A program made the position numbers and the translations under genes. Source: Deltaproteobacteria bacterium (GTDB lineage Bacteria; Myxococcota_A; UBA796; GCA-2862545). Taken from it: a stretch of 39,414 bases of DNA. Positions 1 through 39,414 of the stretch are shown here, one piece after another. Location of the stretch: assembly GCA_011376105.1 (NCBI GenBank), contig DRPG01000406.1, forward strand, positions 1 to 39,414, given 5' to 3'. Position 1 is the stretch's first letter, and each line of letters opens with the position of its first letter. A model generated the notes under the pieces. That model searched no databases. It was given only the letters and a program-made list of their open reading frames with translations, and was not told the DNA's origin.

Positions 1-336
1 AAGCAGAGCATGGACCAGGGTCCCCCGGGTGTGCCCCGGTGCGGGGTGGACCACCATGCCCGCGGCCTTGTCCACGATCGCCAGATCCTCGTCCTGGTAG
101 ACGATCGACAGGGGCAGGGCCTCGGGGATCAGCTCCGAGGGGCGTGGGGCGGGGACATCCACGGTGAGCGAATCGCCGGCCTGGACCCGGGCCGAGGGGC
201 GCTGGACCACGGCGCCCGCCAGCGCCACCCGTCCGTCCCGCACCAGCTGCGCCGCCCGGGAGCGGGAGAGCTCGGGGAACAGCTCGGAGACGACGACGTC
301 GAGTCGACCTGATCGGGGGGATCGGAGGGGCCGCAC
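1..336 (-). CDS. RluD-family 23S rRNA pseudouridine synthase, N-terminal part (cut by window edge)
   Basis: The reverse strand encodes an S4 RNA-binding domain (RLDVVVSELFPELSRSRAAQ) followed by the opening of the RluA/RluD catalytic domain (IVYQDEDLAIVDKAAGMVVHP, then GHTRGTLVHALL). Enzymes of this family isomerise specific uridines in 23S rRNA. The catalytic HRLD segment lies beyond position 1 and cannot be checked. I chose the GTG at 336-334 because a strong purine-rich site (GGTGAGG) sits about six bases upstream. A GTG at 348-346 overlaps the preceding stop codon as GTGA and is the alternative. The gene is the last visible member of a minus-strand operon and is probably translationally coupled to the J-domain/HTH gene. 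RluD is likely but RluA/RluC relatives cannot be excluded. Confidence 0.85.
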   Translation of the reverse strand, partial: MRPLRSPRSGRLDVVVSELFPELSRSRAAQLVRDGRVALAGAVVQRPSARVQAGDSLTVDVPAPRPSELIPEALPLSIVYQDEDLAIVDKAAGMVVHPAPGHTRGTLVHALL

Positions 337-344
337 TGGGCCCC

Positions 345-1526
345 TCACCCCATCCCGCGCTGCATGTATCCGACCACCACCGCGTCGGCGTCGAGCCGCA
401 GCATCCGCGAGATCTCGCGGACGTAGCCCCGGACGAAGGTAGGGGCGGGCAGATCGGCGGGGATCTCGTCCTCGACGGCCTCGAGGTAACGCTCGGAGAT
501 CCGGGTGTGATCGGCGACCTGGCGCAGCGACAGCCCCATGCGCTGCCGCACCTCGCGCAGCAGCACCCCTGAGTAGCCATGCTCTTCGATCAGCACCTGG
601 AGCTCGTCTGCGGGCAAGGCGTCGGGGATCTCGACCCCGGGCCCCCGCGACGGGAGCACCAGCACGTCCGAGCTCCCCGGCGCGCCGTCGACCACCCGCA
701 GCGGAGCCTCGCCCGGGGTCGACAGCTCGATCACCCGGGGATCGCTGTAGCGACCGGGGGACTGGCTGCGCCCGGCGGCGGTGCCGGTGGCGGTGGCGGT
801 GCCGGTGGCGGTGGCGGTGCCGGTGGCGGTGCCGGTGCCGGTGGCGGTGCCGGTGGCGGCGTCTGCGGGGGTGGGCTCGAGCCAGGTGTCGGCCTGGAAC
901 AGCGAGGGCCCCGGGCCCGTCGGAGCCACCGTGCGCGGCGGTGGGACCGTGGGGGTGTCGGCCGCAGCGGGCCAGGACAGCGGCTCGGACGGCTCGCCGG
1001 AGTCTCCCTCCACCAGCAGCCCGCCCTCGATCCCCCGATCGCCCACCCCCGTGCCTGGATCGGACAGCGCAGCGCTGACGATCCCCCTCGGGATCGTCAG
1101 ATCGTCGTCGTGGGGGATCAGGGTGGCGGGATCCACCGCAGCTCCCGACGGCGCCAGCGGGAGCACGCCGATCTCGGGCAGCCGGCTCGTGACGCGCAGC
1201 AGCTTGGCGGCCACCGCAGCGGCGGGGTGGACCAAGGCGTCCCCCACCCTGCGCCAGAGCTCCTCGACGTCGGTCCCGCGGAACTCGGCGTCGGCCCAGC
1301 TCAGCATGGCGTCGTAGCGCCTTCGCCGGAGGGGATCGGACAGCACCTCCCACGCCTCGTCGAGGTGAGCACGCTGGAGATCGAGCTGGCTGGTGTCGCC
1401 CCCCTGCTCCAGCAGGGCCCGGCGCCTCCGGGCCAGCCGAGACAGGGCCTGTCCATAGGCGCTCTTGATGCGGGCTGCGCTGGAGGTGGCTTCCACACCG
1501 AGCAATTCATAGAATTCGCTGGGCAT
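345..1526 (-). CDS. J-domain-like / RodZ-type helix-turn-helix fusion protein
   Basis: This 393-aa protein opens with a DnaJ-like domain (residues about 4-75: FYELLGVEATSSAARIKSAY and later AWEVLSDPLRRRRYD). The middle is disordered, with a Thr-Ala/Thr-Gly repeat from an 18-bp-type DNA repeat. The last 85 residues form a RodZ/HTH_25-like helix-turn-helix (LREVRQRMGLSLRQVADHTRISERYLEAVE, then FVRGYVREISRML). The HPD motif needed to stimulate Hsp70 ATPase is not visible between the helices, so Hsp70 co-chaperone activity is doubtful. There is no membrane segment, unlike RodZ. The ATG has an upstream GGAG at good spacing and lies nine bases after selA. Function is unknown; a scaffold or DNA-binding role is inference. 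The domain order resembles proteins I associate with myxobacteria. Confidence 0.8.
   Translation of the reverse strand: MPSEFYELLGVEATSSAARIKSAYGQALSRLARRRRALLEQGGDTSQLDLQRAHLDEAWEVLSDPLRRRRYDAMLSWADAEFRGTDVEELWRRVGDALVHPAAAVAAKLLRVTSRLPEIGVLPLAPSGAAVDPATLIPHDDDLTIPRGIVSAALSDPGTGVGDRGIEGGLLVEGDSGEPSEPLSWPAAADTPTVPPPRTVAPTGPGPSLFQADTWLEPTPADAATGTATGTGTATGTATATGTATATGTAAGRSQSPGRYSDPRVIELSTPGEAPLRVVDGAPGSSDVLVLPSRGPGVEIPDALPADELQVLIEEHGYSGVLLREVRQRMGLSLRQVADHTRISERYLEAVEDEIPADLPAPTFVRGYVREISRMLRLDADAVVVGYMQRGMG
779..868. repeat. In-frame GGTGCC/GGTGGC hexamer array inside the J-domain/HTH gene
   Basis: About fifteen consecutive 6-bp units of GGTGCC or GGTGGC, arranged partly as a higher-order 18-bp repeat (GTGCCGGTGGCGGTGGCG). 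On the coding strand they give alternating Thr-Gly and Thr-Ala pairs. Units are multiples of three, so length changes keep the reading frame. Confidence 0.9.
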
Positions 1527-1535
1527 GCCTGTCTC

Positions 1536-2906
1536 CTACCGGGTTGTCACCACCGCGGCCACCCGCTCGGCCAGGGGCTGGAGCTGCTCGGGTGCCACCG
1601 TGCGGGGATCGAGCTGGAGCCCGCCCCGGACCACCCGCACCACCACCGGAGGCTGACCGAGGCGCAGGGTGCGCGCGATCCTGTCAGGGGAGGGGGGCTC
1701 GATCCGGACTACGGAGCCGGGCAGGCCCTGGCCGGGCAGGGCCCCACCGCCTACATAGCCGACGTCCTCGATCACCTCGGCGTCGACCCCCAGGAGGGCC
1801 AGGGCCCCGGCCAGCTGCTGGGCCCGGGCCTCCAGCAGCTGGCCGGGCGCATGGATCATCTGCAGGACCGGAGGGATCCGACCACAGAGGTGATCTCCGA
1901 GGGTGGCCTCCAGGGCGGCGAGGATCACCTTGTCGACCCGCAGGGCCCGGTACAGGGGGTGACGCCTCAGCTGCTGGACTGTGTCGTGTCGACCGGCCAC
2001 GATCCCAGCCTGGGGCCCCCCCAGCAGCTTGTCCCCCGAGAAGAACACAAGATCGACCCCCGCCGCCAGCGCATCGAGGACCGAGGGCTCCCCTAGCGCG
2101 CCGTCGAGGCTGCCCGAGCCCAGATCTTCGAGGACCACCAGCCCCCGCTCATGCCCCAGGGCGACCAGCTCAGCACGATCCGGGCCCTCGGTGAACCCCA
2201 CGATCCGGAAGTTGGAGGGGTGGACCCTGAGCAGGACGGCGGTCTCAGGCCCGATCGCTGCCTCGAAGTCGGCGACCCGGGTCCGGTTGGTGGTGCCGAC
2301 CTCCCGCAGCGACGCGCCCCCGCTCGCGATCACGTCAGGGACCCGGAAGGAGCCTCCGATCTCCACCAGCTCCCCCCGGGACACGATCACCTCCCGCCCC
2401 CGGGCCAGGGCGGTGAGGCCGAGCAGCACCGCGGCGGCGCAGTTGTTGACCACCAGCGCGTCCTCGGCCCCAGTGAGCTCCCGCAGCTGAGCGGTCAGCC
2501 CCCGCAGCCGCCCCCCACGGTGCCCCGAGTCCAGCTCCAGCTCGAGATCGCAGTACCCGGCCGCCCGGCTCACCGCCGCCCGGGCCGAGGCGGGCCACGG
2601 GGCCCGCCCCAGGTTGGTGTGCACCACCACGCCGGTGGCGTTGATCACGGCCCGCAGCCGCCCCTCCTGGAGCAGGGCCGCCCGGGCCCGGGCCCGGCGC
2701 TCCAGCTCAGGCGCCGCCCCGGCCTCCCGCCCCCCCAGCACCCGCTCCCGGGCGTCGCTGACCACCTGGCGGGCGGCGGCGACGGCCACGCCATGGGGCA
2801 CATCCCCCAGCGCCCGGACCAGGCGATCGATCTTGGGCAGGGCGCGCAGACGAGCGCTCTGATCGGCGCTCGTGGCCCGGTGCTCTCGATCCCCGTCATC
2901 GCTCAT
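1536..2906 (-). CDS. selA: L-seryl-tRNA(Sec) selenium transferase (selenocysteine synthase)
   Basis: A 456-aa PLP enzyme that converts seryl-tRNA(Sec) to selenocysteinyl-tRNA(Sec) using selenophosphate. Family signatures are clear: INATGVVVHTNLGRAPW near residue 90, VNNCAAAVLLGL, SRGELVEIGGSFRVPD, REVGTTNRT, and the PLP-lysine segment FFSGDKLLGGPQAGIVAG with Lys at about residue 293. Length matches bacterial SelA (about 460 aa). The ATG at 2906 overlaps the upstream gene's stop as ATGA, indicating translational coupling; the N-terminus starts MSDDGDREHRATSADQ. selB, selD and the tRNA(Sec) gene are not recognised in the window. fdhD 6 kb away fits a genome with a selenocysteine-containing formate dehydrogenase, but that enzyme is not seen here. 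Confidence 0.95.
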   Translation of the reverse strand: MSDDGDREHRATSADQSARLRALPKIDRLVRALGDVPHGVAVAAARQVVSDARERVLGGREAGAAPELERRARARAALLQEGRLRAVINATGVVVHTNLGRAPWPASARAAVSRAAGYCDLELELDSGHRGGRLRGLTAQLRELTGAEDALVVNNCAAAVLLGLTALARGREVIVSRGELVEIGGSFRVPDVIASGGASLREVGTTNRTRVADFEAAIGPETAVLLRVHPSNFRIVGFTEGPDRAELVALGHERGLVVLEDLGSGSLDGALGEPSVLDALAAGVDLVFFSGDKLLGGPQAGIVAGRHDTVQQLRRHPLYRALRVDKVILAALEATLGDHLCGRIPPVLQMIHAPGQLLEARAQQLAGALALLGVDAEVIEDVGYVGGGALPGQGLPGSVVRIEPPSPDRIARTLRLGQPPVVVRVVRGGLQLDPRTVAPEQLQPLAERVAAVVTTR

Positions 2907-4582
2907 GGGATCGCCGCGGGCGAGAGGATCTCCGTGGGCCGGACCCGCCAGCCGGTCTTGGGGCGAAGCGTCGAGGCGGGAGGAACCAGGCGTCGATCCC
3001 GCTGGTAGGGCCCCAGGGTGCCGTACTCGACTCGGTTGCGCCCGTCGCCCTGCAGCACACAGGACCAGTAGTGATCCCGAGCAGCCCCCCGCATCGCCTG
3101 GACCATCTGGGCCTCGAAGGGCCCCCCCGGGTGGTTGAGATCCCAGATCGCGATCATGTGGATCGAGGGCGGACGCCCGAGACCGACCGGGAGCCACGCG
3201 GTGTGGGGCGCGAGGATCGGGCCCGGCCCACAGGCCTGCTCCAGGGCCTCGAGGACAGCCTCCCCCGCCACGACATCGTCGCTGGTGGGGAGGATCGACT
3301 CGGTCTCCAGCTCCCGGGCCAGCCAGCCGAGCTGTGCGACCAGCAGCAGCATCGTGGCGCCGGACGTGGCCAGCGAGGGCCAGCGCAGCCGGACGTGGCC
3401 CACGACCACCGCCAACCCCAGGCTGCACGCCCAGTGTGCCGGCATCAGGACGTTGAGGAAGCCGCCGTAGTGGGCCCGCATCAGGGCGGCGAGCAGCAGC
3501 GCGGTGCCACCCACCCCGACGGCCGCCACCCAGCGCCACGACGGCCGCTCCCCCACAGGCGAGATCGCGCTGCTCACGCTCGCACCGAGCACCGCCCCCA
3601 GCGAGGCCAGCACCAGCGCCACCGCCGCGGGGGGCCCCATCGGGATCCCCCGGATCGGCGGCTGCTGCCAGCCCCACACGGCCCCAGCTGCAGCCAGCAG
3701 CGCCACCCCCAGCCAGCGCCACGACGGTCGCCTCCCCAGCGACGCCGTCCCCACCAGCCACCCAGCCCCGGCCACGATCGAAGGCAGCAGCCAGGCGCTG
3801 AGCTCACCGGGCGTGCCCGGCACGAAGCGATCGAACATCAGGGGGTGCGTCCCGGGGACCTCGAGCAGGTAGGTCAGGAAGCGACCCGACGAGCGCAGCT
3901 GCAGCCAGCCGGTGATCGCCAGCGCGCTGCCCATCGACGCCACGGCGAAGCGAGCGGCCACCGGCCACCCCCCCCGGGCCCACAGCAGCCCCACGATGGG
4001 CAGCCCGAAGGCCGCCAGGTTGTGCTTGACCAGGTACGCCGCACACAGCAGCAGGGCGCTGGCCAGCTCCGCGTGCCGGCGACGCTCCAGCGCCAGCCCC
4101 AGGCTCCAGGCGGTCAGGGCGACCCCCAGGGCGTCGGGGCGGACCAGATCGTAGAACCCCCCCGAGGCCCGAAACAGCCCCAGGTAGCACGCAGCCCCAC
4201 ACAGCCCCCCGGTCCAGGAGCTGGTCTGTCGCACCGCGACGAACACGATCGCAGCAGCAGCGGCCAGGGTGCTCCCCGCTGAGATCAGCCGGCCGAGCGG
4301 ATACCCCAGGCCAAAGAGCTTACCCAGGGCCGCGAGCAGGGCGGAGTAGCCGGGCGGATAGATGAACGGGACGAAGTCGGGGTTGGGCTCCACGTACAGG
4401 GGCAGGTGATGCTGCAGCCGCCAGGCGTGGGCCAGCATCCCCCCCTCCATCCACTCCAGATCGAACGGATGGGGGATCCGGGCGACAAAGGCCCCCAACA
4501 CCTGCACCGCGATCCACAGCGCCAGCGCCAGGGGGACGAGATCGAGGGCTCGCTCAGCCCAGGGACGTGCGGCCACGGTCAC
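2903..4582 (-). CDS. GT-C-type polytopic glycosyltransferase-like membrane protein
   Basis: A 559-aa protein with many hydrophobic helices through residue about 420 and a soluble C-terminal tail. The first extracytoplasmic loop reads IPHPFDLEWMEGGMLAHAWRL, typical of dolichyl/undecaprenyl-phosphate-sugar dependent GT-C transferases of the ArnT/PMT type, where an acidic residue in this loop is catalytic. Further loops such as YPPGYSALLAALGKLFG and YDLVRPDALG fit the same fold. It would transfer a sugar from a lipid carrier on the outer face of the inner membrane; donor and acceptor are unknown. The start is a GTG at 4582-4580 overlapping the previous stop as GTGA, and the end overlaps selA by ATGA, so it sits in the middle of a coupled operon. 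Confidence 0.75.
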   Translation of the reverse strand: MTVAARPWAERALDLVPLALALWIAVQVLGAFVARIPHPFDLEWMEGGMLAHAWRLQHHLPLYVEPNPDFVPFIYPPGYSALLAALGKLFGLGYPLGRLISAGSTLAAAAAIVFVAVRQTSSWTGGLCGAACYLGLFRASGGFYDLVRPDALGVALTAWSLGLALERRRHAELASALLLCAAYLVKHNLAAFGLPIVGLLWARGGWPVAARFAVASMGSALAITGWLQLRSSGRFLTYLLEVPGTHPLMFDRFVPGTPGELSAWLLPSIVAGAGWLVGTASLGRRPSWRWLGVALLAAAGAVWGWQQPPIRGIPMGPPAAVALVLASLGAVLGASVSSAISPVGERPSWRWVAAVGVGGTALLLAALMRAHYGGFLNVLMPAHWACSLGLAVVVGHVRLRWPSLATSGATMLLLVAQLGWLARELETESILPTSDDVVAGEAVLEALEQACGPGPILAPHTAWLPVGLGRPPSIHMIAIWDLNHPGGPFEAQMVQAMRGAARDHYWSCVLQGDGRNRVEYGTLGPYQRDRRLVPPASTLRPKTGWRVRPTEILSPAAIP

Positions 4583-5118
4583 GGGCCTCCGAACAGCTGG
4601 CCCGCGAGGGCCCGGAAGAAGATCGAGAGCACAGAGACTCCGAAGAGGAAGGCGAGCAGAGGGCCCAGCATCAGGGTCAGCACCGCGCCCTGGAACAGGG
4701 CCACGTGGGGACGCCAGCCCCTGAGGCGCTCCCACGACAGCCCCGTGGGGTAGGCTCGGTGGATCAAGGCCTCGGCCTCGCCCAGGGTCATCGATCCCCC
4801 GGGCCCGATCAACCCCCCGTCTGCTCCGATGGCGAGGGTGTCGCCACCGGGCAGCGAGATCTGCCAGGGCACGCCGGGGATCGGGGCCCCCCGGGGGGCC
4901 AGCAGGGGCTGCCCACACGCAGCACAGGCCCCGACCACCCGGATGTGCTCCCCCCGCAGGCTCCTCGCGATCTGCTCGAAGGCAGCCCGCTGAGGGTGGA
5001 TCTCTGGTCGCCGCAGCCCCCCCTCGGTGCAGATCTCGGGGGCCCCCCCGACGACCCAGGTCTCGAGGCGGTGGCAGCTGGGACAGGCCACCTCGACCGC
5101 TCCCTCGCGCTCGGACAT
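4579..5118 (-). CDS. Zinc-ribbon protein with C-terminal transmembrane segment
   Basis: A 179-aa protein with two Cys pairs, VACPSCHRL near residue 12 and GACAACGQPL near residue 65, that could form one split zinc ribbon. A soluble middle follows (WQISLPGGDTLAIGADGGLIGPGG). The C-terminal hydrophobic stretch ALFQGAVLTLMLGPLLAFLFG continues into SVLSIFFRAL, suggesting one or two membrane helices. The ATG has GGAG upstream. It is the first gene of the selA operon and its stop codon overlaps the GT-C gene start. I do not recognise a family; the fold and membrane anchoring are read from sequence, and any link to the neighbouring glycosyltransferase is inference. Confidence 0.75.
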   Translation of the reverse strand: MSEREGAVEVACPSCHRLETWVVGGAPEICTEGGLRRPEIHPQRAAFEQIARSLRGEHIRVVGACAACGQPLLAPRGAPIPGVPWQISLPGGDTLAIGADGGLIGPGGSMTLGEAEALIHRAYPTGLSWERLRGWRPHVALFQGAVLTLMLGPLLAFLFGVSVLSIFFRALAGQLFGGP

Positions 5119-5470
5119 CGATCTCTCCGGAGGCCCCTGGTAACGTCAGAGACACGGGCTATCGATCCCCAGGCCCTGACGGCCTCGATCTGCTGCACCG
5201 GGCCACCGATCCCGGAGCGCAGGCGAGCCAGGGGCGGCGGAGGCCCCGGCGATCCGAGCACGAGCAGCACAGGGGCAGCCCGAGCCAACGCAGGGACGGC
5301 GAGCCAACGCAGGGACGGCGAGCCAACGCAGGGACGGCGAGCCAACGCAGGGACGGCCCGAGCCAACGCAGGGACGGCCCAAGCCAGCGCAGCCCCGGAG
5401 GTGGAGCGGCCCTGGGCCCTGACGGCCCAAGCCAGCGCAGCGCAGGCGGGCCAGGGGCGGCGGCCGGGAG
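5119..5470. other. Intergenic region carrying the selA-operon leader and tandem repeats
   Basis: 352 bases between the zinc-ribbon gene and the MORN-repeat gene. The left end contains the leader of the zinc-ribbon gene (GGAG site next to 5118). Most of the remainder is repeat derived: the 19-bp array at 5281-5377, plus two copies of a GCAGGCG(A/G)GCCAGGGGCGGCGG block near 5218 and 5443. No credible gene is seen in any frame. Confidence 0.6.
5281..5377. repeat. 19-bp tandem repeat, five copies
   Basis: Unit CGAGCCAACGCAGGGACGG. Four copies abut exactly (5281-5356); a CC insertion precedes the fifth (5359-5377), and one or two decayed copies follow. The array lies 3' of the MORN-repeat gene and 5' of the selA operon. 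There are no unique spacers, so it is not CRISPR. Confidence 0.92.
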
Positions 5471-6619
5471 CTACGGGTAGCGCTCCTCGCGCTCCAGCGC
5501 TCCACCCTCGGAGAACCAGCGCCACACACCGACCCGTTCCCCGGCGACATATGCACCCACGCTCTTGATCGTGCCGTCGGGGTGCCACAGGGTCCAGGTC
5601 CCCACGGGCTCGCCCTCGACGAAGTCACCCTGGCCCTTCTTCGTGCCGTCGGGGTGCCAGTGGGTCCAGGTGCCGGTCTCCTCTCCGAAGGCCATCTCCC
5701 CCTCGGACTGCAGCTGCCCGCTGGGCCAGTAGGTCCGCCACGGGCCGTGCTTCACGCCGCTCCGCCAGCCCTCGATCCGCTCGATCGGACCCAGCTGCTC
5801 GGAGCCTGAGTCCCGGTAGAAGGTGAAGGTCCCGTCTCGTCGGCCCGAGTCGTAGCGCCCCTCGGACTGCAGCGCTCCTCCAGGCCAGAACAGCCGCTCG
5901 ACACCGTGCTGTGCTCCACCGCGCCACCCGCGCTCGGACAGCACCTCCTTGCCTGCGCCATAGCATCGCTCGATCCCCTCGAGCTCACCGTCGACAAAGC
6001 TAGCCTCGCGCTGGAGCGCGCCGTCGGGGGACCACCAGCGCCAGGGACCAGCCTCACGCCCGCCCCGGTACGAGCCGGCGCGCTCGAGGGTGCCGTCCTC
6101 GCGCTGGTAGACCCAGGGCCCGTCGGGGACCCCCGCGACATAGCGACCCTCAGCGGCCTTGTTGCCGTTGTCGTGCCAGTGGGTCCAGGTGCCGTACTTC
6201 GCCCCGTTGATGAAGTCCCCCGAGGACTCGAGGCGACCGTTGGGGTGGTAGTAGGTCCACGATCCGGACGCCCTCGCTCCGGTGTAGCCGCCCTCGAACC
6301 ACAGCTGGCCGTTGTCGTGCCAGTGTCGCCAGGGCCCGTCCCGCTTGTCGCCGACGTAGGCGCCCTCGCTCTCCGGCGCTCCGTCGGGGAAGAAGGTCCG
6401 CCACGGACCGGTGCGATCCCCGTCGGCGTAGCTGCCCTCGGCCCGCAGCACCCCCGAGGTGTCCCACCGCAGCGACGGACCGTGGCGGACCCCCGATCCA
6501 TCGCTGCGCTCACACCAGCGCTCGGTCCCCGACGGCGGCGGGGCGCCTCGGGGCTGGGTGCCCGGGGGGCAGTCGAGCCCCCAGGCGGATCCAGAGAGAG
6601 ACAGGGACAACGCGAGCAT
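5471..6619 (-). CDS. Secreted MORN-repeat (YwqK-like) protein
   Basis: A 382-aa protein. A hydrophobic N-terminus (MLALSLSLSGSAWG, then LDCPPG) looks like a short export signal, though it lacks a basic n-region. From residue about 45 the chain is almost entirely repeats of the form G.R.GPW..W..DG.L..EG.Y..G, for example GTWTHWHDNGNKAAEGRYVAG and GPWRTYWPSGQLQSEGEMAFG, about a dozen copies. These are MORN_2-type repeats as in YwqK proteins, which build a rigid beta-hairpin surface used for protein or lipid contact. No catalytic domain is visible. An in-frame stop lies 15 codons upstream of the ATG and no other start codon lies between. The partner is unknown. Confidence 0.85.
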   Translation of the reverse strand: MLALSLSLSGSAWGLDCPPGTQPRGAPPPSGTERWCERSDGSGVRHGPSLRWDTSGVLRAEGSYADGDRTGPWRTFFPDGAPESEGAYVGDKRDGPWRHWHDNGQLWFEGGYTGARASGSWTYYHPNGRLESSGDFINGAKYGTWTHWHDNGNKAAEGRYVAGVPDGPWVYQREDGTLERAGSYRGGREAGPWRWWSPDGALQREASFVDGELEGIERCYGAGKEVLSERGWRGGAQHGVERLFWPGGALQSEGRYDSGRRDGTFTFYRDSGSEQLGPIERIEGWRSGVKHGPWRTYWPSGQLQSEGEMAFGEETGTWTHWHPDGTKKGQGDFVEGEPVGTWTLWHPDGTIKSVGAYVAGERVGVWRWFSEGGALEREERYP

Positions 6620-6666
6620 CTCTACTGGGCTACCACGGTCCGGGGGCCTCCGCCCCCCGGCCTAGA

Positions 6667-8706
6667 TCAGCCCGGGGTCGGAGCCACCCCTGACTCCCCC
6701 GCCCCGCGGGCCTTGAGCGGGACCGCGGGGAAGGCTGCTGCGGCCTGCAGGATCAGCGGAGCCTCAGCACCGGACCAGCCGATGGGCTCAGGCGCACCGG
6801 AGATCGAGGCCCACCACGACACCAGATCGGATCCGGCGGGCAGGACGACCACCCTGGCGTGCTCCTCCAGCAACAGCAGGGGGACCGCCGCGCGACCCTC
6901 AGCGGGAAGGTCTGCGACGAACCACACCTCTCCGCGCTGGTCCCCCTTGCGGATCAGCAGCCTCCACAGGCCCCCCATCGAGCCCGACAGGGTCTCCACC
7001 GCCGGGTGCAGCCTGCACTCGCGTCGGGTCGGACCCCGCAGCACCCGGTGCAGCACCCAGCCATCGTCGATCATCGCCCGGGCCAGCTCGACCACCACCG
7101 AGACCCCGGGGCCTCCGAACCGCTCGGCCGCTGGGCCGTCGACCAGGATCGCCCGTGTCGCGCCGCCGTGGGCCGCCACCCGGATCGCCAGCGTCGTGCC
7201 CTCGGGGATCGCGATCCCGGGCTCCGCGGCGGCGTGGACCGCCGTGAGCAGGCCCGCGGTGCGCTCGTCGTCCAGCTCCAGCCGCAGCACGGGGCGCAGG
7301 GCCCGATCGGGCCGCCGGAAGTCAGAGACAGCCTCCCGGACGGCGTCGACGTCAAAGACCTCGGCCTGGAGAGCCTCAGCGAGGCGCTCCGGCGGAGGAG
7401 CCGCCGCCCCCCCCCCGCGCCCCCTTGCCCCGCGGAGCAGGGCGAGGAGAGCCTCGTCGTCTGCATCGTGGGCCTGGACCGACAGTCCCCGGGCCTCGGC
7501 CTGGGCGCGGAGCTCTTCGTTGCCCGAGCCCGTCGCCAGCAGCAGGGTGCGGGGGCACAGGGCCACCAGCCTCACCGCCAGCGCCCCGGCCTTGCCCGGG
7601 GGGTAGGGCACCGTCGCGTGGGGCCCCACGCAGATCATGCGCTCGACCCCGTCGATCCCCAGCCGCAGGGTCCACAGCTTGCGATCGTCGGGCTCCTCCC
7701 GGGCGAGCACCCCCCGGCGCAGGCCCCGCAGCTCCATCCCCTCGGCCAGGGCCCGGGACATCACCCTGAGCAGCCGCTCGAACGGCCACTCGTCGTAGGC
7801 CTGGACCGCGATGGAGCGCTCGCTGCGCAGCGCGTTGATCGCCGCCTGGGTCCGCTCGGCGTCGCCCGAGGCCAGGGCCCGCCCCACCGTGCCCACCAGC
7901 CACGGGGCGGGGGCGGTCTTGCCGTGGATCTGGACGTGGTGCAGCAGCGCAGCCTCAGCCAGCTCGTCGAGCCGATCGGGGTGGGCCTCGGCGAACGCAT
8001 CGATCGCCCGCAGCTGCGCGGCCCGCCGGGCGGGCACGCTGCCCAGCAGCCGGGTCAGCGGGGTGTCCTCCTCAGCGGCGCGCTCGCCCTGAGCGCGGAT
8101 CCCCGAGCCCCGGGCCAGCAGCCCACGCACGGCCTCGAGCTTGGCCGCGCGCTGGTCCTCGGGGGCCGCCAGCGCCAGCGACAGCTCGACATAGGCCCGG
8201 ATCACTAGGGCAGGCGCTCCGCGCTGGCCCTCGAGCGCCCGCAGCGCCCGGGACCAGTCCTCCGACGCCACCGCCTGGCGGGCCTCCTCGATCGCACCCC
8301 GCCGGGCCTCCTGCCGGCTGAGCTCGCGGGCTGGCTTGCCCTTGCGCTCCCGGGGGGGGCGCTCCCGGCGGCTGGACGCGGCGCCCCCCGTCGGCCTGGG
8401 GGGCGCAGACAGTGGGGGCAGATCCAGGCTCCGCATCAGGCGGTTGACCGAGATTATCTCTTCTTCGGCGGCCTCCGGGGGGGTTCGACACAGCGACACC
8501 AGGGAGCGGGCCTCGCCCACCGCGCGCTCTCGCTCCCCGAGCCGCTGGTAGAGCAACGCGACGGTGTAGGTCGCGCGGCGAGTCGCTGTGATGTCGGTCA
8601 GGTTCTTCACGCGCCAGAGCGCAAGCTCCGCCAACAACGCCCGCCGATCTTCGTCGGTCTGGGCGTCGGCGAGCCGATCGCTCCACATCTGCAGGGGATC
8701 ACTCAT
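6667..8706 (-). CDS. Uncharacterised 679-aa protein
   Basis: The protein starts MSDPLQMWSDRLADAQTDED; the N-terminal ~120 residues are helical and TPR-like (RATYTVALLYQRLGERERAVGEARSLVSLC). A basic, low-complexity linker follows (RRERPPRERKGKPAREL), then a second helical region (ARQAVASEDWSRALRALEGQRGAPALVIRAYVELSLAL) again resembling TPRs. The C-terminal ~330 residues are a mixed alpha/beta region (MICVGPHATVPYPPGKAG, PRTLLLATGSGNEELRAQAE, IAIPEGTTLAIRVAAHGGATRAILVDG) that I do not recognise. No signal peptide or membrane helix is visible. It is 47 bases upstream of the MORN gene, so they may be co-transcribed, and is divergent from fdhD. A scaffold role is only a guess from the repeats. Confidence 0.75.
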   Translation of the reverse strand: MSDPLQMWSDRLADAQTDEDRRALLAELALWRVKNLTDITATRRATYTVALLYQRLGERERAVGEARSLVSLCRTPPEAAEEEIISVNRLMRSLDLPPLSAPPRPTGGAASSRRERPPRERKGKPARELSRQEARRGAIEEARQAVASEDWSRALRALEGQRGAPALVIRAYVELSLALAAPEDQRAAKLEAVRGLLARGSGIRAQGERAAEEDTPLTRLLGSVPARRAAQLRAIDAFAEAHPDRLDELAEAALLHHVQIHGKTAPAPWLVGTVGRALASGDAERTQAAINALRSERSIAVQAYDEWPFERLLRVMSRALAEGMELRGLRRGVLAREEPDDRKLWTLRLGIDGVERMICVGPHATVPYPPGKAGALAVRLVALCPRTLLLATGSGNEELRAQAEARGLSVQAHDADDEALLALLRGARGRGGGAAAPPPERLAEALQAEVFDVDAVREAVSDFRRPDRALRPVLRLELDDERTAGLLTAVHAAAEPGIAIPEGTTLAIRVAAHGGATRAILVDGPAAERFGGPGVSVVVELARAMIDDGWVLHRVLRGPTRRECRLHPAVETLSGSMGGLWRLLIRKGDQRGEVWFVADLPAEGRAAVPLLLLEEHARVVVLPAGSDLVSWWASISGAPEPIGWSGAEAPLILQAAAAFPAVPLKARGAGESGVAPTPG

Positions 8707-8785
8707 GCCTGTTGCCTCGCTGAGCCGGGTCCGTCCGGCCGTAGCGCCGCATGATACCCATACCCACCCCGCCCGAGGCACCCCG

Positions 8786-9625
8786 ATGGACGATCCTCCC
8801 CCTCGTTCCAACCAAAGCCCACCACCCAAACCTAGCACGTCTCCAGCAGACACGAGCGAACGTGTCGTCTTCCGGGGCCCTGCGGCGATCGAAGCCCGGG
8901 ATCATGTGGTGATCGAAGAGCCCCTCGAGATCCGGGTCGAGGATCGCTCCCTGGCGATCACCATGCGGACCCCCGGGCACGATCGAGAGCTCGCCGCGGG
9001 GTTCCTCCTCACCGAGGGCGTGATCGACGGCGCAGAGGACCTCACCGCGATCGGAGGGCTCCCGGGGGATCGGCAACAGAACACGATCGTCGCCCGGGTC
9101 GCCGGCGGTGTACAGGCCCACCTCGAGGCGATCGAGCGCGCCAGCCGGGAGCTGTTCGCCACCAGCGCCTGTGGCGTCTGTGGCAAGGTCAGCCTGGATC
9201 GGCTCCAGATCCTGGCGCGGTCCCCGATCCAGCCCCTAGAGCCGGATCCAGCCGTCCTCGCCCGCCTCCCCGATGCGCTGCGGGACGCTCAGCCCACCTT
9301 CCGGCGCACCGGCGGGCTCCACGCAGCGGCGCTGGTCACCCCCGACGGCGTGCTCGAGGTGGTCCGCGAGGACATCGGGCGCCACAACGCGGCCGACAAG
9401 GTCCTGGGCTGGCGGGTGCTCCGGGATCAGGTGCCGGTCTCGGATCGGATCCTGCTGGTGAGCGGACGTGCAGGGTTCGAGATCGTGCAGAAGGCGCGGG
9501 TCGCGGGGGTCCCCGTGGTGGCCGCGATCGGAGCTGCGTCCTCGCTGGCGGTGGATCTCGCGTCGTCGTCGGGCATCGTCCTGATCGGCTTCCTCCGTCC
9601 CGATCGCTGGACGCGCTACGCGTGA
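8786..9625 (+). CDS. fdhD: Formate dehydrogenase accessory sulfurtransferase FdhD
   Basis: A 279-aa protein. FdhD passes sulfur from IscS to the molybdenum (bis-MGD) cofactor, which activates formate dehydrogenases. Visible signatures are EEPLEIRVEDRSLAITMRTPGHDRELAAGFLLTEG, the conserved SACGVCGK loop with Cys129 and Cys132 that carries the sulfur, RTGGLHAAAL, REDIGRHNAADKVLG and SGRAGFEIVQKA. The first ~30 residues are a Pro/Ser-rich extension beyond the usual start. The ATG has a GAGG site nearby. It shares a 79-bp divergent intergenic region with the 679-aa gene. Its stop overlaps the next ORF as GTGA. No formate dehydrogenase or moco biosynthesis gene is adjacent. Confidence 0.95.
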   Translation: MDDPPPRSNQSPPPKPSTSPADTSERVVFRGPAAIEARDHVVIEEPLEIRVEDRSLAITMRTPGHDRELAAGFLLTEGVIDGAEDLTAIGGLPGDRQQNTIVARVAGGVQAHLEAIERASRELFATSACGVCGKVSLDRLQILARSPIQPLEPDPAVLARLPDALRDAQPTFRRTGGLHAAALVTPDGVLEVVREDIGRHNAADKVLGWRVLRDQVPVSDRILLVSGRAGFEIVQKARVAGVPVVAAIGAASSLAVDLASSSGIVLIGFLRPDRWTRYA

Positions 9626-9798
9626 GCGCCCACGAACACGTCGCATCGGCTCTGCGCGGGCTCCCCGCCCTGTGTGGCCCCGCCACCGTCGCCTGGGCCG
9701 GATCCCACGCCGATCCCCTGCTGCACGGGATCGGGCTGCGTGCGCTGCACACCGTGGGGCTCAGCTGCGGGGGAGCACGGGATATAGCGGCTGAGTGA
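9622..9798 (+). CDS. Small 58-aa ORF coupled between fdhD and a membrane protein gene
   Basis: GTG at 9622 overlaps the fdhD stop (GTGA), and its own TGA at 9796-9798 overlaps the next GTG start (again GTGA). The peptide begins MSAHEHVASALRGLPALCGP and ends GGARDIAAE, with two Cys and several His. Third positions are strongly G/C. The two exact four-base overlaps are the main support. I do not recognise a family; it might be a remnant of a longer domain or a true small protein. Confidence 0.5.
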   Translation: MSAHEHVASALRGLPALCGPATVAWAGSHADPLLHGIGLRALHTVGLSCGGARDIAAE

Positions 9799-11051
9799 GC
9801 AGCGACGACCCACCCACCCCCGTGCCTGTGGGCTCGGCGCAGAACCTGTTCCGCGGCGCCGCAGCGGGGGGGCTGGCGCTCCTGATCCTGCTGTGCACCG
9901 GCACCTTCAACGGCGCCACCTGGATCGGAGCGCTGCAGCTGAGCGCCGCGGTGCTGGGCAGCTGGGCGATGTGGATCGCGACGGCGCCATCGCCGGGCCC
10001 CGATCGCCGGGGGCCCCGCTGGCTGGCCCGGATCCTGTGGGTTCCCTTCCTGCTGTCCCTGATGTTCGAGCTCCCCCTCGCCTGGCTCGAGGCCCTGGAC
10101 GTGGGGCTGCAGGCCCCGTTCCTGGTCGCGGTGGGCTCCCTGGTGGCGTCCCATGTGCGGCCCCGCTCGGGGCCCGGCCGCAGGCTGCGGATCGACGCGG
10201 CGGTGCTCCTGCTCCTGTTCCTGTGCCTGTGGACCCTCGACGTCGTGAACAGCGTCACCGACGTGGCCACCTCCACCTGGGCCGGAGCCACGTTCTTCTT
10301 CTCGGGGCTGGGCACGGTTGTAGGCGGGATGATCCTCTTCAACCGGCTGCCCGACACCGCCCGGGCGCTGAACCCGGGCATCCTGCACCCCGCCTGGCCC
10401 CGGGCCGCCCAGGAGGGAGGGTGGACGGTGCATGAAGACGCCACCAAGACCCGCTGGCGCGCCCAGATCCCCCTGGGCCCGGTGGGCGCACCGACCCACC
10501 AGGCGACGATCGAGGTCCAGCGCGATCCCGTGCCCCCCCAGACCCGGATCGTCCTGGCGCTCCCCGAGCTCTCGGAGCTGTCCATCACCCGGTGCGCCCC
10601 CGGGGCCAGCCCCATCCCCGGAGAAGATCCAGTGATCCTGGGAGACCCCGTGCTCGACGGTGCCGTGGAGGTCCAGGGCGATCCAGTCCTCGCGCGGCAG
10701 CTCCTCTCCAGGGCGCGGGCGTCGTGGCTGCAGCTGATCCATGGCTGCAGCGGCTCGCTGTGCGATGGCGTCCTGTCCCTGGTGCTCGAGGGCGGCATCC
10801 CCCAGCCGGCCTGGCTCGAGGGCGGCGCCTCCCCGGATCCAGCGGACGTCATCGAGGGCCTGATCGAGCACCTCAACGCGGTGGTCGCCTCGGTGCAGCC
10901 CGGGGCGCGGACGTCCGTGCCGGAGCCGACGTCCGCGCCGGAGCAGGCCCAGGCCCAGGCCCAGGCCCAGGCCCAGGCCCAGGCCCAGGCCCAGGCCCAG
11001 GCCCAGGCCCAGGTTCCCCAGCAGCCCTCTCCAGCCCGTCCCCCCCGGTAG
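9795..11051 (+). CDS. Multi-pass membrane protein with soluble domain and Gln-Ala repeat tail
   Basis: A 418-aa protein starting at a GTG that overlaps the 58-aa ORF stop. The first ~190 residues hold about six hydrophobic helices (for example GLALLILLCTGTF, ILWVPFLLSLMFELPLAWL, LLLLFLCLWTLDVV, GATFFFSGLGTVVGGMILF). Residues about 200-365 are a soluble domain (TTKTRWRAQIPLG-like strands, TRIVLALPELSELSITRC, LLSRARASWLQLIHGCSGSLCDGVL) that I do not recognise. The tail is eleven Gln-Ala pairs followed by a stop just after a C7 run at 11040-11046. Adding one C would continue the frame for about 93 further protein-like codons to 11332, so the annotated end may be an artefact or a true frameshift. 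Confidence 0.7.
   Translation: MSSDDPPTPVPVGSAQNLFRGAAAGGLALLILLCTGTFNGATWIGALQLSAAVLGSWAMWIATAPSPGPDRRGPRWLARILWVPFLLSLMFELPLAWLEALDVGLQAPFLVAVGSLVASHVRPRSGPGRRLRIDAAVLLLLFLCLWTLDVVNSVTDVATSTWAGATFFFSGLGTVVGGMILFNRLPDTARALNPGILHPAWPRAAQEGGWTVHEDATKTRWRAQIPLGPVGAPTHQATIEVQRDPVPPQTRIVLALPELSELSITRCAPGASPIPGEDPVILGDPVLDGAVEVQGDPVLARQLLSRARASWLQLIHGCSGSLCDGVLSLVLEGGIPQPAWLEGGASPDPADVIEGLIEHLNAVVASVQPGARTSVPEPTSAPEQAQAQAQAQAQAQAQAQAQAQAQVPQQPSPARPPR
10944..11009. repeat. CAGGCC hexamer array, eleven perfect units, in frame
   Basis: Eleven identical CAGGCC units encode a run of Gln-Ala pairs near the C-terminus of the membrane protein. Unit length preserves the frame on expansion or contraction. 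Confidence 0.95.
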
Positions 11052-11332
11052 CCACGAGTTCCTGCTGGAGCATCACTCCCTCCGGCCGATGGGAGATCGT
11101 GGCCCCCGCCCCACCATCCCTCGACGATGTGCTCGCCAGCCTCAGGCTGAGCCCCCTGGACACCTTCTACGTCCACCCCCTCGCCGATGGGCAGAGCCAG
11201 CTGGTGGTCTTGGCCCGCACCGTGCGGCTGGCGGAGCGCTGCCAGCTGGATCCACGCCTCGAGCAGCGCAGGATGTGCTCTAGCCCCCGGGATCACCTGT
11301 CGTTCGTCTGCAACGTCCAGGTGACCCACTAG
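11052..11332 (+). pseudogene. Probable displaced C-terminal segment of the upstream membrane protein
   Basis: In the frame one base off from the preceding gene, codons run open to a TAG at 11330-11332 and read like real protein: WSITPSGRWEIVAPAPPSLD, then LDTFYVHPLADGQSQLVVLA, and ending SFVCNVQVTH. No convincing start codon with a ribosome site introduces it. One extra C in the C7 run at 11040-11046 would fuse it to the Gln-Ala tail. Either the upstream gene is truly frameshifted, or the homopolymer was misread, or this is a separate unrecognised gene. Confidence 0.5.
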
Positions 11333-11416
11333 CCGATCCCGCCCGCGAGATCTCCTTGCCTCGCGCCGATCCCACCGGTTAGCGCAGGGGTGAACCTGGT
11401 CGCCCTGGAGGTACCG

Positions 11417-11464
11417 ATGATCCCCTCCAACTACGAACCCACACACCCCGACCTTCGTAGCTGA
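11417..11464 (+). CDS. Possible 15-codon leader-like ORF
   Basis: ATG at 11417 follows a GGAGG site with five-base spacing and encodes MIPSNYEPTHPDLRS before TGA. It lies alone in the 214-bp gap between the membrane protein and the metallophosphoesterase. The good ribosome site is the only support; it may be chance or a leader peptide. Confidence 0.2.
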   Translation: MIPSNYEPTHPDLRS

Positions 11465-11546
11465 GGCCAGCTCTAGCTCACCCCCCCACGGTGGTGATCC
11501 GCTACGGCGCCTCAGCCCTGCATCCATTGCAGCTCCAGGTTCCGTG

Positions 11547-12491
11547 ATGTCCTTTCGTCTCGCCGTGTTTGGCGACGTGCATGGTCGCGTCGCCCTGATG
11601 ATCGCCCTCGCCCGCCGCTGGCAGCAGGAGACCGACCAGCTCTTGGACGGCATCCTCCAGGTCGGCGACATGGGCGCGTTCCCCGATCCCCGTCGCCTCG
11701 ACGGGGCGACCGCCCGCCATGCACGCCACGATCCTGACGAGCTGGGGTTCTGTGACCTCCTCTCCCCGACTGAGCTCGGCGAGTCCCTGCTCGCCGACGA
11801 TGAGACCCCACCGATCGCGTTCTGCCGGGGTGACCACGAAGACCACGAGTTCCTGAGCCAGTTCAGGTCTCCGACCGCCCTGGATCCCTGGAACAAGCTC
11901 TGGTTCATCCCCGACGGGCAGCGCATGCACTGGCGTGGCCCTGGAGGCTCGCTGGTGGTGGGCGCCTTTGGCGGTGCTCCGCCCCGGGTCGCGCGACACC
12001 GGGGCCATGGCACACGGCGCAGGCCCGCAGCCCCCCGCTGGAGCCTCGGGCCCGAGTTCAGCGACGACGAGGTCGATCTCGCGTTCCCCTGCAACACCCC
12101 GCTGGACGTGCTGCTGACCCACGCAGGCCCGGCCCACCCCGCGCTGCCCCACGGGAGCTCCGCCCTGGCCCGGCTGGCGCGTCGGCTGCGCCCGGCGGTT
12201 CACGTCTTCGGCCACCACCACCAGGCCCTGGGCCCGATCGAGGGGCGCGACGGGTTGCTGGTGGGCCTCGAGCACCTAGACCTCCTCCGGGACGGGAGCC
12301 TGCGCCCTGGTGCGTGGGGGGTGCTGCACCTCGCGCCGGGCCACGCTCGCTTCGAGCGGATCGATCCCCCCGAGCACGCCTGGCTGCTAGACCACAGCAG
12401 GGTGCGCGATCGCGCTCCGCCACACCCCCGGGCCCGGGCCGGGGCTCAGGCCCGGGCTCAGCCCCCCGGAGCGCGGCCCGGCTCCCTGTAG
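11547..12491 (+). CDS. Calcineurin-like metallophosphoesterase
   Basis: A 314-aa protein (ATG at 11547; an adjacent GTG three bases earlier is possible). The dimetal motifs of the family appear in order: FGDVHG at residue 8, LQVGDMG, CRGDHEDHEF (in place of the usual GNH[DE]), LLTHAGPAHP and VFGHHHQALG. The Asn of the GNHE block is replaced by Asp, which is unusual because that Asn normally binds metal and substrate. Members hydrolyse phosphomono- or diesters; the substrate here is unknown. No signal peptide is seen. The last ~25 residues are low-complexity Ala/Arg/Pro, and the final codons plus stop are the first unit of a 20-bp tandem repeat, so the tail was probably made by repeat expansion. 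Confidence 0.85.
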   Translation: MSFRLAVFGDVHGRVALMIALARRWQQETDQLLDGILQVGDMGAFPDPRRLDGATARHARHDPDELGFCDLLSPTELGESLLADDETPPIAFCRGDHEDHEFLSQFRSPTALDPWNKLWFIPDGQRMHWRGPGGSLVVGAFGGAPPRVARHRGHGTRRRPAAPRWSLGPEFSDDEVDLAFPCNTPLDVLLTHAGPAHPALPHGSSALARLARRLRPAVHVFGHHHQALGPIEGRDGLLVGLEHLDLLRDGSLRPGAWGVLHLAPGHARFERIDPPEHAWLLDHSRVRDRAPPHPRARAGAQARAQPPGARPGSL

Positions 12492-12560
12492 CGCGGCCCG
12501 GCTCCCTGTAGCGCGGCCCGGCTCCCTGTAGCGCGGCCCGGCTCCCTGTAGCGCGGCCCA
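12471..12560. repeat. 20-bp tandem repeat starting inside the phosphoesterase 3' end
   Basis: Unit GCGCGGCCCGGCTCCCTGTA, four perfect copies (12471, 12491, 12511, 12531) plus a ten-base partial. The first copy encodes the last residues of the phosphoesterase, and the TAG stop straddles the first copy boundary (12489-12491), so the stop triplet recurs every 20 bp. Confidence 0.95.
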
Positions 12561-12608
12561 CCAGCGCCCGCTCCGACCGCTCCGACCGCTCGGGAGCGCC
12601 CGGTGGAC

Positions 12609-13967
12609 TCAGAACACGAAGTAGAGGAAGTCGGCGTCGGTGGGGCGCCACATCACGAAGACCGCGGCGAGCATCAGGGAGACTCCGAACACCTGCAGCG
12701 GCAGGGACCAGGGGCTCTGCTCGACCCAGCGGGGGTTGGTGTTCCAGCGCTCGGCGACCAGCTGACCGATCCCCAGGGGCACCGCGAGCAGCATCGCAAG
12801 CCCGAGGATGGACAGCCCGGAGACGACCTCCTCCCAGGTGCCCACCCAGAAGGGACGCATCAGGTGGCCCACCATCCGGGGGGTACTCGGCTCCCGAAAG
12901 ATCATCGCCCCCACCCAACCCACGAACACCAGGTAGAACACGGCCATGAAGGGGCGGAGCCTCGGGTTCCGCCACGGTGCCCAGGGCTCTAGCAGGGTGT
13001 AGAACCCGGTGATGATCGCGTGGAACAGGCCAAAGATGACGAAGTGCCAGCCTGATCCGTGCCAGACCCCCATGATGAACAGCGCCATCCCGGTGGCCCA
13101 GACCCGCCGCAGCGGCCCCGGTGTGCCCTGGCCGAGCAGCGGACCCAGCAGGTGATCCCGCACGAACCGGGTGACGGTGAGATGCCAGCGGGACCAGAAC
13201 TCGGACGTGGTGGTGGCCCGCCAGGGCGCGTTGAAGTTCTTCGACAGCGTGATCCCGATCAGCAGGGCCGCGCCCCGGGCCAGATCGGTGTAGCCGGACA
13301 GATCGGCGTAGACCTGGACCATGAACGCAGCGGACGCAGCCCAGACGATGGGGCCTCCAGGATCGTTCAGGGCGAACGCTCGATCCACCCAGGGATCGAG
13401 GGAGTCGGAGACCACCATCTTCTGGAACGCGCCCCAGGCCAGCAGCACGATGCCCGCCCGCAGCTGCTGTGTGGTGGCGACCCCGCGGGCCTCCAGCTGG
13501 GGCATCAGCTCCTTGGCGCGCTCGACTGGACCGGCCACCAGCTGGGGGAAGAAGCTGACGAACTGCAACACGTCGATCAGCGACGCCCGGGCCCGGATCC
13601 GACCGCTGGCGACATCCAGCACATAGCCCAGGCTCTGCAGCCCATAGAACGCGAGCCCCAGCGGGACGAACACCGGCAACCCGACGGCGGGGCCGAGGAA
13701 CTTGAACCACACCAGCATGCCGACGTCCTTGAGGACGGCGAGGGTGATCCAGGGGCGCTTGTTCTCAGCCTGCTCCACCACCAGGGCCAGCGCCCAGTCT
13801 GAGACCCCCACTCCGAACAGCAAGAGCAACAGCGAGGGCTGGCCCCAGCCATAGAACAGCACGCTGCCCAGCAACAGGATGGTGGGTCGCCAGCTCGACG
13901 GCACCACGCGGTGGGCCGCGACGACCGCAGCGAGCAACAACGGGAAGGCAGGGTGGACGAAGCTCAA
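12609..13967 (-). CDS. MBOAT-family membrane-bound O-acyltransferase (AlgI/DltB-like)
   Basis: A 452-aa polytopic protein. It starts MSFVHPAFPLLLAAVVAAHR and has about eleven hydrophobic helices. AlgI/DltB-type hallmarks are LLLGSVLFYGWGQPSLLLLL, VPLGLAFYGLQSLGYVLDV, FVSFFPQLVAGPVERAKELMPQL and the catalytic-histidine region FIMGVWHGSGWHFVIFGLFHA. These enzymes move an acyl group across the inner membrane and hand it to a periplasmic partner that acylates polysaccharide or another surface acceptor. The ATG overlaps the stop of the SGNH-like gene (ATGA at 13964-13967), the standard pairing for such systems. Acyl donor and acceptor are unknown. The divergent polyketide synthase 200 bp beyond its partner is a possible acyl source; that is inference. 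Confidence 0.92.
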   Translation of the reverse strand: MSFVHPAFPLLLAAVVAAHRVVPSSWRPTILLLGSVLFYGWGQPSLLLLLFGVGVSDWALALVVEQAENKRPWITLAVLKDVGMLVWFKFLGPAVGLPVFVPLGLAFYGLQSLGYVLDVASGRIRARASLIDVLQFVSFFPQLVAGPVERAKELMPQLEARGVATTQQLRAGIVLLAWGAFQKMVVSDSLDPWVDRAFALNDPGGPIVWAASAAFMVQVYADLSGYTDLARGAALLIGITLSKNFNAPWRATTTSEFWSRWHLTVTRFVRDHLLGPLLGQGTPGPLRRVWATGMALFIMGVWHGSGWHFVIFGLFHAIITGFYTLLEPWAPWRNPRLRPFMAVFYLVFVGWVGAMIFREPSTPRMVGHLMRPFWVGTWEEVVSGLSILGLAMLLAVPLGIGQLVAERWNTNPRWVEQSPWSLPLQVFGVSLMLAAVFVMWRPTDADFLYFVF

Positions 13968-15613
13968 CGTCGAACGAGCTCTGCGCGGGTCACGAGGACG
14001 AAGCCGTCGCTCTCGAGGAGGAGGGTCGGATCGGCCACCTCCGATAGCTCGAGGACCAGCGGCTGTCCAGCCGCCAGGCGCCCCCGGGCGACGACCTCAT
14101 CGCCGTCCTTCAGGGTGGCCCTGAGCTTGGCCCTCCGCCGCACCGGGGTCGCGTCGATCTCGAGGTGGGTCGGAGGCCCCCCCAGGGCCTCGAGGGAGGG
14201 CCAGCGGATCTCGACCTGATCGCCCGGGTACATCCACTGCATCCCGTCACAGGAGCGCTGTGGATCGAGGGCCAGGTGCCAGTAGGATCGATCGTCACGG
14301 GGGGGGATGAACCCGACACGATCCGGGCCGTGGCAGGAGGTACCCAGGGTCAGGTCCCGGCAGGGCCAGCCCGGATCGAGGGTGATGTCGTCGCTGACGA
14401 CCCGGGTGGGGGAGCAGCGGACGTGCAGATCAGTGGCGGACTGGGTCCACACGTCGGTGGGGACCCCCTCGGGGGCGGACAGCCACCGGACCTGCTCCCG
14501 CAGCCCGCGCTCGACGATCGGGGTGGCGGCATCGAGGAAGGGGGGATCCTTGAGGTAGCGCACCTCCCCCAGCTGGCGGGTCAGGGTCCCCCCGGGGAAC
14601 CGCAGCCCCCCGAGCGCATCCACCGCGGCCCTGGGCTCGTGCCCGAGGAACGAGATCAGGGCGCCGGTGAAGCGCTTGGCGCCCTCTTCGTCGAGGTGAT
14701 CGGAGTTCTTGTAGTGGTAGGGACGCATCTCGAGGCCGGTCATGTCGACCCAGCGAACACCGTGGGCCTCGAACAGCTCCGCGGCACGGGCCACGGAGGT
14801 CTCCGGCACGATGTCGGCCTCCTCCGGACGCAGCAGGGGCGAGGCGGGGGGCCGGATCACCACCAGATCGAGCTGGAGCTCGTCGACCAGGTCCATCAGA
14901 TCGGGGACCAGCGAGGCATCGGGGGTGGGCAGGTGCCGCGTAGGCGGGCGCCCCAGCGCGTCGACGTTGATCCGCTCGTTAGACAGGGCGCGCTGCAGCA
15001 CTAGATCAGAGCGGCGGCTCTGGGCGAGGGTCCGGGGCACGGCGGAGCGCAGGCTCCGGCTGATCCGATCCCGCAGCGCCTCCCTGCGCCGGAACAGCTT
15101 GGAGATCTCCTTGCCGGCGGGGTTCGCCAGCACCCTCAGATCCTCGTCGCCCTCCTCGAGCAGGGCCTCCAGACTACCCCGGGCGTCTTCGCTGATCGGC
15201 TGCCGCACCAGCACCAGCTGCAGCCGGCTGACCACCAGCACCAGCTCGGGCCGCCAGTCGGTGCCCCGGAGCTTGCGCAGCATCGCGAGCCAGTGGGCGG
15301 TGTTGGCGTTGGGGATCGACAGCACTGCGATCTGCTGGGCGGGGATCTGGAGGTGGCGGGACAGCAGCTCTGGATCGATGTCGGTGTTGGCGTTGGAGTT
15401 GCCCAGGACCCAGACCGGCAGCTTGCGACGGATGACGTTGTCCATCGCGGTGCCGATGCCGTTGCGGCGCACCATCCCACCGAGGACCTGGCCCGTGTTC
15501 CGATCCGCCTTGAGATCGCTGACCGTCGGCGCCAGCAGGCCGACCAGGACCAGGACGATCGCTGGTATTGGCGCCAGAAAGGCCATAATCTGCGGGATCT
15601 TTCCAGGGTTCAT
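13964..15613 (-). CDS. SGNH-hydrolase-like periplasmic partner of the MBOAT acyltransferase
   Basis: A 549-aa protein with an N-terminal membrane anchor (IMAFLAPIPAIVLVLVGLLAP) facing its bulk to the periplasm. The catalytic domain opens with VWVLGNSNANTDIDPELL (nucleophile block, GNS), continues with LVLVVSRLQLVLV and closes with the paired acid/base block YHYKNSDHLDEEGAKRFTGAL, as in AlgJ/AlgX/DltD-type O-acetylation partners. Residues about 370-549 are an additional domain containing Cys pairs (VRCSPTRV, PGWPCRDLTLGTSCHG) and beta strands, possibly carbohydrate binding; I do not recognise it. Overlapping stop/start with the MBOAT gene implies a stoichiometric pair. It would transfer the acyl group to a surface glycan or lipid. 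Confidence 0.8.
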   Translation of the reverse strand: MNPGKIPQIMAFLAPIPAIVLVLVGLLAPTVSDLKADRNTGQVLGGMVRRNGIGTAMDNVIRRKLPVWVLGNSNANTDIDPELLSRHLQIPAQQIAVLSIPNANTAHWLAMLRKLRGTDWRPELVLVVSRLQLVLVRQPISEDARGSLEALLEEGDEDLRVLANPAGKEISKLFRRREALRDRISRSLRSAVPRTLAQSRRSDLVLQRALSNERINVDALGRPPTRHLPTPDASLVPDLMDLVDELQLDLVVIRPPASPLLRPEEADIVPETSVARAAELFEAHGVRWVDMTGLEMRPYHYKNSDHLDEEGAKRFTGALISFLGHEPRAAVDALGGLRFPGGTLTRQLGEVRYLKDPPFLDAATPIVERGLREQVRWLSAPEGVPTDVWTQSATDLHVRCSPTRVVSDDITLDPGWPCRDLTLGTSCHGPDRVGFIPPRDDRSYWHLALDPQRSCDGMQWMYPGDQVEIRWPSLEALGGPPTHLEIDATPVRRRAKLRATLKDGDEVVARGRLAAGQPLVLELSEVADPTLLLESDGFVLVTRAELVRR

Positions 15614-15814
15614 GCCGCCCCCGTGGTGGACAGGAAGGATAGCTCGGGACGAATGGAGTCGCGGAACTCTGTTCGCCCGGACCGAAGACGAGCAAAGCTA
15701 GCGCGCTGCCCCCACCCGTCAACGCAGGCGAGGTGTCCGGATCCGGCTGAACACCGCGGGGGAGGGGCTCACCGGGCCTGAACGGACCGCGCGCTCCATG
15801 TTAGGGAGCGCCCC
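15614..15814. promoter_or_regulatory. Divergent intergenic region between the acyltransferase pair and the PKS
   Basis: 201 bases that must carry both promoters for the SGNH/MBOAT operon (leftward) and the polyketide synthase (rightward). I see no convincing -35/-10 pair. Its right end holds a perfect inverted repeat next to the PKS start, listed separately. Confidence 0.5.
15791..15811 (+). promoter_or_regulatory. Inverted repeat covering the PKS ribosome-binding site
   Basis: GCGCTCC, a seven-base loop ATGTTAG, then GGAGCGC: a perfect 7-bp stem. The right arm contains the GGAG ribosome site six bases ahead of the ATG at 15815. Folded mRNA would hide the site. It could equally be a protein operator. 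Confidence 0.5.
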
Positions 15815-18800
15815 ATGCAGTCTCCCATCGCCATCGTCGGCGTCGAGTTCGTGTTCCCTGGTGGGATCCGAACCCTCGATGCACTCCAGTCCACCCTTGA
15901 GTCCGCGACCCCCCAGGTCGGGCCGATGCCTCCTGGACCCCGCAGGGAGTCGTGGCCCGGGTCCCCTGAGGCGGCCTGGGTCCCCGACATCGAGGCGTTC
16001 GATCCAGGCCCGTTCCAGCTGTCGGAGGCTGAGGCGACCCTGCTCGATCCCCGCCATCGGCTGCTGCTCTACCTCTCCCGCCGGGCGCTGCACGCCACCG
16101 GTGCGCTGCAGGAGTCCGAGGGCTGCGGGGTGTTCCTGGGCCTGGGCAGCTCCGAGTACCGCGAGCTGTGCCCCCCCGGAGATCCCCGGGTGGCCACGGG
16201 CAACGAGGCGAGCACCGCCGCAGGGCGGATCGCCCACAGCTTCGACCTCGGGGGGCCCAACCTGGTGGTGGACACCGCCTGCAGCTCGTCCCTGGTGGCG
16301 CTGCAGCTGGCGTGTCAGGCGCTGAGCAGCGGAGACTGCACCGTAGCGCTGGTCGGTGCAGCCCAGCTCATCGGCTCGGCCGTCGGCTATGAGCGCCTCG
16401 TGCGCACCGGCATCATCTCCGAGCACAGCCGCTGCAGGCCCTACGACGCAGCCGCCGACGGCACGATCCGGGGGGAGGGGGGCGCGGTGCTCGTGCTGCG
16501 CCCCCTCGAGGCGGCCGAGCGGCGTGGCGACGCGATCCTTGGCATCATCCGGGGGATCGCCGTGCGACACGACGGCACCGCGGCGGGCCTGACCGTGCCC
16601 AATGGCCCAGCTCAGGAGCGCACCGTCCGCGCCGCCCTGGCGAGCGCGGGGCTACAACCCGACGCGATCGGGCTGATCGAGGGGCACGGCACCGGCACCT
16701 CGCTCGGCGATCCGATCGAGGTCCGCGCCCTGCACGAGATCTTCGGGGATCGCCCCGTGCCGATCACCTCGACCAAGGCGCTGTTTGGCCACCTGGAGTC
16801 CGCCGCTGGCCTGCTGGGGCTGATCGCGACCTTGGCCGCCCTGCGGGCCGGTCGGATCCCTCCGGTCGGCAACCTGCAGACCCCCTCCCCCCGCCTCCCC
16901 AGCGAGGGTCCACGGCCTAACGCAGCCCTGACGCCGATCGAGGGCACCATCCTCGCAGGGGTGAGCAGCTTTGGGCTGTCGGGCACCAACGCCCACGTGA
17001 TCCTCGAGGCGGGCCCCGGCACGCCCCCCGAGCCCCCGCAGCTGGCGTGGGAGCCACGCCCGCTGTGGGTCGACTCCGATCAGGGCAGCGCGAGCCCTCC
17101 TCAGGAGGTCGTGACCGATCCCGGCGACGTCCGGGCCGCGATCGCGGCGGTGCTGGGGGGCAACCCCGACAACCTCCCCGCCAAGCGCTCGCTGTTCGAG
17201 CTGGGGCTCGACTCGGTGGGCGCCGCTGAGCTCGCCCGCAGGCTCGAGGTGCCGGTCTCCGTCATCTTCGAGCACCCCACCCTCGCCAGCCTCGAGGCCC
17301 GCACCCCCAGGTCTACCCGACGGGCGAGGCCTGTGCGGATCCAGCGCGGTGGCGAAGATCAGATCGCCATCGTCGCCGCGGCCTGTCGGTTCCCTGGCGG
17401 TGCCGACGATCTGGAGTCGTACTTCGAGCTGCTGTGCTCCGATCGGGATCCGATCACCGAGGCCCCCCCCGAGCGTGGGATCGACGGCTTCGGTGGCTAC
17501 CTGACCGACGTGTTCGGCTTCGACGCCGAGGCCTTCGGGCTGTCGCTGCGCGAGGCTGAGGTGATGGATCCTCAGCAGCGCCTGTGGCTCGAGGTGGCCT
17601 CCGAGGTGGTGGAGCGCGCGGCGCTCCACCACGCTGAGCTCGCGAGCACCGGGATGTTCGTCGGTGCCGCCGAGAGCCAGTACCTGCGGGACTGGCGGCA
17701 GCCCCACGTGGCCGTCGGCAACGAGGGCAGCTTCCTCGCCGGCCGCACCGCCCACACCCTCGATCTCGGGGGCCCGGTGATGATGCTCAACACCGCCTGC
17801 TCAGCCTCGCTGGTGGCGGTGCACATCGGCGCCCGGGCCCTGCGCGATCGAGAGTGCGATGCGGTGATCGCCGGTGGCGTCAACCTGATCTTGTCCAACG
17901 CGGCACAGATCATGCTCACCACCCTGGGGGTGCTGTCGCCCACCGGTCGGTGCCACACCTACTCCGAGGCCGCGGACGGCTACGTCCGGGGCGAGGGCGC
18001 GGCCGCGGTCCTGATGATGCGCCACGCCGACGCGGTGGCCAGCGGCCGCAGGGTGCTCGGGGTGATCCGGGGCTCAGCGGTGGCCCATGATGGCCGCACG
18101 GGGGGCGTCGGCGTGCCCGGCCCCGCGACCTGGCGCAAGGTGGTGGTCGACGCCCTCGATCGCGCCAACCTCGGAGGCGACGACATCGGCTACATCGAGG
18201 TCCACGGGAGCGCCACCCCGCTGGGTGACGCGATCGAGGTCAAGACCCTGGGAGAGGCCCTGTCTGCTGCGGGCCGCACCTCACCAGTGTGGGCTGGCTG
18301 TGCCAAGTCCCGGATCGGCCACCTCGAGCAGGCCGCGGGCATGGCGGGGCTGCTGAAGGTGCTGGCGATGCTCAAGCACGGCGTGCGCACCCCCAACCTG
18401 CACTTCGACGAGCCCAGCTCCAGGCTGCCCGAGGGCGTGGTCCGCGTCCCCACCGAGGTCGAGCCCTGGGACGGCCCCCGGATCGCGGGGATCAGCTCGT
18501 TCGGGATCTCGGGCACCGCGTCCCACGTGATCGTGGCCGCCCCTCCCCTCGAAGACGACGAGCCCGCCGCAGCAGACGAGGTGATCTGGGTGCCCCTGTC
18601 GGCCCGCAACGAGGCGGTCGCCGCGGGCCTCGGCCAGCGCCTGGCCGACGCAGTGGTGGGGGGCCTGCCCCCCAGGGACGCCGCCCGCACCCTGGCCGCG
18701 CGGGAGCCGGGCCCGATCCGGGCTGCGATCGCCGCGATCCCGTCCGAGCTGCCCGAGGCGCTCCGCGATCCCGTCTTCGTGCGGGCGGGGGCTCCAAAGA

Positions 18801-21421
18801 TCGCCTGGGTGTTCCCCGGGGTCGGGCCCCAGCGCCTGGCCATGGGGGCCGATCTCGAGGGCATCGAGGCCTGGCTCGACGAGCATGAGGGCGTGGTAGA
18901 GCCGATCCTCGGCCCTGGCCTGCGGGCGATCCTGCTGGATCAAGACGAGCGGATCCGCGACGTCGCCTGGACCGTGACGGCCACCGTCGCGCTGGAGCTG
19001 TGCCTAGCTGAGCGCCTGCTGTCGTGGGGTCTCCGCCCCGCCGCGGTGGCCGGCCACTCCTTCGGAGAGATCACCGCGGCGGCGGTGGCGGGCGTGGTGT
19101 CCACCGATGATGCGCTGCGCCTGGCGGCGATGCGCGGCAAGCGGATGCGCGACGTGCCCGACGACGGCGCGATGGTGGTGGTCCGCACCGACGAGGCCAC
19201 CGCCTCCGCCTCCGTCGGCGACGCGATCGACGTCGCCGCCACCAACAGCCCCACCGAGACCGTCCTGTCCGGCCCCCGGGCCGCGCTGCAGGCCGCGGTC
19301 GAGGAGCTGGGCGTCGACGTGCACTGGCTGAAGTCCGAGCGTGCGCTGCACTCCCGGGCCATGCAGCCGATCGTCGAGCCCTTCGTCGAGGATCTCCGCA
19401 GCCTGGAGATGAGCGCACCGGAGCTGCCGCTGATCACCTGTCTCGACGGCGCCCGGGCGGGGGAGCGTGCGGCGGATCCAGTCCACTGGGGCGCGCTGCT
19501 GCGCAACACCGTCCGGTTCCAGCAGGTGCTCGAGGGCTTGGCCGGCCTGGGCTGTGACACCTTCCTGGAGATCGGGCCCCACCCGACGCTGCTCGGCAGC
19601 GTCGGCACCAACCTGGGGCTGGTCTCCGAGCGGCTGATCCCCACCCTCCGCCGCGATCAGCGGCCCGAGGGTGCGCTGCTCACCGCCGCGGCGCGGCTGT
19701 GGGCGGTGGGGGCGCCGATCGATCCCGAGGCCCGGATCCAGGGTGGCCGGATCTCGTCCGATGTACCGGTGGCGCCTCTGCAGCGCGAGGAGCTGCGCGC
19801 CGAGGGGATCGGCCGGATCGAGGTCAAGATCCCCCACTATCATCACGAGTGGGAGCCCGTCGAGGTCCTCGATGGCCCGAGGAGCGGTCGCTGGGCGGTG
19901 CTGGGCGGCGGCGCGCTGGCGCAGGAGCTTGCTGCGGCGCTGAGCGAGCGGGGGGTCACGGTGCTGGACGCGCCGGAGCCCGGCATCGACGGGCTGGTGT
20001 TCGCGCCCGAGATCCCGCCCGACGCAGCCGGGGCGATGCGGGCCTGCGTGATCGACGCCATCGAGGTGATCAAGGGGCTCGATCCCGGGGTCCGCACCGT
20101 GTTCGCCGGCCGGGGCACGCCGGGCCTGCTCCAGGGCGTCGCCCGGGCCCTGTCCTGGGAGCGCGCCGGCGTCTGTGCGGTGAGCTTCGACGCCGCCTCC
20201 CCGGCCTCGACCTCGGGCTGGGAGCGACCCGAGATCTCCTGGCGGCAGGGGACCGCCCATGGCCCCCACTACGCGCAGCGACCCGCCCCCACACCCCCAT
20301 CACAGATCGCCGGCACCTGGATCGTGATCGGCGGCTTCGGGGCTCTGGGCAAGGGGCTGGGGCTGCGCCTCGCCGCCCGCGGGGCGTCGAGGGTGATCGC
20401 CGCAGGGCCCCGTCCCCGGGCGGTGCCCGAGCCGCTGGAGCCCCGCGAGCTCGACGCCCGGGATCCAGCAGGGCTGGCTGCCCTGATCGAGGAGCTGGGC
20501 GACGTGCAGGGGATCGTGCTCGCCGCCGGCGTGCTCGACGACGCAAAGGTCGAGCACCTCGACGAGGCAAAGGCCCTGCGGGTGCTGGAGCCCAAGGTGC
20601 TCGGGGTCGCGGCGCTGCAGGCCGCAGCCGCAGGGGTCCCCCACTGGATCCTGATGTCGTCGGCGTCGGGCTGGGTGGGCTCTCCAGGCCAGGTCCCCTA
20701 CTCGTCCGCCAACGCCGCGCTGGACGCCGCCGCCCAGGCCCGCCGGGCCGAGGGGCTGCACGCCTGCGCCGTCGCCCTAGGCCCCGTGGCCGACGCGGGC
20801 ATGGCGGCGCGCCAGGGCAACCAGCTGCGCCAGCACCAGGAGCTGCTCGGGATCCGCACCCTCCCCCTGGAGGCCGCCCTGGACGCGCTAGAGGCCGCCC
20901 TGTCCGAGGACGCGCCGGCCCTGCTCGGTGTGTTCGACGTCGACTGGGATCGGCTGCCCCACCAACACGGCTCCGTCAGCCGCGCCACCCACACCGTCAC
21001 CAAGGATCTCACCCAGGACGGCGCGCTGCAGACCGCCCCGCAGCCCCCGTCGGGCACCCCCAAGACGCCCACGGCCCCCACCGATCCCCAGGCGGTCGAG
21101 GAGATCATCACCCGCACCGCCAGGCGCTACCTGCGCAAGCCGATCCCCGATCGCAGCACGGATCTGGTCGAGCTGGGGCTGGACTCCCTGGGGGCCGTCG
21201 GGCTGCGCAACGCCCTCGCCGAGCAGGGGATCGTGCTGCCGGCCTCGCTGATCCTCCGGGGCCCGAGCCTGTCGGAGCTCACCGCCAGCGTGCTCGGCCA
21301 TCACAGCCTGGAGGCCAAGGCCGAGGCATCGGGCACGCCGGCGCCGACCCCCGCGATGGCGGTGGCCCTGACTGTGCTCACCCTCATCTCCGCCGTCGCT
21401 CTGCTGATGGCCCAGGCCTGA
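15815..21421 (+). CDS. Type I polyketide synthase, KS-ACP-KS-AT-KR-ACP with C-terminal membrane tail
   Basis: A 1868-aa multidomain enzyme. KS1 (residues 1-395): DTACSSS with Cys156, EGHGTGT with His291, GHLESAAG with His326. ACP1 (about 435-490): LGLDSV with Ser467. KS2 (about 510-920): NTACSAS with Cys662, EVHGSAT with His797, GHLEQAAG with His836. AT (about 985-1270): GHSFGE with Ser1082; the specificity segment reads RALHS (His1179), not standard HAFH or YASH. KR (about 1490-1720): GGFGALG at 1506, LDD at 1574 (B-type mark), Ser1615/1616, Tyr1629, Asn1633. ACP2 (about 1765-1835): LGLDSL with Ser1791. The end TPAMAVALTVLTLISAVALLMAQA is a hydrophobic helix. No thioesterase, DH or ER is seen. 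The first KS-ACP unit lacks its own AT. All catalytic residues look intact. The product is unknown. Confidence 0.93.
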   Translation: MQSPIAIVGVEFVFPGGIRTLDALQSTLESATPQVGPMPPGPRRESWPGSPEAAWVPDIEAFDPGPFQLSEAEATLLDPRHRLLLYLSRRALHATGALQESEGCGVFLGLGSSEYRELCPPGDPRVATGNEASTAAGRIAHSFDLGGPNLVVDTACSSSLVALQLACQALSSGDCTVALVGAAQLIGSAVGYERLVRTGIISEHSRCRPYDAAADGTIRGEGGAVLVLRPLEAAERRGDAILGIIRGIAVRHDGTAAGLTVPNGPAQERTVRAALASAGLQPDAIGLIEGHGTGTSLGDPIEVRALHEIFGDRPVPITSTKALFGHLESAAGLLGLIATLAALRAGRIPPVGNLQTPSPRLPSEGPRPNAALTPIEGTILAGVSSFGLSGTNAHVILEAGPGTPPEPPQLAWEPRPLWVDSDQGSASPPQEVVTDPGDVRAAIAAVLGGNPDNLPAKRSLFELGLDSVGAAELARRLEVPVSVIFEHPTLASLEARTPRSTRRARPVRIQRGGEDQIAIVAAACRFPGGADDLESYFELLCSDRDPITEAPPERGIDGFGGYLTDVFGFDAEAFGLSLREAEVMDPQQRLWLEVASEVVERAALHHAELASTGMFVGAAESQYLRDWRQPHVAVGNEGSFLAGRTAHTLDLGGPVMMLNTACSASLVAVHIGARALRDRECDAVIAGGVNLILSNAAQIMLTTLGVLSPTGRCHTYSEAADGYVRGEGAAAVLMMRHADAVASGRRVLGVIRGSAVAHDGRTGGVGVPGPATWRKVVVDALDRANLGGDDIGYIEVHGSATPLGDAIEVKTLGEALSAAGRTSPVWAGCAKSRIGHLEQAAGMAGLLKVLAMLKHGVRTPNLHFDEPSSRLPEGVVRVPTEVEPWDGPRIAGISSFGISGTASHVIVAAPPLEDDEPAAADEVIWVPLSARNEAVAAGLGQRLADAVVGGLPPRDAARTLAAREPGPIRAAIAAIPSELPEALRDPVFVRAGAPKIAWVFPGVGPQRLAMGADLEGIEAWLDEHEGVVEPILGPGLRAILLDQDERIRDVAWTVTATVALELCLAERLLSWGLRPAAVAGHSFGEITAAAVAGVVSTDDALRLAAMRGKRMRDVPDDGAMVVVRTDEATASASVGDAIDVAATNSPTETVLSGPRAALQAAVEELGVDVHWLKSERALHSRAMQPIVEPFVEDLRSLEMSAPELPLITCLDGARAGERAADPVHWGALLRNTVRFQQVLEGLAGLGCDTFLEIGPHPTLLGSVGTNLGLVSERLIPTLRRDQRPEGALLTAAARLWAVGAPIDPEARIQGGRISSDVPVAPLQREELRAEGIGRIEVKIPHYHHEWEPVEVLDGPRSGRWAVLGGGALAQELAAALSERGVTVLDAPEPGIDGLVFAPEIPPDAAGAMRACVIDAIEVIKGLDPGVRTVFAGRGTPGLLQGVARALSWERAGVCAVSFDAASPASTSGWERPEISWRQGTAHGPHYAQRPAPTPPSQIAGTWIVIGGFGALGKGLGLRLAARGASRVIAAGPRPRAVPEPLEPRELDARDPAGLAALIEELGDVQGIVLAAGVLDDAKVEHLDEAKALRVLEPKVLGVAALQAAAAGVPHWILMSSASGWVGSPGQVPYSSANAALDAAAQARRAEGLHACAVALGPVADAGMAARQGNQLRQHQELLGIRTLPLEAALDALEAALSEDAPALLGVFDVDWDRLPHQHGSVSRATHTVTKDLTQDGALQTAPQPPSGTPKTPTAPTDPQAVEEIITRTARRYLRKPIPDRSTDLVELGLDSLGAVGLRNALAEQGIVLPASLILRGPSLSELTASVLGHHSLEAKAEASGTPAPTPAMAVALTVLTLISAVALLMAQA

Positions 21422-21477
21422 TCGGGGCCCACCTCGCTCGACGCGGGCGGTATGCTTGCTGAAACGACGAGGTGGAC

Positions 21478-21798
21478 ATGGCGCAAGAAGACAGCGAGGT
21501 GACCGATAGCTTCCCCGTTCCGCGCCTGGCCCCGCCGGAGGAGGCACCGAAGATCTCTGTGCGGTCGGATGCTGGTGCGCTGTCGGGGGTGGTCCTGTCG
21601 GTGAACGGCGATGAGATCGCGGTGATCCTCTCCGGGTCTGTGTCGATCGACACCCAGGTCGAGGTCGAGACCGAGGCCGCGCCCAAGATCACGTCGATCG
21701 GGGTCGTGATCTGGAGCCGGGAGGACGACGGCGAGACTGCCCTGGGGATCGAGATCGTTGGCGGTGCCAGCGAGTGGAAGGAGCTGGTCGAGGGCTGA
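21478..21798 (+). CDS. Small PilZ-like protein
   Basis: A 106-aa protein beginning MAQEDSEVTDSFPVPRLAPP, then a beta-rich domain (ISVRSDAGALSGVVLSVNGDEIAVILSG, VEVETEAAPKITSIGVVIWS, ETALGIEIVGGASEW). The strand pattern and the closing LGIEIV resemble PilZ barrels. The c-di-GMP-binding RxxxR and [D/N]xSxxG motifs are not visible, so ligand binding is doubtful. GAGGTGG lies three to four bases ahead of the ATG; a GTG at 21472 is an alternative in-frame start without its own ribosome site. It follows the PKS by 56 bases and a possible hairpin terminator comes just after its stop. The domain assignment is tentative. Confidence 0.7.
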   Translation: MAQEDSEVTDSFPVPRLAPPEEAPKISVRSDAGALSGVVLSVNGDEIAVILSGSVSIDTQVEVETEAAPKITSIGVVIWSREDDGETALGIEIVGGASEWKELVEG

Positions 21799-21804
21799 TC
21801 GGAG

Positions 21805-21823
21805 GCCCGGAGCCGCTCCGGGC
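21805..21823 (+). terminator. GC-rich hairpin after the PilZ-like gene
   Basis: GCCCGGAG, loop CCG, CTCCGGGC: a perfect 8-bp stem seven bases past the stop codon. No T-run follows, so it may act as a weak or factor-assisted terminator or only as a 3' stabiliser. Confidence 0.4.
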
Positions 21824-21849
21824 TCGCTCCCCGAGACGAGCCGGGCTCC

Positions 21850-21981
21850 CGGGCTCCACCCCCGCCCCCTCGCCAGCCACCCACCGGGCCCCTCAGACTC
21901 GTCGCTCTGCAGCACGATCTCCTTGGTCAGATCGGCGCCGGCCCGGGTGCCGATCACCCGGATCTCCTCTCCATCCCGGAG
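21850..21981 (-). pseudogene. Protein-like fragment of unknown origin
   Basis: Reading left from 21981, codons after an in-frame TGA (21984-21982) give LRDGEEIRVIGTRAGADLTK followed by EIVLQSDESEGPGGWLA, with G/C-rich third positions typical of genes here. The frame then stays open as antisense to the PilZ-like gene but loses protein character. No start codon with a ribosome site is obvious except a GTG at 21957. It looks like a remnant; the family is not recognised. Confidence 0.3.
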
Positions 21982-22056
21982 TCACTGGGCCAGATGGCTC
22001 TGGTGGCCATCCCTCCACAGGCTAGCAACAGATCAGCAGGACCAGAGTAGAGTGGC

Positions 22057-22062
22057 TATAGT
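22057..22062 (+). promoter_or_regulatory. Possible -10 element of a leaderless transcript
   Basis: TATAGT ends six bases before the ATG of the sulfatase-like gene, and no ribosome site is seen upstream of that ATG. Transcription would begin at or next to the start codon. No good -35 match is visible at the usual distance. Confidence 0.25.
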
Positions 22063-22068
22063 GCGCGC

Positions 22069-23442
22069 ATGGAACGCATGCTCCTCCCAATCGCCCTGCT
22101 CTGTGCGTGCAACCCCCCGGATGTCACGGACGAGACCCTCCCCACCTACAGCGAGATCGATCAGCCCGAGGTGGGCACCGACGTGCTCACCTTCCGAGGG
22201 CGCGTTCCGAAGAACCTGATCTTCTTGTCGATCGACACCTTCCGCAAGGATCATGTCGGGATCCACGGGAGCCTGGGGCTCACCCCATTCATCGACAGCA
22301 TCGCCCAACAGGGCGTGGTCCTCGATAACCACAGCCAGTGCTCCAACTGGACCTATGGCTCGACCACCTGCACCCTCGCGGGCCGCACCAACATCGAGCG
22401 GGGCCAGCTGCCGAGGCTCAACGGCAACGATCAGAGTCGCACCAAGGTCGCCCCCGGCACGCCGTTCCTCGCCACCTGGCTCGGCGAGGTGGGCTTCTTC
22501 TCGGGTCTGGTGAGCGCCAACGACTGGCTGAGCCCGAACTGGGGCAACACCCAAGGCTACGATCGGTTCGCCAAGCCGGGGGGTAACGCCCTGACCGTGC
22601 GCGACAAGGGCATGGAGATCATCCGGGAGGGAGTGGCTAAGGGGATCGCCGACAAGTGGTTCCTGCACATGCACTTCATGGAGCCCCACGCGTCCTACGA
22701 TCCACCCTCGGCCAACATCGTGGGACTCGAAGATCTGGCCCCCTGGCCCGAAGATCTCACCGATCGGCCTACCCACTACGACGCGCGGGACGAGTGGCCC
22801 ACGATGCCCGCCGCGGATCAAGCGCTGCTCGAGCAACACCTCCGCCTGCTGTACGCCGGTGAGATCCGCACCATCGACGAGCGCCTCGAGACCATCTGGA
22901 AGGATCTCGACAACCAGGGCTACCTCAACGACACCCTGGTGGTGATCTGGAACGATCACGGCGAGCAGTTCTGGGAGCATGGCCAACAGACCCACGCCTA
23001 CGATCTGTACGGCGAAGAGAACGATGGGTTCGCCATCTTCTGGTCCCGCAACATCGAGCCAAAGCGCTACAGCGGCCCCACCTCCACCATCGATCTGGTC
23101 CCCACCCTGCTCGATCTGTACGGCATCGAGATGCCGTCCGAGGTCACCGGCTACCCCCTGGGCACGGCTCCGGCCGGGCGACCGATCTTCGCCGAAGCCC
23201 TGGCCCGCAGGGGCGGCGTCCAGACCGTCACGGTCGACGGCTGGAAGATGCAGTACACCTGGTCGGGCAAGGTCGAGGTCTACGATCGAAACACCGATCC
23301 ACGGGAGACCGTCGATCTCTACAGCCCCACCGATCCCAAGACCCTGGAGCTGTGGGCCCTGATCAAGCCCCAGGCCGAGGCGATGGCCACCCTGGTGGTC
23401 GATGGAAGCCCGAGCCCGGTCTTCCCCCCCGAGCTGCCCTAG
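22069..23442 (+). CDS. Sulfatase/alkaline-phosphatase-superfamily lipoprotein
   Basis: A 457-aa protein with an N-terminal signal MERMLLPIALLCAC and likely lipidation at Cys14 (LLCAC), so probably anchored to the outer or inner membrane. Superfamily features: NLIFLSIDTFRKDHVGIHG (first metal Asp), a nucleophile region YGSTTCTLAGRTNIERG, HMHFMEPHASYDPP, and VVIWNDHGEQFWEHGQQTHAYDLYGE (metal Asp-His). The Cys101 context is C-T-L-A-G-R, one residue longer than the CxPxR formylglycine motif, so conversion to formylglycine is uncertain; a Thr or Cys nucleophile is possible. It may remove sulfate or transfer/cleave a phosphodiester at the cell surface. It is preceded by a 270-bp gap after the PilZ-like gene. 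The substrate is unknown. Confidence 0.82.
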   Translation: MERMLLPIALLCACNPPDVTDETLPTYSEIDQPEVGTDVLTFRGRVPKNLIFLSIDTFRKDHVGIHGSLGLTPFIDSIAQQGVVLDNHSQCSNWTYGSTTCTLAGRTNIERGQLPRLNGNDQSRTKVAPGTPFLATWLGEVGFFSGLVSANDWLSPNWGNTQGYDRFAKPGGNALTVRDKGMEIIREGVAKGIADKWFLHMHFMEPHASYDPPSANIVGLEDLAPWPEDLTDRPTHYDARDEWPTMPAADQALLEQHLRLLYAGEIRTIDERLETIWKDLDNQGYLNDTLVVIWNDHGEQFWEHGQQTHAYDLYGEENDGFAIFWSRNIEPKRYSGPTSTIDLVPTLLDLYGIEMPSEVTGYPLGTAPAGRPIFAEALARRGGVQTVTVDGWKMQYTWSGKVEVYDRNTDPRETVDLYSPTDPKTLELWALIKPQAEAMATLVVDGSPSPVFPPELP

Positions 23443-23454
23443 CACAGCTCGGGG

Positions 23455-23580
23455 ACAAACGCTCCGCCCAGCCGGGACCGCAGCCCCCCGGGCGCCCAGC
23501 CCAGCCGGGCCTGCGCCACCCCGAGCGCCCCGCCCAGCCGGGCCCGCAGTCCCCCGGGTGCCTCGCCCAGCACCGCCAGC
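23455..23580. repeat. Imperfect repeats downstream of the sulfatase-like gene
   Basis: Several diverged copies of a CCGCCCAGCCGGGCCCGCAG-like block followed by CCCCCGGG runs, between the convergent sulfatase-like and DUF4079-like genes. No gene is seen here. The GC-rich block may act as a shared 3' end. Confidence 0.6.
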
Positions 23581-23610
23581 GACAAGATGGGGCGCTGAGG
23601 CACCACGACG

Positions 23611-24003
23611 CTACGGCAGCAGCTCGATCCCGACGATGGCCTGAGCGATCCCTCCCCCCACCGCTGCGATCCCGATCCAGGGGTGGATCTGCCGCAGCTG
23701 GGCGTTGTGGGTAAAGTAGCGTGTGAGCAACGCGGCGATCGCCATCAGCCCCACCACGAGCCAACCCAGGGCGAGATGCCAGGTCTCCCCGAGCTCGAGA
23801 TCGGGACGGATCCACAGGGTGCTGGCCATGCCCGAGGTCAGCGCCAGCAGCATGCCCACGAGCGCATACCAGGCCCAGCGCTTGTGGGTCCGGCGCGCGG
23901 CATGCGCGCCCTTGCCCCCCTGCCGGGCCCGCAACCCCCGGCTCATGATCCACAACGAGAACAGGACGACCACGGTCCCGATCACCGGGTGCACGAACGC
24001 CAA
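23611..24003 (-). CDS. DUF4079-like four-helix membrane protein
   Basis: A 130-aa protein with four hydrophobic helices: PVIGTVVVLFSLWIMSRGL, WYALVGMLLALTSGMASTLW, LALGWLVVGLMAIAALLTRY and WIGIAAVGGGIAQAIVGIEL. Conserved-looking His residues sit at helix ends (FVHPVIG, THKRW, ETWHLALGW, IHPWIG), recalling DUF4079 and cytochrome b561-like proteins, so haem binding is possible but unproven. I chose the TTG at 24003 (MAFVHPVIG) because GGAGGAG lies five to six bases upstream; an ATG at 24060 would add 19 residues but has no ribosome site. It converges with the sulfatase-like gene. Function is unknown. Confidence 0.7.
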   Translation of the reverse strand: MAFVHPVIGTVVVLFSLWIMSRGLRARQGGKGAHAARRTHKRWAWYALVGMLLALTSGMASTLWIRPDLELGETWHLALGWLVVGLMAIAALLTRYFTHNAQLRQIHPWIGIAAVGGGIAQAIVGIELLP

Positions 24004-24073
24004 GACAGCTCCTCCACGCGGGAGTCTACTGTGCTCGACCTCGGCCGATCTCTGCTGCATCGCAGCGAAGGGG

Positions 24074-24519
24074 TTGGTGCATCGCGATATCTACGGGTAC
24101 GTCCGGATCTACGCCCAGTTCGGGGGCTACGGTGACCGTGCCGTCACCTCAGTCGACGGCAACGAAGCGACCTCTGCGCTGTCGGGCACCTGCGAGGCCT
24201 CGATCGCCACAGGGCTGCCCGCCGCCGAGCTCCTGAGCCAGGGGCCCTGGGCCATGCGCCCGAGCCGCTGCGCTTCGCCTTCGTGGCGTGCTGTGTCTCC
24301 CTGGGTCGCTCCGAGATCCTGCTGTAGCCCACCGATGCCTCGGACGTGCCCTGGGACCGCGCCTGCCATGGCGCCCTGGCCCGGACAGCCAAGGAGGCGA
24401 TCCTCGGGGTGGCGGTGGGGATCGGGCGGTGGGAGGCCAGCGCGGGGCTGCGCCTGTGCCGGTGGCCCGGGGTCCGTTCGCTCTCCCCTGCGAGCGCTCG
24501 ACCTGCGACCACCCACTGA
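24074..24519 (+). pseudogene. Degraded gene with frameshift and internal stop
   Basis: From a TTG/GTG after GAAGGGG, codons read MVHRDIYGYVRIYAQFGGYG, then DRAVTSVDGNEATSALSGTC and GLPAAELLSQGPWA. Protein-like sequence then continues one frame over from about 24253 (APEPLRFAFVACCVSLGRSE), meets TAG at 24325-24327, and resumes (PTDASDVPWDRACHGALART, then AKEAILGVAVGIGRWEASAG) to TGA at 24517-24519. Third positions are strongly G/C in the frame used by each segment. This pattern suggests a gene broken by one frameshift and one stop. The family is not recognised. The region could also be non-coding DNA that imitates coding bias. Confidence 0.4.
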
Positions 24520-24631
24520 GCCGCGGGCTCATCCACCAGCCCTCAGCCAGCCGACGAGCCGCGGGCTCACCCACCAGCCCTCAGCCAGCCGACGAGCCGC
24601 GGGCTCACCCACCAGCCCTCAGCCAGCCGAC
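24518..24631. repeat. 38-bp tandem repeat, three copies, each with a small hairpin
   Basis: Period 38, copies starting at 24518, 24556 and 24594. Each begins GAGCC-GCG-GGCTC, a 5-bp stem with a three-base loop, followed by a block rich in CCACCAGCCCTCAGCCAGCC. The rightmost copy encodes the last residues and stop codon of the aminotransferase (RLVGWLRAGG, stop at 24607-24605), so the array seems to be an expansion of the gene's 3' end. Confidence 0.93.
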
Positions 24632-25867
24632 GAGGCGCTCGATCCCCTCGACCACGCGCCCACAGTGCCTCCGGAGGAAGGCCTCGTCGATGGGCCCGTC
24701 GTGGGCAGCCGCCAGGGCCGCGGCGCCGTCGAAGTCGACCAGGGCGATCCGGATCACCGGATCGCTGGGGGGCAGGCCAAAGTCGCTGCCGGGCAGCACC
24801 GCGATCTGCAGCTCGTCCAGCAGGCTCGTGCACAGCCTCGCCCCGCTGATCGGGGCGGAGCCGAGGGCCGGGGACAGATCGCACAGCAGATAGAACGCAC
24901 CTTCGGGCTCAGGACAGCGGCAGCCCGCTCCCCGCAGCCGCCCAGCCGCCCAGCCGCCCAGGGCCCTGAGGACGAGGCGGCTGCGGTGCAGGTAGCTGCG
25001 AAGATCGGGGTGATCGGTGTAGGCGACCACCGCGGCGTGCTGGATCGGAGCGCTGACGGAGGTGTAGGTCTCGGAGGCCACCACCGCCATCGCGTCGAGC
25101 AGCCAGCGCAGCTGGGGGGGCCCCGCGAGGGTACCTAGCCGCCAGCCACCAGCGCCACACCACTTGGACAGCCCCGAAGAGATCAGCGTGCCCTCTGGGT
25201 AGGCGGCTGCGATGGTCGCGTGCCCGCCCTGGTGGTGCAGCGCTCCATAGATCTCGTCGGAGAGCACCAGCAGCCCCCGCTCCCGGGCGACCGCTGCGAT
25301 CGCTGCGAGGTGCTCGGCGTCGTAGCTGTGCCCGACGGGGTTGTTGGGGCTGTTGAGCACCAGGAGCCCCGGCCCACGACCGACGGGCCAGGCCGCCGCC
25401 AGGGCCTCGGGCTGTAGGCGCCAGCCCTGCTCGGGATCGGTGGGGATCCAGCGCACCCGGCGCCCCAGCAGCCGCGCCTGGGGCGCATACGAGACCCAGC
25501 TGGGCGCCGGCAGGATCAGCTCTGCGTCGTAGGCCAGCTGCAGCCCGAACAGCAGCTCCTTGGAGCCGGGACCGATGAGCACGTCTTCGGCCTCGATCTG
25601 CAGCCCCTGGGTGCGGCGGTGGTGCGCCGCCACCGCCTGACGCAGGGCGGGCAGGCCCCTCACCGGCAGGTAGTCCTTCTCGTGGGCATGAGCGATCAGG
25701 GCCGCCACCACGCGCTCGGGGACCGGGAACGGGGACTGGCCCAGGCCCAGCCGACAGACCGAGCGCCCCTCGGCCTCCAGGACCCGACAGCGCTCCTGGA
25801 TCGCCAGTGTGGCTGAGGGCCGCATGTCCTGGAGGGTGGGGTGGAGCTTGTGAGGGACACTCGTCAC
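24605..25867 (-). CDS. Class I/II pyridoxal-phosphate aminotransferase
   Basis: A 420-aa cytosolic fold-type I aminotransferase. Visible signatures: LGLGQSPFPVPERVVAAL (substrate-loop glycine region), YLPVRGLPALRQAVAAHH, IGPGSKELLFGLQLAYD, LNSPNNPVGHSYDAEHL (Asn contacting the PLP O3'), VLSDEIYGALHH (Asp to the PLP nitrogen, Tyr), and SGLSKWCGAGGWRLGTLAG with PLP-Lys at about residue 235. The C-terminal half includes VIRIALVDFDGA with the carboxylate-binding Arg. It resembles aspartate/aromatic or alanine-type transaminases; the exact amino acid cannot be assigned. The start MTSVPHKLHPTLQD is the first ATG. The gene stands alone, with repeats on both flanks, and its last codons lie in the 38-bp repeat. 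Confidence 0.93.
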   Translation of the reverse strand: MTSVPHKLHPTLQDMRPSATLAIQERCRVLEAEGRSVCRLGLGQSPFPVPERVVAALIAHAHEKDYLPVRGLPALRQAVAAHHRRTQGLQIEAEDVLIGPGSKELLFGLQLAYDAELILPAPSWVSYAPQARLLGRRVRWIPTDPEQGWRLQPEALAAAWPVGRGPGLLVLNSPNNPVGHSYDAEHLAAIAAVARERGLLVLSDEIYGALHHQGGHATIAAAYPEGTLISSGLSKWCGAGGWRLGTLAGPPQLRWLLDAMAVVASETYTSVSAPIQHAAVVAYTDHPDLRSYLHRSRLVLRALGGWAAGRLRGAGCRCPEPEGAFYLLCDLSPALGSAPISGARLCTSLLDELQIAVLPGSDFGLPPSDPVIRIALVDFDGAAALAAAHDGPIDEAFLRRHCGRVVEGIERLVGWLRAGG

Positions 25868-25928
25868 AGGGGCCTCTCGAGTGAGAGGCAGCCTATCCGA
25901 GAGCCGCGGGATCGGGGGAACCCGGGAA

Positions 25929-26001
25929 GGAAGCCCGGGGAGGAAGCCCGGGGAGGAAGCCCGGGGAGGAAACCCGGGGAGGAAACCCGGGGAGGAAGCC
26001 C
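25929..26001. repeat. 13-bp tandem repeat, five copies plus partial
   Basis: Unit GGAAGCCCGGGGA, with copies four and five carrying GGAAACCCGGGGA, then a broken sixth. It fills the gap between the aminotransferase start and the end of the DUF4139 gene. No gene is seen in this gap. Confidence 0.93.
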
Positions 26002-26040
26002 AGGGGCAGCCCCGGGGGCTAGGGGCTCGAGGATCGCCCC

Positions 26041-27813
26041 TCAGAACATGTGCATCAGCTCCTGATCCAGATCGTAGCCCATGTCCGCGGGGGCAGTGAT
26101 GCTGAAGGCCAGCTCGACCGCGCGCTCCTGCCCCGCAGGGATCGGCAGGGACCAGGTCACCAGGCCGGACTCGTCGTCGACCACCCCACCCGATAGCTCC
26201 AGCACCTTGACGCTCACCCGACCCTCCTCCGAGAGGGGGAGCTGATCCACCATCTCGATCCGTTCGTCGTGATCGGTGTGGTTGCCCACCACCATCCGGA
26301 AGCGGAGGGTGTAGCGGATCCGGCCTGGCCCGGCGCGCTCGTGCTGGCGCTCCAGCAGCTGGCGGGTCACCCGGAACCCGTCGTCGGGTCCAAAGGACAG
26401 GCTCAGGGTCTCCCCGGGCACCACTGAGGCGATGTTTCCGCTGCCGACATAGTCGGGCCCAACGAAGGTGGAGACCTGCCCGGGCATCAGCGGGAACGCA
26501 CCGTTGTAGCTCGCGGTGGCGCGGCGATGGATCTCGGGCGCCCTGCGGGGGACGGTGGCGAGGGACACGACCGCGGCGAGGCGCTGGGTGGCCACCGGCA
26601 GTCGCTGGTGGCTCCCGTCGCCTGCGATGGTCCGCCGACCGCTGATCCCGAACACCACCGCACCGCTACCGCGCACATCGGCGACCAGGCTGCTCTCCAG
26701 CACGCCGACCCCGGCCCCGGCCCCGGCCCCGGCCCCGGCCCCGGCCCCGGCCCCGGCCCCGGCCCCGGGATCCGACCACGACGCGGGGGCGGCGGTCAGC
26801 GCGCCGGTGCCCGCTGCGACCTGCTCATAGATCCCTGAATTGCCCCCGCTGCGGCCCAGCACCCAGGGCTCCAGCTCGGGCAGCGCGCCGGGGCGGGAGA
26901 CCGCGGCGGTGGACAGCTCGATCTCAGCGTCGACCCAGTCCTCTCCGGTGTGCTGGTGGACGACACCGTACTGCTCCAGCGACAGCTCGCTCCCTTCCAG
27001 GCGAGCGTCATAGGCGGGGGTCCAGCTCGCGCCCTCCACTTGATAGCGCAGGCTGGTGGTCACCTCCCCCGCAGCCTCCACCTCCAGCTCCACCCGGATC
27101 GTGCGCCCGGTGGCGAGGGGATCGTCGAGCTTGATCAGCAGCGGCTCCAGCTCCTCAGCCAGCTCCTCGGCGCGCGCCTCCTCCTCCCGCAGCGACAGCG
27201 CGAGCCGGGTCTCGGCCTCCCCGACGTACGCCAGGGTGCCCTTCACATCGGTCAGCCTCGGCGCCGCCGTCGCTCCTGCAGGCATCAGGGCCCTGCGCAG
27301 GTAGGCACGCTGCGCCAGCAGGGCCTCCAGGCGATCCTGGACCTCACCCAGCGCGTCGGCCAGCTCGCGGGCCTGCCCCCGGATCGCCTCGCTCTGCTCA
27401 GTGTCATCGATCTCCCCGAGGCCCGAGGTCAGCTCGACGGCCACCACCCGACCCCGGCCCTGGACCAGCCGGGCGTCCAGGCCCTCTGGGGTCAGGGCCA
27501 GGGGGAGCCCCTCGAAGCGCAGGGTGTGCACCCCTGCCTCGAGCTTCAGGGTCTGGGTGCGGGTGACCAGCGCATGATCGAGGAACACCGTGACCCGATC
27601 CAGGGTGGAGTTGGGCTCCAGCGGCAGGGCGGCCTGCTGGACCCCGTAGCCCGGCTCCCCGACGATGGACAGGCCCTCGAAGGCGTACACGGGTGTCTCA
27701 GCGAGCTCCTCCTGTAGCTCGTCGAGATCGAAGTCGAGCCCCATGCGCGCCTTGGCCTCCGAGGCGTAGTCTTGGGCGTGAGCCCCGGTGATGAGCGCGA
27801 AGAGCAGAGTCAT
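26041..27813 (-). CDS. Secreted DUF4139/DUF4140 (MuiA-like) protein
   Basis: A 590-aa protein with a short signal (MTLLFALITGAHA, then QDYASEAK). The N-terminal DUF4140-like domain reads VTVFLDHALVTRTQTLKLEA, then GVHTLRFEGLPLALTPEGLD. A coiled-coil follows (about residues 130-230, QARELADALGEVQDRLEALL). The DUF4139-like part has TSLRYQVEGASWTPAYDARL and HTGEDWVDAEIELSTA, and continues to the end with beta strands. A Gly-Ala run near residue 360 comes from a hexamer repeat. Proteins of this family were named after a mucoidy inhibitor; their biochemical role is unclear. GGAGGTG lies just ahead of the ATG at 27813; a GTG at 27837 is a less likely start. It is divergent from the alpha-2-macroglobulin gene across 137 bp. 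Confidence 0.85.
   Translation of the reverse strand: MTLLFALITGAHAQDYASEAKARMGLDFDLDELQEELAETPVYAFEGLSIVGEPGYGVQQAALPLEPNSTLDRVTVFLDHALVTRTQTLKLEAGVHTLRFEGLPLALTPEGLDARLVQGRGRVVAVELTSGLGEIDDTEQSEAIRGQARELADALGEVQDRLEALLAQRAYLRRALMPAGATAAPRLTDVKGTLAYVGEAETRLALSLREEEARAEELAEELEPLLIKLDDPLATGRTIRVELEVEAAGEVTTSLRYQVEGASWTPAYDARLEGSELSLEQYGVVHQHTGEDWVDAEIELSTAAVSRPGALPELEPWVLGRSGGNSGIYEQVAAGTGALTAAPASWSDPGAGAGAGAGAGAGAGAGAGVGVLESSLVADVRGSGAVVFGISGRRTIAGDGSHQRLPVATQRLAAVVSLATVPRRAPEIHRRATASYNGAFPLMPGQVSTFVGPDYVGSGNIASVVPGETLSLSFGPDDGFRVTRQLLERQHERAGPGRIRYTLRFRMVVGNHTDHDERIEMVDQLPLSEEGRVSVKVLELSGGVVDDESGLVTWSLPIPAGQERAVELAFSITAPADMGYDLDQELMHMF
26709..26768. repeat. CCCCGG hexamer array, ten units, in frame
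   Basis: Ten perfect 6-bp units within the DUF4139 gene encode alternating Gly-Ala on the minus strand. The frame is kept whatever the copy number. Confidence 0.95.
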
Positions 27814-27933
27814 GACACCTCCGCGGCCGGTTGACACCTCCTGAACGGGACGGTTCCCTCCACAGCCCCCTCACGGCCCGCCGGAGGCGCACCCACCCAG
27901 TTGGTGTGTAAGCCCCGGGGCCCGACAGCGTTC

Positions 27934-27948
27934 GGGCTCCTGGAGCCC
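27934..27948 (+). promoter_or_regulatory. Inverted repeat covering the alpha-2-macroglobulin ribosome-binding site
   Basis: GGGCTC, loop CTG, GAGCCC: a 6-bp stem ending two bases before the ATG at 27951. The only ribosome site (GGAG, 27942-27945) spans its loop and right arm. As in the PKS leader, folding would hide the site. Confidence 0.45.
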
Positions 27949-27950
27949 CC

Positions 27951-30900
27951 ATGATCCTGTCTCAACTACTGTCTGCCTGTGCCCTACTCTCCTCCGAGCA
28001 GCCCCCGCCCCCCGAGCCTACCCCTGCGCCCCCAGCCCTCCGGTTCGAGCTGGACGAGACGCTCCAGGGGCTGAGGCTGGAGCTGTCTGAGGCCACCCGG
28101 CCCCCTCCGTCGGCCTCGTCCACCCGCCCGGCCCGGGCGCCCGGGGCCACCGCGCTGCCCACGGCGGAGGTGGCCCCGCTGTTCGAGGGCCTGCCCGGGC
28201 TCTCCTACGAGCCCGGCGACGAGGTCGGGCTCGCAAAGCGGGAAGACAGCGCTTCGCCCCCGCGGACCGGGGCTTCGGTGGCCCTGCCGTTCCCCGCGCC
28301 GCCGGCCGGGGCGCCGGTGACGGTGCAGACCGACGCGCTGTCGGTGCTCCGGTTCGCCCCTGAAGGGGAGGTCTCCCTCGCTGCACACCTCTCGATCACC
28401 TTCAACCAGCCGATGATCGCCCTGAGCTCTCAGGAGCAGGCCGCAGAGTACCACCCTGTAGTCCTCACCCCCCAGCCTGAGGGGCAGTGGCGGTGGCTAG
28501 GCACCAAGACCCTGATCTTCGAGCCCGAGCTGCGCTTCCCCATGGCCACCACGTTCCAGGTGGAGATCCCGGCACGGACGACCTCCGCGACGGGGAGCGC
28601 CCTCGCTGAGCCCACCACCTGGACCTTTGGCACCCCGCCGCCCTCCGTGGTCCAGGCCATGCCTCAGGACGGACCCCAGGGGCTGTCTCCGCTGGTGGCG
28701 CTGGTGTTCGATCAGGCCATGCCTGAGACCGTCACGGAGCACATCCAGCTGATCAGCAGCTCAGGACCGCTGGCCCTGGAGCCCGTCCCCGGCCCTGGGC
28801 CCGACGCCAGTCCTAGGCCCGACGCCAGTCCTGGGCCCGACGCCAGTCCTAGGCCCGACGCCAGTCCTGGGCCCGACGTCAGCCCCGACGAGGAGCTCTG
28901 GCTCACCCAGCTCCTGGAGGCCCATCCTCCTGAGCGGGTGGTGCTCCTGCGTCCGTCCCAGCCCCTGCAGCCCGCCACCAGCTACACGATCGTGGTGCCC
29001 GAGGGCACACCGTCCGCGGAGGGGCCGCGGACCACCACCCGGGAGCAGCGGTTCGGGTTCCACACCTACGAGCCCCTGGAGCTAGACGAGACCTTGTGCG
29101 ATCGGGGGCAGCGGCGCTGCTCGCCGGGGGGCACCCTGTACCTGAGCCTCAACAACCCGCTGGACATAGAGGCGTTCGATCCCTCCTGGGTGAAGATCGA
29201 GCCCACCGTCGAGCGCCTGAGGGTGAGGCCCTCCCACAGCGGGATCCAGATCAGCGGAGCGCTCCAGGCTCAGCAGCGCTACACCGTCACCCTCTCCTCT
29301 CTGGAGGATCGTTTTGGTCAGATCCTGTCCGAGCCGATCCAGACGACGTTCCAGGTCGGAGATGCGGATCGACAGCTGATCGGTCCGCCCCAGGAGCTGG
29401 TGGTGCTGGATCCGGCGGGCCCGGCGGCCCTGTCGGTGTTCTCGGTGAATCTGCGCAAGCTCAAGGTCCGTGCCTACCGGGTGGGCCCCGAGGATCTCGC
29501 GCGTGTGTCGTCGTGGATGCGCAGCGCCCTGTACAGTGGACGCTACAGGGGTCAGCCCCCCGTCCCCCGGCTCGCGAGCGAGCTGATCGAGGTGGACAAC
29601 TTCGAGGATAACGAGCTGATCGAGACCCCGGTGGATCTGACGAGCTGGCTGCCGGAGTCGGGTCTGGGGCACGTGCTGCTGTGGATCGAGCCCCCTACTC
29701 AGCCCAGGGAGCCCTGGCGGCGCACCCACCGCTTCGCCTGGGTCCAGCGCACCACCCTCGGCCTGACCGCGGTGGTGGATCCGGACGAGATCGTTGGCTG
29801 GGTCACCTCGCTGGCGACGGGGCGCCCGCTGGCGGGTGTGTCGCTGCAGCTGCTGGGGGAGTCGCCCCAGGTCACCACCGACGCACGCGGGCTCGCCACC
29901 CTCGCCAAATACCCCGACAGAGAGGGTCCTCACGTGCTGATCGCCCGCCGGGGGGACGACGTGGCGATGCTGCCCCAGCAGGGGGGCTGGTGGAACGAGC
30001 ATGGGTCCTGGACCGAGGTCACCACCACCGGCGCCCTCTCCTGGTTCGTGTTCGACGATCGTGGCCTGTACAAGCCGGCGGAGACGGTCTACGTCAAGGG
30101 CTGGCTCCGGCGCTATGATCAGCGTGCCGGAGGCGGGATCGACGGGATCGAGGGCCTGCCCACCACCCTGAGCTGGAGCTTGTCCGACGCCCGGGGCGAC
30201 AAGCTGGGCGAGGGACAGCTCGAGCTGTCCCCCACCGGGGCCTTCGATCTCGAGCTGTCGCTGCCCCAGACCCCCCACCTGGGCACCGCTGAGCTGCGGC
30301 TGTGGGCCGAGGACAGCGAGCTAGCTTCGAAGGTCCACCACCACACCTTCGAGATCCAGGAGTTCCGCAGGCCTGAGTTCGAGGTGAGCACCGTCGTGGA
30401 TCCAGGACCCCACCTGCTGGGGCAGAGCGCCGTGGTGTCAGTCCACGCAGGCTACTACGCAGGCGGCGTGTTGCCCTCCGCCCCGGTGAGCTGGACGGTG
30501 CGTGGCACGCCGGCGACGTTCTCACCGCCCGGGCTCTCAGACTATCGGTTCGGCTCGAGCAGCTGGGATCGGGGCTGGGGCGGGATGTGGGGTCGGGGAG
30601 GCGGCGGGGTCTCCCCCACGCCCCCTCAGCTCCTGGAGGGCAGCACCGATCCCGGCGGGGATCATCGGCTGAAGATCGATCTCGTCGCGGTCAACCCCCC
30701 ACGTCCGTACACCGTGGAGGCCCAGGCTACGGTCACCGACGTCAACCGGCAGCGCTGGACCAGCAGCGAGTCCCTGCTGATGCACCCCGCGAGCCACTAC
30801 GTGGGGCTCCGCACCGACAAGGGCTTCTACGAGCCAGGCGAGGAGATCGATCTCCAGCTGGTGGTCTCGGATCTCGACGGAGAGCTGGTGGACGGGCGCT

Positions 30901-33900
30901 CCATCGAGGTGAGCCTCTCGAGGCTGGACTGGGCCCTGCACGACGGGCGCTGGCAGCAGCTCGAGGAGGATCCGAGCCTCTGCACGGCGATCAGCAGCTC
31001 CGAGGCTGTGGGATGCACCTTCGTGCCCATGGAGGGGGGCGAATACCGGCTCGAGGCTCGGATCACCGATCCCCAGGGGCGCCCCAACGAGACGGTGACC
31101 ACGGTGTGGGTGAGCGGAGGCACCTCCGAGCAGGCGCCGTCGCGGGGGGTCCGCACTGAGCAGCTCACCCTGGTGCCCGATCAGGAGCGCTACCAGCCTG
31201 GCCAGACCGCCCGGATCCTGGTGCAGGCGCCGTTTGCGTCGGCTGAGGGGCTGCTGACGGTGGGCCGGGGCGGCCTGCTGCGGATCGAGCGGTTCTCCAT
31301 GCCCGGGACCTCCACCACCCTCGAGGTGCCCATCGGCGAGGACGGCGTGCCCAACCTGGAGGTCCGGGTAGACGTGGTGGGCAGCGCCCCCCGCCGCAAC
31401 GACCAGGGCGATCCGGTGCCGGATCGGGCCCAGCGGGTGGCCCTCGCCACCGGCTCCGTGTCGCTGGCGGTGCCTCCGCTGGCCCAGACCCTGACGGTGT
31501 CGGTGACCCCCCGGGACGATGTGCTCGAGCCTGGAGGACAGACGACCCTGGAGGTGGAGGTTCGGGACGCAGCGGGCGAGCCCGTCGGGGCTGAGGTCGC
31601 GGTGGTGGTGGTGGACGAGGCGGTCCTCGCCCTCGCCGCCCGCGGGACCCCCGATCCCATCGCCGCCTTCTATGGCCCGCGGGGCGGTGGGTTCACCACC
31701 TACCACAACCGTCCCATGGTCCTGCTCGCCGATCCAGAGTCCGCCTTAGGGGCCGGAGAGGGAGTGTTTGTGGAGGGGGTGGAGGACGAGCTCCTGGAGA
31801 CCGACGAGGACGGACTCTACAGGAGCGCGGGGAGGTTTGACGGCGCCACAGCGGCCCGGGGCGGGGAGGGCTCCGGGCTCGTCGACAACAACCGCGCCGC
31901 ACAGAAAGAGCCCGACGACCTGGAGGCGAAACGCCGCCCCAGGCGGGGGCCCCCGGCCGGAGCCTCGAGCCCCGAGGTCCCGAGGCTGCGGGAAGATCTC
32001 TCGGCGGCTGCGCTGTTCGCTCCCCACGTGCAGGCCGACCCGAGCGGACGCGCCTCGGTGCCGCTGACCGTGCCCGACAGCCTCACCCGGTACCGGATCC
32101 TGGCGGTGGCGGTGTCCGGCGATCGGTTCGGGGTAGATGAGTCTGGCCTCACCGCGCGTCGCGCGCTGATGGTGCGTCCGTCTCCACCCCGGTTCCTCAA
32201 CTTCGGGGATCGGGCCGAGCTGTCGGTGGTGGTGCAGAACCAGACGCCTGAGGCCCAGGAGGTGTCGGTGGGGCTCCGGATGGCCAACGCCCGGGCGCTG
32301 CCCTCCGTGGCCGCTGAGCCGGCGCCCGACGCGGTGCATGAGGCCGGGCAGCGCATCACCCTCGCCGCCCACGATCGTGCTGAGCTTCGGTTTGCGATCG
32401 CGACGGAGTCCGCGGGGCAGGCCCGGTTCCAGGCTGTGGCCCGCTCCGGTGCCCACAGCGACGCAGCGAGCTTCGCGTTCCCGGTGTGGACGCCGGCGAC
32501 GTCCGAGTCGTTCGCGAGCTACGGGGAGCTGGACGAGGGGGCGGTGCTGCAGCCGGTGCGTCCCCCCACCGACGCCTGGCCTCAGCTCGGCGGGCTGGAG
32601 GTGACCACCAGCACCACGGCGGTGTCCGCCCTGACCGATGCGGTGCTGTACCTGACTCAGTACCCCTACGACTGCACCGAGCAGCTAGCGTCGAGGGTGA
32701 TGGCCATCGCGGCCCTGCGCGACGTGCTCGACGCCTTTGGTGCACCCCAGCTGCCCAGCCCCGAGACCCTGAGCGCGTCGGTGGACGCAGATCTGAGGCG
32801 TATCGCCCGGCGCCAGCACGGCAACGGGGGCTTCAGCTTCTGGCCCCGGCTGCCACCCGAGCCCTACCTGTCGGTGCACACCACCCACGCCCTGGTGCGG
32901 GCCCGGGACCAGGGCTATGCCGTGCCCAAAACCGTCCTGCGATCTGCCCTGAGCTACCTGGAGCACATCGAGTCCCACCTCCCACGGTGGTACAGCGCGG
33001 ACGCCAAGCGCAGCATCCGGTCCTATGCGCTGTATGTGCGGCACCGCGCGGGGCAGACCGACGGCGCAGGTGCGCAGCGGTTGCTGGCTGCGGCGGGGGC
33101 GTCGCGCCTGCCGCTGGAGGCCCAGGGCTGGCTCGCTCCGGTGCTGCAGGCGTCGGGGCGCACCGACGAGGTCAGCAGGCTGGTGCGCCACTGGAACAAC
33201 CGCATCACCGAGACGGCCGCCGGCGCCCAGCTCGACACCGCCTACGGCGACACCTCCGACTACGTGCTGCTGCACAGCTCGAGGCGCACCGACGCTGTGC
33301 TGCTCGAGGCCCTCGTCCAGGTCCGCCCCCAGCACGACGTGATCCCCAAGCTGGTCCGGGGCCTGATGGGGCACCGGGTCGAGGGCCGGTGGTCCTCCAC
33401 CCAGGAGAACGCCTTCGTCCTGCTGGCGATGGACGCCTATTTCCGCCGCTTCGAGGCGATCGAGCCCGATCTCGTCGCCCGGGTCTGGCTCGGGGATCGC
33501 TCCGCTGGTGAGCACGCCTTCCGGGGACGGACCACCGACAGCGCCACGATCTCTGTGCCCATGGCCTGGCTGATGGATCCGGGGGGGGAGCAGGAGCTGG
33601 TGCTGGCGAAGGAGGGTCCCGGGCGGCTGTACTACCGCCTCGCCCTCGACTACGCGCCGGAGGATCTAGATCTAGAGCCCGCGGATCGTGGCTTCGAGCT
33701 ACAGCGCGTCTACGAGGCGGTGGACGATCCAGGCGACGTCCAGCGCGACGAAGACGGCACCTGGCGCGTCCGGGCCGGCGCCCGGGTCCGGGTCCGCCTG
33801 TCGATGGTCAGCCCGGCGCGACGCACCCACGTCGCGCTGACCGATCCAATGCCCGGAGGGTTCGAGGCCCTCAACCCAGAGCTGGCCACCACCGGAGCGC

Positions 33901-34154
33901 TGCCCGCTGATCCCGACGCGAGCGGAGACGATCGGTACTGGTGGTGGTCTCGCCCCTGGTACGAGCACGACAACCTCCGGGACGAGCGCGCCGAGGCCTT
34001 TGCCTCCCTGCTGTACGGCGGCGTGTACGAGTACACCTACCTCGCCACCGCCACCACCCCCGGGCGGTTCGTCGTCCCCCCCGCGAAGGCCGAGGAGATG
34101 TTCCACCCCGAGACCTTCGGGCGCACCGGCACCCACCGGCTGGTGATCGAGTAG
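27951..34154 (+). CDS. Alpha-2-macroglobulin family lipoprotein with thioester motif
   Basis: A 2067-aa protein of the bacterial alpha-2-macroglobulin (YfhM/YfaS-like) family, which traps invading proteases in the periplasm. The N-terminus MILSQLLSACALLSS has a lipobox (LSAC, Cys10) but no basic n-region. Ordered features: a Pro-rich linker, an Ig-like domain (VSLAAHLSITFNQPMIAL), an 18-bp-repeat-encoded Pro/Asp segment near 283-310, macroglobulin domains (WFVFDDRGLYKPAETVYVKG), a low-complexity bait-like stretch about 1235-1338, then LFAPHVQADPSGRASVPLTV and the thioester site YDCTEQLASR with Cys1575, followed by an alpha/alpha-toroid-like domain (HGNGGFSFWPRLPPEPYLSV). It is longer than E. 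coli YfhM (about 1650 aa). The usual partner PBP1c is not next to it. Confidence 0.93.
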   Translation: MILSQLLSACALLSSEQPPPPEPTPAPPALRFELDETLQGLRLELSEATRPPPSASSTRPARAPGATALPTAEVAPLFEGLPGLSYEPGDEVGLAKREDSASPPRTGASVALPFPAPPAGAPVTVQTDALSVLRFAPEGEVSLAAHLSITFNQPMIALSSQEQAAEYHPVVLTPQPEGQWRWLGTKTLIFEPELRFPMATTFQVEIPARTTSATGSALAEPTTWTFGTPPPSVVQAMPQDGPQGLSPLVALVFDQAMPETVTEHIQLISSSGPLALEPVPGPGPDASPRPDASPGPDASPRPDASPGPDVSPDEELWLTQLLEAHPPERVVLLRPSQPLQPATSYTIVVPEGTPSAEGPRTTTREQRFGFHTYEPLELDETLCDRGQRRCSPGGTLYLSLNNPLDIEAFDPSWVKIEPTVERLRVRPSHSGIQISGALQAQQRYTVTLSSLEDRFGQILSEPIQTTFQVGDADRQLIGPPQELVVLDPAGPAALSVFSVNLRKLKVRAYRVGPEDLARVSSWMRSALYSGRYRGQPPVPRLASELIEVDNFEDNELIETPVDLTSWLPESGLGHVLLWIEPPTQPREPWRRTHRFAWVQRTTLGLTAVVDPDEIVGWVTSLATGRPLAGVSLQLLGESPQVTTDARGLATLAKYPDREGPHVLIARRGDDVAMLPQQGGWWNEHGSWTEVTTTGALSWFVFDDRGLYKPAETVYVKGWLRRYDQRAGGGIDGIEGLPTTLSWSLSDARGDKLGEGQLELSPTGAFDLELSLPQTPHLGTAELRLWAEDSELASKVHHHTFEIQEFRRPEFEVSTVVDPGPHLLGQSAVVSVHAGYYAGGVLPSAPVSWTVRGTPATFSPPGLSDYRFGSSSWDRGWGGMWGRGGGGVSPTPPQLLEGSTDPGGDHRLKIDLVAVNPPRPYTVEAQATVTDVNRQRWTSSESLLMHPASHYVGLRTDKGFYEPGEEIDLQLVVSDLDGELVDGRSIEVSLSRLDWALHDGRWQQLEEDPSLCTAISSSEAVGCTFVPMEGGEYRLEARITDPQGRPNETVTTVWVSGGTSEQAPSRGVRTEQLTLVPDQERYQPGQTARILVQAPFASAEGLLTVGRGGLLRIERFSMPGTSTTLEVPIGEDGVPNLEVRVDVVGSAPRRNDQGDPVPDRAQRVALATGSVSLAVPPLAQTLTVSVTPRDDVLEPGGQTTLEVEVRDAAGEPVGAEVAVVVVDEAVLALAARGTPDPIAAFYGPRGGGFTTYHNRPMVLLADPESALGAGEGVFVEGVEDELLETDEDGLYRSAGRFDGATAARGGEGSGLVDNNRAAQKEPDDLEAKRRPRRGPPAGASSPEVPRLREDLSAAALFAPHVQADPSGRASVPLTVPDSLTRYRILAVAVSGDRFGVDESGLTARRALMVRPSPPRFLNFGDRAELSVVVQNQTPEAQEVSVGLRMANARALPSVAAEPAPDAVHEAGQRITLAAHDRAELRFAIATESAGQARFQAVARSGAHSDAASFAFPVWTPATSESFASYGELDEGAVLQPVRPPTDAWPQLGGLEVTTSTTAVSALTDAVLYLTQYPYDCTEQLASRVMAIAALRDVLDAFGAPQLPSPETLSASVDADLRRIARRQHGNGGFSFWPRLPPEPYLSVHTTHALVRARDQGYAVPKTVLRSALSYLEHIESHLPRWYSADAKRSIRSYALYVRHRAGQTDGAGAQRLLAAAGASRLPLEAQGWLAPVLQASGRTDEVSRLVRHWNNRITETAAGAQLDTAYGDTSDYVLLHSSRRTDAVLLEALVQVRPQHDVIPKLVRGLMGHRVEGRWSSTQENAFVLLAMDAYFRRFEAIEPDLVARVWLGDRSAGEHAFRGRTTDSATISVPMAWLMDPGGEQELVLAKEGPGRLYYRLALDYAPEDLDLEPADRGFELQRVYEAVDDPGDVQRDEDGTWRVRAGARVRVRLSMVSPARRTHVALTDPMPGGFEALNPELATTGALPADPDASGDDRYWWWSRPWYEHDNLRDERAEAFASLLYGGVYEYTYLATATTPGRFVVPPAKAEEMFHPETFGRTGTHRLVIE
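28797..28882. repeat. 18-bp in-frame tandem repeat in the alpha-2-macroglobulin gene
   Basis: Unit GGGCCCGACGCCAGTCCT alternating with a version beginning AGG; four full copies and a partial. It encodes P-[G/R]-P-D-A-S style repeats, giving a flexible linker between N-terminal domains. Confidence 0.92.
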
Positions 34155-34214
34155 CCGGGGCAGCCCAGGAGCCCAGGTGGCCTCCGGAGCGCTATCACCC
34201 AGACGCCCGCGCCC

Positions 34215-37200
34215 TCAGCCCTCCCCGTCCTCGGGGGCGGCGGGGGCCGCCTCGATCACGGACGCTGACCCTGGATCCGGAGCGCCGGCGGGCTGACGGA
34301 GCGGGCCACGCCACAGCACCGGCGTGGACCAGGCTCGCCAGGCCCACGGCAGCCACCGGACGAGGCTCGCCGCCAGCCACAGCGACCAGATCAGCATCAG
34401 CACCCGCCACACCCACATGGGCAGCGACAGCAGCGCAGGACGGGGCATCGCACCGGTGGTGCGATCGACGAACCAGATCAGGCGATGATCGGAGGAGCCG
34501 TTGCCGGAGACCTGCATGTCGGGCTGGAACAGCAGGCCCGCATGGATCGAGGCATACAGGCAGCCCAGGGCCACCAGGCTGAGCCCGACGAGGCCGATCT
34601 GGATCAGGTTGAAGCGCCAGGGCGCAGCGACGGCGTGCTGCTTGCGCCAGCCCAGGGACATGAACCACAGGGCCACACAGATCGGCGCGAGCACCGGCAC
34701 CTGGGTCATGCCCAGCCCCAGCAGGGCCCACTGCAGGGTCGTCAGCGGAGCAAAGGGCAGCCGGGCCAGCAGCGGGGCGAGCAGCAGCACCAGCAGGATG
34801 TAGGTCCAGAACAGTGGCGTCGGACCCCAGCGGGGCCCGAACAGAGCGACGATCCAGCGCTGGGGCGAGGGCTGGACCTCGACCGTCACGTTCACCGCCG
34901 GCCCGCCCAGATCCACCGCCGGGACCCGATCGAAGATCGTGGGGGGGTGGGGCTGCTGCCAGGACACGGTGACGGACTGGGGGCCTGGGTGTAGGGGCAC
35001 GTGCAGCTGGTGGTTGTCGCGGGCCTGGATCGGCTTGTGCACATCGTCGACCCGGACCTCCTGCAGCGCGGCGCCCTCGGGCAGGGTGAGGATCTGGCGC
35101 CCCCCCTGGCTCGAGCGGATCTCGAGCTCGAGCTTGCCACTAAGCTGCCTCCGGCCGGGCTCGACCCACAGCTTCGCGGCCTCGATGGTGGTGGTCTGGC
35201 CCGACACCCCCTCGGGGCGGCGGATCGACAGGATCACCTGCTCCCCGGGCCAGACCCGCCAGACCGGGGACCAGGCCATCTCCTGGACGTGGTGCAGGGG
35301 CGCGGGCCCCTCGGCGCTGCAGGAGAAGACCGGACTGCAGGACAGGGTCCACTGCTCGGTCCAGGGCATCTCGGGGGCCACCAGGGTCAGGGTCTCGGCG
35401 GCGGCGAGGGTGGACAGCCAGCCCACCTCTTGCTGATCCCGCTCTAGGGTGACGTGGACCGCGCCGTCGCGGACCTCGAACACCGAGTCCGTCACGGCCT
35501 CCCCTCTAAGCAGGGGGATCCGCACCGCCACTGGATGATCCGCGGGCCCCACCCGCACCACCCGGGTCTCGACCCGCCACGGGATCCCCAGATCGAGATC
35601 CCGGCGGACCTCCAGCCAGGACGAGAGGTTCTCCGTGGCCTGGGACTCGCTGACGGTGGAGCCCGTCAGCAGCCGCGCCAGCTGCACCGAGCTGGCGACG
35701 CTCCCGTCGGCGTGCAGCCCGTCCAACGCCCACCCTTCCCCGCTCCAGGTCGCGTGCCTGGGGACCTGCGAGAACTGCAGGGTCAGCGCGTCGGTCCCCG
35801 GCAGCGGGCCGTTCACCTCGATCCGGTGGACCCCGGGCTCGATCCGTGCGTGGAGGAAGCCATCGGGCATCCGGGCCAGGGCGTGGGTGGTGACCCCGTC
35901 GAGGCGCACCGTCGAGGGCACCCAGGTGGCGCTGGGGCCGGGGATCGGCCAGGACGCCAGCGCCGCAGCGTGGACCTCGGCCGTGATGGTCAGCGTGTCC
36001 CCCTGCACCGACAGCGCGGCGTGGGGCACGGTGATGCATCGGGGCTGACACGCAGCCTCGACGGTCAGCCTCGCCTCCAGCTCAGCGAGCACGTCCTGGG
36101 AGGGGGTGGCCCGGGCAGGGAGGCACAGCGACAGCCCCACTGCGGTGAGCCCGGCCTTGGCCATCTGCGCCAGCCAGCTCCGCGACAGCGCCACCTCGGC
36201 CATCTTCAGGCCCAGGGCGATCAGCAGCCCCACCCGGAGCAGGGCCAAGATCAGGTTGACGGTGGGGCTCAGGAGGAACAGCCGCATGGTGTGCTCCTGG
36301 CTCACCGGGCCCGACCACCGCAGGGGCTGCGGTGCGCCCCCCCAGCTGGGGATCCCCGGGCCGGTCTGCACCACCGCCCCCGGATCCACCTGGGCGGTGA
36401 GGAAGTTGCGGCCCTTGTACGCGATCTGCTTGTTGACCGAGCCGGAGCTGTCGGAGCTCCAGCCGGGGCTGGGGCTTTTGAGCTGGAGCTTCTCGAAGCG
36501 ATCGGGGGCGTCGAGCCCCCGGACCTGGTGCCGATCCTCCAGGGCCGGGAACAGCCCGTCCTGCACCTGATCCACCGCGAACGGGATCCCGATGGTGGCC
36601 AGGCTGATCAGGGCCAGGATCCGGGCGAGCTGGAGCACCCGCTCGGGCCAACCCGGCCGGGCCACCCGCGACAGGGCCACCACCACCACCAGCACGGCCC
36701 AGATCCACTGGGGGGCGCCGGCTTCGTGTCGGGCCAGCACCAGGGCCGCCAGGGCCAGCGTCCCCCAGGGCCAGCCCATCAGCCGGCCGGTGGCCATGGC
36801 CACCACCAGCACGAAGAACAGATCGAACAGGCTCCAGCGATCGAGGATCGAGCCATCGAGGTTGTCCACGCCCACGCCGGCCAGCAGCTCCCAGCCCGGG
36901 GGCAGGTACAGCGAGGCGCTCAGGCTGTTGACGTCGGTGTCCCAGCCCACCGCGGACAGGACGGAGGGGCGGTCCTCGATCCGGGACTCGGCCACCACGT
37001 CGACGATCTGGCTGCGGAGCTCGACCCCGATCTGGCCGTCCACGACTGTGATGACCTGATCCTCGGACAGATCCGAGACGTGCCCCAGGCTCGAGGGCTC
37101 TACGACGTTCAGCCGCCACTTCTGGTTCAGCGTGCCGCTGAACCGATCCCGGATCGTCCACCCCCGGCCGTCGACGTCGAGCCAGAGCTCACGCTGCAGA

Positions 37201-38273
37201 TCCAGCTGGTTGGGTGCGGGCTGGGGCTCACCCCTGCGCAGCTCTTCGAACGACAGCGGCACGCTGGAGGTCACTGAGAAGGTGGGCAGGGTGCGCCAGC
37301 TCTCGGGGGTGGTGGTGCGCGCGGCGTCGATCCCGTCGGGCCCCGACAGGTTCACCGCCCGGATCCGATCGTCGGTGGCCACCGCCCAGAACTCGACCTC
37401 GGGCCAGGCGCCGCCGGGATCCGGTGCAGACAAGCTGGTCACCGCGCCCCGGTGCACCGCCTCGAAGGACAGGGTGTGGGTGCCAGCCCGGACCTGGACG
37501 ATCAGGGACCGATCGCTGCTGAAGCGGGCGGGCAGATCGGCGGTCAGGGAGATCGGCTCGGTGTTTGGCACCAGCACGTCCCCGAGATCCACCTCGCGCC
37601 CCGAGCCCGCGGCCCGGATCGTGACCTGGGTCTCGATCCGCACCGGGACACCGTCGATCACCTTCCGGGAGACCTCGAGATCCAGGCGCTCCCCGGTCCG
37701 TGCGGCGACCTCACCGGCGCCGAGCCGCAGCCCATCGGTGTCGATCCGGGGCCATGGGATGGGCTGTCCGCCGATGCTCAGCGCCACCGCACCGAGGATC
37801 GGAGGCACCGCCAGGCTCTGGGGCAGCTCCGGCCACTGGTAGCGCCCGGTGACGGTGTGGCTGCCCCGGGTCAGGGCCAGGGTCGGCACCCCGCCCACGT
37901 CCAGCACGATCCCGGGGGTGCCCCGGACCCGGACGTCCCGGGGCCAGGCGCCCGGGCCCCCGGGCAGGGGCAGCGCCAGATCTCGATCCACCTCGACGAT
38001 CAGCTCGAAGCGGGCACCGGACGCGTCTGCATCCAGCACCAGGCGCCCCGGCCAGACGCAGGCCGCCTTACCCCCCACCACCGGGCAGGACAGCTCGGGG
38101 TGGCGCGACGCGATCCAGTCCACCCAGGGACGAAGCTCGTCGGGGAGATCAGAGGCCCTCAGGGGAGGCACCAGGGGCTCGGTCGCCTCAGGGGTTAGAG
38201 GAGCCTCAGGGGCCTGTGTCTGGGCCCACACGGGCAGGATCCAACACAACAACACCATCAGGGTAGGGATCAT
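34215..38273 (-). CDS. Large exported/membrane protein of unknown function
   Basis: A 1352-aa protein starting MIPTLMVLLCWILPVWAQTQ, a clear signal peptide. Residues about 20-480 are beta-rich and periplasmic, with a possible disulfide pair (ELSCPVVGGKAACVWPG). A first membrane block follows (LFDLFFVLVVAMATGRLMGW, TLALAALVLARHE, IWAVLVVVVALSRVA). Another extracytoplasmic loop (about 580-660) and a second block (LILALLRVGLLIALGLKMAE) come next, then a second beta-rich domain with Cys pairs (ACQPRCITVP, LSCSPVFSCSAEG), and a final membrane block (FWTYILLVLLLAPLLARLPF, IGLVGLSLVALGCLYASIH, WVWRVLMLIWSLWLAASLV). The two halves look like a duplicated plan. The ATG has GGAG at six bases. It converges with the alpha-2-macroglobulin gene, 60 bp apart. 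I do not recognise the family. Confidence 0.8.
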   Translation of the reverse strand: MIPTLMVLLCWILPVWAQTQAPEAPLTPEATEPLVPPLRASDLPDELRPWVDWIASRHPELSCPVVGGKAACVWPGRLVLDADASGARFELIVEVDRDLALPLPGGPGAWPRDVRVRGTPGIVLDVGGVPTLALTRGSHTVTGRYQWPELPQSLAVPPILGAVALSIGGQPIPWPRIDTDGLRLGAGEVAARTGERLDLEVSRKVIDGVPVRIETQVTIRAAGSGREVDLGDVLVPNTEPISLTADLPARFSSDRSLIVQVRAGTHTLSFEAVHRGAVTSLSAPDPGGAWPEVEFWAVATDDRIRAVNLSGPDGIDAARTTTPESWRTLPTFSVTSSVPLSFEELRRGEPQPAPNQLDLQRELWLDVDGRGWTIRDRFSGTLNQKWRLNVVEPSSLGHVSDLSEDQVITVVDGQIGVELRSQIVDVVAESRIEDRPSVLSAVGWDTDVNSLSASLYLPPGWELLAGVGVDNLDGSILDRWSLFDLFFVLVVAMATGRLMGWPWGTLALAALVLARHEAGAPQWIWAVLVVVVALSRVARPGWPERVLQLARILALISLATIGIPFAVDQVQDGLFPALEDRHQVRGLDAPDRFEKLQLKSPSPGWSSDSSGSVNKQIAYKGRNFLTAQVDPGAVVQTGPGIPSWGGAPQPLRWSGPVSQEHTMRLFLLSPTVNLILALLRVGLLIALGLKMAEVALSRSWLAQMAKAGLTAVGLSLCLPARATPSQDVLAELEARLTVEAACQPRCITVPHAALSVQGDTLTITAEVHAAALASWPIPGPSATWVPSTVRLDGVTTHALARMPDGFLHARIEPGVHRIEVNGPLPGTDALTLQFSQVPRHATWSGEGWALDGLHADGSVASSVQLARLLTGSTVSESQATENLSSWLEVRRDLDLGIPWRVETRVVRVGPADHPVAVRIPLLRGEAVTDSVFEVRDGAVHVTLERDQQEVGWLSTLAAAETLTLVAPEMPWTEQWTLSCSPVFSCSAEGPAPLHHVQEMAWSPVWRVWPGEQVILSIRRPEGVSGQTTTIEAAKLWVEPGRRQLSGKLELEIRSSQGGRQILTLPEGAALQEVRVDDVHKPIQARDNHQLHVPLHPGPQSVTVSWQQPHPPTIFDRVPAVDLGGPAVNVTVEVQPSPQRWIVALFGPRWGPTPLFWTYILLVLLLAPLLARLPFAPLTTLQWALLGLGMTQVPVLAPICVALWFMSLGWRKQHAVAAPWRFNLIQIGLVGLSLVALGCLYASIHAGLLFQPDMQVSGNGSSDHRLIWFVDRTTGAMPRPALLSLPMWVWRVLMLIWSLWLAASLVRWLPWAWRAWSTPVLWRGPLRQPAGAPDPGSASVIEAAPAAPEDGEG

Positions 38274-38780
38274 GGGCGCTCCGACACCTGAGGGGGGGGG
38301 CAGGTTCCCGGATCGTGCCCACCGGGAGCCCCCACCCACACCTGGGACAGCAGCATAGGCCAGGTGAGAGGGGTCGGAGCGACCAGACGAGCCCAGGCGC
38401 GTCCGGGCGTCTCACCGGGCGGGCTGCGGGGCACGGGCACGGGCACGGGCACGGGCACGGGCACCCGGGCACGGGCACGGGCACGGGCACGGGCACGGGC
38501 ACCCGGGCACCCGCGCCCGGGCCCCCGCGCCCGGGCACCCGCGCCTGGGCACAGGCCCACGGGGGCTCGTAGACCCACAGCCGCCCCCCGGGCACGATCC
38601 CGGCGCCGAGCGCGCTCTGGAGCTGGGGTCTGGGGGGCGGGCCCCCTGCGCACGGAGATCCACCGACGGCCCTGTGTGGGACGCGACTCGCCGGTCGGGG
38701 CAGGTCGCGCACGGAGATCCACCTCGACCACCGCCGACAGCGATCGAGGGCACCACGGACAAGATCTCCCCGGGTGGGGC
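38274..38780. other. Intergenic region with repeats and a possible short coding remnant
   Basis: 507 bases between two minus-strand genes. Next to 38273 are the GGAG site and a run of nine G (38292-38300) in the leader of the 1352-aa gene. The centre is the GGGCAC-type array. To its right, one minus-strand frame reads LQSALGAGIVPGGRLWVYEP followed by PWACAQARVPG with coding-like third positions, perhaps a gene remnant. A 17-bp direct repeat (GCGCACGGAGATCCACC) occurs near 38649 and 38707. Confidence 0.5.
38429..38535. repeat. GGGCAC hexamer array with CCCGGGCAC variants
   Basis: Runs of six or more GGGCAC units are interrupted by CCCGGGCAC and end in GCGCCCGGGC(A/C)CC variants. It is non-coding as far as I can see; on either strand it would give simple dipeptide runs. 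Confidence 0.9.
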
Positions 38781-39414
38781 TCAGATCCCCAGGCCCCTGC
38801 AGATCAGGGCGCCGATCTCATGGGCAAAGCGAGCGACGGGGACCTCAGCCACGGACCGTGGGTAGTAGTCGGTGACGTGTTGGGTGCTGGGGCCCAGCCC
38901 GATCCCCAGCAGCTCCAGGGGCGCGTCCGGGCTGGACAGCCCCCGGATCGTCCACCGCAGATCTTCCTCGCTGGAGTGCAGCCCCGCAGGCTGGCCATCG
39001 CTGACCACGATCAGGATCCGTTGATCCGCAGGCTCAGCCAGCAGCTCGTTGGCGGCCTGGAGCACACAGGGCCCGTCGTCGTTGTGGCCTGCGTGGTTGT
39101 TGCCTCCGGGCCGGAGCTCTTCGACCTCCTGGGGCATGGTGGCGATATCGCGGCGCAGCGACTCACCAAAGTGGGCGTGGAACGGAGCAAAGGGGATCAC
39201 CACGTCCTGGAACCCGTTGACGGCGAAGGGCACCTTGAGCTGGGCCAGGGTCTCCGCCATCAAGATGGTGCCCAGCAGCGCAGCCTGGGACTTCCCCCCG
39301 CTCATCGAGCCCGACAGATCGATCAGCAGGGAGAACACCACCCTGCGGCGCTCGGGGATGCTGCTGCGGACCCACAGCTCGTTGTACAGCCTAGGATCCG
39401 CATCAAACTTCATC
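38781..39414 (-). CDS. VWA-domain protein, C-terminal part (cut by window edge)
   Basis: At least 210 codons run in from the window's right edge. VFSLLIDLSGSMSGGKSQAA carries the MIDAS DxSxS metal site, followed by AETLAQLKVPFAVNGFQD, HNDDGPCVLQAANELL (second MIDAS contribution) and ILIVVSDGQPAGLHSSEEDL, then YYPRSVAEVPVARFAHEIGALICRGL to the stop. The arrangement resembles C-terminal VWA domains of CobT/NorD-like proteins that work with MoxR-type AAA ATPases. The Met at 39413 is probably internal, since MKFDADPRLYNELWVRSSIP reads like mid-protein sequence. Partner ATPase and function cannot be judged here. Confidence 0.82.
   Translation of the reverse strand, partial: MKFDADPRLYNELWVRSSIPERRRVVFSLLIDLSGSMSGGKSQAALLGTILMAETLAQLKVPFAVNGFQDVVIPFAPFHAHFGESLRRDIATMPQEVEELRPGGNNHAGHNDDGPCVLQAANELLAEPADQRILIVVSDGQPAGLHSSEEDLRWTIRGLSSPDAPLELLGIGLGPSTQHVTDYYPRSVAEVPVARFAHEIGALICRGLGI

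Follow-up and report, generated by a model that had tools for sequence, protein, structure and literature searches.

The window (the whole stretch of DNA analyzed here, 39,414 nucleotides) contains a gene for a polyketide synthase (PKS) whose first unit has no AT, whose last domain is not followed by a release domain, and whose final residues are strongly hydrophobic. Modular PKSs of bacteria are commonly regarded as soluble lines ending in a release domain.

Domain architecture of the PKS

The ORF and its domains, all on the plus strand, are arranged as follows:

15815–21421, +: type I PKS ORF, KS1-ACP1-KS2-AT-KR-ACP2-TM, 1868 aa (Pfam, orthologue)
15815–17029, +: KS1, Cys-His-His intact, no AT after it (Pfam, motifs, KS tree)
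17105–17314, +: ACP1, attachment Ser467 (Pfam, motif)
17345–18643, +: KS2 with C-terminal extension (Pfam, motifs; sister to the KS of L144, see below)
18806–19684, +: AT, the sole one in the PKS; GHSFGE, loop RALHS (Pfam, motifs)
20312–20794, +: KR catalytic domain (Pfam, motifs)
21080–21304, +: ACP2, attachment Ser1791 (Pfam, motif)
21350–21418, +: C-terminal hydrophobic helix, proposed TM tail anchor (hydropathy, model helix, orthologue, class recurrence)

The coordinates of the ORF agree with those of the preliminary description. KS1 forms the very start of the protein, with AGGGAG a few bases 5′ of the ATG and no loading domain ahead. The Pfam matches comprised two KS, two PP-binding stretches, and a single AT and KR each, and none was to TE, DH, or ER; a terminal TE or reductase for release was likewise not found by Pfam, and the orthologue (see below) ends alike. 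In residues, KS1 spans ∼1–405, ACP1 ∼431–500, KS2 ∼511–943, AT 998–1290, KR 1500–1660, and ACP2 ∼1756–1830, after which only the tail follows. The catalytic triads of KS1 (C156/H291/H326) and KS2 (C662/H797/H836) are intact, as are the motifs of AT (GHSFGE, H1179) and KR (GGFGALG, S/Y/N) and the attachment serines of both ACPs (Ser467 and Ser1791). With KS, AT, and ACP covalently linked and catalytic residues intact, the protein is a type I PKS. Thus, Pfam and motif inspection bore out the domain order KS-ACP-KS-AT-KR-ACP that had been proposed from the sequence, with its catalytic motifs; the AT-less first unit and the missing release domain, also proposed, are real, the orthologue having the same order and end. 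Because the gap between KS1 and ACP1 is only ∼30 residues, the AT and linker of the first unit are absent, not just degenerate. Two motifs deviate from the norm. KS2 (like that of the orthologue) contains HGSAT instead of the usual HGTGT, and the specificity loop of the AT, RALHS, is as non-standard as had been noted: most relatives have HAFHS, the orthologue RAWHS, and the nearest paralogue NAYHS. Judged by the HAFHS loops of the relatives, the extender is probably malonyl, and the RALHS loop leaves room for others.

Each domain is from a known family. Among the systems most like it are cis-AT modular type I PKSs such as DEBS and CurL, which have in common with the protein a KS-AT-KR-ACP module whose motifs are intact; KS2-AT can be aligned over its length, and EryAI and CurL are the top PDB matches. 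Unlike these, it has an AT-less first unit, no loading or docking domain, no TE, and a C-terminal membrane helix. Canonical cis-AT lines have an AT per extension module and release the chain by a terminal TE or reductase, whereas here one AT stands against two KS-ACP units and neither release domain is present. KS1-ACP1 is an AT-less module as found in trans-AT PKSs of the bacillaene type; in contrast to these, an AT is present in the second unit, and the 21 draft genomes of the same family yielded no discrete AT gene above the FabD cut-off. An ACP-KS-AT core, counted from ACP1, is common to mycobacterial Pks13 (ACP-KS-AT-ACP-TE; NCBIfam match at 440–917), but the score of 741.8 lies below the cut-off of 2100, KS1 and KR are extra, and TE is lacking. 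The best NCBIfam match, PKS_plus_SDR (NF045894; 515–1327), scored 1175 bits, short of its cut-off of 1740, and the protein is therefore not a member.

The C-terminal tail

The end of the protein, MAVALTVLTLISAVALLMA, has a Kyte-Doolittle mean of 2.46 over a 19-residue window. Approximately 20 residues are without charge here and in the orthologue (hydropathy 2.77), and only two residues lie beyond the 19-residue hydrophobic window, which is the single C-terminal helix with few residues after it that is expected of a tail anchor. AlphaFold2, run without an alignment, placed a tail helix at residues 1846–1866 with moderate confidence (mean pLDDT of 71 for the ACP2-tail fragment, lower within the tail). 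The second genome of the genus (G001) encodes a full-length orthologue of 62% identity with the same domain order, and its C-terminus is, as in the window, LLMAQA followed by a stop. Comparison of the final 22 codons (stop included) shows 8 unchanged, 6 with silent differences, and 8 with an altered residue, which is almost always again hydrophobic or small. Because the orthologue keeps both order and end, the tail is no product of a frameshift or assembly error; a sequencing error, frameshift, or assembly fault that hides a release domain is ruled out by the identical end. Two objections that the preliminary description had raised against itself, tail-less homologues and a hidden longer C-terminus, fail because the orthologue keeps tail and stop and similar ends recur in the same family. 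At the level of sequence, the proposed membrane tail has thus held up: hydropathy is high, the model is helical, the orthologue retains it, and similar ends recur in the same family (see below) versus 0 of 136 control ends. On sequence grounds, anchoring of the PKS via its tail is a well supported prediction, and the helix would be inserted into the membrane.

A class of tailed PKSs in one family

When complete PKS C-termini from the same family (f1, 21 genomes) were inspected, 23 of 36 carried one TM helix after the last carrier or other recognized domain, in a sample that consists of the best matches to the window PKS, is hence biased, and includes fragments. No such end occurred among 125 C-termini in named genomes of other groups or among 11 from sister families of the same order. 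Matches to a profile of the last ACP with its tail extended through the helix in f1 alone, whether among 63 genomes of the order, 71 of the class, or 379 sampled from the phylum (with ten candidates scored per genome in the latter). The three outside matches extending closest to the helix columns were retrieved, and none contained a helix.

The larger representatives in f1 are three-module PKSs, (KS-AT-KR-ACP)x3, of 4200–4470 aa. Like the window PKS, they (L130, L131, L132, L138, L140, and L147) have a single helix after the last ACP and no TE, and their last module and ACP are related to it; they differ in that all three modules are complete (KS-AT-KR-ACP), the helix contains an [ST]H motif, and the end is in part Lys/Arg-rich. 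The [ST]H motif, followed by Gly, is present in the helix of most three-module tailed PKSs and of most of the class, and is absent from the tails of the window PKS and its orthologue. Some tailed PKSs continue for 20–55 residues past the helix, and several of these ends are Lys/Arg-rich. No conserved neighbors of the three-module tailed PKSs were found beyond a widespread sulfatase family. Having a helix after the last ACP and no TE, the window PKS is one member, among the shortest, of a larger tail-anchored class, seen only in f1 among the genomes sampled. The membrane tails of this class, seen in one uncultured family only, suggest that its members make their products at the membrane itself.

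A two-step synthase at the membrane and the supply of its carriers

The explanation that fits best, and to which we give modest preference, is that of a TE-less two-step type I PKS held on the inner membrane by its C-terminal tail anchor, with one AT for both ACPs and handover at the membrane. KS1 would accept an acyl starter from a soluble donor, because no loading domain precedes it, and condense it with malonyl-ACP1; KS2 would take the chain over and condense it with malonyl-ACP2; and KR would reduce the last keto group, that of the second step. Because TE is absent and ACP2 adjoins the helix, the finished acyl chain would be presented at the membrane surface, where a membrane acceptor or a membrane enzyme encoded elsewhere may take it. 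We infer the sharing of the AT, the two-step use, and the handover. Against this explanation, the tail of the window PKS is without the [ST]H motif that most class members have; the Lys/Arg-rich ends after the helix in some members would be awkward to translocate; and a conserved off-loading partner was not found in the neighborhoods compared.

The single AT would charge both ACP1 and ACP2, because the first unit is AT-less and no discrete AT was found in the genome. The window PKS is not alone in this respect. Among its tailed relatives, AT-less modules occur in L172 (the first), L143 (the second), L176 (the first), and L218 (the first two of three); the AT of the last module is kept in L172, L143, and L218 and weakly recognized in L176. 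This patchy loss of AT among related tailed PKSs makes AT sharing between modules directly testable. The preliminary description had instead considered loading of ACP1 in trans. Trans-AT PKSs are indeed defined by AT-less modules together with stand-alone ATs (PMC11907408, PMC10394414), and such charging of a tail-anchored enzyme, be it by a discrete AT, the AT of another PKS, or a large FAS-like synthase, would also accommodate L220, a lone tailed KS-ACP-TM protein without an AT of its own that must be charged from outside. Against it, no discrete FabD-type AT scored above the curated cut-off in the genome of the window or in any of the 21 f1 genomes, which are drafts (the former 80.7% complete) in which a discrete AT may be missed; FabD exceeded the cut-off in 9 of 14 control genomes. 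Nearly all of the listed AT matches sit in ORFs of more than 590 aa, and G005 has a single AT match, a weak one, in a frame of 281 aa. With no FabD above the cut-off, sharing of the AT in line is favored over a discrete trans AT; a single AT shared within the polypeptide apparently fits better, and we consider charging of ACP1 from outside rather unlikely.

Many of the best FabD-like domains in f1 genomes lie in ORFs of ∼3250–3580 aa. The example from the genome of the window, on contig C554 (L155, 2181–12542), encodes KS-AT-ACP-ACP-KR-DH with a C-terminal PPTase domain and may be a type I fatty acid synthase standing in for FabD.

Descent and role of the first KS

A tree of KS domains places KS1, together with its orthologue, among KSs of L141, L143, L172, and L176 (support 0.976), and KS1 thus groups with KSs from tailed PKSs containing AT-less modules. 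KS2 clusters with the KS of L144 (support 0.989), a tailed protein of 1521 aa with the order ACP-KS-AT-KR-ACP-TM, which has no KS1 and begins with an ACP. One possible reading of the window gene is that a KS of the L141/L143/L172/L176 kind was placed ahead of an L144-like enzyme.

Because L144 begins with an ACP, a mere priming role of KS1-ACP1 is a serious rival to the two-step reading. KS1 would decarboxylate malonyl-ACP1 or pass a starter to ACP1, and KS2 alone would extend the chain. No loading module lies ahead of KS1, with which the protein begins, and the nearest relative of KS2 indicates that ACP1 can act as a starter carrier. However, the active-site Cys and both His of KS1 are kept in both orthologues, whereas decarboxylating loading KSs usually carry Gln. 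We regard priming as improbable to about the same degree as charging in trans, and retain condensation by both KSs as the preferred reading.

Membrane anchor or docking helix

Modular PKSs often have docking helices at the C-terminus, and the hydrophobic end might likewise be a docking or oligomerization helix that binds a hydrophobic partner protein; some relatives carry stretches rich in Lys/Arg beyond the helix, as would suit a cytosolic end. A docking role is quite improbable, given ∼20 uncharged residues with a hydropathy of 2.46–2.77 and almost only hydrophobic or small exchanges between the orthologues; moreover, none of the 136 control PKS ends resembles the tail, and no partner PKS is next in gene order.

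A membrane anchor is thus the favored role of the helix. No description of a C-terminally membrane-anchored modular PKS was found in the open-access literature, a weak sign of novelty as subscription papers were mostly outside this search. For f1 as a whole, we tentatively propose, as a possibility not yet a probability, that membrane-anchored PKS lines have evolved in which the TM helix replaces the release domain, some AT-less modules share an AT within the protein, and hydroxylated acyl chains, serving as lipids or their precursors, are built directly at the inner membrane. If so, the helix-ended PKSs of f1 would combine chain building with off-loading at the membrane, their products would be lipid-like, cluster mining would call such lines incomplete, and the tail would offer a portable membrane anchor for engineering.

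Neighboring genes

The genes flanking the PKS are:

12609–13967, −: MBOAT acyltransferase; considered as a partner, adjacency to the PKS not conserved
13964–15613, −: SGNH/AlgJ-like protein, recognized by eye without a Pfam match; forms a pair with the MBOAT, adjacency to the PKS not conserved
21478–21798, +: small protein, no Pfam match; 3′ of the PKS in both genomes of the genus
22069–23442, +: sulfatase-superfamily lipoprotein (lipobox by eye); 3′ of the PKS in both genomes of the genus

The order PKS, small protein, sulfatase-superfamily lipoprotein is kept in G001. On the other side, synteny with G001 breaks at 15614–15814, between the MBOAT-SGNH pair and the PKS: window positions 6667–15613 match contig C220 of G001, and 15815–23442 match contig C16. 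The pair was rejected as a conserved off-loading partner, because the breakpoint parts it from the PKS (the orthologous pair lies on C220, the PKS on C16). That the PKS passes its acyl chain to this pair for export and attachment, in the manner of DltC-DltB-DltD, is very improbable, even though the pair is directly upstream and divergent, a carrier protein supplies the acyl group to the MBOAT DltB (PMC9338922, PMC11035591), and another MBOAT-SGNH pair lies ∼6 kb from the related tailed PKS L144, since in G001 pair and PKS are on separate contigs with the breakpoint between them, and nine MBOATs in G000 make chance nearness not rare. SGNH relatives were seen within ∼10 kb of three other tailed PKSs, a post hoc count that is only suggestive.

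Elsewhere in f1, at L223 4500–8131 and L224 (G004 C108, G016 C55), an MBOAT gene is directly followed by an ORF of 718 aa that begins, by eye, with a sequence resembling acyl-AMP ligases and has an ACP at its C-terminus. The two genes may form an acylation system in which a carrier delivers to the MBOAT.

The sulfatase-superfamily lipoprotein has many paralogues per genome (38 matches in its own). Its active-site stretch reads TTCTLAGR, which on visual inspection would allow Thr as the nucleophile (T-x-A-x-R), the arrangement of phosphotransferases, in place of the Cys of sulfatases. Further downstream, 27951–34154 encodes a bacterial alpha-2-macroglobulin of 2067 aa with a bait-region domain and, by eye, a lipobox and a CTEQ thioester motif, and 34215–38339 (minus strand) a protein of 1374 aa that has several hydrophobic segments and matched no Pfam model at 0.001. 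Low-complexity dipeptide runs are present in three ORFs of the window: (TG/TA)n in 345–1526, together with partial DnaJ and HTH_25, (QA)n in 9795–11051, and (GA)n in 26041–27837.
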